64,000 bases of DNA, from contig NZ_JAETWA010000047.1 in NCBI RefSeq assembly GCF_016774335.1, forward strand, positions 248,001 through 312,000, written 5' to 3'. Shown here in pieces: positions 1-64,000 of this stretch; position 1 is the first letter of the stretch, and each line of letters starts with the position of its first letter. The position numbers and the translations under genes are program-made. A model generated the notes under the pieces. It was not told the DNA's origin. It searched no databases and saw only the letters and a program-made list of their open reading frames with translations. This DNA comes from Luteimonas saliphila. GTDB lineage: Bacteria; Pseudomonadota; Gammaproteobacteria; Xanthomonadales; Xanthomonadaceae.

Positions 1-1306
1 CCTGCGCCTGCGCGCCCTGGTCGCGGCGGTTGCGGCAGTCGTCCATCCAGGCGCCGCCGCGCTTGCCCTCGCGCGCGTACAGGTCGAGGTAGAACTGGCC
101 GACGAGCGCCCCGTCGCCGTCGACGAGCCGGTAGAAGCGCACGTCCTCGTGCCACACCGGCGCGCTGTCCGGCTCCACCCGCAGGCCGTAGAGGTCGTGG
201 ACCAGACCGAACAGGCCGTCCAGCACCTTCGGCTCGGTGAAGTACTGTTTGACCTCCTGCGCCGAGAAACTGTAGAGCGACTGCTTGAGCTTCTCGCTGG
301 CGTACGCGAGGTCCCAGGCCTCGAGCGTGTCGAGGCCCAGTTCCGCCTTCGCGAACGCCTCCAGTTCGGCGCGGTCGCGCTGCGCGTGAGGCCTGGCTCG
401 CGCGGCGAGATCGCGCAGGAAGCCCAGCACCTCGCCCGGCGTCTCGGCCATCTTGGTGGCGAGCGAGTATTCGGCATAGCTGCCGAAGCCGAGCAAGGCG
501 GCCAGTTCCGCACGCAGCGTGAGGATCCGATCGATCAGGGCGCTGTTGTCGAGCGCGGGATCGTCGCCGAGTTCCGAGGCGCGCACCGCATTGGCGCGGT
601 AGAGGGTGGCGCGCAGCTCGCGATCATCGGCGTAGGTCAGCACCGGCAGGTACACCGGCATCTGCAGTCCGAGCTTCCAGCCCGGCTTGCCGTCCTTCTC
701 CGCGGCCGCGCGACAGGCGGCAACGACGTCGGCGGGAATGCCGGACAGGCGCGATGCGTCGTCGATGTACAGCGCGTAGGCGTCGGTGGCATCGAGCACG
801 TTCTGCGAAAACTTCGCCGATGCCGCCGACAGCGCTTCGCGGATCTCGCCGTAGCGCGCCTTTTGCGCATCGGGCAGCCCTGCGCCGCCGAGGCGAAAGT
901 CGCGCAGCGCGTTCTCCACCACCTTGCGCCGCGCCTCGTCGCAGCCTGCGAATCCAGGTGCGTCGGCCAGCCTGCGGTACTGCGCGAACAACGCGAGGTT
1001 CTGGCCCAGCGCGCTCCAGAAGCGCGTGACCGCCGGCAACGTCTCGTTGTAGACCGCGCGCAATTCCGGCGTGTTGACCACCGCCTCGAGGTGGCCGACC
1101 TGGCCCCAGGCCCGTGCCAGGCGCTCGGTGGCGTCGTCCAGCGGCACCACGAAGCCGTCCCAGGTGACCGGCGAGACGGTCTCGGCCTCGCGCACGGCGG
1201 TCTCCGCCCGGGCCAGCAGTTCGGCGATCGCGGGCGCGACGTGTTCGGGGCGGATCGCGTCGAAGCGCGGCGGGCCGGAGAAGTCGAGCAGCGGGTTCGG
1301 CGACAT
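1..1306 (-). CDS. prlC: oligopeptidase A (M3 family), C-terminus cut by window edge
   Basis: Cytoplasmic zinc metallopeptidase that degrades oligopeptides and cleaved signal peptides. The reverse strand reads open from an ATG at 1304-1306 (MSPNPLLDF) through position 1, about 435 codons. The translation follows E. coli PrlC closely: an N-terminal 'RPEHVAPAI', a middle 'NALRDF' and 'QNVLDATDAY', then 'ATKMAETP' and the end visible here, 'FYLDLYAREGKRGGAWMDDC', which lies shortly before the catalytic zone. The HExxH zinc motif falls beyond base 1, so catalytic competence cannot be judged. The ATG has no strong Shine-Dalgarno, but family alignment supports it. PrlC rather than Dcp is inferred from the N-terminal resemblance. 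It sits next to a peptide-catabolism locus, although prlC is a common core gene and the link may be chance. Confidence 0.9.
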   Translation of the reverse strand, partial: MSPNPLLDFSGPPRFDAIRPEHVAPAIAELLARAETAVREAETVSPVTWDGFVVPLDDATERLARAWGQVGHLEAVVNTPELRAVYNETLPAVTRFWSALGQNLALFAQYRRLADAPGFAGCDEARRKVVENALRDFRLGGAGLPDAQKARYGEIREALSAASAKFSQNVLDATDAYALYIDDASRLSGIPADVVAACRAAAEKDGKPGWKLGLQMPVYLPVLTYADDRELRATLYRANAVRASELGDDPALDNSALIDRILTLRAELAALLGFGSYAEYSLATKMAETPGEVLGFLRDLAARARPHAQRDRAELEAFAKAELGLDTLEAWDLAYASEKLKQSLYSFSAQEVKQYFTEPKVLDGLFGLVHDLYGLRVEPDSAPVWHEDVRFYRLVDGDGALVGQFYLDLYAREGKRGGAWMDDCRNRRDQGAQAQ

Positions 1307-1509
1307 GGAATGGGGTCCGGGTTCGGCAGGGGTGGAAGGGAAGTGGGTGCCCGCACGTTCGGGATCAAGCATGCCATGCGTCGCAGCCGCACCGCGTCGA
1401 CGGCCGCGCATAGTCCGCCGGTCGTCTTCCCGCGTCTGCGCCCCCGCGGGTGCGTTCGCGCGGGCGCGCTGCGGTACCGTAGCGCCACCGCCCGCACCGG
1501 AGCACAGGC

Positions 1510-2403
1510 ATGGCCCGACTCACCGCGAAGGATTTCCATCCCGAACTGCTGGAGCTGTACGACTTCTACGTGCACGGCCGCATCTCGCGCCGGGATTTCC
1601 TCGACCGCGCGACGAAGTTCGCCGTCGGCGGCCTGACCGCGGCCACCATCCTGGCCTCGCTCAGCCCCGACTACGCGCTGGCGCAGCAGGTGCAGTTCAC
1701 CGATCCGGACATCCTTGCCGAGTACATCCGCTATCCCTCGCCCAACGGCCACGGCGAGGTGCGCGGCTACCGCGTGCGCCCGGCCAAGGCCGAGGGCAGG
1801 CTGCCGGGCGTGGTGGTGGTGCACGAGAACCGCGGCCTCAACCCCTACATCGAGGACGTGGCGCGGCGGCTGGCCAAGGCCGGGTTCCTGGCGCTGGCGC
1901 CGGACGGGCTGAGTTCGGTCGGCGGCTACCCGGGCAACGATGCGCGCGGGCGCGAGCTGCAGCAGCAGGTCGATCCGGAAAAGCTGATGAACGACTTCTT
2001 CGCCGCGATCGAGTTCCTGATGCAGGATGAACGCGGCACCGGCAAGGTCGGCATCACCGGGTTCTGCTACGGCGGCGGGGTCTCGCATGCGGCGGCGGTG
2101 GCCTATCCCGAGCTGGCGGCGGCGGTGCCGTTCTACGGCCGCCAGGCGAAGCCCGAGGACGTGCCGAAGATCAAGGCGCCGCTGTTGATCCATTTCGCCG
2201 AGACCGACGACAACGTCAATGCCACCTGGCCCGCGTACGAGGCGGCGCTCGAGGCCGCGGGCACGCGTTACGAGGCCCACTTCTATCCCGGCACCTACCA
2301 CGGCTTCCACAACGATTCGACGCCGCGCTACGACGAAGCGGCGGCGGCGCTGGCCTGGGAACGGACGCTCGACTGGTTCCGGCGGCACCTCGTCGCCGCG
2401 TGA
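1510..2403 (+). CDS. dienelactone hydrolase family protein with Tat-like N-terminus
   Basis: Alpha/beta hydrolase of the DLH family, 297 aa. An N-terminal segment with 'SRRDFLDRATKF' (about residues 26-37) followed by a hydrophobic stretch to about residue 50 resembles a twin-arginine signal, as in YghX-type DLH proteins, so a periplasmic location is likely. The catalytic set is visible: E106 in 'VVHENRG', nucleophile C186 in 'GFCYGGG', D233 or D234 in 'AETDD', and a histidine in 'YHGFHND' (H264 or H267). The natural substrate is not predictable; the family hydrolyses carboxylic esters and lactones. It is divergent from prlC (203 bp between starts) and convergent with the serine hydrolase gene ending at 2437, so it is probably its own unit. 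Confidence 0.88.
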   Translation: MARLTAKDFHPELLELYDFYVHGRISRRDFLDRATKFAVGGLTAATILASLSPDYALAQQVQFTDPDILAEYIRYPSPNGHGEVRGYRVRPAKAEGRLPGVVVVHENRGLNPYIEDVARRLAKAGFLALAPDGLSSVGGYPGNDARGRELQQQVDPEKLMNDFFAAIEFLMQDERGTGKVGITGFCYGGGVSHAAAVAYPELAAAVPFYGRQAKPEDVPKIKAPLLIHFAETDDNVNATWPAYEAALEAAGTRYEAHFYPGTYHGFHNDSTPRYDEAAAALAWERTLDWFRRHLVAA

Positions 2404-2436
2404 GGTGGGCGACCAGGCCGCCACGCGTGGCCTGCG

Positions 2437-4020
2437 CTACTCCTCCGCCTGCGGCACGAACGACAGGTCGTGGTAGTCGTAGCTGAAGTCGGCCAGCGGC
2501 GAGACCGCCTTCATCGTGATCCGCGACACCTTGCCTTCCGCATCCAGCGCGAAGCTGACGTAGGCCGGTTCGATGGCCGTGTCGTCCCACCGCGTGCGGA
2601 AGGTGTCGTACTGCCAGTGCTCCAGCGTGCCGGCCATGTTCGGCGTCTGCAGGAAGTCGATGCGCAGCCTGCCGGCGTCGGCGGCGACCGTGATCGGCCC
2701 GTACCAGGCATCGACGTAGCGGCCGGCATAGCCGGCCAGGGGCAGCGATGGCTTCGAGGCCTTGCGCGCCTGCGTACCGGTGGACGCCAGCGCAGCGAGC
2801 CCGCCCTCGAGGCGCGCCTGGTTCCATTGCCCGAAGGCCGCCACCCAGTCGCGCGGCTCGAAGCCCAGGTAGTGGTCCAGCAGTTCCTGGCCGAGGCCGC
2901 GCAGCACGTCCACGTCTTCGGCATTGATCTGCAGCGCGATGCCGAGGTCGTGCTCGGGCACCAGCACCACGAAGGCGAGCACGCCGAACACCGCGCCGCC
3001 GTGCTGCACCACCTTCACCCCGCGATAGTCCTGCACGTTCCAGCCCAGCGCGTAGCCGGAGAACTGCGGCGTGATGGCGCCGATAGGTTCGGGATACGGG
3101 CGGATCGGCACATGGATCTGCGGCGTCCACATCTCGCGCGCAGTGGCCTCGTTCCACAGGCGCCCGTTGCCGTCGGGGCGCGCGCCGAGCGCCAGTTGCA
3201 CCTGCAGCCAGCGCGCGAAGTCGTTCGCGCTCCACGACAGGCCGCCGGCCGCTGCACCGACCTGTCCCAGGCCTTCGCGTTCGCGCAGCAACTGCTGTTC
3301 GCCCAGGCCACGCAGGCGCGGGTCGAGTCGCGCGTGCGGCTGCGCGCGGTTGCGCGTCGCGAAGCGATCGGCCTCGTCGCTGACGGCGGTCGCCATGCCC
3401 AGCGGCCGGAAGATGTGATCGCGCACGAACGCCTCCCAGCTCTCCCCGCTCACGGCGGCGACCACTTCGCCGGCGACGATGTAGAGGATGTTGTCGTAGG
3501 CATAGCCGCTGCGGAAACTCGTCGCCGGTTCGATGTGGCGCAGCGCGCGGACGATGTCGGCGCGGCTGCGCGAACTGCGCGGGATGAACAGCAGGTCGCC
3601 CGCGCCCAGGCCCAGGCCGCTGCGATGCACCAGCAGGTCGCGCACGGTCATCTCGCGCGTCACCCACGGATCGTGCATCCGGAACTCCGGCAGGTGGTCG
3701 ATGACCCGGTCGTCCCAGTGCAGCTTGCCGTCGTCGACCAGGATCGCCAGCGCCGCGGCGGTCACCGCCTTGCCGGTGGAGCCGGTGGGGAAGAGCGTGT
3801 CGGCGTCGACCGGATCGGACCCGCCCAGCGCGCGCACGCCGTAGCCCTTCGCATGCACGATCTCGCCGTCCTTCACGATCGCGATCGCCATGCCGGGCAC
3901 ATCGCGCGTGCGCATGGCCGCCTCCACCCGCGCATCGAAACCGGCGGGCGGCGCGGCGACTGCGGGCGCGACGATGCACGCCAGCACCAGCAGGAGAGTG
4001 TGGAACAGGGTCACGCGCAT
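2437..4020 (-). CDS. secreted S12-family serine hydrolase (class C beta-lactamase-like / D-aminopeptidase-like)
   Basis: Predicted exported hydrolase of the beta-lactamase/DD-peptidase fold, 527 aa. Residues 1-22 form a Sec signal peptide. The acyl-serine motif is S81-T-G-K84, the second motif Y175-D-N177, and 'QHGGAVFG' supplies the third (H-x-G). A C-terminal lipocalin-like extension is common in this family. Members include D-aminopeptidases, DD-carboxypeptidases and esterases, so substrate is inferred from context: it closes the unit receptor - DUF1611 protein - YkvI-like carrier - hydrolase. Start choice: an in-frame ATG at 4047 overlaps the upstream stop (ATGA), but the ATG at 4020 has a GAGGAG ribosome site 8 nt upstream and directly begins the signal peptide, so 4020 is preferred. 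Confidence 0.85.
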   Translation of the reverse strand: MRVTLFHTLLLVLACIVAPAVAAPPAGFDARVEAAMRTRDVPGMAIAIVKDGEIVHAKGYGVRALGGSDPVDADTLFPTGSTGKAVTAAALAILVDDGKLHWDDRVIDHLPEFRMHDPWVTREMTVRDLLVHRSGLGLGAGDLLFIPRSSRSRADIVRALRHIEPATSFRSGYAYDNILYIVAGEVVAAVSGESWEAFVRDHIFRPLGMATAVSDEADRFATRNRAQPHARLDPRLRGLGEQQLLREREGLGQVGAAAGGLSWSANDFARWLQVQLALGARPDGNGRLWNEATAREMWTPQIHVPIRPYPEPIGAITPQFSGYALGWNVQDYRGVKVVQHGGAVFGVLAFVVLVPEHDLGIALQINAEDVDVLRGLGQELLDHYLGFEPRDWVAAFGQWNQARLEGGLAALASTGTQARKASKPSLPLAGYAGRYVDAWYGPITVAADAGRLRIDFLQTPNMAGTLEHWQYDTFRTRWDDTAIEPAYVSFALDAEGKVSRITMKAVSPLADFSYDYHDLSFVPQAEE

Positions 4021-4043
4021 GCTTGCGTCTCCTCGGAAGTGGT

Positions 4044-5159
4044 TCATGCCTGCGCGCCCGGCCGCGTGCGCATCCGCCACAGGTGCCAGCTGCCGAACGT
4101 CAGCAGCGGCAGCACGTACACGAACAGGAACAGCCAGGCCAGCGCGCGGTAGCCGTGCGCGATCAGCGCGACCAGTCCGTAGCGCTCGGCGATGAAGATC
4201 GAGCCAACCAGCAGCACCACCGCGACACAGAGCCGCGCGCCACGCGGGAAGTCGCCCCGCTCGCGTTTCCGCCACGCACCGGCGATGCGCTCGTTGACCG
4301 CGTGCACCGCGCCCACGCCGCTTTCGAGCAGGGCCAGGAAGATCATCGCCTGGAAGCCGACGTGCAGCAGCGGTTGCTGCATGCGCCGCAGCATGTAGTC
4401 CGACGGCAGCGCCTCGCCGGCGATCTGCGGCATCCACGCCAGCATGCAGGCGAAGAACGCGATCGCCGGCAGGATCGCCAGCGGGCCGGCCAGCAGGCCG
4501 GCGGCGACCGCATCGCGACGCCGGGTGAAATGCCGCAGCATCGGCAGGATCGCGACCGCGCCGACGATGTTGTAGCAGGCATAGGTCAGCCCGCCCTGCA
4601 CCCAGCCATCGAGAGAATGCGGCGTGGAAAGGCCCTGCAGGATGCGGTCGCCGAACGTGGTGAAGGCGAACGCGACGAACAGCACGTACATCGCGTACAG
4701 GAACACCGAGGCCCAGCCGAACAGACGCTCGACCGCACGGTTGCCGAAGGCCACCACCGCGCCGATCGCCGTCATCAACGCCAGCGTGCCCACCAGCGGC
4801 GGCCAGCCGGTCAGCGCGGCGACCACCGCGCCGGCCGCCGCGCCGAACACCGCCAGGATCAGCACCATGAACACCACGTAGGCGAGTTCGAACACCACCC
4901 AGCCGGGCCCCACCAGCCGGCCGAAGAAACCGCGGTAGTCGTAGCTGCCGGTGGCGAAGGCGAACACGAACGTCAGCGCGCACACCACGCTCCACACCAC
5001 CATCGCCAGCGACAGGCCCAGCAATCCGCCCTGCGCGCCACTGGGCAGGAAGTATTCGGCGAGTTCACGTCCCGTCGCGTAGCCGCCACCGATCACGAAG
5101 CCCTTGAACGCGAGGCCGGGCAGGAGGAAGCGCTGGAACCGTGTCGGCACCGGGCTCAT
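4044..5159 (-). CDS. YkvI-family inner-membrane transporter-like protein
   Basis: Polytopic membrane protein of 371 aa with about ten hydrophobic helices. It opens with 'FKGFVIGGGYATGRELAEYF', the glycine-rich first helix typical of the YkvI group, which is related to sodium-coupled amino-acid transporters of the LeuT-fold superfamily. Substrate is not known for the family. Its position between the DgcN-type gene (18 bp upstream) and a secreted S12 hydrolase (4-bp overlap with an alternative start, 23 bp to the preferred one) argues for import of an amino acid or small peptide released by these enzymes. A second, unrelated carrier (DUF819) sits in the partner operon. Confidence 0.75.
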   Translation of the reverse strand: MSPVPTRFQRFLLPGLAFKGFVIGGGYATGRELAEYFLPSGAQGGLLGLSLAMVVWSVVCALTFVFAFATGSYDYRGFFGRLVGPGWVVFELAYVVFMVLILAVFGAAAGAVVAALTGWPPLVGTLALMTAIGAVVAFGNRAVERLFGWASVFLYAMYVLFVAFAFTTFGDRILQGLSTPHSLDGWVQGGLTYACYNIVGAVAILPMLRHFTRRRDAVAAGLLAGPLAILPAIAFFACMLAWMPQIAGEALPSDYMLRRMQQPLLHVGFQAMIFLALLESGVGAVHAVNERIAGAWRKRERGDFPRGARLCVAVVLLVGSIFIAERYGLVALIAHGYRALAWLFLFVYVLPLLTFGSWHLWRMRTRPGAQA

Positions 5160-5177
5160 CGCCGCGTGCCCCTGCGC

Positions 5178-6218
5178 TCAGGCCAGGCAGGCATCGACCA
5201 GCCGGTCGAACGCTTCGCCGCCGCGCATCGGATCGGCGACCGGCAGGCCCAGGCGCGTAGCGGTGGCTTCGATCGCCTCGCGCGCGGCCGCCGCGTCCAG
5301 CGCGCCGGTGTTGAGGCTCACTCCGGCGCAACGGATCGCCGGATTGGTGCGCGCCCCCAGCCGCAGCGCGAGATCGATCGTGTCTTCCACCGACGGCAGC
5401 GCGAAGTGGGAATGGCCGAGCATGCGCTCGCGGCCATGTTCGTGGCAAACCACGATGACGTCGGGCTGGCTGCCGTGCAGCAGCGCCAGCGACACCCCGG
5501 CGTAGGCCGGATGCGACAGCGAGCCCTGTCCTTCGATCACGTCCCAGTGCCCGGCATCGGCATCTGGCGACAGCATTTCTGCAGCGCCCGCGGCGAAATC
5601 CACCACCACCGCGTCCATCGGCACGCCACCGCCCGCGATCAGGATCCCGGTCTGCCCGCTGGCGCGGAAGTCGACATCGACCCGGCGCGACGCGAACGCG
5701 CGCGCAAGCGACAGCGCGGTGTACTTCTTGCCCAGCGCGCAGTCGGTGCCGATGGTGAGCAGGCGGCGGCCGGAACGCTTGCGACCGCTCGCGACCGGCA
5801 GTCCCGTCGGCGGCTCGCGCACGTCGATCAGCTGCCGGCCGTGCACCACCGCGGCATTGCGCAGCGGCTCGATCTCCGCCAGCCTCGCATGCATGCCACC
5901 GATCAGGTCCAAGCCGGCATGCAGCGCGTCGAGCAGCAGCGGGATCCAGTTCGCCGGAATCCGCCCGCCGGGGTTGGCGATCCCGATCACCATCGACCGC
6001 GCCCCCAGCATCCGCGCCTGCGGCGGCGACAGGAAGGGCAGACCGGTGGTGACGGTCGCACCCTTGCACGCGTACTCGCCGACGCAGCGCTCGCCGGCCC
6101 AGTCGCGCAGCCCGAACGCGGTCTTGGCGTAGCCCGGTTCGGTGACGTCGCCGAGGAACAGCAGATACGGTTGCGGCAGCGGCTCGGCCTCGCGCAACGC
6201 GGGAACGGCATTGGGCAT
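5178..6218 (-). CDS. dgcN: DUF1611 family protein, DgcN-type D-glutamate N-acetyltransferase
   Basis: Cytoplasmic protein of 346 aa. The N-terminal Rossmann-like part contains 'NPGGRIPANW' (about 82-91), and a P-loop-like segment 'GTDCALGKKYT' lies at about 157-167, both hallmarks of DUF1611. The characterised member DgcN uses acetyl-CoA to convert D-Glu to N-acetyl-D-Glu, which DgcA then racemises. Here a DgcA-like epimerase is encoded in the sister operon (11781-12794), which is the main reason to prefer this role over the looser ATP-grasp or L-Ala-D-Glu epimerase-associated annotations of the family. Start ATG at 6216-6218; the gene lies 62 bp downstream of the TonB receptor stop and 18 bp upstream of the YkvI-like gene, consistent with one operon. 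Confidence 0.8.
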   Translation of the reverse strand: MPNAVPALREAEPLPQPYLLFLGDVTEPGYAKTAFGLRDWAGERCVGEYACKGATVTTGLPFLSPPQARMLGARSMVIGIANPGGRIPANWIPLLLDALHAGLDLIGGMHARLAEIEPLRNAAVVHGRQLIDVREPPTGLPVASGRKRSGRRLLTIGTDCALGKKYTALSLARAFASRRVDVDFRASGQTGILIAGGGVPMDAVVVDFAAGAAEMLSPDADAGHWDVIEGQGSLSHPAYAGVSLALLHGSQPDVIVVCHEHGRERMLGHSHFALPSVEDTIDLALRLGARTNPAIRCAGVSLNTGALDAAAAREAIEATATRLGLPVADPMRGGEAFDRLVDACLA

Positions 6219-6280
6219 GCGGACTGGTCCGTATCCTTGCGGGGGAGGCATGCCGTCCCGGTGGCGGGCCGGCACGCGGA

Positions 6281-8632
<2,352 letters not shown>

Positions 8633-8696
8633 GGCATGTTCCCCGGGTCGGCGATGGCACCCCGCGTTGGCGGAGGCCGGAGTGGTCGGCTAAGTC

Positions 8697-8735
8697 CTGA
8701 TCAGGGATCATGATCCTAATCAGAGAATTGTCAAC
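8697..8735 (-). promoter_or_regulatory. promoter and palindromic operator A of the TonB-receptor operon
   Basis: On the minus strand a consensus -35 TTGACA (8734-8729) is followed after 17 bp by a weak -10 ATGATC (8711-8706), 74 bp before the receptor ATG. The spacer and -10 lie inside a nearly symmetrical element, 8697-8723: outer arms CTGAT and ATCAG around a perfect 12-bp palindrome GGATCATGATCC (8705-8716). The 18-base block AATCAGAGAATTGTCAAC (8718-8735) recurs exactly at 14985-15002. A repressor bound here would cover the promoter. Confidence 0.75.
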
Positions 8736-8747
8736 CCGCACGGAGAA

Positions 8748-10511
8748 TCAATTTCGTGCTGCGCCAACCGCTTCCGCGCCCGTGCCCGTGCCCGTGCCCG
8801 TGCCCGCTCCCGTCCAGCCTGGCCCACGCACGACCCGGCCGGGCGTGGCACCGGTGTGTTCGCCATCGCGCAGCACCTGCACGCCGTTGACGAAGACCTC
8901 GCCGACACCGGTCGCGTACTGCTGCGGTCTGTCGTAGCTGGCATGGTCGATGATGGCCGCCGGGTCGAACACCACGATGTCGGCGAAGCAGCCGGGTCGC
9001 AGGCAACCGCGGTCTTGCAGCTTCCAGTTCGCGGCCGGCAGGCCGGTCAGGCGGTGGATGCCCTCCTCCAGCGACATCAGCTTGCGGTCGCGCACGTAGT
9101 GCCCGAGGAAACGGGCGAAGTTGCCGTAGGCGCGCGGATGCGTGCTCGATTTCAGGAACACGCCCTCCGGCGCCGACGACTCCGCATCCGATCCGAGGCT
9201 CACCCAGGGCTGCTTCAGGCCCAGCGCGACGTTCTCCTCGCTCATCAGGAAGTACGCCGCGCCCACGCGCGAATCGTCCTCGACGATCAGGTCGAGGACG
9301 GTCTCTTCCGCGGTCGTTGCGCGCTCGCGCGCCACGTCGGCCAGGGTGCGGCCGGTCAGCGGCTTGAGCGTGGGATTGCGGAAGTCGATCAGGATCAGGC
9401 GCTCGTCGGAGCCGGCGAGCAGGCGCAGGTTCTCCCACTCGACGTGGGGATCGCGCATTTCCGCCAGCACCCGCGCACGGATCGCCGGATCCTCCAGCCG
9501 CGCCACCATCGCCTCGTGGCCGCCGGCCTGCACCCAGGGCGGCAGGGCGGCGGCGAGCCCGGTCGCGCCGGCGGTGTAGGCGTACATGTTGGCGCTCACC
9601 TGCAGGCCTTGCGCGCGCGCTCCCTCGATCTTCGCGATCGCCTGCGCCATCTTCGGCCAGTTCTTCTCGCCCGCCGCCTTGAGGTGATAGGCCTCTGCGC
9701 GCTGGCCGGTGGCGCGCGCGATGGCGATGGTCTCGTCGAGCGCCTCGAGGAAGCGGTCGGCCTCGCTGCGCATGTGCGCGACATAGCCGCCACCGCTCTC
9801 GGCTGCGGCCTGCGCCAGTGCGACCAGTTCGTCGGTGTCGGCGAACGCCGCCGGCGGGTAGATCAGCGAGCTGCCGACGCCGAGCGCGCCCTCGCGCATC
9901 GCCTGGCGCACCAGGTCCTGCATGCGGGCGAGCTGCGCGGCATCGGGCTGGACGTCGTCCTCCCCCAGTTCGTGGATGCGGACCGTGGTCGCGCCGACGA
10001 AGGATGCGACGTTCGGGGTCACGCCGCGTCGTTCCAGGAACCCGAGGTAGTCGCCCAGCGAGGTCCATTCGAGGTCGTAGCGGATGTCGCCCTGCTGCTT
10101 CAACGCTTCGGCCCGCATGCGGGCGTTGACAGGCCCCATCGACCAGCCTTCGCCGAAGATCTTGAGGGTCACGCCCTGCTTCGTGTCGCTGATACCACGC
10201 CCGTCCTCGATCAGCGATTCGGTGGCCCAGCTCAGCACGTTGATGAAACCCGGCGACACGGCCCGGTCGCGCGCATCCAGCACCGTGTCTGCCTGCGCCC
10301 CGGTGCCGGCGGGAAGCAGCGCGGCGATGCGGTCGTCGCGCACGGCCACGTCGACCCGTTGCGGCGCAGCCCCGCTGCCGTCGTAGACCACGCCGTTGCG
10401 GATCAGCAGGTCGTAGCGCTGCGTGGAAACACCGGTGGCCGGGGTGCCGGCGCATGCGGCGAGCACGGGCAGCAGCGCGGCTGCCAACAGGCGAACGATC
10501 GGTCGATGCAT
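8748..10511 (-). CDS. N-acyl-D-amino-acid deacylase family amidohydrolase, lipoprotein
   Basis: Amidohydrolase of 587 aa related to D-aminoacylases, which hydrolyse N-acyl-D-amino acids. The N-terminus (MHRPIVRLLAAALLPVLAAC) is a lipoprotein signal with lipobox LAAC, so it is lipid-anchored in the cell envelope. Family motifs seen: 'SPGFIN' after the first beta-sandwich strand, 'AHMRSE', 'YHLKAAG', and late 'SLGSDAESS' (metal/catalytic Asp). The usual HxH after PGFID is replaced by 'NVLSWATESL', and the zinc-bridging Cys region reads 'FGEGWSMGP', as in a recognisable but little-studied subfamily. It is the last gene of the unit starting at 14878. The C-terminus is a Gly-Thr repeat coded by a hexanucleotide microsatellite. 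Deacylation of N-acetyl-Glu or N-acyl-D-amino acids is inference. Confidence 0.8.
   Translation of the reverse strand: MHRPIVRLLAAALLPVLAACAGTPATGVSTQRYDLLIRNGVVYDGSGAAPQRVDVAVRDDRIAALLPAGTGAQADTVLDARDRAVSPGFINVLSWATESLIEDGRGISDTKQGVTLKIFGEGWSMGPVNARMRAEALKQQGDIRYDLEWTSLGDYLGFLERRGVTPNVASFVGATTVRIHELGEDDVQPDAAQLARMQDLVRQAMREGALGVGSSLIYPPAAFADTDELVALAQAAAESGGGYVAHMRSEADRFLEALDETIAIARATGQRAEAYHLKAAGEKNWPKMAQAIAKIEGARAQGLQVSANMYAYTAGATGLAAALPPWVQAGGHEAMVARLEDPAIRARVLAEMRDPHVEWENLRLLAGSDERLILIDFRNPTLKPLTGRTLADVARERATTAEETVLDLIVEDDSRVGAAYFLMSEENVALGLKQPWVSLGSDAESSAPEGVFLKSSTHPRAYGNFARFLGHYVRDRKLMSLEEGIHRLTGLPAANWKLQDRGCLRPGCFADIVVFDPAAIIDHASYDRPQQYATGVGEVFVNGVQVLRDGEHTGATPGRVVRGPGWTGAGTGTGTGTGAEAVGAARN
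8779..8802. repeat. hexanucleotide tandem repeat (CCCGTG)4
   Basis: Four exact copies of CCCGTG on the plus strand, followed by an imperfect fifth (CCCGCT). On the minus strand it encodes the (Gly-Thr)n tail of the amidohydrolase, about 12 codons before its stop. Copy-number change would lengthen or shorten the tail by two residues without breaking the frame. Confidence 0.9.
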
Positions 10512-10635
10512 CAGGGTGCTCCTGTCGCGGGTGGAGGGTCGAGGGTCGTGGCGATCCCCTTGTACCGCCGAACGTCTGGCGGATGCGCCGGGCGTACCGG
10601 GCGGCCGGAATCGCGAAGGCGCGGCCACCACCGGC

Positions 10636-11784
10636 TCACGGCGCCACCGCCTCGTACAGGCCGATCCCGACGAAGTTGCCGAGCACGTAGCCCAGCACGC
10701 CGGTGGCCACCGCGGCAACGGCCAGCCGCCGCCAGCCGAACAGGACCGCGAACGCGATCGCGATCGGTGGCCCGCCGATGCATGCCGTGGATGCGATGAC
10801 GATTTCGGCATGATTGAGCCGGCAGAGCCGCGCACCGGCCAGGAGGAAGGCGATGTGCACGGCGAAGATCACCAGCACGTAGGCGAACAAGGCCGGCGCT
10901 GCGCCCCACATCGCACCGAGGTCGGCACCCGCGCCGAGCATCGCGAAGAACAGGTACATGAACAGCGTGGCCGCCAGTTCCGGTCCGGCGATCGCCTTGA
11001 GCCAGCGTCGCCCCACCGTCGCGATCGCGACCATCGACAGGGTGATGTAGAGGATCGCGTACGTGGGCTGGCCGAGACGCGACGCCAGCTCGATGCCTGC
11101 GGCGCACGCCAGCGTGGCCAGGCCCAGCGCCAGCGCCAGGTCGATGACGGTCGGCACGCGCCGTGCGTCGTCCGTATCGCCGACGGCACATGCCAGCAGT
11201 TCGGCCCGCCAGGCGAACCGGCTGCGGAACACCGACCAGGTCGCGGCTGCGCCGACCAGCAGCAGGTAGCCGAGCCCGACCACGTTGTCGATCGCCACGC
11301 CGGTGGCCAGGGCCGTGGGATCGCGAAAGCCGACCGCCTCGGCGACCGCCGCGAAGTTCAGCGAACCGCCCACGTAGGTGGCGCTGAACACGGCCGCGTA
11401 CTCCGCCTCGAACGGCCCCAGATCGAGCAGTTTCGTGCCGAGCCACGCACCGGCGGCGACGCCGACGGCTCCGAACGCGAACGCCACCAGCGTGCGTCCA
11501 CCGTCGACCACGATGCTCACCAGGTCCGCACGCAGCAGGAACAGGGCGATCGCCAGCGGTACCAGGTACGTCCAGATGAGGTCGTAGGTCGGTGCGGAGG
11601 CCGGGATGACGTCGAACTGGGCCAGCGCGATCGCGATCGCGATCACCAGCATCACGCCCGAGACGCGCTTGCCGATCCCGGTCTTTTCCAGGCTGGCGCC
11701 GATTGCCGTCAGCGCGAAGAACACCGCCAGCAGCGCGAATGCGTTGTCGGCGGGGATCAGCGTCGGGGTGATCGGTGGCGTCAT
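10636..11784 (-). CDS. DUF819 family inner-membrane protein
   Basis: Integral membrane protein of 382 aa with roughly ten to twelve hydrophobic helices. Characteristic DUF819 segments are 'YVGGSLNFAAVAEA' (centre) and 'STACIGGPPIAIAFA' near the C-terminus, which suggest a two-repeat carrier architecture. Function is unknown for the family; it often sits beside amino-acid epimerases and peptidases. Here its ATG (11784) overlaps the epimerase stop by four bases (ATGA), so the two proteins are probably translated together, and a role in moving the epimerase substrate (an acidic dipeptide or N-acetyl-glutamate) is a reasonable inference. It is followed by 124 bp before the amidohydrolase. Confidence 0.8.
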   Translation of the reverse strand: MTPPITPTLIPADNAFALLAVFFALTAIGASLEKTGIGKRVSGVMLVIAIAIALAQFDVIPASAPTYDLIWTYLVPLAIALFLLRADLVSIVVDGGRTLVAFAFGAVGVAAGAWLGTKLLDLGPFEAEYAAVFSATYVGGSLNFAAVAEAVGFRDPTALATGVAIDNVVGLGYLLLVGAAATWSVFRSRFAWRAELLACAVGDTDDARRVPTVIDLALALGLATLACAAGIELASRLGQPTYAILYITLSMVAIATVGRRWLKAIAGPELAATLFMYLFFAMLGAGADLGAMWGAAPALFAYVLVIFAVHIAFLLAGARLCRLNHAEIVIASTACIGGPPIAIAFAVLFGWRRLAVAAVATGVLGYVLGNFVGIGLYEAVAP

Positions 11785-12794
11785 CCCGAAGCCGACGCGC
11801 CCCAGACCACCGCTGGGCAGTCGATGTGCCCATCGCGATAGACGACACCGGGAGTGCGATCCTGGCGGAGGAAGGTGGGCCCGTCGAGGTCGACGACATC
11901 GCAAAGCTGTCCGAGCACGAATGCGGGCGCAGCCGCGAGGCTGGTCCCGCACATGTTGCCGACCATCACCTGCTTGCCGAGTTCGCGCGCACGCCGGGCC
12001 ATCATCAGCCCTTCGGTCAGGCCGCCGCACTTGTCGAGCTTGATGTTGATCACGTCGAACCGGTGGTGGCGCGCTTCGAGTTCGGCCAGGTCGAGGATGC
12101 TTTCGTCCGCGGCGAACGGCAGCGCGCGCGCGATGCCGTCGAGTTCGTGCTCGCGCCCACGCACGCAGGGTTGCTCCAGCAGCGCCACGCGCGCTTCCAG
12201 CAACGCCGGCAACAGCGATGGCAGCGTGGCGCCATCGTAACCCTGGTTGGCGTCCACGCCGATCCACGACCCGGGGCAGCGTGCACGGACTGCGCGCAGC
12301 CGCGCGACATCGAGGTCCGGTTCACCGGTCAGCTTCAGCTTCAGCGCGCGCGCCTGCATCGTGCCGTGCACGTAGGCGGTCGCGCGCTCGGCCATGACCG
12401 CGGGTCCGTCCGCGCCGACGGTGAACGTGGTCAGCAACGGACGCGCGCCATCGAGCCCTGCAAGCATCCACACCGGGACCCCGGCGCGTTGCGATTCGAG
12501 TTCCCACAACGCGCAATCCAGCGCATTGCGGGCGCCGCCGGCCGGCAGCAGCGTGCGCAGCGTCTCGCGATCGAGGCCGGCCTCGATCCGTGGCCGCAGC
12601 GCCTCCAGCGTGGCCAGCATCGCCTCGGGATGGTCGTTGTTGTAGTAGACGCCGGCCGCCTCGCCGCGACCCACGTGCGCGCCGTCGCGCAGCGTCGCCA
12701 CGGTGGCGGGCATCGCTTCGAACACGTGCCCGGCGATGCGGAACGGTGCGGCCATCGGCAGCGGTTCGTTGTGCAGTTCGAGTGCGAGCGGCAC
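11781..12794 (-). CDS. dgcA: enolase-superfamily epimerase, DgcA-type N-acetyl-D-glutamate racemase or dipeptide epimerase
   Basis: Cytoplasmic enzyme of 337 aa in the muconate-lactonising subgroup of the enolase superfamily. Active-site residues are readable: the KxK pair K152/K154 ('LKLKLTG'), metal ligands D181 ('GVDANQG'), E207 ('LLEQP') and D230 ('ADES'), and the second catalytic lysine K252 in 'NIKLDKCGG'. Closest described activities are L-Ala-D/L-Glu epimerase and N-acetyl-D-glutamate racemase (DgcA). The presence of a DgcN-type gene in the co-regulated operon favours the DgcA assignment. Start: no early ATG fits; a GTG at 12794 preceded by a GGGAGC ribosome site gives the expected beta-strand start. 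It overlaps the DUF819 gene by 4 bp. Confidence 0.8.
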   Translation of the reverse strand: MPLALELHNEPLPMAAPFRIAGHVFEAMPATVATLRDGAHVGRGEAAGVYYNNDHPEAMLATLEALRPRIEAGLDRETLRTLLPAGGARNALDCALWELESQRAGVPVWMLAGLDGARPLLTTFTVGADGPAVMAERATAYVHGTMQARALKLKLTGEPDLDVARLRAVRARCPGSWIGVDANQGYDGATLPSLLPALLEARVALLEQPCVRGREHELDGIARALPFAADESILDLAELEARHHRFDVINIKLDKCGGLTEGLMMARRARELGKQVMVGNMCGTSLAAAPAFVLGQLCDVVDLDGPTFLRQDRTPGVVYRDGHIDCPAVVWGASASG

Positions 12795-12862
12795 GGTGCG
12801 GGCGCTCCCGGGAAACGTGGGGTCGATACGCCGGCGGCGCGTGGCCGCCGGCAGGATGATCG

Positions 12863-14878
12863 TCAGTAGTTGGCGCCGAAGCCGATCAGGTGCTGGGCGA
12901 TGCCGATCCACAACACGAACCCGCAGGCCAGCGCCAGCAGGACGGCCCACAGCTTCGCCAGCAGCCGGCGCCGGCCGCGCAGTACGTGCCAGGCATTCCA
13001 CAGCGCCACCGCGGCACCGAGTGGCAGCACGAGGGTGGCGAACAGGCGCAGGGCGATGATGATCGCGTCGGTGTCGGGGCTGGTGTACTCCAGCTTGCTG
13101 AGCATGCCGACCACCAGTCCCAGCGCCCCGCCCATCGCCAGCAGCACCAGCAGGGCCGCGATCCGCACCAGCCGGTGCGCGCGCGCGTCCAGCCCGGCCA
13201 GCCTGTAGGGCGCACGGTAGTAGCGGCGCACCAGCGCCGACACCGGCCACGCCAGCACCGTCAGCAGCAGCACCGCCAGGCTGGCCACCAGCAGCGGCAT
13301 GCCCAGTGCCTGCCAGCCCGACAGGCGCTGGAACACCATGATCGGCGCGTACGGCTCCATGCTGAAACGCGTGACCTTGCCGTCGACCACGTCGGCCGCC
13401 AGCCGATCGGTGCTCGAAGTGTCCTGCCACACGTACGGCGCCACTTCGCGCCACTTCTTCGGCGCGCCGCCCGGGCCGAGGGCCAGGGTCACGCTGATCG
13501 TGCCGTCCTCGTTGGCCACCACCTTCACCGGGCCCAGCAGGTTGGCCAGCGACAGGAAGTTGCTGTCCGGTCGGCGGCTGCTGGTGTAGGTGCCGGCGAT
13601 CTGCTGCGCATGCAACTGCGCGTCGGCTTCGGACACGCCCGCCTGCGTCTGCGCATCGCCAGGCAGGTAGCGGTCGGCGAAGCCGCGCGAGAGTGCGTAG
13701 CGGATGTGTCCGGTGGCGCCGTCGCGGCCGGAACTGTTCATCGACACGAACAGGCCGATGCCGTCGTCGGGAAACAGTTGCAGGTCGCTGTGGAACCACT
13801 GCGTGTCGCCGCCGTGCGAGATCGCGCGGTGGCCGTTCACCGAGGTCTCGTAGAAGCCGAGCATCATCCGGTTGAGCGGGCCCACCGAGGCCTGACCGGT
13901 GGCATGCATCGTCCGTGCGGTGTCCGCGTCGAGGATGCGCGCGTCGCCGTAGGCGCCGCCCTGCAGGTGCGCGATCATGAAGCGGGCCATGTCGCTGCCG
14001 GTTGCGGCGAGGCTGCCGGCGGGGGCGAGGCTGATGAACTCGTAGTCCTGCGGCGTGCCGTCGGACGCCCGCGAATACCCCTTCGACATCTGCGCCAGCA
14101 GCGCCGGCGGCAGCGGCTGGCGGAAGCTGGAGTGCGCCATGCCCAGAGGCTGGAAGATGTGGCGGTCGAGATAGTCGTCGAAGCTTTCGCCCGACACGCG
14201 CTCGACGATGTAGCCGGCCAGCGCGGTCGCGTAGTTCGAGTACGCCGGCGTGGTGCCGGGCGCATGGATGCGTTCGGGGACCCAGTGCTTGAGCGCCTCG
14301 CCGAGCGGGGTGATCTCGTCCTCGCTCGCGGTGATCAGCGCACGGATCTGCTCCTCGAACCCGGTGGTGTGGGTCATGATCTGGCGCAGCGTCACCGGCG
14401 TGTCGTCGTGCGCGGGGAGCTCGAAATCCAGGTACTGGTTGACGTCGGCGTCGAGGTCGAGCTTGCCCTGCTCCACCAGTTGCATCACCGCCGTCCAGGT
14501 GAACAGCTTGGAGACCGAGCCCGGGCGGAACAGGGTGGCCTCCGGGTCGACCGGCGCGCGGCTCGCCAGGTCCGAATAGCCGTAGCCCTTCTGCACCAGG
14601 ACCTGGCCGTCCTTGACCACCACCACCACGGCGCCGGCGATGTCGCCCGCGGCCAGCGCGTAGGGCATGAACCCGTCCAGCCAGGCCTCGACGTCGCCAC
14701 GTTCCAGCCCCGGCGTGCCGGCAGCCGGGGCTGGCGCGGCCGCGGCCGGAGCATCGGCCGGACTCGGCAGCGCCGGGGGCGGCACCGCACCGGGTGTCAC
14801 CGCCGCTTCCTGCGCGGTTGCGGTCGCCATGCCGGCGGCCAGCAGCCAGGCGCTCAGGATCATGGGAATCGTGCGCAT
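12863..14878 (-). CDS. secreted S12-family serine hydrolase with C-terminal membrane helices
   Basis: Exported hydrolase of 671 aa. Residues 1-23 are a signal peptide, then an Ala/Pro-rich linker to about residue 57, then a beta-lactamase/DD-peptidase domain with S121-V-S-K124, 'AYSNYAT' (Y-x-N) and 'ISHGGDTQ' (H-x-G). The last 170 residues hold four or so membrane-spanning helices, so the catalytic domain is displayed on the periplasmic side of the inner membrane. It opens the unit with the DgcA-like epimerase, DUF819 carrier and amidohydrolase. A longer reading frame extends upstream to 14986, but that start lies inside the operator; ATG 14878 has GGAGA 8 nt upstream and begins the signal peptide. 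Cleavage of D-residue-containing peptides is inference from context. Confidence 0.85.
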   Translation of the reverse strand: MRTIPMILSAWLLAAGMATATAQEAAVTPGAVPPPALPSPADAPAAAAPAPAAGTPGLERGDVEAWLDGFMPYALAAGDIAGAVVVVVKDGQVLVQKGYGYSDLASRAPVDPEATLFRPGSVSKLFTWTAVMQLVEQGKLDLDADVNQYLDFELPAHDDTPVTLRQIMTHTTGFEEQIRALITASEDEITPLGEALKHWVPERIHAPGTTPAYSNYATALAGYIVERVSGESFDDYLDRHIFQPLGMAHSSFRQPLPPALLAQMSKGYSRASDGTPQDYEFISLAPAGSLAATGSDMARFMIAHLQGGAYGDARILDADTARTMHATGQASVGPLNRMMLGFYETSVNGHRAISHGGDTQWFHSDLQLFPDDGIGLFVSMNSSGRDGATGHIRYALSRGFADRYLPGDAQTQAGVSEADAQLHAQQIAGTYTSSRRPDSNFLSLANLLGPVKVVANEDGTISVTLALGPGGAPKKWREVAPYVWQDTSSTDRLAADVVDGKVTRFSMEPYAPIMVFQRLSGWQALGMPLLVASLAVLLLTVLAWPVSALVRRYYRAPYRLAGLDARAHRLVRIAALLVLLAMGGALGLVVGMLSKLEYTSPDTDAIIIALRLFATLVLPLGAAVALWNAWHVLRGRRRLLAKLWAVLLALACGFVLWIGIAQHLIGFGANY

Positions 14879-14962
14879 CGAACGGTCTCCGGTCGGGGGA
14901 CGGGGTCTTGCGTGGTCGTGGAACCGCGCCGCGGCGCCGAGGGCGGCGGGAGCCGGTTCATC

Positions 14963-15002
14963 CTGATTCGGCGATAATGATCCCAATCAGAGAATTGTCA
15001 AC
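14963..15002 (-). promoter_or_regulatory. promoter and operator B of the hydrolase-epimerase operon
   Basis: Minus strand: -35 TTGACA (15001-14996), 17-bp spacer, -10 ATTATC (14978-14973), about 95 bp before the ATG at 14878. Arms CTGAT (14963-14967) and ATCAG (14986-14990) flank 'ATGATCC'. Compared with operator A, 'ATGATCC' plus one variable base plus AATCAGAGAATTGTCAAC matches with a single difference over 26 positions. Such identity between two non-homologous genes 6 kb apart is best explained by a common regulator. Confidence 0.75.
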
Positions 15003-15078
15003 CAGTGCCGAAAGTCTCCCGGACTCCTGTCTTCACGGCCGGCGACCACACCCACCCTTCCCACCGATCGCCTGCGAA

Positions 15079-15100
15079 GGCGATGATGATCCTCTTCAGG
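15079..15100. promoter_or_regulatory. candidate third operator (C) upstream of the HTH-cupin gene
   Basis: The stretch GGCGATGATGATCCTCTTCA matches operator B (GGCGATAATGATCCCAATCA) at 16 of 20 positions. It lies 42 bp before the regulator ATG at 15142, where binding would give autoregulation. It lacks the TTGACA extension of A and B, so it is weaker evidence. Confidence 0.4.
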
Positions 15101-15141
15101 ACATGCCAGCCTGTCGCGGACAACCAGGAGATCCGGCAAGG

Positions 15142-15879
15142 ATGACTGCGCAACATCCCACCATCGGCGGACTGCTGCGCTCGCTGCGCGCGCGCAAGGG
15201 CTGGACGCTCAAGCAGATGAGCGAGCATTCCGGCATCCCGCTCTCGACCCTGTCCAAGGTCGAGCACGACCGCCTGACCCTCACCTACGACAAGCTGCTG
15301 CAGCTCAGCCAGCGGCTCAACCTGCGCATGTCCGAACTGTTCGCCGAGCAGGACGAGGCACCGGAGCCGCCGGTGACCGCGCGCCGCAGCATCGGCCGCA
15401 TCGACGACGCGATCCGCGTCACCACCCCCAACTACGACTATTACTACCTGTGCCCGGAACTGCGCCGCAAGCGCATGATCCCGGTCCTCACCCGGGTGCG
15501 CGCCAAGAGCATCGAGGAGTTCGGCGAGCTGGTGCGGCACTCCGGCGAGGAATACATCCACGTACTCGAGGGGCGCATGGAGGTGCACACCGAGTTCTAC
15601 GACCCGATGGTGCTCGAGACCGGCGAGTCGGTGTACATCGACTCCAACATGGGCCACGCCTACATCGCCGCTGAAGGCTGCGACGAGGTGCTGCTGCTCG
15701 GCGTGTGCTCGAGCGCGGACGAGCAGCTGATGGAATCGCTGCTCACCCTGCACGGGGAGGAGGGCGCCGCGCAGCAGGCGCGCGCGCCACGCGCGCTGCC
15801 GCAGCCGAGCCCGACCAGGACCCTCCCTGCCAGGCGCGCGACAAGGAAGAAGCCGGCGAGGAAATCCAGGGGCGAATAG
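15142..15879 (+). CDS. HTH (XRE-type) transcriptional regulator with cupin sensor domain
   Basis: DNA-binding regulator of 245 aa. An XRE-type helix-turn-helix occupies about residues 8-62 ('LRARKGWTLKQMSEHSGIPL', 'LSKVEHDR'), followed by a double-stranded beta-helix cupin domain (about 110-190, with 'HSGEEYIHVLEGRMEVH' and 'GHAY'), the usual small-ligand sensor of this class. The C-terminus is a low-complexity Pro/Arg/Lys tail. It is divergent from the hydrolase-epimerase operon with the operator between them, and is the obvious candidate to bind operators A, B and C. ATG 15142 is preferred over an upstream in-frame ATG at 15102 because AGGAG lies 11 nt upstream. The effector (perhaps D-Glu or N-acetyl-Glu) is unknown. 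Confidence 0.85.
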   Translation: MTAQHPTIGGLLRSLRARKGWTLKQMSEHSGIPLSTLSKVEHDRLTLTYDKLLQLSQRLNLRMSELFAEQDEAPEPPVTARRSIGRIDDAIRVTTPNYDYYYLCPELRRKRMIPVLTRVRAKSIEEFGELVRHSGEEYIHVLEGRMEVHTEFYDPMVLETGESVYIDSNMGHAYIAAEGCDEVLLLGVCSSADEQLMESLLTLHGEEGAAQQARAPRALPQPSPTRTLPARRATRKKPARKSRGE

Positions 15880-16035
15880 CGGAGCAGTCCGCGTACCGGT
15901 GATTCCGGCCGCGACCCCGATGCGCGCCTGGCCGGCCCGCAACGGAACCTGCCATTCATTCGCATGAACCGGGCTCACGGCGCCGTGATCGGCGCTGCGT
16001 CAGCCTCTGACACCCCGCCCTGCGGCGAGCGTGCC

Positions 16036-17199
16036 ATGAAGGCTTTGACCTACCAGGGATCGAAGGACGTCCGCGTCGAAACGGTGCCCGATCCCATCCT
16101 CGTCGAGTCCGACGACATCATCCTGCGCGTCACCGCCACCGCGATCTGCGGCTCGGACCTGCACATCTACCGCGGCAAGATCCCCGGCATGGAGGATGGC
16201 GACATCCTCGGCCACGAGTTCATGGGCATCGTCGAGGAGGCGGGCCGTGACGTGACCAAGGTGAAGGTGGGCGATCGGGTGGTGATCCCGTTCGTGATCG
16301 CCTGCGGACGCTGCTTCCATTGCCTGCTCGACGAGTACGCCGCCTGCGAGACCACCAACACCGGTCCGGGCGCGTCGCTCAACAGGAAGTCGATCAAGCC
16401 GCCGGCGGCGCTGTTCGGCTACAGCGCGCTGTATGGCGGCGTGCCCGGCGGGCAGGCGGAACTGGTGCGGGTGCCGAAGGCGAACGTCGGGCCGTTGCCG
16501 GTGCCCGATGCCCTGGGCGACGAGCAGGTGCTCTTCCTCTCGGACATCCTGCCGACGGGCTACCAGGCCGCGGTCAACGCCGGCGTCGAGCCGGGATCGA
16601 GCCTGGCGATCTTCGGCGCCGGGCCGGTCGGCTGCATGTCGGCGGCGTGCGCACGCATGCTCGGCGCGGAGACCATCTTCATGGTCGACCACAACCCGTA
16701 CCGCCTGGAGTTCGCGCGCGAGGCCTACGGCGTGATCCCGATCGACTTCGACGAGGACGACGATCCGGCCGACACCATCCTGCAGGCGACCGCGGGGCGT
16801 GGCGTCGATGCCACGATCGAGGCGGTCGGCTTCGAGGCCAAGGGCAGCGCCACCGAGACCGTGCTCACCACGCTGAAACTGGAAGGCTCCAGCGGCAAGG
16901 CGCTGCGCCAGTGCATCGCCGCCACCCGCCGCGGCGGCACGGTCAGCGTGCCCGGCGTGTACACCGGCTTCATCCACGGCTTCCTGTTCGGCGATGCGTT
17001 CGACAAGGGCCTGACCTTCAAGATGGGACAGACCCACGTGCAGGGGCTGATGCCGGAGCTGCTGGAGGCGATCGGCGAAGGCAAACTCGCCCCGGAGATC
17101 ATCATCTCCCACCGCATGTCGCTCGCCGACGCAGCGAAGGGTTACCAGGTCTTCAACGATCGCGAGGACGAATGCCGCAAGGTCGTGCTGACGCCGTGA
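16036..17199 (+). CDS. zinc-dependent alcohol dehydrogenase (formaldehyde-dehydrogenase-like MDR)
   Basis: Cytoplasmic NAD(P)-dependent medium-chain dehydrogenase of 387 aa. Catalytic zinc ligands are C38, H60 and E61 ('AICGSDLH', 'LGHEFMG'). Structural zinc is held by C90, C93, C96 and C104 ('[15 protein letters not shown]'). The nucleotide fold has '[12 protein letters not shown]'. The '[10 protein letters not shown]' insert and C-terminal '[14 protein letters not shown]' resemble glutathione-independent formaldehyde/threonine-type dehydrogenases; the actual substrate is not resolvable. The conserved N-terminus starts at ATG 16036 (MKALTYQG); the frame is open from 15964 but that extension is not family-like. 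156 bp follow the regulator, and a DUF72 gene comes next. Confidence 0.88.
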
Positions 17200-17322
17200 G
17201 CGCCGGGCGCGGATCGTCGCGTGCGATCGCGCGTGCGGGTCGCCGCCGGATCGCGATGCCGGGCCCGCATGCGCGACCCGCTGTCGCGTCCGGGCCGGGC
17301 CGGTAACCCGGGGCGACCTCGC

Positions 17323-18084
17323 GTGCGCCGGGTGCGGGTGGGCTGCGCGGGCTGGTCGATCCCCGGCCGGCATCGCGCGCTGTTCGGCGAGGGGGACAGC
17401 ATGCTCGCGCGCTATGCCACGCGCTTCGACGTGGTCGAGATCAACTCCTCGTTCTATCGGCCGCATCGCAGGGAGACATACGAGCGCTGGGCCGCGTTGG
17501 TACCGCGCGGCTTCCGCTTCTCGGTCAAGCTGCCGCGCACCATCTCCCACGAACTGCGGTTGCGTGGCGCCGGACCGGCGCTGGACCGGTTCCTCGGCGA
17601 GGTCGAAGGCCTGGGTGGCAAGCTCGGCGGGTTGCTGCTGCAGCTGCCGCCGAGCTTCGCCGCCGACCTGCGCGATGCGTCCAACTTCCTGCGCATGCTC
17701 CGCCGCCGCAGCGACGTCCCGCTGGCGTTCGAGCCGCGGCACCCGAGCTGGTTCGATGCACGTGTCGACGCGCTGTTCCAGCGCCACGCGGCGAGCCGCA
17801 TCGCCGCCGATCCGGCTCGCGTGCCCGCCGCCGCGCGGCCCGGCGAAGGCGCGGGCTGGCCGTACTGGCGCTGGCACGGCGCCCCGCGCATGTACTACAG
17901 CGCCTACACCGACGATGCGCTGGCGCAGCTGGCTGCGGGCGTCGCCGCCGTGCGCGGCACGCAGGCGCCGTGGGTGATCTTCGACAACACCGCGCACGGC
18001 CATGCGGTCGACGACGCCACGCGGTTCCAGTCCCTCGCCGAAGGCAGGCGCCCGGCGCGCCGCAAGGAACGCCGGCGTGCCTGA
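17323..18084 (+). CDS. DUF72 family protein
   Basis: TIM-barrel protein of the YecE/DUF72 family, about 253 aa. Seen: 'VGCAGWSIPG' at the start, 'FDVVEINSSFYRPHRRETYERW', 'FRFSVKLPRTISHE' and 'LLLQLPPSF', all family hallmarks; 'WVIFDNTAHGHAVDDA' closes the domain. Its biochemical function is unknown; members often travel with DNA repair or nucleotide enzymes. No ATG fits the conserved start: GTG 17323 (or GTG 17332) precedes the conserved 'RVGCAGW', whereas ATG 17221 would add a 34-residue Arg-rich leader. The last eight bases overlap the Nei-type glycosylase gene, implying co-expression. Confidence 0.8.
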   Translation: MRRVRVGCAGWSIPGRHRALFGEGDSMLARYATRFDVVEINSSFYRPHRRETYERWAALVPRGFRFSVKLPRTISHELRLRGAGPALDRFLGEVEGLGGKLGGLLLQLPPSFAADLRDASNFLRMLRRRSDVPLAFEPRHPSWFDARVDALFQRHAASRIAADPARVPAAARPGEGAGWPYWRWHGAPRMYYSAYTDDALAQLAAGVAAVRGTQAPWVIFDNTAHGHAVDDATRFQSLAEGRRPARRKERRRA

Positions 18085-18805
18085 AGGTCCGTCCATCGTC
18101 ATCCTGCGAGAGGAAGCGGCGAAGTTCCGTCGCAAGACCGTGCGCAAGGTGTCGGGCGACAGCTCGATCGACCTGCAGCGCATGCAGGGCCGGCGCGTGG
18201 TCTCGCTGCGCAGCTGGGGCAAGCACTTCCTGGTCGAGTTCAGCAGCTTCAGCCTGCGCGTGCACCTGCTGATGTTCGGCACGTACCGCATCGACGAGCC
18301 GAAACCGAAACCACCGCGGCTGGCGCTGGAGTTCGACAACGGCACGCTGTACTTCTACACCGCCTCGCTGAAGTACGTCGAAGGCCTGCTGGACGACACC
18401 TACGACTGGCGCGCCGACGTGATGTCGCCCGAGTGGGACCCCGCGCTCGCGCGGCGGAAGCTGCGCAGGCAGCCGGACGCTCTCGCCTGCGACGCGCTGC
18501 TCGACCAGGAGGTGTTCGCCGGCGTGGGCAACATCATCAAGAACGAAGTGCTGTTCCGCATCGGCGTGCACCCGGAGTCCACCATCGGCGCGCTGCCGCC
18601 GCGCACGCTGACCCGGCTCGTCGCGCAGGCGCGCGAGTACAGCTTCGACTTCCTCGAATGGAAGAAGCGCTACGTCCTGCGCCAGCACTGGCAGGCGCAC
18701 CGCAAGCGCGATTGCCCGACCTGCGGGGCGAGGCTCACCAAGGCGAAGCTGGGCCTGCGCGAGCGATGGGCGTATTTCTGCGGGCAATGCCAGCGACGCT
18801 ACTGA
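18077..18805 (+). CDS. Fpg/Nei-family DNA glycosylase (endonuclease VIII-like)
   Basis: Base-excision repair glycosylase/AP lyase of 242 aa. A GTG start at 18077 gives MPEGPSIV, exposing the catalytic Pro2 and Glu3 of the Fpg/Nei family after Met removal; upstream in-frame ATGs (for example 18002) would bury them. The H2TH region contains 'LLDQEVFAGVGNIIKNEVLF', and the C-terminal zinc finger is 'CPTCGARLTKAKLGLRERWAYFCGQC'. It probably removes oxidised pyrimidines. The gene starts inside the 3' end of the DUF72 gene (8-bp overlap), so the two are likely translationally coupled. Confidence 0.9.
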   Translation: MPEGPSIVILREEAAKFRRKTVRKVSGDSSIDLQRMQGRRVVSLRSWGKHFLVEFSSFSLRVHLLMFGTYRIDEPKPKPPRLALEFDNGTLYFYTASLKYVEGLLDDTYDWRADVMSPEWDPALARRKLRRQPDALACDALLDQEVFAGVGNIIKNEVLFRIGVHPESTIGALPPRTLTRLVAQAREYSFDFLEWKKRYVLRQHWQAHRKRDCPTCGARLTKAKLGLRERWAYFCGQCQRRY

Positions 18806-19062
18806 CGCATGCAATCCGCGAGGCGGTTGCGCGGCCGCCCCCCCCGAGCCGCGCCCACGCCGTGACGCGGCGTGGACGTGCGGATCGCTACCTTCGCCTC
18901 CGGCACCTGAGGAGATGGTCGTCCGGACCAGCGAACGGACGCCGGCGATGCGCGCTGCCTCAGCGCCCACAACCTCGGATCGCCGCTGACGTCAGCGCGG
19001 AAGCGGCCGGATCGCCGGCGAGTACACCCGTCCCACCCACCTGTCGAGAACGGAGACCCCCG

Positions 19063-19410
19063 ATGTCCGAACGCAACAAGGCCGCACTGCAGAACGCGAA
19101 CGCGGCGATCCGCCGCGGCGACAACGAGGGCTTCCTGGCGTTCTGCACCGAGGATGTCCAGTGGACGACGGTGGGCGGCGAAACGCTCGATGGAAAGCAG
19201 GCCGTCCGCCAATGGATGGGCGCGAACTACACGACGCCGCCGCAATTCACCGTCACCGACCTCGTCGCCGAAGGCGACCTGGTCGTCGCGATCGGGGAGA
19301 TCACCACGAGCGACGAGGCCGGGAATGAAGTCACCAGTGCGTACTCGGACGTCTGGCGCTTCCGCGACGGCAGGATGGCGGAACTGCGGGCGTTCGTCGT
19401 CGAGCGATAG
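19063..19410 (+). CDS. SnoaL-like / NTF2-fold protein
   Basis: Small cytoplasmic protein of 115 aa with the alpha+beta-cone NTF2 fold: 'NANAAIRRGDNEGFLAFCTEDVQWT', then 'TVGGETLDGKQAVRQWM' and a C-terminal 'YSDVWRFRDGRMAELRAFV'. Family members are ketosteroid-isomerase-like enzymes or ligand binders, and no activity can be assigned. A GGAGA site 6 nt before ATG 19063 fixes the start. It stands alone, 257 bp after the glycosylase gene, and convergent with the LysR gene. Confidence 0.8.
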   Translation: MSERNKAALQNANAAIRRGDNEGFLAFCTEDVQWTTVGGETLDGKQAVRQWMGANYTTPPQFTVTDLVAEGDLVVAIGEITTSDEAGNEVTSAYSDVWRFRDGRMAELRAFVVER

Positions 19411-19490
19411 GCGTTTTCCCGCATATTCCTGCGGCGTGCCGCGGGCATGACCGCGAGCCCGCCGCGCACGCCGTGCGCGGTGCCCGAACC

Positions 19491-20396
19491 TCAGTCCGCG
19501 GCGCCGGCACCCTCCTTCAGGAAATCCACGAACGCCCGGAGCGGCGCCGGCACGTGCCGGCGGTCGTGGTAGTACAGATAGGGACCGTCGAAGGACTGCC
19601 ACCAGTCTTCCAGTACCGGCCGCAGGGTGCCCTGGTCGAGGAACGGGCGCAGGTATTCCTCGAACGTATAGATTATGCCGACGCCGCCCAGGGCGGCGCC
19701 GACCTCCAGGTCCTGCGAGGAAGTCAGCAGCGGGCCCTGGGGCGCGATGCGGACGGTGCGTCCCTTCCGCTCGAGTTCCCACACGCCCAGCTTGCCGCTT
19801 TCGAAGCGATGGCCGATCAGGCGGTGTGCGGGCAGTTCCCTGGGGTGCCGCGGGGTGCCGTGCTTCGCCAGGTAGGCGGGAGAGGCCGCTGCGACGAAGC
19901 GCTGCCGGCGCGGGCCGATCGGCACGGCGATCATGTCCCGGGCCAGGCTTTCCTCGTAGCGTACGCCCGCGTCGTAGCCGGCGGCCAGGATGTCGATGTG
20001 GGTGTTGTCCATCGCGACTTCGACGGTCAGCCCGGGATGCCGCTGCAGGAACGCGGGCATCAGCGTCGGCAGCACGAAACGCGCCACCGGCACCGGGACG
20101 TTGAGCCGCAGGTTGCCGACCGGCCCATCCGCGCTGTCGTCGAGGTCGTCGAACGCGGCGCCGATTTCGTCCAGCGCCGGGCGTAGCCGCCGCAGCAGGC
20201 GTGCGCCGGCCTCGGTCGGGGTCACGCTGCGCGTGGTCCGGTTGAGCAGCCTGACGCCAAGATCGGACTCGAGCCTGCGGATGCAGTCGCTGAGCGACGA
20301 GGCCGACATGCCGCGCCTGTGCGCGGCGACTCTGAAGCCGCCCGCATCCGCCACCGCCGCGAACAGGGCGACGTCGCTCAGGTTGGGCTGGCGCAT
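19491..20396 (-). CDS. LysR-family transcriptional regulator
   Basis: 301-aa LysR-type regulator. The winged HTH covers residues 1-60 ('VALFAAVADAGGFRVAAHRR', 'MSASSLSDCIRRLESDLGVR', 'LLNRTTRSVTPTEAG'), followed by the periplasmic-binding-like effector domain ('DILAAGYDAGVRYEESLARDMI', in CrgA/DmlR style). A strong GGAGGAG 8 nt before ATG 20396 decides the start. It is divergent from the SDR gene at 20566 with 169 bp between them, so it most likely regulates that gene. Confidence 0.9.
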   Translation of the reverse strand: MRQPNLSDVALFAAVADAGGFRVAAHRRGMSASSLSDCIRRLESDLGVRLLNRTTRSVTPTEAGARLLRRLRPALDEIGAAFDDLDDSADGPVGNLRLNVPVPVARFVLPTLMPAFLQRHPGLTVEVAMDNTHIDILAAGYDAGVRYEESLARDMIAVPIGPRRQRFVAAASPAYLAKHGTPRHPRELPAHRLIGHRFESGKLGVWELERKGRTVRIAPQGPLLTSSQDLEVGAALGGVGIIYTFEEYLRPFLDQGTLRPVLEDWWQSFDGPYLYYHDRRHVPAPLRAFVDFLKEGAGAAD

Positions 20397-20565
20397 GTCG
20401 CGGCCTCCTCCGGCTGACCTGCAATTGTACGACTGAACGTACACGGCATCCAGATTTACCCGGCTTATCAAGCGCAATCACGGCGCCAACAATGCCTGGG
20501 CGTCGACGCGGCGCCGCCTGCCGGAGCCCCCGCCGACCTCCCCCATCAAGCACGAGGAGTGGACC

Positions 20566-21609
20566 ATGAGGACTGTTCGAACCCACCATTCGCCCGACCG
20601 CGCGCCGCGGTCGCGCAGGCGTTTCACGGCGGCGGGGCTGGCCCTGGGCTTCCTGCTCGAGGCCGGCAACGCCTTCGCGCAACACCCGCCCAAGCCGGAC
20701 TGGACCCTCGCGGACATGCCCTCGCAGGCCGGTCGCATCTTCCTGGTCACCGGCGGCACCAGCGGCATGGGCTTCGAGGACGCCAAGGCCCTGGGCGCGG
20801 CGGGCGCACGGGTGGTGATCGCCGCGCGCAATCCGCAGCGCGGGGAAGAAGCGGTCGCGCGCATCCGGCGCGAACATCCGGAGGCCCAGGTCCAGTTCGA
20901 AGCCGTGGACCTGTCCGACCTGTCCTCGGTGCGCGCCCTGGGCGAACGACTCGCCGCCACCCTGCCCCGGCTCGACGGCCTGATCAACAACGCCGCGATC
21001 ATGGCGCCGCCAGAGCGCGGCGTCTCGGCCGACGGCTTCGAATCGCAGCTGGCCACCAACTACATCGGCCACTTCGCGCTCACCGCGCAGGTGCTGCCGC
21101 TGCTGCGCAGGAGCGAATCGCCACGCGTCGTCACCCTGGCCAGCATCGCGGTCGCGCGCGGCGCCATCGACTTCGACGACCTGCAGTCGACCCGCCGCTA
21201 CGACCCGTACCGCGCCTACGCCCAGTCCAAGCTGGCGTGCCTGATGTTCGCGTTCGAGCTGCAGCGACGCAGCGACGCCGCGGGCTGGGGCATCCGCAGC
21301 ATCGCCGCCCACCCGGGCGTCGCCGTGACCGAGCTGGTGCGGCGTGGCCCGGGGCTGGACAGCGAATTCGGGCGCGAATGGGCCAGCGAGCGCGAGGAGT
21401 ACCACTCGCCCGCCCAGGGCGCGTTGCCGACCCTGTACGCCGCCACCGCGCCCGAGGCGCAGGGCGGCGCGTACTACGGGCCCATCGGCGAGGAGGAGAA
21501 GCGCGGACCGCTCGGCCTGGCCACGGTACCCGCCGCCGCCAGGGACGTCGAAGCGGCCGCACGCCTGTGGGCGGAAACCGAACGTCTGGCCGGCCTCGGC
21601 TTCCGCTGA
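20566..21609 (+). CDS. short-chain dehydrogenase/reductase with exported-type N-terminus
   Basis: Retinol-dehydrogenase-like SDR of 347 aa. The cofactor motif is 'TGGTSGMG', followed by 'LINNAAIM' and the catalytic 'YAQSK'. Unusually for an SDR, it begins with 'RAPRSRRRFTAAGLALGFLLEAGNAFA', which resembles a twin-arginine or Sec signal ending in an Ala-x-Ala site near residue 38; a periplasmic, cofactor-loaded enzyme exported by Tat is possible. GAGGAG lies 8-9 nt before the ATG. Divergent from the LysR gene and followed after 14 bp by a transporter gene. Confidence 0.85.
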   Translation: MRTVRTHHSPDRAPRSRRRFTAAGLALGFLLEAGNAFAQHPPKPDWTLADMPSQAGRIFLVTGGTSGMGFEDAKALGAAGARVVIAARNPQRGEEAVARIRREHPEAQVQFEAVDLSDLSSVRALGERLAATLPRLDGLINNAAIMAPPERGVSADGFESQLATNYIGHFALTAQVLPLLRRSESPRVVTLASIAVARGAIDFDDLQSTRRYDPYRAYAQSKLACLMFAFELQRRSDAAGWGIRSIAAHPGVAVTELVRRGPGLDSEFGREWASEREEYHSPAQGALPTLYAATAPEAQGGAYYGPIGEEEKRGPLGLATVPAAARDVEAAARLWAETERLAGLGFR

Positions 21610-21623
21610 CCGGCGCCGCCATC

Positions 21624-22982
21624 ATGCCGACCGCAACCCTGGCGCGGCGCCTCGGCGCCGCGATCAATGCCGAACGCCATGAACTGGCGCCCGCCCTCAC
21701 CGGCTTCGCCCTGTTCTTCTGCCTGTTTTCCGGCTACTTCATGCTGCGGCCGGTGCGCGAGTCGATGGGCATCATGGCCGGCGTCGAGCACCTGCAATGG
21801 CTGTTCACCGCGACCTTCGTGTCCACGCTGGCGGTCGTGCCATTGTTCGCGTGGCTCGGCTCACGGGTGCCGCGCCGGCATTTCGCGGACTGGGTGTACG
21901 GCGTGTTCTGCGTGAACCTGCTGGCGTTCGCGGGCGCGTTCCATTTCGCCGGCGAGAGCGTCTGGATCGCGCGCGCGTTCTACGTGTGGATCTCGGTCTA
22001 CAACCTGTTCGTGGTCTCGGTGACGTGGAGCCTGATGGCCGACGTGTTCGACGGGCGCCAGGCGCGACGCCTGTTCGCGTTCATCGCCGCCGGCGCCAGT
22101 GTCGGCGGCCTGGTCGGCCCTGCGGCGAGCGCCTTGCTGGTCGGCGCGACCGGCGAGGCCGGGCTGGTGCTGCTCGCCGGCCTGCTGCTCGGCCTGGCGC
22201 TGGCGCTCAAGGCGCCATTGATGCGCTGGCGCGAGACCGGCGGCGCCGGCAGGCCCGGCGCGCCGCCCGCCGAGAGCACCCGCAGGCCGATCGCCGGCAA
22301 CCCGTTCAGCGGCATGACGCGGGTGCTCCGCTCGCCCTACCTGCTGGCGGTGGGCGCCTTCGTCGTGTTGCTGGCGACGGTCACCACCTTCCTGTACTTC
22401 GAGCAGGCGCGGTTCGTCGCAGGGTATTTTCCCGATCGCGCTTCGCAGATCCGTGTCTTCGGGCTCATCGATGTCGCGGTGCAGGCCGGTGCGCTCGGGT
22501 CGCAACTGTTCGTCACCGGACGCATCGCCCAGAAGCTGGGCGTGCGCGTGCTGCTGGCGATCGTGCCGATCGTGGTCTGCATGGGCTTCATCGGGCTTGC
22601 GCTGGCGCCGAGCTTCGCGATGCTCGCGGCCCTGATGATCGTGCGCCGCATCGGCGAGCACGCCTTCGTCCGGCCCGGCCGCGAGATGCTGTTCGCGCCG
22701 CTGGACGCGGAGAGCAAGTACAAGGCCAAGGGCTTCATCGACACGGTGGTCTATCGCGCGGGCGACGCCGGCAGCGCCTGGGTCAAGAGCGCGCTCGACC
22801 TGATCGGCCAGGGCACGGTGCTGGTGGCGCTGGTCGGTGCCGCCTGCGCACTGGCCTGGGGCGGACTGGGCTGGCTGATCGGCCGGCGGGCGGATCGCAT
22901 GGGCGGCAGAGCGGACACCGACGCTCGCGATCATGCAGGACCGCAAGTCCTGAAGACGCTGGCGGCCCGTCGCGGATCGTGA
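21624..22982 (+). CDS. MFS / NTP:NDP-exchanger-like (TLC family) transporter
   Basis: Membrane protein of 452 aa with about twelve helices. The segment 'CLFSGYFMLRPVRESMGIMAG' near residue 35 is the signature of nucleotide transporter-like proteins found in free-living proteobacteria, related to the chlamydial/rickettsial ATP/ADP translocases but annotated generically as MFS. The substrate in free-living bacteria is unknown. Its ATG (21624) comes 14 bp after the SDR stop, suggesting one transcript and possibly LysR control. Confidence 0.75.
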   Translation: MPTATLARRLGAAINAERHELAPALTGFALFFCLFSGYFMLRPVRESMGIMAGVEHLQWLFTATFVSTLAVVPLFAWLGSRVPRRHFADWVYGVFCVNLLAFAGAFHFAGESVWIARAFYVWISVYNLFVVSVTWSLMADVFDGRQARRLFAFIAAGASVGGLVGPAASALLVGATGEAGLVLLAGLLLGLALALKAPLMRWRETGGAGRPGAPPAESTRRPIAGNPFSGMTRVLRSPYLLAVGAFVVLLATVTTFLYFEQARFVAGYFPDRASQIRVFGLIDVAVQAGALGSQLFVTGRIAQKLGVRVLLAIVPIVVCMGFIGLALAPSFAMLAALMIVRRIGEHAFVRPGREMLFAPLDAESKYKAKGFIDTVVYRAGDAGSAWVKSALDLIGQGTVLVALVGAACALAWGGLGWLIGRRADRMGGRADTDARDHAGPQVLKTLAARRGS

Positions 22983-23341
22983 GCCGTCGCGGTGGTGCAC
23001 ACATGGCGGCAAGCAGCGGACGCCAGGTGGCGGACCAGCCATCGAAAAGCTGATGTACCTGATTGAGGTATAAGGATTCTTTACAGTAACAACAGCGTCG
23101 ACTCGCGCTCTGACTCACGTCCAGTTGCTGGGTCCGCGCCCTCACACCTCGAACCAAGATTGGCGCTCCCGACCGGTCCAGATCGATCATCTGCATGAGG
23201 TGCGTTTTAACGGATTACGTATTGTCGGCATGAGCACGCTCGACGCCCTGCAGGAGGCACCACCTGTTGGCGTGATCCGCTCGCCCATGATCGATCACCG
23301 GCTGCTTCCGACCCGTTGCATTCGACGCTGCGCGAACGCAT
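22983..23341. other. intergenic region, no convincing gene
   Basis: About 360 bp between two convergent genes. Base composition drops here (for example the AT-rich 23052-23095), marking the left border of a lower-GC segment that runs to about 25.5 kb. Short open frames are present but none has a ribosome site or recognisable product. No terminal repeats of an insertion sequence were seen. Confidence 0.5.
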
Positions 23342-24910
23342 TCATCTCCCGGTTGATTGTGGATGAACCATGTCGCCGGCATCACTGCGCCACAGGCTCG
23401 GGGAACGATCTGATCCATGCATGGGGCAGACGGGAGGGTCCTCGACCGTCCACGGCACCAGGGTAAGCGCGTAGGCCACCTCAAGCGCGCTGTCCTGGCT
23501 CGTGCCCGGCAAGTCGGGGGACACTGGACAGTGTGGTGGAACACCGCGGCCAAGTGGAAGGTCGTCCCAGGCGAAACGGAACTTCAGTAGTGGAATGTGC
23601 AGCAGCATTCCACTGTTGGGTAGCCGAACTTCCCACGTATATCCACTGGTATTGCCGGCGTGCGCTCCCGCCACTTCTTCGCCCACGAACAAGCCACGTT
23701 GCACGTGGTAGAGCATCGAAGAGAGTTCTGCGGCTCCCGAGAATGTCTCACCGCCCGCCAGCACGATGAGCCGGCCGTCGAACAGGGGCGACCTGGCTTG
23801 CCAATGCGACATCAGCCCTTCGGGCGGCTCGTTGCGGCGGGACAGGTGGCCATTGGGAAGGCGCTCCTGAGCTGCCAGTTCCTGCTTGTCGAAAACCTCC
23901 ACCGAGTACAGGCGTCCCTGTCTGTCGGCCACGGAAAGCGACGCGTCACGGGCTTCCACCGAGGCGTACTTTCGTAACGGATCGCGGACGAAGTAGGAGA
24001 ACAGGTAGTTCTCATTGCCCTCCGACCCGCCGCCATTCCGGCGGAGATCGAGGATCAAGTTGCGTGCTCCGCGCGTGTTCAGCGTCTCGAACAGTTGACG
24101 GATGACGGTTCGATAGTCGCTTCCGGCTTCGCGATAAAGCCGATTGCTGAAGGTCGGAACCAGCAGCCGGGCCGTCTGGCCGTCCAGCCACTCAAGGCTG
24201 GCCAGCGGTGACTCCTCGGGTCTCGTCGGTGCCGTTCGTGCCGCGGCGGCAATGCCTGCGACCACCCGTTCGTTGATCTCGCCGGAGGCATCCTGCAAGC
24301 GTAGACGGTAACGCTTGGCGCCTCCCCGCATCCAATAGCGTAACTTCGCATAGCCTGCGCCCCCGGCTTCACGCATCGCGCCGGTGGCGATCCGGCCGTC
24401 GTGTCCCAGCGCCGCCATCGACTCCCTCACCAGGTCGTCCGCCGACTCTCCGTCGATGGCCAGTAAGCGGGTGCCGGGAGACACGTTGGCGGCATCTCCC
24501 CATCCCATCTCGACCCAGGCTCCTCCTTCCGTCCAGTGAATGTCGAGCGGAAGCAACCCTTGACCCTGCCGGTCCATGCGTTTCATCGCCGGGCTACGCT
24601 GCAGGAACAGATGACCTTCGCCGATCCGGCTGAGCAGCGGCCTGAGCACGCGAAACAACCCCTGTGCGTCTTCCGCGTAGGGAAGCATTTGACGCGCTTC
24701 CTGTTTGGCGAGCCGCCAGGCGCGCTCGGATTGGAACCACGTCGCATCCGGAAGAGCGGCCTCGACCGCTTTCACGGCTAGATCGAAGTCCTCTTCCACC
24801 TGCGCAGGCGTCATGACGGTTGAAGTGTTGTCGGGCGCCGCGCTCAAGCCTGTGGGCAGGCATGCAGCGGCTAGAAACAGCCACCTCGTCCACGGATTGA
24901 CCTGGTTCAT
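23342..24910 (-). CDS. S41-family (C-terminal processing type) peptidase, secreted
   Basis: Predicted exported serine peptidase, 522 aa. Residues 1-27 form a signal peptide ('LFLAAACLPTGLSAA'). The tail-specific-protease fold is seen as 'VSPGTRLLAIDGESADDLV' (PDZ-like), 'GARNLILDLRRNGGGSEGN', and the nucleophile region 'GGETFSGAAELSSML'. The last 45 or so residues are atypical and may be frame read-through beyond the natural end. Codon use is visibly less GC-rich than in flanking core genes, suggesting horizontal acquisition. Start ATG 24910 is chosen because an alternative at 24946 lacks a ribosome site. Only 51 bp separate it from the divergent HTH-cupin gene. Confidence 0.8.
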   Translation of the reverse strand: MNQVNPWTRWLFLAAACLPTGLSAAPDNTSTVMTPAQVEEDFDLAVKAVEAALPDATWFQSERAWRLAKQEARQMLPYAEDAQGLFRVLRPLLSRIGEGHLFLQRSPAMKRMDRQGQGLLPLDIHWTEGGAWVEMGWGDAANVSPGTRLLAIDGESADDLVRESMAALGHDGRIATGAMREAGGAGYAKLRYWMRGGAKRYRLRLQDASGEINERVVAGIAAAARTAPTRPEESPLASLEWLDGQTARLLVPTFSNRLYREAGSDYRTVIRQLFETLNTRGARNLILDLRRNGGGSEGNENYLFSYFVRDPLRKYASVEARDASLSVADRQGRLYSVEVFDKQELAAQERLPNGHLSRRNEPPEGLMSHWQARSPLFDGRLIVLAGGETFSGAAELSSMLYHVQRGLFVGEEVAGAHAGNTSGYTWEVRLPNSGMLLHIPLLKFRFAWDDLPLGRGVPPHCPVSPDLPGTSQDSALEVAYALTLVPWTVEDPPVCPMHGSDRSPSLWRSDAGDMVHPQSTGR

Positions 24911-24961
24911 CGTTCGGCGCCTAATAGGCAAAATATTGCTTTTCATTGGAGGCGAATAAGT

Positions 24962-25513
24962 TTGCCTAGTCAACCCATCCCGGAATTCCTGGCGTACGTC
25001 GCGCACAACGTGAAGGCGCGCCGCCTTGCGGCCGGCCTGAGCCAGCGTTCGCTCGCCGACGCTGCGGGTGTGAGCTTGCGCATGGTGGGAGCGATCGAGA
25101 ACGGCACCAGCAGCGTGAGCACCTCCACCCTGGACCGGCTGGCGATCGTATTGGGTGCCAGTCTTGCGGAGTTGGTGGCCAATCCGCAGAGCCCATCGAC
25201 GCAGCAGCCGCGGCGACCGGGATGGAAGGGGCGCTACGGGGGAACCGGCACGTTGTTGTCCAGCGTCCGTGCTGCGCGCGAAGTGGAAACCTGGGAATGG
25301 CGGCTGGAGCCGGGCGAGTCCTATCGCGCCGGCGCAGATCCTCAAGGCTGGCACGTGCAACTTGTGGTTGCCTTAGGCCAGGTGACCCTACTCATGAAAG
25401 GTGAGGAACGAACACTGCGCGTTGGTGCCCACGTGTTCGCCAGTGATCATCCACATGCGTTCGCCAATCGGGGGGAAAGCCAGGCGCACTTCTTCAGGAT
25501 GACCATTTGTTAG
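24962..25513 (+). CDS. XRE-family regulator with cupin domain (TTG start)
   Basis: 183-aa regulator: HTH at about residues 15-70 ('LAAGLSQRSLADAAGVSLRM', 'VGAIENGTSSVS'), then a C-terminal cupin ('WEWRLEPGESYRAGADPQGW', 'VALGQVTLLMKGEERTL'). No ATG precedes the HTH; TTG 24962 has a perfect GGAGG nine bases upstream (24948-24952), which decides the start. It is divergent from the S41 peptidase and probably controls it; the two 5' regions share the same 51 bp, so binding there would affect both. It has the same domain type as the regulator at 15142 but a different sequence. Confidence 0.85.
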   Translation: MPSQPIPEFLAYVAHNVKARRLAAGLSQRSLADAAGVSLRMVGAIENGTSSVSTSTLDRLAIVLGASLAELVANPQSPSTQQPRRPGWKGRYGGTGTLLSSVRAAREVETWEWRLEPGESYRAGADPQGWHVQLVVALGQVTLLMKGEERTLRVGAHVFASDHPHAFANRGESQAHFFRMTIC

Positions 25514-25773
25514 GCATGGCGTGCGCACACCGGTTTCTACACGAGGCTCGAGTACCCACTTTGGGGGCGGAATGGGCCCCGCCCGAGACTCGTGGCGATT
25601 GACGGACGAGCGCCAACCGTGAAAGCCGATCGCTGGCGGACTGGGTGCATGCGCGTTCAGGTGGCAGCTGTCGGCCGAACGGCGCCGTCCAGCCCTGAGC
25701 GATCACTAGAACCAGCAATGTGAGCTGCAGCAGGATGCCGGCCGCGAAATCGCTCTCCACGTCGAATGCGAAC

Positions 25774-26303
25774 TCAAAGCGGACTGCGCCACGAAGTCCG
25801 GTCGCGCGGCGACAACCTGTCGGGATCGTGCACGTCGAACAGGTCGTCTGCAGTCAACTGGTCCGGATAGAGCACGAGGTTCACGCCGCCCGGCTGTCGT
25901 GTCGACGGGAAGGCCAGACTGGCGGCCCGCGAGGCCAACACCCTATCGGCCATTTCCCAGGTCGGCGGCTCGATCCGTTGCCGGAACCACAGGTCCTTCC
26001 AGGCGCAGTCCCACTCCCGCCACAGCGCGTCCCACGCCGGCGAGAAGCCGCCGCTGAAATCGACAATCCGTGCGAGCGTCACCCGGTAAGCGGCCATCGT
26101 GCCGGGCGAGACAGCTGTTCGGCCTGGCCGTACTCGGCGATGGCGGTATCCGGCGTGGTCGACAGATACACCGCGTGCGTCCCCGGGCGGTTGAAGCGAC
26201 CGTCCTTGGCGGCAGCGCCGGCGCCGCTCTTGGGCTCGAACGCCCAGCTCGGCGTCAGGACGCGGTAGTACACCGCATCCGGCCCGACGCCATCGAAGAT
26301 CAT
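25774..26303 (-). pseudogene. RES-domain toxin gene with a one-base frameshift
   Basis: RES toxins degrade NAD+ and are paired with Xre/MbcA/ParS antitoxins. The N-terminal half ('YYRVLTPSWAFEPKSGAGAA', 'AKDGRFNRPGTHAVYLS', 'AIAEYGQAEQL') is read from ATG 26303, and the C-terminal half ('YRVTLARIVDFSGGF', 'VLYPDQLTADDLFDVHDPD') is in another frame from about 26097. The frames join if one G/C is added at 26100-26106 (GCCGGGC), giving about 176 aa, the normal length. Either a natural inactivating deletion or a sequencing error in a G run. The start overlaps the antitoxin stop by 4 bp (ATGA). Confidence 0.8.
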
Positions 26304-26686
26304 CCGGTCGCGCCGGCCGACAGGTTGATCAGGTAGTCGCGGAGGCCGTCGGCCGAGCCATCGGCCACCAACTGCTCGGCGGCGCGGCCATCCAACTCCA
26401 TCAGCGGCACGTTGCGGAACCAGAACACCGCCCGCTGCCGATCGCCGCCGGTCAGTTCCACCGCGATCGCCAGCACACTGGCGGCGCCGCGCAGATGGTC
26501 CTGCAGCTTTTCCGCATCCGGCGAACGGGTGGTCGTGGTGCGATGCACTTTCGCCAGTTCGGCCAGCCGCTGGGTACTGATGTGGTGCGTGTCGCTGAAG
26601 GCGGACGGCGAGAAGTAAGGCGCGCCGGGCTCCCGCAGGTCTTCCAGGAACCGGGCAGCATGATCGCGGTTCAGGACGGCGTTCAT
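26300..26686 (-). CDS. Xre/MbcA/ParS-type antitoxin (DUF2384)
   Basis: 128-aa antitoxin. A short N-terminal HTH-like part ('ISTQRLAELAKVHRTTTTR') precedes the DUF2384 domain ('KLQDHLRGAASVLAIAVELT', 'RAVFWFRNVPLMELDGRAAE', 'LVADGSADGLRDYLINLSAG'), which contacts the RES toxin. Start at ATG 26686 (MNAVLNRD) is preferred to an upstream frame extension at 26737 that would lie inside the promoter. It is the first gene of the operon and probably represses it through the iterons just upstream. Confidence 0.85.
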   Translation of the reverse strand: MNAVLNRDHAARFLEDLREPGAPYFSPSAFSDTHHISTQRLAELAKVHRTTTTRSPDAEKLQDHLRGAASVLAIAVELTGGDRQRAVFWFRNVPLMELDGRAAEQLVADGSADGLRDYLINLSAGATG

Positions 26687-26707
26687 GGGAGCACCAGGAT
26701 TGGGGTG

Positions 26708-26742
26708 TGATGCACTTATGATGCAATTTTGATGCATGTCAA
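26708..26742 (-). promoter_or_regulatory. TA promoter overlapped by three 11-bp-spaced TGATGCA iterons
   Basis: Three exact TGATGCA copies start at 26708, 26719 and 26730, spaced 11 bp (one helical turn), so all face the same side of DNA. On the minus strand -35 TTGACA (26742-26737), 17-bp spacer and -10 ATAAGT (26719-26714) overlap the iterons, placing transcription start about 20 nt before the antitoxin ATG. Typical of antitoxin autoregulation. Confidence 0.75.
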
Positions 26743-27130
26743 CTTTTCACCCGGTGGCCTCCGCCATTCCCATTCCGCCGACAACACTTCCTCGTCCGCC
26801 AGACGGTCGCGCGGCTCCGGCTTCGATCAGGCTGCGGACGGGGGGATTCAGATCCCGGCCCGCCGCGATCACGCTCACCGCCGGCGGCCGCCTGGCCGGC
26901 ATGTGCTGGACATCGAGGCAACGCCGACACGGGTTGCCGACCTTCCGGATCTCTCGCTGGCTGCCGAACCCGGCCATGCCCGATGCGATCGCGAGCGCGG
27001 GGTTCCACCGCCGATAGCGCTGATGCGCCCACACGGCGATCCGGTCGCCGTGCGCCCCTGCGGGCGCCACCTGGACGCATGCGTACAACGGCAGCGCAAC
27101 GGCCCCGAAAGATGCCGGATAGCGGAAGAA
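26743..27130. other. intergenic region between TA promoter and tRNA gene
   Basis: About 390 bp. Several overlapping open frames exist on both strands, none with a ribosome site or recognisable protein. No direct repeat of the tRNA 3' end was found that would mark an integrated element. Confidence 0.5.
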
Positions 27131-27203
27131 TGGGCCCACCAGGACTCGAACCTGGAACCAAGGGATTATGAGTCCCCTGCTCTGACCATTGAGCTATAGG
27201 CCC
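27131..27203 (-). tRNA. tRNA-Ile2 (anticodon CAU, lysidine-modified)
   Basis: 73-nt cloverleaf on the minus strand. Acceptor GGGCCTA (27203-27197) pairs with TGGGCCC near the 3' end with one G-T pair; D arm 'GCTCAATGGTCAGAGC'; anticodon stem 'GGGAC-TCATAAT-CCC' with CAT anticodon; T arm 'CCAGGTTCGAGTCCTGG'; discriminator A. The body matches tRNA-Ile2 of E. coli type, with CAU read as isoleucine after TilS modification, rather than tRNA-Met. The 3' CCA is not encoded. Confidence 0.9.
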
Positions 27204-27408
27204 GCGCCGTGGCCATTATCACCGCGGCGGATGCAGATGCGCAGGCGGGTACGGTCGCGGGACGTGCCGGCAGCGCCTCCGGCACCGGGATGCCGAGTTC
27301 GCCCCTTGATGTCCGGGCCGCTGGCCTCACCGCCGCTTTGCGCGCCACAGCCGCCGGGGGTAGAGTCCGCCGTGACCGCCCCGAGGGCGCAGTCGCGTTG
27401 CCTTGGGC

Positions 27409-27963
27409 ATGTCCAGCGAGATCACCCGGCTGCTGCAGGAGCACCATCGCGGCGACCGCGAGGCGTTCGACCGTGTGGTGCCGCTGGTGTTCGACCGCCT
27501 GCGTGCGATCGCGCGCGGGCAGCTGGCGCGCGGCGGCGGCCGCGGCGCCACCATGGACACCGGCGTGCTGGTGCAGGAAACCTACCTGCAGCTGGCCGAC
27601 GAACAGGGCGTGGACTGGAACGACCGCGGACACTTCTTCGCGATCTGCGCGCGGGCGATGCGCCGCATCCTGGTGGACCACGCGCGCATGCGACATGCGG
27701 CCAAGCGCGGCGGCGGGCTGCAAGCGGTCACGCTCACCGCCGACATCGCCGCGGTCGACGACCGGCTCGAACTCGTGACCGGCGTGGACCGCGCGGTGGA
27801 CGAACTGGCGGCGTTCAACCCGCGCCTGGCGCAGGTGGTGGAATGCCGCTTCTTCGCCGGCATGAGCGAGGAGGAAACCGCGATCGCGCTCGACAGCTCG
27901 CTGCGCACGGTGCAGCGCGACTGGATGCGCGCACGGGCCTGGCTGCTGAAGGCGCTGGGATGA
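27409..27963 (+). CDS. ECF-type RNA polymerase sigma factor (Sig70_X6 group)
   Basis: 184-aa extracytoplasmic-function sigma factor. Region 2 is seen as 'VLVQETYLQLADEQGVDWND', 'RGHFFAICARAMRRILVDHA' (the 'RRILVDHAR' signature of this subgroup) and region 4 as 'VVECRFFAGMSEEETAIALDS' with 'RTVQRDWMRARAWL'. Start at ATG 27409; a TTG two codons earlier is possible. The stop overlaps the kinase gene start (ATGA), so it is coupled to a Ser/Thr kinase, a standard arrangement in this group where the kinase is thought to control the sigma factor instead of an anti-sigma. Confidence 0.92.
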   Translation: MSSEITRLLQEHHRGDREAFDRVVPLVFDRLRAIARGQLARGGGRGATMDTGVLVQETYLQLADEQGVDWNDRGHFFAICARAMRRILVDHARMRHAAKRGGGLQAVTLTADIAAVDDRLELVTGVDRAVDELAAFNPRLAQVVECRFFAGMSEEETAIALDSSLRTVQRDWMRARAWLLKALG

Positions 27964-30737
27964 ACGCCGGCGGCGATCCGCGCGCCGAACTCGACCGTTT
28001 GTTCGACGAGGCGCTCCAACGCGAGGGCATCGAGCGCGCCGCCTTCCTCGACGCGGCCACGGCAGGCAGGCCGCAGCTGCGCGCGGAGCTGGAAGTCCTG
28101 CTGGCGCTGTGCGAATCCCCGGCGCCCGCGCTCGAGCCCGGGGTGCTGCACGACGAAGGCCTGTGGCGCTCGCTCACCGATGAGGGCGACGCCGATGCGA
28201 ACGCCGCCGCCGATGCGCAGGCCGGGCGCAGCGTCGGCGCCTGGACGCTGCGCCACGAACTCGGCCAGGGCGGCATGGGCACGGTGTTCCTGGCCGAACG
28301 CAGCGGCGACGGGTTCGCGCAGCTCGGCGCGCTCAAGCTGATCCGTGCGGGCGTGGATACCGCTGCATTCCTGGCGCGTTTCGCCCAGGAACGCCGGATC
28401 CTCGCCGGCTTCAACCATCCCGGCATCGCCCGGCTGCTCGACGGCGGCCGCGACCCGGGTGGCCAGCCGTGGCTGGTGATGGAATACATCGACGGCGAAC
28501 CGCTCGACCGCTACTGCGACCGGCATCGGCTCGACGTGCGGCAGCGCATGACGCTGTTCCTGCAGGTCGCGCGCGCAGTGGCGCACGCGCACCGGCACCT
28601 GGTGGTGCATCGCGACCTCAAGCCGTCGAACATCCTGGTCGACGCCGATGGCCAGGCCAAGCTGCTGGATTTCGGGATCGCCAAGATCCTCGCGCCGGAG
28701 GGCGTCGACCCGCTCGTCCCCCCCGACGCGCAGACCGCCGTCGCCACCCGCATCTTCACCCCGGAGTACGCCGCGCCCGAGCAGGTCCTGGGCCGGGCGG
28801 CGACCACCGCGGTCGACGTCTACCAGCTCGGGCTGCTGCTGTACGAGTTGCTCGCCGGGCGGCGCGCCTTCGATCGCGCCGACGATGCCGCGCAGGCCTC
28901 GCGCCGCGCGCACGAGGGCATCGAGCCACCGGCGCCCGGCAGCTTGGCATTCGACGCCGAGGCCTGCGAAGCGCGGCGGACCACGCCGCGCGGACTGCGG
29001 CGCGCCCTGCGCGGCGACCTCGACACGATCGTTCGCAAGGCGCTGCGCGCCGCGCCCGAACGCCGCTACGCCACCGCGCAGGCGCTGGCCGACGACATCG
29101 TGCGCTGGCAGGAAGGCCGTCCGATCCAGGCGCGGCCCGAGAGCGTGCGTTACCGCGCCACGAAATTCGTGCAGCGCCACCCGTTCGGCGTGGCGGGCGC
29201 GGCGGCTTCGTTGCTGCTGCTGTTGGCGTACGCCGCCACGGTGACCATGCAGGCCGAGACCATCGCCCGCGAACGCGACCGCGCCCGCGCCGAGGCGGTC
29301 AAGGCGCAGCAGGTGAAGGCGCTGGTGCTGCGGCTGTTCGAGAACGCGGACCCGCAGTCGGGCAGTGCGCAGCTGAGCGCACGCGAACTGCTCGACCGCG
29401 GCTGGGCCGGCATCGAAGCCGAACTGGGCGACCAGCCCGAGGTGCGGATCGAACTGCTCGACACCGTGGCCGAGGCCTATCGCCAGCTCGGCCTCTACGA
29501 CCACGCGCAGCCGCTGCTCGACGCGGCGGTGGAAGCGGCCACGACCCAGGCCGCCGCGCACCCGGCGCTGCTGCCGCGCGCGCTGCGCAGCAAGGGCCGG
29601 CTGCGCAGCGACCAGGGCGACTACGCAGAAGCAGGCGTGTTGTTCGACCAGGCGCTCCAGGGCTACCGCGCGCTGCACGCCGGCGCCCATGCCGACATCG
29701 CCGACACGCTCGGCGACCTCGGCCTGCTCGCGCTGCGCGAGGGGCAGTGGCCGGAAGCCGAGGGGCGCTACCGCGAGTCGCTGGCGATGCGCCGGCAGCT
29801 GTTCGGCGACGAACATGTCGACATCGCCGACAGCCTCGACCAGCTCGGCGTGGTGATCCGCCACCAGGGCGACTACGCCGGCGCCGAACCGCTGCTGGCC
29901 GAAGCGCTGGCGTTGCGCCGCCGGCTGCTGCCGCCACACCACCCGATGCTCGCGCGCAGCCTGTCCAACCTGGCACTGGCGCACAACGACCTCGGCCGCT
30001 ACGACGAGGCCGAGACGCTGTACCGCGAAGCGATCGCGGTGATGTCGCACAGCCACGACAAGCGGCATCACCGCGTCGCCGCGATCAAGAACAACCTGGC
30101 GCGGGTGCTGCAGGTGCGGCGCGACTATCCCGCCGCCATCGCCCTGTTGCGCGAAACGCTGGAGATCCGCCGCGAGGCCTTCGGCGAACGGCACCCGAAC
30201 GTCGCCCTCAACCTCAACGACCTCGGCCGGCTGCTCGCGGAGTCAGGCGATGCGCAGACCGCCGAGATCCATTACCGCCAGGCGCTGGACGCCTATCCGG
30301 CGGACCACCCCTGGCGCTCGGCCACGGTGTTCAACCTCGGCCTGCTGGCGGAGGAACAGGGGGATCTCGCCGCCGCCGAGCGGCACTACCGCGAGGCGCT
30401 GGAGACCCAGCGGCGCGACTACGGCGAGAACCACGACCGCGTCGGCACCGACCTCAACCGCCTGGGCGTGGTACTGCGGCGCCAGGGCCGCCTGGACGAG
30501 GCGGAAACCAGCCTGCGCCAGGCCCTGGCGATCTACCGCCAGCGTCTGCCGGCGGGTCACCCGCGACTCGCCGCAGTGCTGCTGCCGCTGGGCGAGCTGC
30601 TGCTGGAACGGGGGCGGCGCGAGGAGGCCGAACCCCTGTTGCGCGAAGCCCGGGATGCGCTGCAGGCCGCGTTCGGCGACGAGGATCCGCGCACGCTCGA
30701 AGCCATGCAGTCGCTCGCGCGCGCGAACTCCGGCTGA
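27960..30737 (+). CDS. Hanks-type Ser/Thr protein kinase with transmembrane segment and TPR domain
   Basis: 925-aa receptor-like kinase. The catalytic domain (about residues 95-360) has the glycine loop 'LGQGGMGTVF', ATP lysine K126 ('ALKLI'), 'VHRDLKPSNI' (217-225), DFG at 237-239 and 'APEQ'. A single membrane helix ('FGVAGAAASLLLLLAYAATV') follows at about residue 400, then a helical zone and at least nine tetratricopeptide repeats of about 42 residues to the C-terminus ('AEPLLAEALALRR', 'AETLYREAIAV' and so on). Kinase inside and TPR sensor outside is the likely topology. Translation is coupled to the sigma factor gene by a 4-bp overlap. Confidence 0.92.
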   Translation: MNAGGDPRAELDRLFDEALQREGIERAAFLDAATAGRPQLRAELEVLLALCESPAPALEPGVLHDEGLWRSLTDEGDADANAAADAQAGRSVGAWTLRHELGQGGMGTVFLAERSGDGFAQLGALKLIRAGVDTAAFLARFAQERRILAGFNHPGIARLLDGGRDPGGQPWLVMEYIDGEPLDRYCDRHRLDVRQRMTLFLQVARAVAHAHRHLVVHRDLKPSNILVDADGQAKLLDFGIAKILAPEGVDPLVPPDAQTAVATRIFTPEYAAPEQVLGRAATTAVDVYQLGLLLYELLAGRRAFDRADDAAQASRRAHEGIEPPAPGSLAFDAEACEARRTTPRGLRRALRGDLDTIVRKALRAAPERRYATAQALADDIVRWQEGRPIQARPESVRYRATKFVQRHPFGVAGAAASLLLLLAYAATVTMQAETIARERDRARAEAVKAQQVKALVLRLFENADPQSGSAQLSARELLDRGWAGIEAELGDQPEVRIELLDTVAEAYRQLGLYDHAQPLLDAAVEAATTQAAAHPALLPRALRSKGRLRSDQGDYAEAGVLFDQALQGYRALHAGAHADIADTLGDLGLLALREGQWPEAEGRYRESLAMRRQLFGDEHVDIADSLDQLGVVIRHQGDYAGAEPLLAEALALRRRLLPPHHPMLARSLSNLALAHNDLGRYDEAETLYREAIAVMSHSHDKRHHRVAAIKNNLARVLQVRRDYPAAIALLRETLEIRREAFGERHPNVALNLNDLGRLLAESGDAQTAEIHYRQALDAYPADHPWRSATVFNLGLLAEEQGDLAAAERHYREALETQRRDYGENHDRVGTDLNRLGVVLRRQGRLDEAETSLRQALAIYRQRLPAGHPRLAAVLLPLGELLLERGRREEAEPLLREARDALQAAFGDEDPRTLEAMQSLARANSG

Positions 30738-30800
30738 GGGCGACCGCGCGCATGGCGCGACCGGGGACGTGGCATCCCGGCCGCGCCGTTCCGGCACCGC

Positions 30801-31823
30801 TCAGCCGCAGTTGCCCTCCACCTTCACCCGCACCCGGCGCAGGTTGTTGGCCTCGTCGCTCTCGGCGACGTTGCCGGGCGCGTCGGCGTGCACATAGAGC
30901 ATCCAGGTTCCCGGCGCGAGCGAGAGGTGGCCGTCGGAGGTCCCGATCTCGCCCGGCGCCAGCGCCGGCAGCGCCTTGGTCGCGAGCACTTCGCCGTCCT
31001 GGGTGTCGCGCATGATCCGGTTCGCAGTCGCGCCCGAGGCCAGCTGGCCGTCGTTGCGGGTGCGATAGAGATAGCGGAAGCCGCAGCGGCCCAGCCTGCG
31101 GAACGAGGCCGACGCCGCCGACACCGTCGCTTCGGTGCCCCAGGGGATCGCCTGGTCGCCGAGGCGGAAGTTCTCGACGAGGACCAGATCGGCCTGATCC
31201 ACGGCCGCCTGCAGCTGGATCGGCCCGCCCTGGTCGCGGTCGGCCTGCGGGTTCGGCGTCAGCCCGACCTGGCCGGGCTGGCAACCCAGCACCGGGTTCA
31301 CGCCCGGCGCCACCGGCTTCCAGCCGCTGGGGCAACCGGCCGGCGGTGCAGCGCGGCCGGGCCGCTGCGTCAGCACCAGGTTGGCGGGCACGCAGCGCAG
31401 CGCCGGGTTCAGGCCCTGCGGCGCGGGCTTCCAGCCGCTCGGACAGCCCGGCTGCGGTCCGGCCGCCTGGCGCGTTGGCGGCGCGAGGTTCGAGGGCTGG
31501 CAGCGCAGCAGCGGATTCACGCCGGGGGCCACCGGCTCCCAGCCGGCCGGGCAACCCGGCGGCGGCGCCGCAACCCCGGGGGCAAGCGTGGCGGTGTAGT
31601 TGTCCGGGAGGCAGCGCAGCGCCGAGTTGAGGTTCTGCGGCACCGGCTTCCAGCCGTCGGGGCAGCCGGCTGGCGGCGCCGCGCGTTGCGGCGCGGCGGT
31701 CCGGGTCTGCGCGTTGGCGCCCAGGGTCGCGAGCGAGAGCGCGAGGGCGAGGGTCGCCAGTGCGGCCCGCGGCGGCATGGCCGCGCGCAGTGCAGGGGTG
31801 ATCCGGCGGGGAATGGTGGTCAT
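30801..31823 (-). CDS. secreted protein with four Cys-rich GCPxGWKP repeats and a CARDB-like C-terminus
   Basis: 340 aa, not a family I can name with certainty. Residues 1-39 are a signal peptide. Four tandem repeats of about 43 residues follow, each with 'GCPxGWKPVxxxxNPxLRCxP' spacing of two cysteines, suggesting one disulphide per repeat. The C-terminal 140 residues look like a CARDB-type immunoglobulin-like domain ('DLVLVENFRLGDQAIPWGTE', 'GTWMLYVHADAPGNVAESDE', 'ANNLRRVRV'). An extracellular adhesive or scaffold role is inference. It is divergent from the M23-BTRD1 gene (319 bp apart). Confidence 0.75.
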   Translation of the reverse strand: MTTIPRRITPALRAAMPPRAALATLALALSLATLGANAQTRTAAPQRAAPPAGCPDGWKPVPQNLNSALRCLPDNYTATLAPGVAAPPPGCPAGWEPVAPGVNPLLRCQPSNLAPPTRQAAGPQPGCPSGWKPAPQGLNPALRCVPANLVLTQRPGRAAPPAGCPSGWKPVAPGVNPVLGCQPGQVGLTPNPQADRDQGGPIQLQAAVDQADLVLVENFRLGDQAIPWGTEATVSAASASFRRLGRCGFRYLYRTRNDGQLASGATANRIMRDTQDGEVLATKALPALAPGEIGTSDGHLSLAPGTWMLYVHADAPGNVAESDEANNLRRVRVKVEGNCG

Positions 31824-32142
31824 GACAAGCTCCTGTGGAAGGGATGGCGGTGTGGAACCGGGTCGAATCCGCACCGGCCAGGGCCGGGGGTTCGATCTGT
31901 CAGTCGTACTGGGTGGGGAAAACCCGCCACCTCGCATCGCCAGGCAGCCCGCCGCGGTTCATGCCGAACCACGCGGGCGGCCCTCGCCCCGGAAAAACGC
32001 CGGCGCGCAGCGGGACAGGCCGCCGCGGGGTACCGCGGACCGGCGGTGGCGGGTTCTTCCGGGAGACCGCGACTAGGGAACTGCGGACCGCGACGCGCCG
32101 CGTCCACCAGCGGCCGCAGCCACCCATCACCGGAGCACATCC
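31824..32142. other. divergent intergenic region
   Basis: 319 bp between two divergent genes for secreted proteins. It must hold both promoters, but no clear -35/-10 pair stands out in this GC-rich DNA. No small gene seen. Confidence 0.4.
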
Positions 32143-33597
32143 ATGAACCGTCCGTCCTCCTCCCTCCCCGGCCTGTGCCTGGGCGCCTGCATGCTGCTGG
32201 CGCTGGGCCACGCCCGCGCTGAAGACCACGCCCCCGCCACGGCCACGGCCAACCTGGCCATCGCGCCGATGGAGAAAACCGCCGGCATCTACCGGATCCC
32301 CTACGCCGACGGCACCAGGGTGCGGATCGGCCGCGACCACAACACGCATACGCCCAAGGGTCGCTACGACATGAACGGCCAGGGCGGCGGCACCTACCGG
32401 ATCGTGGCGGCGGCCGACGGCTACGTCACCCACATCGAGGATCGCTACAGCGCGCGCCTCGACTGCAAGGACCTGCCCGACAGCGAGAAGAAGAACAACT
32501 ACGTCTGGATTCGCGGCGACAACGACGAGTCGATCAAGTACAGCCACGCGCGGCAAGGCTCGAGCACCGGCAAGGCGAAGCTGAAGGTCGGCCAGTTCGT
32601 GACCGCCGGCACCTACCTCGGCGATGAGGGCGACGTCGGCTGCGCGGGTGGCCCGCACCTGCACGTCGAAGCGGCGGTGCTGCGCGCCACCGATCCGATC
32701 ACCGAAGTCGGCGGTTTCGTGCGCGACAACGCCGGCAGCAAGCGCAACCGCGTCATGCGCGTGTGCGGCGCGCCGGGAGGCGTGTTCGCCGCCGGTCAGA
32801 CGCTGACCGCGCGCAAGGTGCCAGGCGCGATCAAGCCCGGCGCCGCCGAAGTCGCGCGCCACGGCGTGCCTGCCGGCGACTACCAGTGCCTGTTCGACCA
32901 GGCGGTGGCCTCGGGTTACATGCCCGAATGGATCGACGGCTTCGAGGTCGGCGGCAAGGGCTACTACAACGTGGTGTTCCGGCCGAAGGGCGGCACGTGG
33001 GCGGCGTTCCACGGCCTGACCGGCAGCCAGTACCAGCAGCGCTTCGACCAGTACCAGCGCCAGGGCTACCGCCCGCACCAGGTCGAAAGCTACCCGGCCG
33101 GTGGCGGCGTGCGCTACGCGGTGATCTTCCGCAAGCAGGCCGGACCGCAGTACGCGGCGTACCACGGCCTGAGCGCCGCCCAGCACCAGCAGCGATTGAA
33201 CGCGCTCACCGGCGACGGCTACCGGCCACGCAACGTCTCGGTCGTCTCCAGCGGCGGCGAGCGCCGCTACACCGCGCTGTTCGACAAGTCCGACCTCGGC
33301 AGCTGGCAGTCGAAATCCCAGCTCAGCGCGGCCGAGTACCAGCAGGCGTTCGACGACAATGCGAAGCACAAGCGGCAGCTGGTCTACCTCAACAGCTACA
33401 CCCACGGCGGCCAGCCGTACTTCAGCGCGATCTGGAGTTCGAAACCCACCGGCACCCATCGCGCGCGTCACGGCCTGACCTCCGCGCAATACCAGTCGGA
33501 ATGGCAGGGTGCCACCGGCAGCGGCCTGCGCACGCGTGCCGTCACCGGCTACGGGGTCGGCAACTCGCCCCGCTATGCGGCGTTCTGGAGCCGCTGA
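32143..33597 (+). CDS. secreted M23-type metallopeptidase fused to BTRD1-like tandem repeats
   Basis: 484 aa. Residues 1-26 are a signal peptide. The first half is a LytM/M23 peptidase fold: 'DHNTHTPKGRYDMN' (H-x(n)-D zinc pair), 'GYVTHIEDRYSA', and 'GGPHLHVEAAV' (H-x-H). The second half carries about four and a half tandem repeats of roughly 50 residues, 'GYRPxxVxxYxxGGxxxYAxIFxK' followed by 'AxHGLTxAQYQQ', matching bacterial tandem repeat domain 1 (BTRD1), which forms beta-propeller-like substrate or surface binding units. M23 enzymes cut peptidoglycan cross-bridges, so a lytic or predatory enzyme is possible. Start at ATG 32143 opens the signal peptide. Confidence 0.85.
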   Translation: MNRPSSSLPGLCLGACMLLALGHARAEDHAPATATANLAIAPMEKTAGIYRIPYADGTRVRIGRDHNTHTPKGRYDMNGQGGGTYRIVAAADGYVTHIEDRYSARLDCKDLPDSEKKNNYVWIRGDNDESIKYSHARQGSSTGKAKLKVGQFVTAGTYLGDEGDVGCAGGPHLHVEAAVLRATDPITEVGGFVRDNAGSKRNRVMRVCGAPGGVFAAGQTLTARKVPGAIKPGAAEVARHGVPAGDYQCLFDQAVASGYMPEWIDGFEVGGKGYYNVVFRPKGGTWAAFHGLTGSQYQQRFDQYQRQGYRPHQVESYPAGGGVRYAVIFRKQAGPQYAAYHGLSAAQHQQRLNALTGDGYRPRNVSVVSSGGERRYTALFDKSDLGSWQSKSQLSAAEYQQAFDDNAKHKRQLVYLNSYTHGGQPYFSAIWSSKPTGTHRARHGLTSAQYQSEWQGATGSGLRTRAVTGYGVGNSPRYAAFWSR

Positions 33598-33622
33598 GCC
33601 AGCAGGGTTGCGCGCTGGATAG

Positions 33623-33650
33623 CAGGAACCCGCCAGCCGGCGGGTTCCTG
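33623..33650 (+). terminator. hairpin downstream of the M23-BTRD1 gene
   Basis: CAGGAACCCGCC (33623-33634), loop AGCC, and perfect complement GGCGGGTTCCTG (33639-33650). It starts 25 bp after the stop. No U-run follows, so it may be a 3'-stabilising structure rather than a classical intrinsic terminator. Confidence 0.55.
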
Positions 33651-33725
33651 TTCAACGGGTTCCTGTTGGACATGCGGCGGATTGGACATGCGACGGAGCG
33701 CCGCGGTGTTCGACCGTCGCTGCAA

Positions 33726-33755
33726 GCACCGCCACTTCAAGCACCGCCACTTCAA
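33726..33755. repeat. 15-bp tandem direct repeat
   Basis: GCACCGCCACTTCAA occurs twice back to back (33726-33740 and 33741-33755) in noncoding DNA; a short slippage duplication. Confidence 0.8.
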
Positions 33756-33938
33756 GCCATGCGCCTGATCGGCGCCCACTCTTCGCTCCGGCTGCGCGAT
33801 CACATAGTCCCGGTCACGGCGCCCGCGCACCCAAGCCATCCCCCGGGCAGCGAGCGCACCGGGGCAGCGCACCAGGGCAGCGAGAATCGCACGACCGCGA
33901 CCGGACGACGAGGTACCGGCCGCGATCGCGCGACACGA

Positions 33939-33962
33939 ACCGGGCGGCAGGTGCCGCCCGGT
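33939..33962 (-). terminator. hairpin downstream of the lipoprotein gene
   Basis: ACCGGGCGGCA, two-base loop GG, TGCCGCCCGGT: a perfect 11-bp stem 16 bp beyond the stop of the minus-strand lipoprotein gene. No T-run follows. Confidence 0.5.
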
Positions 33963-33978
33963 CCGTTGCAGGGACGGA

Positions 33979-34359
33979 TCAGTAGCCGTCGTTGTTGTTC
34001 TCGCCGTCCGCGGCCGAATTGGCCTCCTCGGCGGCGTCCTGCGCCTGCTCGGCGGCGTCGGCGGCCTTCTCGGCGGCATCGGCCAGGTCTTCGCGGCGGG
34101 TCATCTCGTCGCCGGTATCCACCTGGGCGGCGATGTGCGCGCTCGCGTCGGCTGCCGCATCGGCGGCGTCGGCAGCGGCCTGCGCGGACTCGGCCGCGGC
34201 CAGATCGCCGGTGTTCGCCGCATTCTGCGCGGCCTGCTGCGCCTCGGCGGCCGAGTCGGCGGCCTCCTGTGCGGAGTTGGCGGCCTGGTCGGTGTTGCTG
34301 CAGGCACCCAGGCCGGCGGCCAGGGCAAGCGCAAGAAGGGTCTTGGTGGTCGTCGTCAT
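33979..34359 (-). CDS. small alanine-rich lipoprotein
   Basis: 126-aa predicted lipoprotein with signal '[14 protein letters not shown]' (lipobox LGAC, Cys20). The mature part is almost pure Ala/Glu/Asp/Gln in heptad-like spacing ('[20 protein letters not shown]'), so it should be a long alpha-helix or coiled coil, reminiscent of Lpp-type or alanine-zipper proteins, and ends in an acidic, Asn-rich tail ('DGENNNDGY'). Function unknown. It lies between the M23-BTRD1 gene and rpoD, transcribed with neither. Confidence 0.8.
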
Positions 34360-34484
34360 CGGGCAGATCTCCTGGTTCGGGCGCACGCTGCGCCGTCGGG
34401 GGGCAACTCTGCCGGGGCCGATGTTGGCGTCGCGCGAACGTCCCGCAATGGCCGCGTGTAGCGTTCAGCTTTCTTCGAGGGATG

Positions 34485-34519
34485 AAAAAAAAAGCCCAGG
34501 CGCGGATGCGGCCGGGGCT
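34485..34519 (-). terminator. intrinsic terminator of rpoD
   Basis: On the minus strand a stem AGCCC/GGGCT continued by GGC/GCC after one mismatch (34493-34519) is followed at once by nine Ts (34493-34485). A second hairpin CCAGGCCC-TGCGGT-GGGCCTGG lies between it and the rpoD stop. Confidence 0.75.
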
Positions 34520-34566
34520 CTCGAAGGTGCGAGCCAGGCCCACCGCAGGGCCTGGCCGGTACGCGG

Positions 34567-36426
<1,860 letters not shown>

Positions 36427-36459
36427 GAGGCGCGCACCGGGGAGAAAAGTGAACCCGTA

Positions 36460-36468
36460 ATTATACCA
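36460..36468 (-). promoter_or_regulatory. extended -10 promoter of rpoD
   Basis: Minus strand TGGTATAAT: a perfect TATAAT (36465-36460) preceded by the TGn extension. The -35 position (CAGGAT) is poor, as expected for an extended -10 promoter. Transcription would begin about 27 nt before the ATG. Confidence 0.65.
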
Positions 36469-36605
36469 TCGCCCCCGGGCGGATCCTGCCGGGAGGCCTG
36501 CGGCCCGGGCGCTCATCGGCCGGGCTGACGATCATATGGGGACCCGGGGCGGCGGTTTCCAGCCGGGCCTCGTAGCGACCTTGGCCGGCCCCAGCCCCCG
36601 GGCGA

Positions 36606-37046
36606 TCACGCCCGCAGCAGGAAGGTCACCGGGCCGTCGTTGAGCAGGCGCACGGCCATGTGGGCACCGAAACGGCCGGTCTCGACCGGGGCCGGATGCC
36701 GCGCGCGGCATTCAGCCAGCAGTCGGTCGAACACGGCTTCCGCTTCGGCCGGCGCGGCCGCCGTGCTGAATCCCGGCCGCATGCCCGAGCGGGTATCGGC
36801 CGCCAGGGTGAACTGGCTGACCAGCAGCAGGCCGCCACCGGTGTCGGCCAGCGACCGGTTCATCCGCCCCTCGTCGTCGGCGAACACCCGGTAGCCGAGG
36901 AGCCGGCTCGCCATCCGCGCCACCTGCGCCTCGCCATCGCCCGGTTCCACCCCGACCAGGGCCAGCAGGCCGGGGCCGATGCGACCGACGACCTCGTCGT
37001 CGACGCTCACGCTGGCTTCGGTTACGCGCTGGATCAGGGCGAGCAT
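36606..37046 (-). CDS. dtd: D-aminoacyl-tRNA deacylase
   Basis: 146-aa homodimeric enzyme that hydrolyses D-aminoacyl-tRNAs (and Gly-tRNA-Ala), protecting translation from D-amino acids. Family landmarks: '[20 protein letters not shown]' start, '[20 protein letters not shown]' (SQFTL active-site strand) and '[13 protein letters not shown]' (the NxGPV/T motif with Gly-Pro at the chiral-proofreading site). The length is standard. Upstream of its ATG is a GGGAATG heptamer repeat. Confidence 0.96.
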
Positions 37047-37502
37047 GGGGAATGGGGAATGGGGAGTGGCGTAGAGGATGCCAGAGCGGAAGCCCAGGAC
37101 TTTCTGGACAGCGAGTTTGAACCCTTCTCCCCGCGGGAGAAGGTGGCGCGAAGCGGCGGACGAGGGAGCGGCGGAGCGTTGCAGGTTCAGACACCACGCA
37201 AGTCGTGAGGCGATGACTCGCGCGCAGGGCCCATCCCCGTCGCTTCGCCGGACCCTCCCACCACCCTTTCGCGGCTGCGTCCCTGCCCTGCGCAGCACGC
37301 ATGACGTTCACCAGACGCGCGACGCCCGCGCGCAATCCATGTGCGTTCGCGAGGGGTGCGGGACGCCGCACCGAGCGCTGCTAGGTTCGATCCCGGCAGT
37401 CCCCTCGCGGAGCCGGGGTTCGCCTCGGGGACCGGGGCAAGCAGGTTCCCGCACCCACCATCGGGAACCGCCGCGCCCGACGGCCGTCGCTACACTGGCG
37501 CG
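37047..37502. other. intergenic region with heptamer and REP-like repeats
   Basis: 456 bp. It begins with 'GGGGAATGGGGAATGGGG', contains the REP-like palindrome at 37122-37166, and continues with GC-rich sequence containing no gene I can support, although frames are open on both strands. Confidence 0.6.
37122..37166. repeat. REP-like palindromic intergenic element
   Basis: CCTTCTCCC-CGC-GGGAGAAGG (37123-37143, 9-bp perfect stem) followed by 'TGGCGCGAAGCGGCGGACGA'. The combination resembles the abundant intergenic repeat I recall from Xanthomonadaceae chromosomes. Only one copy is in this window. Confidence 0.55.
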
Positions 37503-38423
37503 ATGACGGATCTCGTCGCCCGCCTGCTGTATGCCCTCGCCGCCGCCGTCGGACGCCTGCCATGGCCGCTGGTGCGTCGTCTCGGCGATGCGCTGGCGTG
37601 GCTGTGGCTGCGTACCGGCGCGCGCGAGAGCACCGTGGCGCTGCGCAACCTCGAACTGGCCTATCCGGACTTGTTGCCGGCCCAGCGCGAAGCGTGGCGG
37701 CAAGGGATCCTGCGCGCCACCGGCCTGCAGACCCTGGAAACCCTGCGCCTGTGGACGCGCCCGCACGCACGCAACCTCGAACTGATCCGCCAGACCCATG
37801 GCGAAGACCTGTTCGACGCGGCGCTGGCGGCCGGTCGCGGGCTGATCGTGGCCGCGCCGCACTTCGGCAACTGGGAACTGCTCAACCAGTGGCTGGCGGC
37901 GAAGACACCGCTGGCGATCCTCTACAAGCCGCCGGAGTCCGCGATCGGCGAGGCGTTCCTGCGGCGCGTGCGCGCCGATGCCGACGCCGGCCGCGTGACC
38001 CAGGTGCGGGCCGAGGGTGCCGGGGTGCGCCAGCTGTACAAGCGGCTGCAAGGCGGTGGCGTGGTCGGCATCCTGCCCGACCAGCAGCCCAAGGGCGGCG
38101 ACGGCGAGTTCGCCCCGTTCTTCGGCGTGCAGGCCTCGACCATGACCCTGCTCGGCCGCCTGGCCGGGCGCAGCGGCGCGACCGTGCTGTTCGCCTGGTG
38201 CGAGCGGATCGGAAACGGCCCGGAGTACGCGCTGCGGATCGAGGCGGCCTCGCCCGGGATCGCCGATCCGGACGCGGCGGTGGCCACCGCCGCGCTCAAC
38301 GCCGATGTCGAACGCATCGCCCGCCGCGACCCGGCGCAGTACCAGTGGACCTACAAGCGCTTCAAGGCGCGGCCGCCGGGCAGTGGCGAAACCCATCCCT
38401 ACGCCGACCTGGAGGGTCGATGA
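37503..38423 (+). CDS. LpxL/HtrB-family lipid A acyltransferase
   Basis: 306-aa inner-membrane acyltransferase that adds a secondary acyl chain to lipid A precursor. An N-terminal membrane helix (about 6-35) precedes the catalytic H-x4-E motif in 'AAPHFGNWELLNQWL' and the acceptor motif 'GILPDQQPKGGDGEFAPFFG'; the C-terminal 'QYQWTYKRFKARP' is typical. Whether it is LpxL-like (laurate) or LpxM-like cannot be decided. It overlaps the next gene by 4 bp, and a GGAGGG just inside its 3' end serves that gene. Confidence 0.9.
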   Translation: MTDLVARLLYALAAAVGRLPWPLVRRLGDALAWLWLRTGARESTVALRNLELAYPDLLPAQREAWRQGILRATGLQTLETLRLWTRPHARNLELIRQTHGEDLFDAALAAGRGLIVAAPHFGNWELLNQWLAAKTPLAILYKPPESAIGEAFLRRVRADADAGRVTQVRAEGAGVRQLYKRLQGGGVVGILPDQQPKGGDGEFAPFFGVQASTMTLLGRLAGRSGATVLFAWCERIGNGPEYALRIEAASPGIADPDAAVATAALNADVERIARRDPAQYQWTYKRFKARPPGSGETHPYADLEGR

Positions 38424-38950
38424 CCCCGTCCGAAACCTCCGGGACCGGAAGCGAGGCCCCGACCCCGATGGCGTTGCCGGACGGCTGGCAACCGCTGCCG
38501 CGCGCGGCGCGCTGGCTGTTCGTGCTCGGCAACCTGTTCGGCTTCGGGCTGGTGGCGCTGGCGCTGCTGGTCCCGATCGGGCTGTTGCTGCGCGACACGC
38601 CGCTGGCGCTGCCGCTGGCGCTGGCGGTGCTGGTGGTGCTGCCGGCCTGGGGCACCTGGCTGGGGTACCGGCAGTACGCGTGCACGCGCTGGCAGCTGGA
38701 CGCGCATGGCTACACCCTGCGCCGCGGCCGCCTGTGGCAGCGCGAGACCTTCGTGCCCAGAAGCCGGGTGCAGCACCTGGACCTGCAACGCGGCCCGATC
38801 GAACGCCGCTTCGGCTTGTCGACCCTGGTCATCCACACCGCCGGCACCCGCCACAACGCGGTGGCCACCGCCGGCCTGTCTGCGGACGACGCGGAGTGGC
38901 TGCGCAACCAGCTCGCGCGCTGGATCGAAGCCGATGACGACGACGCCTGA
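38420..38950 (+). CDS. membrane protein with bacterial PH domain (YdbS-like)
   Basis: 176 aa. Two membrane helices (about 32-75) followed by a DUF304/bacterial PH domain: 'YACTRWQLDAHGYTLRRGRLW', 'VPRSRVQHLDLQRGPIERRF', 'LSTLVIHTAG'. YdbS/YdbT-type proteins are envelope proteins of unknown biochemical role, in Gram-positives linked to antimicrobial resistance. It starts with ATGA overlap to the acyltransferase gene and itself overlaps the larger YdbT-like gene by 17 bp, so the three form one tight operon linked to the outer leaflet of the envelope. Confidence 0.85.
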   Translation: MTPSETSGTGSEAPTPMALPDGWQPLPRAARWLFVLGNLFGFGLVALALLVPIGLLLRDTPLALPLALAVLVVLPAWGTWLGYRQYACTRWQLDAHGYTLRRGRLWQRETFVPRSRVQHLDLQRGPIERRFGLSTLVIHTAGTRHNAVATAGLSADDAEWLRNQLARWIEADDDDA

Positions 38951-40460
38951 ACCGCCACCGCTCGCGACCCAGGCCGAACGCCGGCTGCACCCCTGGTCGT
39001 GGCTGTTCGTGCTGATCGGCTCGGTGCGCCAGTTCCTCGTGCCGCTCGCGGTGCTGGTGATCTTCGGCGGCCGCCGCGAGGAAGGGGTGCAACTGCTGAT
39101 CGCCGGCGTCGTCGTGCTGGTGCTGGCGCTGGTGTCGGTGTGGCGCTATTTCACCTACCGCTACCGCATCGACGGCGACAGCCTGATCGTGCGCAGCGGC
39201 CTGCTCGAGCGCAGCCTGCGCCAGGTGCCGTTCTCGCGCATCCACAACGTCGAGCTGCGCCAGACCCTGCTGCACCGGCTGTTCGGGGTGGCGGAGGTGA
39301 AGCTCGAGTCGGCCGGCGGCACCCGGCCGGAGGCGCAGATGCGGGTGTTGAAGCTGGACGATGCTCTGGCCCTGGAAAGGCTGATCCGGCATCGCGGGCG
39401 CAATGTCGAAGGCGCCGCGCAGGCGGATGCGGGCGGCGCGGCGCAGGGCGACACCCTGCTGGCGCTGTCCAGCGCCGAGATCGTGCGCCTGGGCCTGATC
39501 TCCAACCGCGGCATGATCGTCGTCGGCGCCGCCCTGGCGCTGGGCTGGCAGGTGTTGCCGGAGAACACGGTCAAGCGCGCGTTCGACCTGGTCTGGCGGG
39601 AGGCGTTCGGCTATGTCGAGCATCTCGACGGCGGCTGGTCGGCGACCGCCCTGGCGATCGCCGGCGTCGTGCTGTTGGCGCTGGTGCTGGTCCGGCTGTT
39701 CTCGGTGCTGCTGGCCCTGGTGCGCTACCACGGTTTCCGCCTGCAGGCGCACGGACGCCGGCTGACGGTCGAGCGCGGCCTGCTGGCGCGTGTGCGCAGC
39801 AGCGTGTCGCGGCGGCGGATCCAGGCCTGGACCCTGCGCGAAGGCGTACTGCACCGGTGGTTCGGTCGCCGCTCGCTGGCGATCGACACCGCGGGCGCGC
39901 AGGCCGAGGGCGGCGAGGGACAGTCGCGCGACCCGTCCGAGCTGGCGCCCATCGCCACGCCCGAGGCCTGCGACGGACTGCTGCGCGACCTGCTCGACGG
40001 CGTCGCCTGGCCGCCCGAGGGCTGGCAGCCGCTGCACCCGCGCGCCTGGCAGCGCCTGCTGGTGGGCGACGTGGTGTTCGCCGCGCTGCTCGCCGCCGGC
40101 CTGTGCTGGTACCTCGGCCCCTGGGGCCTGCTCGGCCTGCTGTGGCTGCCGTGGGGCTGGCTGCTCGCGACCCGGCACGCGCGCTTCGCCGGCTACCACG
40201 TCGATGCGCGCCTGGTGGCCGTGCGCGAAGGCTGGTGGTCGCGGCACTGGCGGTTCGCCGAGATCGACAAGCTGCAGGCGTTGCAGTTGCGGCAGTCGCC
40301 GCTCGACCGCCGCTTCGGGATGGCCTCGCTGTGGCTCGACACCGCCGGCGCCGGCGCGGCCTCGCCGCCGCTGCGCATGCGCTACCTGCCCGAGGCGCGG
40401 GCGCGCGCACTGTATGCGGGACTCGGGCGCGACGTCGCGCGCAGGCGGCTGCGCTGGTAG
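38934..40460 (+). CDS. membrane protein with multiple bacterial PH domains (YdbT-like)
   Basis: 508 aa. Pairs of membrane helices alternate with three DUF304/PH modules, each carrying a variant of 'R-S-G-L-L-x-R' and 'SRIHNVELRQTLLHRLFGVAE' (first), 'SRRRIQAWTLREGVLHRWFG' (second) and 'DKLQALQLRQSPLDRRFGMA' (third). It is the expected partner of the YdbS-like protein. Start at ATG 38934, inside the 3' end of the previous gene. Function unknown; the operon context suggests an envelope role. Confidence 0.85.
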   Translation: MTTTPEPPPLATQAERRLHPWSWLFVLIGSVRQFLVPLAVLVIFGGRREEGVQLLIAGVVVLVLALVSVWRYFTYRYRIDGDSLIVRSGLLERSLRQVPFSRIHNVELRQTLLHRLFGVAEVKLESAGGTRPEAQMRVLKLDDALALERLIRHRGRNVEGAAQADAGGAAQGDTLLALSSAEIVRLGLISNRGMIVVGAALALGWQVLPENTVKRAFDLVWREAFGYVEHLDGGWSATALAIAGVVLLALVLVRLFSVLLALVRYHGFRLQAHGRRLTVERGLLARVRSSVSRRRIQAWTLREGVLHRWFGRRSLAIDTAGAQAEGGEGQSRDPSELAPIATPEACDGLLRDLLDGVAWPPEGWQPLHPRAWQRLLVGDVVFAALLAAGLCWYLGPWGLLGLLWLPWGWLLATRHARFAGYHVDARLVAVREGWWSRHWRFAEIDKLQALQLRQSPLDRRFGMASLWLDTAGAGAASPPLRMRYLPEARARALYAGLGRDVARRRLRW

Positions 40461-40467
40461 GCCGGCC

Positions 40468-41586
40468 TCAGCGCGGCGAGGGCCGTTCGGCGAGTTCGAG
40501 GAACAGCGTCTCATAGCGCGCATTCATGTGCTCGCGCCCGTATTCGCGCAGCGCCAGCGCGCGCGCGGCCTGCCCTAGCCGCGACGCCAGCGCATCGTCG
40601 CGCAGCAGGCGCTCGAGCGCATCGGCCAGCGCCCGCGGATCGGCTTCGGGCACCAGCAGGCCGTCGGCGCCGTCGTCGATCACCTCGCGCACGCCCGGCA
40701 CCGCGCTGCCGATCACGGCGCAGCCGGCGGCCATGCCTTCGATCAGGGCCAGCGGCATGCCCTCGTAGTGGGTGCTGAGCACGGCGATTCGATGCGTGAG
40801 CAGCAGTTCGGGCACGTTGCGCGCCACGCCGAGGAAGCGCACCTGCTCCCGCATGCCGAGCTCGGCGGCCAGGCGCTCGACCGGCGCGCGATGCAGCGCC
40901 TTGCCGCCGCCGGCCAGCAACAGCGGCGGCCGCAGGCCGCGTTCGCCGAGCAGGGCCAGCGCGCGCAGCAGGCTGGCGTGATCCTTCTGCCGCGAGTAGC
41001 GGGCGACCATCACGATGCCGGGCACGCGCCCGGGCAGCGGATGGGCGTCGGCATCGGCGAACGGGTCGAGCCGGATGCCGTTGGGGATGGCGATGGTGCG
41101 GTCGGCCGGCATGCCAATGTCCAGCAGCGCCTGGCGCACGCCCTCGGAGCAGCCGACGATGCGCGAGGTGCGCGCGGCCAGCCAGCGCGTCTGCGCCAGC
41201 CGCCAGCGCGTGTAGCGTTCGCGGGTGTTGTGCTCGACGTGCACCAGGTGCGGCACGCCCGCCAACAAGCCGGCGTAGCGCCCCCAGAGGTGCTCGCTGA
41301 AGCCGTGCGCCACCAGCACATCGGGGCGGAACTCGCGGCAGAGCTTCGCCAGCGCCCGGATGGTCGCCAGGTGCGACCAGCCCGGCACCAGTTGCAGCGG
41401 CGTGCCCGCCGCGCGCAGTTCCTCGATCCGCACGGGGTCGCCGCGGCGCTTGCGGCGCAGCACCAGCAGGGGCTCGACCCGCCCTCCGGACAGCCCCGCG
41501 TTCACCAGCTGGATCGCCACTTGGGTGGCGCCTCCGGAGAAGCCGCCGGTGACGAAATGGAGGACGCGCGGGCGGGATCGGGTCAT
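40468..41586 (-). CDS. glycosyltransferase family 4 protein
   Basis: 372-aa GT-B glycosyltransferase. N-terminal 'VLHFVTGGFSGGATQVAIQL', middle 'GIVMVARYSRQKDHASLLRA', and C-terminal nucleotide-sugar site 'LSTHYEGMPLALIEGMAAGC' (E-x7-E type) with 'GSAVPGVREVIDDGADGLLV'. It transfers an activated sugar to lipopolysaccharide, exopolysaccharide or a lipid carrier; donor and acceptor are unknown. Start at ATG 41586; an upstream ATG at 41613 is possible. It is convergent with the PH-domain operon (7 bp apart). Confidence 0.88.
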   Translation of the reverse strand: MTRSRPRVLHFVTGGFSGGATQVAIQLVNAGLSGGRVEPLLVLRRKRRGDPVRIEELRAAGTPLQLVPGWSHLATIRALAKLCREFRPDVLVAHGFSEHLWGRYAGLLAGVPHLVHVEHNTRERYTRWRLAQTRWLAARTSRIVGCSEGVRQALLDIGMPADRTIAIPNGIRLDPFADADAHPLPGRVPGIVMVARYSRQKDHASLLRALALLGERGLRPPLLLAGGGKALHRAPVERLAAELGMREQVRFLGVARNVPELLLTHRIAVLSTHYEGMPLALIEGMAAGCAVIGSAVPGVREVIDDGADGLLVPEADPRALADALERLLRDDALASRLGQAARALALREYGREHMNARYETLFLELAERPSPR

Positions 41587-41652
41587 GACGGAGGATTCAC
41601 GCGAAGGCTCCATACGATAGCGTCAGCGCATCAGTCCCCTCCCCCGGCGCCC

Positions 41653-42592
41653 ATGGTTCCGCTCCTCTCCTGCGCCTGCGTCCTGCTCGCCATCGCCGGG
41701 ATGCTGTGGCTGCGCCGCCCCGTGGAATCCACGCCGCCGCAGCCGGCCACGCTCCTGCTCGAAGGCGCCGGCCCGGTTGCGACGGACACGCTGATCCCGC
41801 GCCGCCTCTGGTCCTACTGGCACGACGACCAGGTGCGCCGCTGGTGGTGCGCCGCTGCCTGGAGAACTGGCGCAGGCACTGCCCGGAGCCGGGAGATCGA
41901 ACTGATCCTGGGCAGCACCCTGCACCGCCATGTCCAATCCTGCCCGGCTGCCCGACGGCTTCGAGCGGCTGACACCGGCGAGGCGCTCGGACTGGCGGCG
42001 GTTGTACCTGCTCGCGCACCACGGCGGCGTCTGGATCGATGCCGGCACGATCCTCACCGAATCGCTGGACTGGATGGTCGAGGCGCAGGCCGGCACGGGC
42101 GCCGAGTACCTGGGCTATTACTTGGACGGATTCTGCGTGGCGGGCCGCACGCCGGTGCTCGACAGCTGGTGCATGGCCGCGCCGCCTGGCATGCCCTTCG
42201 TGCAGGCGCGGCATACCGAACTGTGCAGGACCCTGGCCGTGGGCGACGAGGCCTATCTCGGCGCGTTGCGCAGGGACGGGCGCTACGAGCGGCTGGTGCA
42301 GCGGATCTCGCGGCCGGCTTACCTGATCGTCCACATCCGCGCCCAGGCCGTGCTTGACGACGGCCGGCCCTACCGGCTGCTGCTGTGGCGCGCCGAGGAT
42401 ACGGCGTACTTCCTGCAGCAGATGTCCCACTGGCGGCGCCTGCGGCTGTACCGGCGCCTGCTCGCGCACCCGGCGCCATCGCGCCCGCCGCGGCTGATGA
42501 AACTGCGCGGCGGCGAGCGCAACAAGCTCGAGGGCTACTTCGCCCACCACCTCTACCGCGACGACAGCATCGTCGGACGCTACCTGCCCTGA
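41653..42592 (+). pseudogene. GT32/capsular-type glycosyltransferase interrupted by three small indels
   Basis: A membrane-anchored glycosyltransferase of the 'sugar-binding DXD' type. The N-terminal part ('IPRRLWSYWHDDQV') is read from ATG 41653, 'VVRRCLENWRRHCPE' in a second frame, 'EIELILGSTLHRHV' back in the first, and 'NPARLPDGFERLTPARRSDW' with 'LYLLAHHGGVWIDAGTI' (DxD-like site) in a third to the stop at 42592. A missing base near 41836 and extra bases near 41891 and 41934 restore one frame of about 312 aa. Three indels in 100 bp suggest either decay or a poorly resolved read region. The C-terminal part alone (41930-42592) is an open frame of 220 aa. Confidence 0.7.
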
Positions 42593-42603
42593 GCCGGCGA
42601 GGC

Positions 42604-43608
42604 TCAGCGCAGCCAACCGCGCCGCGCGAGGCTGCGCTGCGCGCGCCAGGCCCGCAGCCACCATCCGCGCGCACGGTATTCGGCCAGCACCGCCGGCATG
42701 CCCTGCGGGAACACCGCGTCGATCGCAGCGAGGCACTCGCGCGCCAGCGCCCCGTCCTGGCGCGGCACCTTGCGCGCCAGCGAGGCGAAGATCCGCAGGC
42801 AGAGGTACTCCAGCGCGCGCTGCGTGCGTTGCGAGACACCGCCGGGCAGCGCCATCACCCCGTCGTGGACCTCGCGCAGCGACAGCAGCAGGTCCCGCGA
42901 CTTGTCCGGCGTCATCCGCGCCATGATGCTGTCGCCGCGCTGGCGGTAGCCCACCCAGGGCTGCGGCGCATGCCGCCAACGGCCAACCGACGCGCAGAGC
43001 GGCGCGACGACCGCCATGTCCTCGAAATAGCGGCCTTCGGGAAAGCGCGCGCCGCGCCAGGCCTCGCGAGTGGCGATCTTCGACCAGGCATGCAGCTGCC
43101 GCCCTTCGAGCAGGCCGGTGAGCAGCACGTTGCGATCGTCCGATCCATCGCCCGGGCGCCCGGCGAAGCTGCGCCGGTGCAGCTCGCCGCGCAGGCGATG
43201 CCTCACGCCGAACGAGGCGCGGAGCAGGCGGAAGTCGCACAGCACCAGGTCCGGCGACTCGCGCTCGACGATGGCGCGCAGCCCGTCAATCGCACCGGGC
43301 ATCAGGACGTCGTCCGAGTCCAGGAACCAGAGGTAGCGGCCCGTCGCCGCATCCATCAGGCTGTTGCGCGCGGCGGACAGGCCGCGATTGCGCTCGTGGG
43401 CGAGGCTGCGGATGCGGCCGGGGTGGGCCTGCTGCAGCGCGGCCACGATGGCCATCGAGCCGTCGGGCGACCCATCGTCGAGGACGACCAGCTCCACGCC
43501 GGGATCGGCCTGCCGCAGCACCGACTCCAGGCACTCCCGCAGGTAGGGTTCGACGTTGTAGACCGGCACCAGCACGCTCAACCAGGGCGCGTTCGCGGTC
43601 TGCGGCAT
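42604..43608 (-). CDS. glycosyltransferase family 2 protein
   Basis: 334-aa GT-A glycosyltransferase. The N-terminal catalytic domain starts 'LSVLVPVYNVEPYLRECLES', with 'VVLDDGSPDGS' and 'WFLDSDDVL' (DxD metal/nucleotide site) and 'RYFEDMAVVAPL' (ED motif). The C-terminal 100 residues are helical and hydrophilic. Typical of O-antigen or exopolysaccharide synthesis. It converges with the broken glycosyltransferase (11 bp), and all three transferases at 40.5-43.6 kb probably belong to one polysaccharide function. Confidence 0.9.
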   Translation of the reverse strand: MPQTANAPWLSVLVPVYNVEPYLRECLESVLRQADPGVELVVLDDGSPDGSMAIVAALQQAHPGRIRSLAHERNRGLSAARNSLMDAATGRYLWFLDSDDVLMPGAIDGLRAIVERESPDLVLCDFRLLRASFGVRHRLRGELHRRSFAGRPGDGSDDRNVLLTGLLEGRQLHAWSKIATREAWRGARFPEGRYFEDMAVVAPLCASVGRWRHAPQPWVGYRQRGDSIMARMTPDKSRDLLLSLREVHDGVMALPGGVSQRTQRALEYLCLRIFASLARKVPRQDGALARECLAAIDAVFPQGMPAVLAEYRARGWWLRAWRAQRSLARRGWLR

Positions 43609-43686
43609 CGGGTGGGTCCAGTGCGACGGATGAAAAGGTCGGCGCGAGTCTACCGTGGGCCCCTGTCGCCCGGATGACCGCGCGCT

Positions 43687-45000
43687 TCAGATCGCCTTGC
43701 GCAACCGGGCGTAGAAGAATCCGTCCATGCCCGCCTCGCCGGTCAGGCGCTGCCGGCCCGCGCCGGCGGCGCGACCGAAACGTTCGTTCAGCGGTTCGGC
43801 CGCCGCGTCCGGCGTGCGTTCGAGGAAGGTGGCGACCTGCCCGGCATTCTCCGCGTGCAGGATCGAGCAGGTGGCGTAAACCAGGCGGCCAGCCGGGGCC
43901 AGCAGCGGCCACAGCGCATCGAGCAGGCGCGCCTGCAACGCCGCCAGCGCGGTGAGGTCGGAGGGGCGCCTGTGCAGCAGCAGGTCCGGCTGGCGCCGGA
44001 CGATGCCGGTCGCCGAACACGGCGCGTCGAGCAGGATCGCGTCGAACGGCTCCCCGTCCCACCACGCCGAGGTGTCGGTGGCGTCGGCGGCCAGCAGGCG
44101 CGCGCCCGCGCCGACGCCGACGCGCTCGAAGGTGCCGCGCACCTGGCGCAGGCGGCGCGCATCGACGTCGAGCGCGGTCAGGCGCAGGGTCGGATCGCGT
44201 TCGAGCAGGTGCGCCGACTTGCCGCCGGGCGCGGCGCAGGCATCGAGCACGCGCGCGCCGCGCGGCGGCGAAAGCGCGTCGGCCACGCGCTGCGCGGCCG
44301 CGTCCTGCACCGAGACATCGCCGCCCGCGAACCCGGGCAATGCGGTCGGCGACACCGGCACGTCGATGCGCAAGGCGTCGGGCAGATCGTCGACGGCCAG
44401 CGGTTCGAGGCCGGCTTCGCGCAGGCGCGCCGCGTACCGTTCGACCGCACCGCGCATGCGGTTGACCCGCAGCCAGGTGGGCGCGGGCGACGCGCTCGCG
44501 GTGAAGATGGCGTCCGCGTCCGCGGGCCAGTCGGTGCGCACGCGGTTGCGCAGCCACTCAGGCCACACGGCGTCGGCATGCCCCGCCGGCAGGCCGTCGC
44601 GCTGCGCGCGGCGCAACAGCGCGTTGACCAGACCGGCTTGGTGCGCGTGGCCGAGGCCGCGCGCGGCGTCCACGGTCGCGGCGAGGGCGGCATGCGCCGG
44701 CAACGCCAGTGGATCGAGCTGCGCGAAACCGGCATGCAGCAGCGCGCGCAGCGCGGCGTCGCGCCGCGGCAGCGGCCTCGGCATCCACGCGGCGAGCGCA
44801 GCGTCGTAACGCGCGCGGTTGCGCAGCGCGGCGAAGCAGATCGCCTCGACCAGGGCGCGGTCGCGCGGATCGGCCACCTCGGGCAAAGCGGCAGCCAGCT
44901 CGGCCTTGAGCGAACGGCCGCCGTGGAGCACGGCGTCGAGGATGCGGGCCGCGGTGACGCGCGTGGCGACGCCGGGAGGTGCCGCCGGGTTCTTCGCCAC
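43687..45000 (-). CDS. rsmB: 16S rRNA (cytosine-967-C5)-methyltransferase
   Basis: 437 aa, normal length. An N-terminal NusB-like RNA-binding domain (about 10-145) precedes the SAM methyltransferase domain: '[17 protein letters not shown]' (SAM loop), '[17 protein letters not shown]' (catalytic-release Cys) and '[13 protein letters not shown]' (nucleophilic Cys). It methylates C967 of 16S rRNA. It lies downstream of fmt and def on the same strand, the usual def-fmt-rsmB order, with 71 bp between fmt and rsmB. Confidence 0.96.
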
Positions 45001-45071
45001 CTAGCGGCTCCGGGCGTGCATGCGCGGGCAGTGGGCGCCGGAGCCCGACGCGGGAGTGTCGCTTCCTGCCA

Positions 45072-46019
45072 TCAGCGGGCGCCCGCCGGCGGCGATGCCG
45101 CCGCATCGCGTAGCTCGCGCCGCGCGTTGAGATAGTCGGCGGCGGTGATCACCTTGCCGCCCGCACGCTGCAGGGCACGGATCCGCAGCGCGCCCTCGCC
45201 GCAGGCGACATCGATGCCGTCCCTGCCGGCGAACAGCAGCGTGCCCGGCGTGGCGGAATGCGCCAGCGGCAACGCGATCGCGCCATGGATGCGCAGGCGC
45301 TCGCCTGCGACATCGGCCTCGGCAACCGGCCAGGGATCGAACGCGCGCACCTTGCGCGCCAGCAGTTCGGCCGGTTGCGTCCAGTCGAGCCGGGCCTCGG
45401 CCTTGTCCAGCTTGTGCGCATAGGTCACTCCGTCTTCCGGCTGCGGCCGGGGCGCGGGCCGCATGCCCGCGCGCAGCAATGCGAGACCGTCGCCCAGCAC
45501 CTGCGCGCCGAGTTCGGCGAGCCGGGCGTGGAGCTGCCCGCCGGTTTCGCGCTCGCCGATCGGCGTGGCCAGCGACAGCAGCACCGGGCCGGTGTCGAGC
45601 CCCTTCTCCATCTGCATCAGGCACACGCCGGTCTCGGCATCGCCCGCCTCGATCGCACGCTGGATCGGCGCCGCGCCGCGCCAGCGCGGCAGCAGCGACG
45701 CGTGCACGTTCCAGCAGCCGAAGGTCGGGATGTCGAGGATCCTCGAAGGCAGCAGCAGGCCGTAGGCCACGACCACCAGCAGCTCTGGCTGCAGCGCGCG
45801 CAGGGCCTCGCGCGCGTCGGCGCCACGCAGGCTGGCGGGCTGCCGCACGGGCAGTCCGAGCCGCATCGCCTCCTGCTTGACCGGCGAGGCCGCCAGTCCG
45901 CGACCACGGCCGGCGGGGCGGTCGGGCTGTGTATACACCGCCACTACTTCGCCGCGCGCCGCGGCGACGCGCAGCGAGGGCACGGCGAAGTCGGGAGTAC
46001 CGGCGAAGACGAGGCGCAT
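45072..46019 (-). CDS. fmt: methionyl-tRNA formyltransferase
   Basis: 315 aa. It formylates Met-tRNAfMet with 10-formyl-THF before initiation. Seen: '[14 protein letters not shown]' at the N-terminus, '[18 protein letters not shown]', the catalytic '[21 protein letters not shown]' (N and H of the formyltransferase site) and '[11 protein letters not shown]' (D). The C-terminal OB-like tRNA-binding domain is complete. ATG 46019 matches the family start; a 16-residue upstream extension runs through repeats and is rejected. Follows def by 82 bp. Confidence 0.97.
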
Positions 46020-46021
46020 GG

Positions 46022-46100
46022 TGGTGATTGGTGATTGGTGATTGGAAAGAGCGGCGAGCCGTGGCATCTGGTGCCGTCACGAATCACGAATCACGAATTC
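46022..46100. repeat. two heptanucleotide repeat tracts between def and fmt
   Basis: Three tandem GTGATTG-type units sit directly upstream of the fmt ATG (about 46023-46046), and three TCACGAA-type units at about 46078-46098, just past the def stop. Both are 7-bp-period tracts in the 82-bp def-fmt spacer, similar in style to those before dtd and gltD. Confidence 0.7.
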
Positions 46101-46101
46101 C

Positions 46102-46617
46102 CTAATCACGGCCCTTCCGCAACTTCTCGAGCTTCTTGACCGCGCGGTCGCGCTTGAGCGCGGAGAGATGATCGATGAACAGCTTGCCGTCGAGATGGTC
46201 GACCTCGTGCTGCACGCAGGTCGCCAGCAAGCCGTCGATGCGCAACTCGAACAGTTTGCCATGGCGATCCAGCGCCTCGACCACGATGCCGTCCGGGCGG
46301 GTCACGTCGGCGAACACGCCCGGGATCGACAGGCAGCCTTCCTGGTGCAGGCGCAGCTCGACCGATCGCTCGCGGATCACCGGATTGATGAAGGCCAGCG
46401 GCTGGTCGCGGCCTTCGGTGACGTCGATCACCATGAAGCGCTGATGGGTGTCGATCTGGGTCGCGGCCAGACCGATGCCGGGCGCCTCGTACATGGTCTC
46501 GAACATGTCGTCGAGCAGGCGCTGGAACGCGGGATCGTGCAGCTGGTCGACGTCCACGGGCCGGGCCACGGTCCGCAGCCGGGGGTGGGGGTATTCGAGG
46601 ATCGGGAGCAGGGCCAT
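46102..46617 (-). CDS. def: peptide deformylase
   Basis: 171-aa ferrous/zinc metalloenzyme that removes the N-formyl group from nascent proteins. All three motifs are present: 'GIGLAATQ' (motif 1), 'EGCLSIPG' (motif 2, Cys metal ligand) and 'QHEVDHLDG' (motif 3, HExxH). It is the first gene of def-fmt-rsmB and is divergent from the LysM gene (133 bp). Confidence 0.97.
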
Positions 46618-46704
46618 GGGAAAAGGGTGGCGGCGGTCACAACCGCGCGGAACGGCCCGCCATTGTAGCCCCGCGCGGCTTGCAACCGGCCGCCGGTTGT
46701 ACGC

Positions 46705-46742
46705 TATAGTGCCTTCGCTGCACGGGGAAATCTTCAAGGGGA
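46705..46742 (+). promoter_or_regulatory. promoter -10 and ribosome site of the LysM gene
   Basis: TATAGT at 46705-46710 is a good -10; a TTGCAA at 46680-46685 is the only -35 candidate, with a long 19-bp spacer. AGGGGAGC (46737-46744) is the ribosome site for ATG 46751. Confidence 0.45.
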
Positions 46743-46750
46743 GCAATTAG

Positions 46751-47923
46751 ATGGCCCGCATGCTTGAGCGCCTTTCTCAGGGGCTTCGTACGACGTGCGT
46801 CGTCGCATTGATGACGGTGGCCACCTACGCCACCGCCCAGACCATGCGTGGCGACCATCCCGACACCTATGTCGTCCAGCGCGGCGACACGCTCTGGGAC
46901 ATCGCCGGCAAGTTCCTCCAGCGCCCCTGGCTGTGGCCGGAGATCTGGCAGGCGAACCCCCAGATCAGCAATCCGCACCTGATCTATCCGGGCGACATCA
47001 TCAGTCTGGCCTACCTCAACCGCGTGACCGCATCGCCGGGGCCGCGCGAGGACGCGCAGCCGATCGACGCGATCCCGCTGTCGGACATCGAAGCCTTCCT
47101 CAAGGACCTGCGCGTGGTCGACGCGTTCGAGCACCTGCCCTACGTGGTCGGCCTCGAGGAGGATCGCCTGCGCACGACCCAGGGCCAGGTGGCCTACATC
47201 CGCGGCCTGCCCGGTGCCGGCGCCGGCCAGCGCTACGCGGTGGTGCGCCCCACGGTGCGCTACACCCATCTGGACCGCAGCGGCCTGTGCTGCGACCTGT
47301 TCCACAAGGACGACCTCGACTTCCGCGGCAAGCGCATCGCCGACTTCGAGCAGTACTGGACCAACGTGGTCACGCCCGACAAGGGCCAGGAGCTGCTCGG
47401 GTACGAGCTGCAGCGCGTGAACGTGGGCACCATCACCCGCGGCGAGGTCGGCGGCATCCAGGCCAGCACCCTGCTGCTCGACGAGACCGGCCGCGAGGTC
47501 CGCATCGGCGACCGCCTGATCCCGATCGACGCCCAGCCCTACGACCTGCAGTTCTTCCCGCATCCGCCGGCGCAACAGCTCGAGTACGGGCGCGCCCGCG
47601 TGCTCGCCGTGGCCGATACCCTGGCCCATGGCGGTCCGCGCGACGTGGTGGTGCTGTCGGTCGGCGCCCGCGAGGGCGTGGACAACGGCACCGTGTTCTC
47701 GATCTGGCGCGAGGGCACCAACACCGTCGACCGCGTCGAGAAGGGTCCGGACCGCGACGCCGACACCGTGTTCTACGAGAACAAGGTGCGCCTGCCCGAC
47801 GAGTTCGCCGGCCACGTGATGGTGTTCCGCACCTACGAGAAGGTCAGCTACGGCCTGGTGATGAGCAGCGTCAAGCCGACCCGCATCGGCCACCACCTCA
47901 AGCACCCCGACGCGCCCTACTGA
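46751..47923 (+). CDS. secreted LysM peptidoglycan-binding protein
   Basis: 390 aa. Residues 1-30 form a signal peptide. One LysM domain ('TYVVQRGDTLWDIAGKFLQRP', 'WLWPEIWQANPQISNPHLIY', 'PGDIISL') lies at about 38-88 and anchors the protein to peptidoglycan. The remaining 300 residues are a beta-rich domain common in this gene position across gammaproteobacteria ('VLSVGAREGVDNGTVFSIWR', 'VGRVMVFRTYEKVSYGLVM'-like end) with no known catalytic motif. It always precedes dprA in related genomes. A terminator-like hairpin follows the stop. Confidence 0.9.
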   Translation: MARMLERLSQGLRTTCVVALMTVATYATAQTMRGDHPDTYVVQRGDTLWDIAGKFLQRPWLWPEIWQANPQISNPHLIYPGDIISLAYLNRVTASPGPREDAQPIDAIPLSDIEAFLKDLRVVDAFEHLPYVVGLEEDRLRTTQGQVAYIRGLPGAGAGQRYAVVRPTVRYTHLDRSGLCCDLFHKDDLDFRGKRIADFEQYWTNVVTPDKGQELLGYELQRVNVGTITRGEVGGIQASTLLLDETGREVRIGDRLIPIDAQPYDLQFFPHPPAQQLEYGRARVLAVADTLAHGGPRDVVVLSVGAREGVDNGTVFSIWREGTNTVDRVEKGPDRDADTVFYENKVRLPDEFAGHVMVFRTYEKVSYGLVMSSVKPTRIGHHLKHPDAPY

Positions 47924-47926
47924 GCG

Positions 47927-47949
47927 CCGCGCCCGCGGCGCGGGGTTTT
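47927..47949 (+). terminator. intrinsic terminator after the LysM gene
   Basis: CCGCGCC-CGC-GGCGCGG stem-loop (47927-47943) followed by GGTTTT, four bases after the stop. The short T-run makes it a moderate terminator; dprA begins 52 bp later. Confidence 0.55.
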
Positions 47950-48000
47950 CCTACAGCGAACGACAGCGGCGCCTCCGGGCGCCGTTGCCGTTTGCGGGCG

Positions 48001-49143
48001 ATGCTGCACGGCATGGACGACGACGCCCTCGCCCTGCTGCGACTGCTCGATGCCGGCGGCGCCTCCGCGCCGAGACGTCGACTGCTGGAGCGCTGCGGCA
48101 CGCCCGCGCAGGCGCTGGCCGCGGGCGAGCACGCCTGGCGCGAGGCCGGACTGGTCGGGGCCCAGGTCCGCGCGCTGGGCGCCGACACCGGCGCGACCGC
48201 ATGCGTCCGCGACTGGTTGGCGAAGCCGGGGCATCGATTGATCGGCTGGCACGATCCGGACTATCCCGCCCTGCTGCGACGCATCCAGAGCCCGCCGCTG
48301 GCGCTGTTCTCGGCCGGCGACGCGAACCTGCTCTGGCACCCCGCCGTGGCGGTGGTCGGCACCCGCGCGCCGACCGCCGGCGGCCGCGACCACGCCCGGG
48401 AGTTCGCCCTGGCCATCGCCCGCGCCGGGTTCGCCGTGTGCAGCGGCCTGGCCGCGGGCATCGACACCGCCGCGCACCTGGCTGCGCTGGCTGGCGACGG
48501 CGCCACCATCGCCGTGCTCGGCAGCGGCGTGGACGTGCCCTACCCCCGCGCCAATGCCGGCCTGCACCGGGACATCGAGGCGCGCGGCCTCGTGGTCAGC
48601 GAACACCCGCCCGGCACCGCCGCGAGGCGCGAGCATTTCCCGGCCCGCAACCGGATCATCGCCGGGCTGGCGCTGGGCACCGTGGTGATCGAGGCGGCGC
48701 AGCGCTCGGGCGCGTTGATCACCGCGCGCCTGGCCGCCGACGCTGGACGCGAGGTCTTCGCCGTGCCCGGGTCGATCCGCAATCCGCTGGCGCGCGGCTG
48801 CCACCGGCTGATCCGCGACGGCGCCACCCTGGTCGAGGCCGCGGACGAGGTGACCGCCGCACTCGCGCCGGTGGCGCAGTCGCTGGCCGACGCCTTGCGC
48901 CGCCGGCTGCAGGCCCCCATCTGTGATCCCGCAGGCGCCTCCGCGGTGCCCGTCGGTGCGCCGCGGCAGGACGATCCGGACTACCAGCGCTTGTGGTCGG
49001 CCATCGGTCACGACCCAAGCCCTATGGATCAGTTGCTCGAACGCACCGGATTGACGACCGCGGAACTGTCGTCCATGCTGCTGGTCATGGAGCTGGATGG
49101 CCGGATCGTGCTCGAGCACGGCCGGTATTACCGCAAGTCCTGA
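48001..49143 (+). CDS. dprA: DNA-processing protein DprA
   Basis: 380 aa. It loads RecA on incoming single-stranded DNA during transformation. The Rossmann core is clear: 'VAVVGTRAPTAGGRDHAREF', 'SGLAAGIDTAAHLAAL', 'AVLGSGVDVPYP', 'EHFPARNRIIAGLALGTVVI', 'EAAQRSGALITARLAAD' and 'FAVPGSIRNP'. An N-terminal helical segment and a C-terminal winged helix ('MDQLLERTGLTTAELSSMLL') complete the protein. ATG 48001 or 48013 may be the start. smg follows after 33 bp. Confidence 0.95.
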   Translation: MLHGMDDDALALLRLLDAGGASAPRRRLLERCGTPAQALAAGEHAWREAGLVGAQVRALGADTGATACVRDWLAKPGHRLIGWHDPDYPALLRRIQSPPLALFSAGDANLLWHPAVAVVGTRAPTAGGRDHAREFALAIARAGFAVCSGLAAGIDTAAHLAALAGDGATIAVLGSGVDVPYPRANAGLHRDIEARGLVVSEHPPGTAARREHFPARNRIIAGLALGTVVIEAAQRSGALITARLAADAGREVFAVPGSIRNPLARGCHRLIRDGATLVEAADEVTAALAPVAQSLADALRRRLQAPICDPAGASAVPVGAPRQDDPDYQRLWSAIGHDPSPMDQLLERTGLTTAELSSMLLVMELDGRIVLEHGRYYRKS

Positions 49144-49176
49144 CTTCACCGCGCCCCCGGGCGCAGGCCGGGGGAA

Positions 49177-49650
49177 ATGAAAGAGAGCATCCTGGACGTC
49201 CTGCTCTATCTGTTCGAACACTATTTCACCGAGGACGCGGACCTGGTCCGCGACCGCGACTCGCTCCAGAACGGCCTGCTCCAGGCCGGTTTCAGCCCCG
49301 CCGAAATCAGCAAGGCCTTCGACTGGCTCGATGCCCTGGCCGAGCAGCGCCCGGTGGCGGGCGCGACCCGCGTCGACGGGCCGACCCGGGTCTACTTCGG
49401 ACCCGAACTGGACAAGCTCGACGTCGAGTGCCGCGGCTTCCTGCTGTTCTTGGAGCAGCACGGGATCCTCGATGCCGACCACCGCGAACTGGTGCTCGAC
49501 CGGGCCATGGCGCTCGACCAGGAAGAACTCGACCTGGACGACCTCAAGTGGGTGGTGCTGATGGTGCTGTTCAACCAGCCCGGCAGCGAGGCCGCCTATG
49601 CCTGGATGGAAACCCAGATGTTCGCCGACGAGCCCGAGCCGGTGCATTAG
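49177..49650 (+). CDS. smg: Smg family protein (DUF494)
   Basis: 157 aa, family length. It starts '[17 protein letters not shown]', as all Smg proteins do, and ends in the conserved '[20 protein letters not shown]' and 'WMETQMF'. Biochemical role unknown; it is consistently linked to dprA and topA. The ribosome site GGGGGAAATG lies immediately before the start. Confidence 0.95.
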
Positions 49651-49761
49651 CCCGGACCGTCCCCGGCCGCCGACGCGCCCTCGCATGCGGCCGGCGGGCC
49701 TTCTGCCGCGCAGGCCCCGGCCTGTCTCCCGATACATCCGCCCCGCAACGGACCTGCACGC

Positions 49762-50271
49762 TTGCATCAGACCGCCCCCGGCGCCGGCCCGCCACCGCTA
49801 CCGTCCAGACCTGCCCGCCCCGCTCCGCCGCCTCGCAAGGGCCTGCACGGCTGCCTGATCGCGTTGATCGTCGCCGCCTGCCTGGCGATTCCGGTGGTCG
49901 CGATCCTCGCCGCGATCGCGATTCCGGCCTACCACGACTACCTGGCACGGTCGAAGGTGGCCCAGGCGCTGCTCGAGACCTCGGCGCTGAAGGGGGCGGT
50001 CGCGGGTTTCGCCGCCGAACAGGGCCGCTGCCCGGTCAATGGCGACCGCGGATTCGACGCTGCCGACGCATACCGCGGCGCGGCCCACGCCGCGATCGTG
50101 TTCGGCGAGAGCGACGACGGCGTCTGCGCGATCGAGCTGCTGCTGCAGGACGACCGCAACGAGGCCGTGGACGGGCATCGGCTGTGGCTCGAGTACGACC
50201 TGGAAGCCGGCACCTGGGACTGCAGTTCCGAAGCCGAGGACCGCTACCTGCCCGCGCACTGCCGCGGCTGA
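49762..50271 (+). CDS. type IV pilin-like protein with unusual proline-rich leader
   Basis: 169 aa. After 40 Pro/Arg-rich residues comes a hydrophobic segment 'VAILAAIAIPAYHDYLARSK' identical in style to the N-terminal helix of type IV pilins, followed by a globular domain with four cysteines ('GRCPVNGDRG', 'GVCAIELLL', 'WDCSSEA', 'PAHCRG'). The prepilin peptidase site (G-F-T-L-I-E) is missing: the sequence before the helix is 'GLHGCLIALIVAACLAIPVV'. It is therefore probably a membrane-anchored minor-pilin relative rather than a filament subunit. Placed between smg and a GYF/RDD gene. Confidence 0.65.
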   Translation: MHQTAPGAGPPPLPSRPARPAPPPRKGLHGCLIALIVAACLAIPVVAILAAIAIPAYHDYLARSKVAQALLETSALKGAVAGFAAEQGRCPVNGDRGFDAADAYRGAAHAAIVFGESDDGVCAIELLLQDDRNEAVDGHRLWLEYDLEAGTWDCSSEAEDRYLPAHCRG

Positions 50272-50322
50272 ACGAGGCGTCGCAGGGGTGCGGCGCACGA
50301 CTCTACGAACGGGGGAATGACG

Positions 50323-51249
50323 ATGTCCATGTGGTACTACGCCGATGCCGACCATGCGCGGCAGGGGCCGGTCGATGCCGCCGAACTGGTGCGCCTGCGC
50401 CTGCAGGGCCGGCTGGCCTGGGAGACGCTGGTCTGGCGCGAGGGCATGGCCGACTGGCAGCCGATGCGCGATTTCGCCGCCGAGCTGGCCCAGGCCGACG
50501 ATCGCGGCGCGGCGGCCACGGCCGCCCCCGGGGCAGTGGCGACGCAGCCGCATGCCGACGCGCCCTGGGCGGAGGCCGATGCCCCCGCCTCGCCCTATGC
50601 GCCTCCGACCGCCCCGGTCTCGGACGATGTGTCGGTGGTGGCCGGCGGCGAGGTGGTCCATGCGGGGTTCTGGAAGCGCTTCGCGGCGATGGTGATCGAC
50701 GGACTGGTCACGGCCGCGGCGTCGTGGGCGGTGCAGATCCCGCTGTTCGTGCTCGCCGGCGCCGCCGGTGCGATGGGTGGAGACCTGCTGTCGACCGGTG
50801 GCTCGGTGGGCCTGATCGTCCTGTCCTACGCGATCGGCATCGTGATCCCGCTGTTCTATTTCGCCTGGATGCACTCGTCCGCCAGCCAGGCCTCGCTGGG
50901 CAAGCTGGCGGTGGGGATCAAGGTCACGCGCGGTTCCGGCGAGCGGATCAGCTTCTGGCGCGCCTTCGGCCGCTATGCCGCCTACTTCCTGACCGTGCTG
51001 TTCAGCTTCGGCATCGGCGGCGTGGTCTCCGCCTTCACCACCGGCCTGAGCGAACGCCGGCAGGCCCTGCACGACATGATCTGCGACACCCTGGTGGTCG
51101 ACAAATGGGCCTTCACCGACCGCCCGGACCTGCAGCGGCGGGAGCTGGGCGTGGTGACCTGGGTGATCCTGATCCTGGGCCTGGGGCTGCTGGGCCTGGC
51201 CCTGCTCGGAATCGTGGCCGCGATCGCAATTCCGGCCATGAGCCGCTGA
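50323..51249 (+). CDS. GYF_2 domain - RDD family membrane protein
   Basis: 308 aa. The N-terminal GYF_2/DUF4339 domain ('WYYADADHARQGPVDAAELV', 'RLRLQGRLAWETLVWREGMA', 'DWQPM') is cytoplasmic, then a Pro/Ala linker, then an RDD domain with three to four helices ('AGFWKRFAAMVIDGLV', 'QASLGKLAVGIKVTRGSGER', 'RRQALHDMICDTLVV'). The end 'LALLGIVAAIAIPAMSR' copies the pilin-helix motif of the preceding gene. RDD proteins are carriers or channels of debated function. ATG 50323 is chosen because GGGGGA lies 7 nt upstream; ATG 50317 has no spacing. Confidence 0.8.
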   Translation: MSMWYYADADHARQGPVDAAELVRLRLQGRLAWETLVWREGMADWQPMRDFAAELAQADDRGAAATAAPGAVATQPHADAPWAEADAPASPYAPPTAPVSDDVSVVAGGEVVHAGFWKRFAAMVIDGLVTAAASWAVQIPLFVLAGAAGAMGGDLLSTGGSVGLIVLSYAIGIVIPLFYFAWMHSSASQASLGKLAVGIKVTRGSGERISFWRAFGRYAAYFLTVLFSFGIGGVVSAFTTGLSERRQALHDMICDTLVVDKWAFTDRPDLQRRELGVVTWVILILGLGLLGLALLGIVAAIAIPAMSR

Positions 51250-51426
51250 CCCGCGCCCGTCCACCCGGCGGCCCGTCGCTTGACACGGCCGCACGGGCCG
51301 TGATTCCACTATAAATAGCGCCGCCCCCGAGCGGCACCGACCGAACGCCCGGGTCCACCCGGGCGTCGTAGTCTCCGAATCCCCCGAGCGGCGTGGCCGG
51401 AAGCCGCGCCCGGAACCCAATCCCCG

Positions 51427-53973
51427 ATGCCCAAGAATCTGCTCATCGTCGAATCGCCGGCCAAGGCCAAGACGATCAACAAGTACCTCGGCAAGGACTT
51501 CCAGGTCCTCGCCTCGTACGGCCACGTCCGCGACCTGGTGCCCAAGGAGGGCGCGGTCGACCCGGACAACGGCTTCGCCATGCGCTACGAACTGATCGAG
51601 AAGAACGAGAAGCACGTCGAGGCGATCGCCAAGGCGGCGAAGTCGGCCGAAGGCATCTGGCTCGCGACCGACCCGGACCGCGAGGGCGAGGCGATCAGCT
51701 GGCACATCGCCGAGATCCTGCGCGAGCGCGGCCTGCTGCAGGACCGCACCCTGCAGCGGGTGGTGTTCACCGAGATCACCCCCCGCGCGATCCGCGAGGC
51801 GATGAGCCGCCCGCGCCAGATCGCCGACGAACTGGTCGACGCCCAGCAGGCGCGACGCGCGCTGGACTACCTGGTCGGCTTCAACCTCTCGCCGGTGCTG
51901 TGGCGCAAGATCAAGGCCGGGCTGTCCGCCGGCCGCGTGCAATCGCCGGCGCTGCGCATGATCGTCGAGCGCGAGGAGGAGATCGAGGCGTTCAAGGCGC
52001 GCGAGTACTGGACGGTCGAAGCCGAGTGCGTGCATCCCTCGCAGCCGTTCACCGCCAAGCTGTTCAAGCTCGACGGGAAGAAGTTCGAGCAGTTCACCAT
52101 CACCGACGGCGAGACCGCCGAGGACGCGCGCACGCGCATCGCCGCGGCCGCGAACGGCGCGCTGCACGTGACCGACGTCGCCAGCAAGGAGCGCAAGCGG
52201 CGTCCGTCGCCGCCGTTCACCACCTCGACCCTGCAGCAGGAAGCCTCGCGCAAGCTGGGCTTCACCACCCGCCGCACGATGCAGGTGGCGCAGAAGCTGT
52301 ACGAGGGCGTGAACATCGGCGACGAGGGCACGGTCGGCCTGATCAGCTACATGCGTACCGACTCGGTCAGCCTGTCGGCCGAGGCGCTGTCGGAGATCCG
52401 CGACGTGATCGCGCGCGACTTCGGTACCGCGTCGGTGCCCGACAAGCCCAACACCTACCAGACGAAGTCCAAGAACGCGCAGGAGGCGCACGAGGCGGTG
52501 CGGCCGACCTCGGCGCTGCGCACCCCGGCCCAGGTCGCACGTTTCCTGAGCGACGACGAGCGCAGGCTGTACGAGCTGGTGTGGAAGCGCGCGGTGGCCT
52601 CGCAGATGATCCCGGCCACGCTCAATACCGTGACCGTCGACCTCGCCGCCGGCGCCGAGCACGGTTTCCGCGCCTCCGGCACCACGGTGACCGTGGCCGG
52701 CTTCCTCGCCGTGTACGAAGAAGGCCGCGACAGCAAGGGCAAGGAAGACGAGGACGAGGGTCGCAAGCTGCCGGCGATGAAGCTCGGCGACCGCATCCCG
52801 CTCGACCGCATCCACGCCGACCAGCATTTCACGCAGCCGCCGCCACGCTTCACCGAAGCCTCGCTGGTCAAGGCGCTCGAGGAATACGGCATCGGCCGGC
52901 CCTCGACCTATGCCTCCATCATCCAGACCCTGCTCGGCAAGCAGTACACCGTGCTCGACGGGCGCGCGTTCAAGCCGACCGACGTCGGCCGCGCGGTGTC
53001 GAAATTCCTCAGCAACCATTTCGGCAAGTACGTCGACTACGACTTCACCGCCAATCTCGAGGACGAGCTCGACGCGGTGAGCCGCGGCGAGGAGGCATGG
53101 ATCCCGCTGATGGAGAAGTTCTGGGGCCCGTTCAAGGAACAGGTCGACGACAAGAAGGCCACGCTCGACAAGGCCGATGCCGGCAGCGTGCGCGTGCTCG
53201 GCGCGGATCCGGAGAGCGGGCGCCAGGTCAGCGCGCGGATCGGCAAGTTCGGGCCGCTGGTGCAGATCGGCACGGTCGAGGACGAGGACAAGCCGAGGTT
53301 CGCCTCGCTGCGCCCGGGCCAGAGCATCTACAGCATCTCGCTGGAGGAGGCGCTGGAGCTGTTCCTGCTGCCGCGCGTGCTGGGCCAGGACAAGGGCGAG
53401 GACGTCAGCGTCGGCATCGGCCGCTTCGGCCCGTTCGCGCGTCGCGGCGACACCTATGCCTCGCTCAAGAAGGAGGACGATCCGTACAAGATCGACCTCG
53501 CACACGCGGTGTTCCTGATCGAGGAGAAGGAAGAGATCGCGCGCAACCGCGTCATCAAGGAATTCCCGGGCAGCGACATCCAGGTGCTCAATGGCCGCTT
53601 CGGCCCCTACATCAGCGACGGCCGCCTCAACGGCAAGATCCCCAAGGACCGCGAACCGGCGTCGCTGACGCTGGAAGAGGTGACGAAGCTGCTCGAGGAA
53701 ACCGGCAAGCCGGCGCGCCGCGGCTTCGCCGCGAAGAAGGCCGCCGCCAAGAAGGAAGCCGCGGCAAAGAAGGCATCGAAGAAGGCCGCCGCGAAGAAGG
53801 CGCCAGCGAAGAAGGCCGCGAAGAGCGGCAAGGCGAGCACGAGGAAGTCCGCTGCGAACACCGCGCGACCACTGTCCGCCGACCTCGAACCGGCGAAGTC
53901 GCTGGTGACCGCGGCGAAGTTCGAGCCGGGCAAGAAGCGGGTGGTGAAGAAGGCCGACAACGCACCGTTCTGA
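51427..53973 (+). CDS. topA: DNA topoisomerase I (type IA)
   Basis: 848 aa. It relaxes negative supercoils via a transient 5'-phosphotyrosine. The Toprim domain opens the protein ('LLIVESPAKAKTINKYLG', 'ATDPDREGEAISWHIAE'), the active-site tyrosine is in 'GLISYMRTDSVSLSAEAL', and 'YGIGRPSTYASIIQTL' lies in domain IV. Instead of the zinc ribbons of E. coli TopA, it has C-terminal topoisomerase repeats without Cys motifs ('GRFGPFARRGDTYASLKK', 'NGRFGPYISDGRLNGKIPKD') and a histone-like Lys/Ala tail (about 760-810). Start at ATG 51427. Confidence 0.97.
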   Translation: MPKNLLIVESPAKAKTINKYLGKDFQVLASYGHVRDLVPKEGAVDPDNGFAMRYELIEKNEKHVEAIAKAAKSAEGIWLATDPDREGEAISWHIAEILRERGLLQDRTLQRVVFTEITPRAIREAMSRPRQIADELVDAQQARRALDYLVGFNLSPVLWRKIKAGLSAGRVQSPALRMIVEREEEIEAFKAREYWTVEAECVHPSQPFTAKLFKLDGKKFEQFTITDGETAEDARTRIAAAANGALHVTDVASKERKRRPSPPFTTSTLQQEASRKLGFTTRRTMQVAQKLYEGVNIGDEGTVGLISYMRTDSVSLSAEALSEIRDVIARDFGTASVPDKPNTYQTKSKNAQEAHEAVRPTSALRTPAQVARFLSDDERRLYELVWKRAVASQMIPATLNTVTVDLAAGAEHGFRASGTTVTVAGFLAVYEEGRDSKGKEDEDEGRKLPAMKLGDRIPLDRIHADQHFTQPPPRFTEASLVKALEEYGIGRPSTYASIIQTLLGKQYTVLDGRAFKPTDVGRAVSKFLSNHFGKYVDYDFTANLEDELDAVSRGEEAWIPLMEKFWGPFKEQVDDKKATLDKADAGSVRVLGADPESGRQVSARIGKFGPLVQIGTVEDEDKPRFASLRPGQSIYSISLEEALELFLLPRVLGQDKGEDVSVGIGRFGPFARRGDTYASLKKEDDPYKIDLAHAVFLIEEKEEIARNRVIKEFPGSDIQVLNGRFGPYISDGRLNGKIPKDREPASLTLEEVTKLLEETGKPARRGFAAKKAAAKKEAAAKKASKKAAAKKAPAKKAAKSGKASTRKSAANTARPLSADLEPAKSLVTAAKFEPGKKRVVKKADNAPF

Positions 53974-54170
53974 CGCGCGCCTCGTCTCCGGGATTTCGCG
54001 CACGGGCAGGGCGCGCGCGTCGTCGGGGCATCGCCGAACGGCCCGGTCGGCGCGATCGCGCCTGGGGGAAGGCACGCGACAGGTGGCGTTCGGCCTGTCG
54101 TCAGGTGCGCCGCTGCACGCCCAGATTCCGCCCGCACACGGCGGAAATGTCGATTCGATAAGCTGCCGTG

Positions 54171-54731
54171 ATGCCGCAGACTCCCGAGATCGAGCACGCC
54201 ATCGCCGTCCTGCGCCGCGGCGGCGTGATCGCGTATCCCACCGAAGGCGTCTGGGGCCTGGGCTGCGATCCGTTCGACGAAGCCGCGGTGCTGCGCCTGC
54301 TCGCGCTCAAGCAGCGCCCGGTCGACAAGGGCCTGATCCTGGTGGCCGCCACGCTGGCGCAGCTCGATGGCCTCGCGGACTGGTCCGCGCTACCCCTTGG
54401 CGCGCGCGACGAGGTCCAGTCGTTCTGGCCCGGCCCCCATACCTGGATCGTGCCGGCGTCCGACGCGGTCCCGCGGTGGATCCGCGGCGAGCATGACGGC
54501 GTCGCGGTGCGGGTGAGCGCGCATCCGGTGGTCGCTGCGCTGTGCACGGCGTTCGAGGGGGCCCTGGTGTCGACCAGTGCCAACGTCGCGGGCGATCCGG
54601 CGCCGCGCACGCGCGCGGAACTCGCTCCGCGCATCTGCGCCGGCATCGACCTGATCGTTACCGGAGAAACCTCCGGACTGGCCCAGCCGACCGACATCCG
54701 CGACGCGCGCAACGGTCGCCAACTCCGCTAA
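54171..54731 (+). CDS. tsaC: L-threonylcarbamoyladenylate synthase (TsaC/YrdC)
   Basis: 186 aa, the short TsaC form. It makes threonylcarbamoyl-AMP for the t6A37 tRNA modification. Seen: 'VIAYPTEGVWGLGCDPFDEA' (Thr/HCO3/ATP cleft), 'LLALKQRPVDKGLILVAATL' (KxR...K), 'FWPGPHTWIVPAS' and 'VSTSANVAGDPAPRT' (SxN). Start at ATG 54171 (a GTG one codon earlier is possible). It follows topA after 197 bp, the usual order in the family. Confidence 0.93.
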   Translation: MPQTPEIEHAIAVLRRGGVIAYPTEGVWGLGCDPFDEAAVLRLLALKQRPVDKGLILVAATLAQLDGLADWSALPLGARDEVQSFWPGPHTWIVPASDAVPRWIRGEHDGVAVRVSAHPVVAALCTAFEGALVSTSANVAGDPAPRTRAELAPRICAGIDLIVTGETSGLAQPTDIRDARNGRQLR

Positions 54732-54902
54732 AAACGCGGCTTCTTCCGCGATTGCGGTTTCACCGGCAACCAACTGCGCGCGTGCGTTGCCGCGTCGCAC
54801 AATTTGTGATCTATTCGGGTCCGTGGATGCGCCGCCGGGCGATGTTCGACCGCGCCCGGCTCCGATTCCCACGCGACCCTCACACCAACGACGACGACGA
54901 CG

Positions 54903-60969
<6,067 letters not shown>

Positions 60970-61070
60970 GCGTCGACGCAGCCCGGGCCGGCCTGCGCCG
61001 GGGATTGAACCGTCCCTGACCGGAGGTCCCTTCCGTTTGCCCCATCGCGCCCGCGGCGGCAAGATGAGGC

Positions 61071-61811
61071 ATGCACCTGTTTTTGCCCGCGGCTTTGCTG
61101 ACCGCCTTGCTCGCTGCCCTGAGCGTACGCGCGGCCGAACCTGTGACCGTTTACCGCTGCACCGACACGCAGGGCCACGTCACGCTGGGCGACGTTCCGT
61201 GCCCGAAGAGTTCGTCCGAGCAGGTGATCAGGCTGCAGCGGCCGGCCGACGGGCCTCCGCCGCCTCTCCGCGCCGAAGAGCCGCCTCCTGCCGACGACCC
61301 GCCGCCCCGCCCGCAGGTGGTGGTCGTGCATACGCCCCAGCCGATGTACGAGTGCACCACGCCCGATGGCGAGCGTTACACCAGTGACGACGGCGATGGC
61401 AATCCTCGCTGGGTGCCGTTGTGGACGCTCGGATATCGAGGGGGCTACGGGCATGGCCGCCCACCGCCGACGGAGCGCGGTGCCCTGTCCCAGTACTACG
61501 CCAACCGTCCGCTCGGCGGGCGGGTCGGTGCGCCCACTCCGCGCCCGGATCCCCCGACGGCCGCCCCCGGTCGACCGGACCGGCCCGGCCGGCCCGACCG
61601 TCCGGGCTACGGCGGCCTCGGCGGCCCCGGTACCTGGGTCCGCGACACCTGCCACGCCCTGCCGCGGGGCGAGGTCTGCGCGCGCTTGGCCGATCGGCGC
61701 GACCAGATCCGGCGCCGCTTCTTCAACGCGCAGGAGACCGAACGCAACAGCCTGCGCGCCGAGGAACGCGGGATCAACGCGCGCCTCGCCGCCGACTGCG
61801 GGACCGGTTGA
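61071..61811 (+). CDS. secreted DUF4124-like protein with proline-rich middle
   Basis: 246 aa, signal peptide 1-21. A DUF4124-like module 'VTVYRCTDTQGHVTLGDVPC' follows, then a second Cys-containing module ('MYECTTPDGERYTSDDGDGN'), a Pro/Gly/Arg-rich linker and a C-terminal helix-rich region with 'TCHALPRGEVCARLADRRDQ'. Function unknown; such proteins are common, rapidly varying periplasmic proteins of Xanthomonadaceae. The stop overlaps the next start by one base (TGATG), and the next protein is a diverged copy. Confidence 0.75.
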   Translation: MHLFLPAALLTALLAALSVRAAEPVTVYRCTDTQGHVTLGDVPCPKSSSEQVIRLQRPADGPPPPLRAEEPPPADDPPPRPQVVVVHTPQPMYECTTPDGERYTSDDGDGNPRWVPLWTLGYRGGYGHGRPPPTERGALSQYYANRPLGGRVGAPTPRPDPPTAAPGRPDRPGRPDRPGYGGLGGPGTWVRDTCHALPRGEVCARLADRRDQIRRRFFNAQETERNSLRAEERGINARLAADCGTG

Positions 61812-62467
61812 TGCGTCCACACCTGATGTTGGGCGGCCTCCTGCTGCTGGGCGCGGCGCTGGCGCTGGCCCAGGACGGCAGCACCATCTACCGCTGCACG
61901 GCCGCCAGCGGCGAGGTCACGATCCAGAACGGCACGCCCTGTCCCGCCGGCAGCCGCCAGGAGATCCGCCAGGTCGATGCCCTGCCCTCGCGCCCGCCGC
62001 CGGCAGGGGTCGCCGGTGGCCTGACCGTGATCGAGGAACCGGCGTACACGCCGCCGCCGCTGTCGAATTTCGTCCAGGTCGCCGGGCCGCAGGACGGGCC
62101 GATCACCGGTCCCGAGCGTCCCGACCTGCCCGAACCGGCGCAGCTCGCGGCCAGCGAACGCCTGCCGCCACCGCCGATCTACCAGTGCGAAACCTGGGAC
62201 AACGACAGTTACGTGAGCGAGGATTGGTCGCCCAAGCCGCGTTGCGTGCGCCTGGACACCGCCGGCGTCGGCGCCGCCTGCGAGAACAAGTACGACGTCT
62301 GCGCGCGAATCGGCGACCGCGACGCCTGCGATGGCTGGAAACGCCGCCAGCGCGAGATCGAATCGGGCTGGCGGCATGCCCGCGGCGCGGACAAGCCCGC
62401 GCTGCAGGAAGAGTTCGCGCGGGTGACTAAGATCTTGGTGGATTCGACCTGCGCGCTGCCGCCCTGA
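61811..62467 (+). CDS. secreted DUF4124-like protein, tandem paralogue
   Basis: 218 aa, signal peptide 1-20. It repeats the plan of the previous gene: 'STIYRCTAASGEVTIQNGTP', Pro-rich linker, 'IYQCETWDNDSYVSEDWSPK', and a C-terminal helical part with four cysteines ('ACENKYDVCARIGDRDACDG', 'DSTCALPP'). The shared order of modules shows a tandem duplication. The start codon is set by the TGATG overlap with the first copy; the two are co-translated. Confidence 0.75.
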   Translation: MRPHLMLGGLLLLGAALALAQDGSTIYRCTAASGEVTIQNGTPCPAGSRQEIRQVDALPSRPPPAGVAGGLTVIEEPAYTPPPLSNFVQVAGPQDGPITGPERPDLPEPAQLAASERLPPPPIYQCETWDNDSYVSEDWSPKPRCVRLDTAGVGAACENKYDVCARIGDRDACDGWKRRQREIESGWRHARGADKPALQEEFARVTKILVDSTCALPP

Positions 62468-62474
62468 GCGCGGC

Positions 62475-62909
62475 TCACGCGTCGAAGCGGATGTGCACCG
62501 AGTCCGCGCTGCGCTGCGCGGGACCATGGAAGACCGCCTCGATGTTGTTGCCGTCCGGATCGAGCACGAACGCGGCGTAGTAGCCGGGGTGGTACGGGCG
62601 TTCGCCGGGCGCACCGTTGTCGCGGCCGCCATGGGCGAGTGCGGCGGCGTGGAAGGCCTCGACCGCCGCCCGGTCGCGCGCCTGCAGCGCGAAGTGGTGG
62701 CGCCCGGTCAGCTCGCCCTGCGCCGCCTCACTGTCCGCGGTCGACACGAACAGCTCGTCCGCCCAGAACCAGCCCTCGCCGCTGCCCCCCATCGGTATGC
62801 CGAGCGCGTCGAGCACTGCCTCGTAGAAGCGGCGGCTGGCGTCAAGGTCGCGGACCACCAGTTGCAGGTGGTCGAACAGCCGGCCGCGGTGGAGTTCCTG
62901 CGTTTCCAT
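62475..62909 (-). CDS. VOC-superfamily (glyoxalase/bleomycin-resistance-like) protein
   Basis: 144 aa, two beta-alpha-beta3 modules: 'RLFDHLQLVVRDLDASRRFY' and 'HHFALQARDRAAVEAFHAAA', ending in 'YYAAFVLDPDGNNIEAVFHG' (E is the usual metal ligand). The two histidines and the glutamate could bind metal. Substrate not predictable. It converges with the DUF4124 pair, 7 bp apart. Confidence 0.85.
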   Translation of the reverse strand: METQELHRGRLFDHLQLVVRDLDASRRFYEAVLDALGIPMGGSGEGWFWADELFVSTADSEAAQGELTGRHHFALQARDRAAVEAFHAAALAHGGRDNGAPGERPYHPGYYAAFVLDPDGNNIEAVFHGPAQRSADSVHIRFDA

Positions 62910-63140
62910 CTCCGGGTCCTCGCGTGGAATCGCGTGATGATAGCCGCGCGCACGGCGCTCGCCACGGCAGTCGTCACGAATCCCGCGCCTTGCCATCGGC
63001 CGCTGCAGCGCACGAGGGAGCGCACGAGGCATGGCCGAGGGACTCCAGCGGCTGGCGCGCCGATGCGACGGGAGGTGGCCGTCTGCCGCGCACGTCGCCG
63101 GCATGCGCGCGATGCGGGACGCGACGCAGCGCCTCCCGCC

Positions 63141-63917
63141 TCAGAACCCGTAGCGCAGGAATCCGCCGTCCACGGCGATGCACTCGCCGGTGATGTAGCC
63201 GGCGGCGGGCAGGCACAGGAAGGCCACCGCGGCGGCCACCTCCTCCGGCTCGCCGACGCGACCCATCGGCGTGCGCAGCAGCACTTCGTCGAGATAGTCG
63301 GGATCGGACAGCTTGTCGGAGGTGCGGCGCGTGCGGATATACCACGGCGCCACCGAGTTCACCCGCACCCCGTCCTCGGCCCACTCGACGGCGAGGTTGC
63401 GCGTCATCTGGTGCAGCGCCGCCTTGCTCATGCCGTAGGGGGCGCCGCTGCGCACGTGGGTGAGGCCCGACACGCTGCCGACGTTGACGATGCTGGACGC
63501 GGCGTGCCGGGTCAGCAGCGGATGCGCGTAGCGCGAGAGTTCGAACGCACTGAAGAGATTGACCTCGAAGATCTCGCGCCACTCGTCCTCGGCATAGTCG
63601 TTGGCGGCGCGGGTGAGGTTGCCGCCGGCGTTGTTGACCAGGATGTTCAGCCCGTCGCCCTGGTCCTCGACCCAGTCCAGCACCTCGCGTCGCTGCTCGT
63701 CGTCGGAGACGTCGCCGATGAAGGCGCGGATGTCGCCGTCGGGGAACTCCTCGGCGAGTTCGTCGCGCGCCACCTCCAGCGCATCGCCGTTGCGCGCGAC
63801 GATCAGCACCGTCGCGCCGAAGCCGAGCAGCTCGCGCGCGATCGCGCGGCCGATGCCTGCGCTGCCGCCGGTGACCAGCGCGAGTTGTCCATCGAGCCGC
63901 CAGCGATGCGGATCCAT
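63141..63917 (-). CDS. short-chain dehydrogenase/reductase (classical SDR)
   Basis: 258 aa, cytoplasmic. Cofactor motif '[10 protein letters not shown]', 'LVNNAGGN', catalytic S in 'VNVGSVSG', 'YGMSKAA' (Y-x3-K), and C-terminal '[20 protein letters not shown]' with '[17 protein letters not shown]'. The closest general type is tropinone-reductase-like / 3-oxoacyl-ACP-reductase-like; the substrate is not predictable. The arginine in 'LIVARN' after the second beta-strand suggests an NADP preference. Confidence 0.9.
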
Positions 63918-63978
63918 TTTCGCGCGTCCAAGACCGGGTCGAGCCTAGGATAGCGCCTGACCGCCCCAGGAGAACCCG

Positions 63979-64000
63979 ATGGACAGGATCGCCAGACCCG
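63979..64000 (+). CDS. start of an unidentified gene cut by the window edge
   Basis: Only seven codons (MDRIARP) are visible. A good ribosome site AGGAG (63969-63973) lies five bases before the ATG. No product can be named. Confidence 0.5.

What the first reader, a model, noticed from the sequence alone, without database searches (positions are those of the whole stretch)
2437..15879. Co-regulated D-glutamate / D-peptide uptake and catabolism locus built around DgcN- and DgcA-type enzymes
Two minus-strand operons contain a DUF1611 DgcN-type N-acetyltransferase, an enolase-superfamily DgcA-type racemase, an N-acyl-D-amino-acid-deacylase relative, two exported S12 serine hydrolases, two unrelated inner-membrane carriers, a TonB receptor and an HTH-cupin regulator. 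The described DgcN-DgcA route turns D-Glu into N-acetyl-D-Glu and then N-acetyl-L-Glu. Here the route seems extended outward: receptor for uptake, periplasmic hydrolases to release D-Glu from muropeptides, carriers, then the two-step conversion and deacylation to L-Glu. I know of no description of the pathway fused to an outer-membrane receptor and S12 hydrolases, although I cannot search for it.
Basis: partly seen in the sequence, partly recalled or inferred. Interest (0 to 1): 0.85.

Follow-up and report, generated by a model that had tools for sequence, protein, structure and literature searches.

The report
D-peptide scavenging regulon with retargeted racemase
A bacterium related to Luteimonas carries a tightly co-regulated set of genes that looks built to take up and break down peptides containing mirror-image (D) amino acids; its two central enzymes are cousins of a known D-glutamate pathway, but their pockets appear reshaped for a different, probably uncharged, D-amino acid.

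Summary
The gene set is real and behaves as one regulon. Window 2437-15879 holds eight minus-strand genes in two operons (S12b-DgcA-DUF819-amidohydrolase; TonB-DgcN-APC carrier-S12a) and a divergent HTH-cupin regulator. One promoter/operator pattern, taken from the first operon, has a single further site in the 4.65 Mb genome: before the second operon. In 149 family genomes its 18 sites all lie in homologous clusters.

The D-glutamate reading is not supported. Both enzymes miss the DgcN/DgcA equivalog cut-offs and form a separate paralogous clade; five of 149 genomes hold both kinds. Basic residues at three positions of the epimerase's specificity loops, kept in 47-50 of 53 canonical-like DgcA, are Gly, Phe and Tyr in 85-86 of 86 window-type enzymes; catalytic residues are intact. 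The 'deacylase' looks exported and lacks the D-aminoacylase HxH and Cys ligands.

Best reading: a D-peptide scavenging regulon whose DgcN/DgcA-like pair inverts a non-acidic D-amino acid by N-acylation and cofactor-independent racemisation. Activity and substrate are untested. New variant of a known kind.

The parts
2437..4020 (-). S12a: exported S12 (beta-lactamase-fold) serine hydrolase with C-terminal DUF3471
   Evidence: PF00144 3.7e-63, PF11954 3.6e-28; hydrophobic N-terminus, STGK and HGG motifs
4044..5159 (-). car1: inner-membrane carrier without a Pfam family; APC/LeuT fold, likely amino acid transporter
   Evidence: no Pfam/NCBIfam hit; AlphaFold2 pLDDT 88; Foldseek hits AdiC, MhsT, LeuT, LAT1, also Nramp
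5178..6218 (-). DgcN-like DUF1611 protein (window-type clade), presumed D-amino-acid N-acyltransferase
   Evidence: PF07755 7e-69, PF17396 7e-19; NF041892 423 bits, below cut-off 480; separate clade
6281..8632 (-). TonB-dependent outer-membrane receptor
   Evidence: PF00593 2.3e-38, PF07715 4.4e-21
8707..8734 (-). promoter/operator copy 2, upstream of the TonB-DgcN-car1-S12a operon
   Evidence: 1 mismatch to the pattern; one of two sites in the genome; sequence seen
8748..10511 (-). amidohydrolase related to D-aminoacylase with a lipobox-like start (LAAC); HxH and Cys ligands absent
   Evidence: 1m7j 5.1e-65; ligand alignment; N-terminus
10636..11784 (-). DUF819 membrane carrier; most homologous loci with a second carrier have a POT peptide transporter instead
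   Evidence: PF05684 1.9e-47; POT 51, DUF819 9, neither 28 of 88 loci, never both
11781..12794 (-). DgcA-like enolase-superfamily epimerase (window-type clade), basic specificity-loop residues lost
   Evidence: PF13378, PF02746; NF042940 330 bits, cut-off 400; residue counts
12863..14878 (-). S12b: exported S12 hydrolase with four C-terminal membrane-helix-like segments
   Evidence: PF00144 1.5e-66; SVSK, YSN, HGG and hydrophobic segments
14961..15001 (-). promoter/operator copy 1: TTGACA-type promoter (by eye) overlapping an inverted repeat TCCTGATT-N16-AATCAGAGA
   Evidence: the search patterns were drawn from this site and its homologues
15142..15879 (+). HTH-cupin regulator, divergent from S12b
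   Evidence: PF12844, PF07883; present in 78 of 88 window-type loci and 0 of 14 canonical loci

Best explanation
This is a D-peptide scavenging regulon. A TonB-dependent receptor brings D-amino-acid-containing peptides through the outer membrane (inferred). Two exported S12 hydrolases and an exported amidohydrolase cut them (inferred from family and signals). An APC/LeuT-fold carrier brings the released D-amino acid into the cytoplasm, and a second carrier (DUF819 here, a POT peptide transporter in many relatives) brings in the same or a small peptide (inferred). In the cytoplasm the DgcN-like protein N-acylates the D-amino acid and the DgcA-like enolase-superfamily enzyme racemises the N-acyl product without PLP or FAD; a deacylase encoded elsewhere frees the L-amino acid (inferred). 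The pair is a paralogous branch of DgcN-DgcA that has probably changed its substrate from D-Glu to a non-acidic, perhaps hydrophobic or aromatic, D-amino acid. An HTH-cupin regulator probably represses both operons by binding at their shared promoter sequence until a pathway ligand binds its cupin domain (shared sequence shown by comparison, binding and repression inferred).
For: Regulon: the operator pattern, drawn from the first site, has one further site in 4.65 Mb, before the second operon; reversed control 0. 18 sites in 11 of 149 family genomes, all within 10.3 kb of a window-type DgcN, one of them 76-149 bases from the S12b start in 10 of 10 fetched clusters. Gene set: 88 window-type against 14 canonical loci: S12 87 v 3, regulator 78 v 0, this kind of TonB receptor 73 v 0, car1 72 v 0, GltS 0 v 8, gamma-glutamyltranspeptidase 0 v 5. 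Peptide theme: POT transporter in 51 of 88 and M19 dipeptidase in 28 of 88 loci (families). Separate clade: DgcN tree of 118, window-type one side of a branch, support 96; DgcA window-type clade of 85, support 99. Paralogy: 5 of 149 family genomes hold canonical and window-type DgcN. Pairing: all 84 window-type DgcN rows with a DgcA found within 9 kb have the altered loop; 39 of 40 canonical rows have Arg21 and Arg/Lys24. Pocket: window-type DgcA Gly21 86/86, Phe24 85/86, Tyr50 86/86; canonical-like Arg21 50/53, Arg/Lys24 47/53, Arg50 47/53; six catalytic and metal residues 86/86 in window-type. DgcN also differs at window positions 267 (canonical Arg, here Leu) and 41 (Arg, here Ala). An enzyme of this superfamily from T. 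maritima is reported to take dipeptides with hydrophobic C-terminal residues (PMC13338154, passage).
Against: No activity, binding or growth is shown for any member. That the 20s/50s loop arginines bind the acidic side chain is recalled; the papers are not held, and no pocket was measured. Gly/Phe/Tyr loops could bind an acidic substrate in another way. The operator pattern was found in only 11 of the 25 family genomes with window-type DgcN and in 35 of 81 loci at up to 4 substitutions; the exact inverted repeat of site 1 is not matched at site 2. 28 of 88 loci show neither POT nor DUF819 and 17 none of the three accessory hydrolases sought. Some canonical loci have receptors of other kinds that look like TonB receptors (clusters C12, C54, by eye), so coupling to a receptor is not unique to this clade. 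No L-specific deacylase is in the regulon; ten M20-family matches, of unknown substrate, lie elsewhere in the genome. 'Mid' clade members mix the features.
Confidence: 0.5

Rival explanations
1. One reading: the pair still converts D-Glu (from muropeptides or other D-Glu peptides) to N-acetyl-L-Glu; the loop changes only alter affinity or partner protein.
For: Best family models are DgcN and DgcA (423 and 330 bits, next best for the epimerase 194). Catalytic residues intact. Exported S12 hydrolases and a TonB receptor fit cell-wall peptide uptake.
Against: Equivalog cut-offs missed; separate clade and different neighbours; GltS and gamma-glutamyltranspeptidase, which accompany canonical DgcN in 8 and 5 of 14 loci, are in 0 of 88; basic loop residues lost in 85-86 of 86; genomes with both kinds exist.
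Confidence: 0.2
2. The epimerase acts on dipeptides (L-Xaa-D-Yaa) brought in by the POT/DUF819 carrier, and the DUF1611 protein does an accessory reaction; N-acylated amino acids are not intermediates.
For: RefSeq names the gene dipeptide epimerase in two plasmid records; Asp297 and Asp299, recalled as amine ligands of dipeptide epimerases, are kept in 86 of 86; POT in 51 and M19 dipeptidase in 28 of 88 loci.
Against: The Asp pair is also kept in canonical-like DgcA (53 and 51 of 53), so it does not discriminate; the altered epimerase accompanies the acyltransferase relative in all 84 window-type rows where a DgcA was found; DgcA model beats the E. coli epimerase model 330 to 194 bits.
Confidence: 0.2
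3. The regulon is mainly a detoxification or defence system against nonribosomal peptides: S12b works like the D-stereospecific peptidases BogQ/TriF and the rest recycles the debris.
For: S12b's solved-structure relatives include alkaline D-peptidase 4y7p (4e-24) and S12a's include ClbP (9.2e-18); S12b has C-terminal membrane segments. PMC9541196 (passages) states that BogQ is an S12 peptidase and that BogQ and TriF cut after cationic and aromatic D-residues.
Against: Beta-lactamases, esterases and DD-carboxypeptidases score in the same range; carriers and catabolic enzymes point to nutrition. Biosynthetic or self-resistance genes nearby were not sought.
Confidence: 0.08

Closest known systems
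DgcN-DgcA D-glutamate pathway (EC 2.3.1.312, EC 5.1.1.25; NCBIfam NF041892, NF042940)
   Same: Same two protein families, in one locus, same catalytic residues in the epimerase
   Different: Below both equivalog cut-offs, separate clades, basic specificity-loop residues replaced, S12 hydrolases, APC carrier, this TonB receptor and HTH-cupin regulator added; of 14 canonical loci 11 have LysR, 8 GltS and 5 gamma-glutamyltranspeptidase
[quoted passage not shown] coli 1jpd, relative 4gfi)
   Same: Fold family, KxK and metal ligands, Asp-x-Asp motif
   Different: Arg21, Arg24 and Arg50 of 1jpd are Gly, Phe, Tyr; 194 bits against a cut-off of 343
N-succinylamino acid racemase route for D-to-L conversion (recalled)
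   Same: Same logic: acylate a D-amino acid, racemise with an enolase-superfamily enzyme, deacylate
   Different: Different acyltransferase family (DUF1611); uptake and hydrolysis parts in the same regulon
D-aminoacylase / N-acyl-D-glutamate deacylase (1m7j, 3gip; subtype V amidohydrolase)
   Same: Sequence relationship; His220, His250, Asp366 equivalents kept
   Different: HxH and Cys96 replaced (FINVLSW, GEG); lipoprotein-like start
D-stereospecific S12 peptidases (alkaline D-peptidase 4y7p, BogQ/TriF, ClbP)
   Same: S12 domain; membrane segments after it in S12b
   Different: Closest relation not established; many S12 families score alike

Membership tests
DgcN (D-glutamate N-acetyltransferase) | DUF1611 N- and C-terminal domains | tested here: met
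   PF17396 and PF07755 over their cut-offs
DgcN (D-glutamate N-acetyltransferase) | NCBIfam equivalog cut-off of 480 bits | tested here: not met
   423.2 bits
DgcN (D-glutamate N-acetyltransferase) | branches with canonical DgcN | tested here: not met
   118-row quick tree, window-type apart from canonical, SH-aLRT 96 and 92
DgcN (D-glutamate N-acetyltransferase) | acetyl-CoA:D-Glu N-acetyltransferase activity | not testable with these tools
   needs purified protein
DgcA (N-acetyl-D-glutamate racemase) | enolase-superfamily catalytic and metal residues | tested here: met
   Lys149, Lys151, Asp176, Glu202, Asp225, Lys247 equivalents in 86 of 86
DgcA (N-acetyl-D-glutamate racemase) | NCBIfam equivalog cut-off of 400 bits | tested here: not met
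   330.3 bits
DgcA (N-acetyl-D-glutamate racemase) | basic residues in 20s and 50s loops as in most canonical-like DgcA | tested here: not met
   Gly21, Phe24, Tyr50
DgcA (N-acetyl-D-glutamate racemase) | N-acetyl-D-Glu racemase activity | not testable with these tools
   needs purified protein
D-aminoacylase (amidohydrolase subtype V) | Cys/His/His zinc site, HxH and catalytic Asp | tested here: not met
   His, His, Asp kept; HxH and Cys absent in the window protein and the 26 others of its pattern among 47 aligned rows. PMC12017989 (passages): Ala mutants of His68 or His70 in PpOngB have no activity and of the zinc ligands extremely low or none
L-Ala-D/L-Glu epimerase, E. coli type (NF011708) | NCBIfam equivalog cut-off of 343 bits | tested here: not met
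   193.8 bits
S12 serine peptidase family | beta-lactamase-fold domain with SxxK and HxG motifs | tested here: met
   PF00144 for S12a and S12b; motifs
TonB-dependent receptor | plug and beta-barrel domains | tested here: met
   PF07715 and PF00593
APC/LeuT-fold transporter (car1) | fold of the superfamily | tested here: met
   model pLDDT 88; Foldseek AdiC 1.4e-6, MhsT, LeuT; query TM-scores 0.49-0.71 in the 50 listed rows, so fold level only; substrate not shown

The most novel reading that the evidence does not exclude
A widespread, in places plasmid-borne, self-contained D-peptide regulon in which a paralogous DgcN-DgcA pair inverts a neutral, hydrophobic or aromatic D-amino acid by N-acylation and PLP/FAD-free racemisation. 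This would be a second branch of the DgcN-DgcA route, built for scavenging nonribosomal or other D-peptides rather than D-glutamate, with an exported amidohydrolase of the D-aminoacylase line whose metal site has become Glu/His/His without HxH.
Probability: 0.4. Interest if true: 0.75.

Novelty: new variant of a known kind. Interest (0 to 1): 0.58.

Why it matters
D-amino acids are abundant in cell walls, nonribosomal peptides and refractory organic matter. If true, two annotated-as-known protein families contain a large paralogous branch with another substrate, so names such as 'dipeptide epimerase', 'DUF1611' or DgcN/DgcA by similarity would mislead; and a single regulon would show the route from outer membrane to N-acyl-L-amino acid. 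The shared promoter/operator makes induction by candidate D-peptides directly testable with a reporter.

Tried and rejected
Considered and rejected. (1) D-Glu as the substrate: see best explanation; kept as the first rival. (2) The amidohydrolase as the final deacylase: lipoprotein-like start and no HxH/Cys. (3) A regulon wider than the locus, which might have named the substrate: the operator pattern gave no site outside the clusters in 149 genomes at up to 3 mismatches. (4) A hint of hydrophobic substrate from a Glu/Leu/Phe/Val dehydrogenase beside the Croceicoccus cluster: no homologue in the other loci of at least 15 kb, so dropped. (5) DUF819 fold: model too poor to search (pLDDT 52.6). 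(6) A microcystin link suggested only by the name Sphingosinicella microcystinivorans (L136): no mlr genes were sought. (7) Literature: one held paper has D-glutamate, DgcN and DgcA together; DUF1611 gave 2 papers, by listing unrelated; D-glutamate N-acetyltransferase, N-acetyl-D-glutamate or DUF1611 gave 6; dipeptide epimerase with TonB-dependent and beta-lactamase gave 0; three of N-acetyl-D-amino acid, racemase, D-amino acid catabolism, TonB-dependent gave 1, on chitin oxidation, seen as a listing only; 20s loop with 50s loop or enolase superfamily gave 2, unrelated. Passages of PMC3605383 and PMC8142540 held nothing on the loop residues. The original DgcN-DgcA paper and the dipeptide-epimerase specificity papers are not held. 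That this gene set is undescribed rests on these searches only.

Limits of counts: rows include genomes reached by two routes; identical peptides were removed from the DgcA alignment, so part of the 22 window-type and 26 canonical rows 'without DgcA' are duplicates or 4-kb loci, not true absences. Class labels come from best BLAST hit against three pairs of seeds and were then compared with trees (quick method, several long branches). Of the canonical loci long enough for context, 7 are those of the family search and 7 were chosen by me from the 62 genomes over the cut-off. Gene neighbours are tblastn matches (E 1e-8, at least 100 residues) to one query each. Signal and membrane calls are hydrophobicity and motif counts, not a signal-peptide program.

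Full report
What is there. The window (70% G+C) lies at G000:C45:248001-312000 of a 4.65 Mb genome; its nearest named relatives by DgcN are Luteimonas. Nine genes fill 2437-15879. On the minus strand, in order of transcription: S12b, DgcA-like epimerase, DUF819 carrier and amidohydrolase (14878 to 8748), then TonB receptor, DgcN-like DUF1611 protein, carrier car1 and S12a (8632 to 2437). An HTH-cupin regulator faces away from S12b at 15142-15879. Car1 has no Pfam or NCBIfam match; an AlphaFold2 model from 21 homologues (pLDDT 88) matches AdiC, MhsT, LeuT and LAT1, and also Nramp and other members of that fold, so it is an APC/LeuT-fold carrier, most likely for amino acids.

Co-regulation. Regions upstream of the regulator in homologous loci share k-mers that lead to the consensus GGTTGACAATTCTCTGATTrGGATCATTATcgCC.aATCAGGA; a best match with at most 4 substitutions in its first 21 bases is found somewhere in 35 of 81 loci, usually before S12b, in some before the TonB gene. 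By eye it is a TTGACA-type promoter overlapping an inverted repeat. The repeat as written at site 1, TCCTGATT-N16-AATCAG[AG]GA, occurs only there in the window (0.04 expected; the pattern was drawn from that site), and is not matched at site 2 within 3 mismatches, so the exact operator is not settled. In the whole genome the 28-base pattern, up to 3 mismatches, has two sites: the one it was drawn from and one before the TonB gene; the reversed control has none. In 149 family genomes there are 18 sites in 11 genomes, with no match to the control; all 18 lie within 10.3 kb of a window-type DgcN. Fourteen of the 25 family genomes with window-type DgcN have no site at this stringency. Seven genomes have two sites and four have one. 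In the ten clusters measured one site lies 76-149 bases from the S12b start; six of the ten have a second, 92-97 bases from the TonB start in three and 428, 1229 and 1253 bases in three. A regulon centred on this locus follows; repression by the cupin regulator is inference.

Conservation. Among 149 family genomes 28 have a DgcN match, 35 matches in all: 7 over the equivalog cut-off (in 6 genomes), 28 under it. Of these 28, 25 are of the window type and 3 of an intermediate type. Five genomes hold canonical and window-type genes together. In 398 genomes of the phylum 73 have a match, 62 over the cut-off. The 80 best loci in named genomes come from Lysobacteraceae, Rhodanobacteraceae, Steroidobacteraceae, sphingomonads, a Caulobacterales MAG, unplaced Proteobacteria and two MAGs labelled Chthoniobacterales. 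In 88 non-redundant window-type loci of at least 15 kb: S12 87, DgcA 84, regulator 78, TonB 73, car1 72, POT 51, amidohydrolase 43, M19 dipeptidase 28, a second amidohydrolase 16, DUF819 9, LysR 1, GltS 0, gamma-glutamyltranspeptidase 0. In 14 canonical loci: LysR 11, DgcA 10, GltS 8, amidohydrolase 5, gamma-glutamyltranspeptidase 5, S12 3, the rest 0. In 8 intermediate loci: S12 4, TonB 2, regulator 0 (all). POT and DUF819 never occur together and 28 loci have neither. Against a clean split: some canonical loci carry other large proteins that look like TonB receptors (clusters C12 and C54, by eye). Large parts of the set stand on plasmids of Sphingobium yanoikuyae and Croceicoccus marinus, the two records opened, where RefSeq calls the products serine hydrolase, dipeptide epimerase, (in the second) peptide MFS transporter, TonB-dependent receptor, DUF1611 protein, hypothetical protein, serine hydrolase, and dipeptidase or amidohydrolase.

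Not canonical DgcN-DgcA. Scores are 423 against 480 and 330 against 400 bits. In a quick tree of 118 DgcN sequences the 73 window-type rows are one side of a branch (support 96) and the 36 canonical rows another (92); of nine intermediates eight lie on the window-type side and one, long-branched, on the canonical side. In the DgcA tree of 143 rows, 85 window-type rows form a clade with support 99; the labels 'win' and 'can' as wholes need one extra change each because of long-branched outliers. The two go together: all 84 window-type DgcN rows with a DgcA found within 9 kb have the altered loop; 39 of 40 canonical rows have Arg21 and Arg/Lys24, the fortieth Arg21 and Ser24; of nine intermediates two have both, two Arg21 only, three neither and two no DgcA found.

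The pocket. In E. coli epimerase numbering (N-terminus recalled), Arg21, Arg24 and Arg50 lie in the 20s and 50s loops of the capping domain, known in this superfamily as specificity loops (recalled). Window-type enzymes have Gly21 in 86 of 86, Phe24 in 85 of 86 and Tyr50 in 86 of 86. Canonical-like enzymes, outliers included, have Arg21 in 50 of 53, Arg or Lys24 in 47 of 53 and Arg50 in 47 of 53. Six catalytic and metal residues and the Asp-x-Asp pair are kept in 86 of 86. The three intermediates in that set keep Arg21 but have Tyr50. DgcN differs too: window positions Lys165 (canonical Met 97%), Leu267 (canonical Arg 100%, window-type Leu 90%), Ala41 (canonical Arg 92%). Two dipeptide epimerases, 3q45 and 3rit, also lack the E. 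coli loop pattern (their ligands are recalled only), and the T. maritima enzyme takes hydrophobic C-terminal residues (PMC13338154, passage). The simplest reading is that the acidic side chain is no longer bound and a neutral one is. The same genome has a second epimerase (contig 16, 165 bits to DgcA) with the loop TPFKTALRTV, which resembles the B. subtilis Ala-Glu enzyme as recalled, so the muropeptide task may be taken.

The amidohydrolase. It is a distant D-aminoacylase (1m7j) with a lipobox-like LAAC. In 47 aligned rows (1m7j included), 27 share its pattern: FIN[VM]LSW for the HxH motif and GEG for the Cys ligand, with both later His and the Asp kept; 13 rows have a second HxH-less pattern; HxH stays in 1m7j, in the homologues from canonical loci L037, L039 and L041, and in three others. 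PMC12017989 (passages) reports that alanine at the zinc ligands or at His68/His70 of the related OngB abolishes or nearly abolishes activity, that subtype V uses Cys/His/His, and that CE9 deacetylases use Glu/His/His plus an HxH motif. A Glu/His/His site is therefore possible here but unproven. A hydrophobic stretch near the start is seen in homologues of 37 of 43 loci and a lipobox-like motif in 19 of 43 (crude).

How it probably works. Shown: gene content, shared promoter sequence, conservation, clade, pocket changes, lost ligands. Inferred: uptake of D-peptides by the TonB receptor; cutting by S12 enzymes, a family with D-specific members such as alkaline D-peptidase (4y7p is among S12b's relatives in the PDB, below 9sn1, 2qmi and 4gdn) and BogQ (PMC9541196, passages); import by car1 and DUF819/POT; N-acylation; racemisation; deacylation by an unlinked enzyme (ten M20-family matches in the genome, none in the window, substrates unknown).

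Rivals and verdict. D-Glu with altered loops, dipeptide epimerisation, and peptide-antibiotic detoxification remain open (see the Rival explanations section). I file it as a new variant of a known kind. EC numbers of DgcN and DgcA are from PMC11747546 (passage); PMC10845958 (passages) mentions the canonical pathway in Shewanella.

Noticed in passing
L037, L038, L040 (family genomes): Canonical DgcN (over the cut-off) stands next to GltS or a D-aminoacylase relative with no DgcA homologue (tblastn, E 1e-10) in the roughly 20 kb fetched; the D-aminoacylase relative in L037 keeps HxH.
   Followed up: no
L044, L053, L055, L209-L213, L215: An intermediate DgcN group; its DgcA, where found, has mixed loop motifs (for example RGVR with Tyr50) and other neighbours; possibly a third specificity.
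   Followed up: partly
L091, L092: Window-type clusters in two MAGs labelled Chthoniobacterales (Verrucomicrobiota), nested among Lysobacteraceae on the DgcN tree: transfer or binning error.
   Followed up: no
L033 (own genome, contig 16, about 33065-34072): A second dipeptide-epimerase-like gene with a B. subtilis-like 20s loop.
   Followed up: partly
L229 5326-6971: Beside the Croceicoccus plasmid cluster lie an Lrp/AsnC regulator and a Glu/Leu/Phe/Val dehydrogenase, a possible hint at the amino acid; the dehydrogenase was not found in the other loci of at least 15 kb.
   Followed up: yes
window 32143-33597: Protein with four matched stretches of polyglycine-hydrolase-like repeats (PF17660, 1.2e-67) and no other domain at 1e-10.
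   Followed up: no
window 54903-59360 and 59440-60969: Glutamate synthase large-subunit gene and, after it, a gene with the domains of the small subunit (Fer4_20, Pyr_redox_2), in the same window but outside the regulon.
   Followed up: no
window 1510-2403: Dienelactone-hydrolase-family gene with a twin-arginine-like start (by eye), convergent with S12a; among the 114 loci matched only in the close relative L068.
   Followed up: partly
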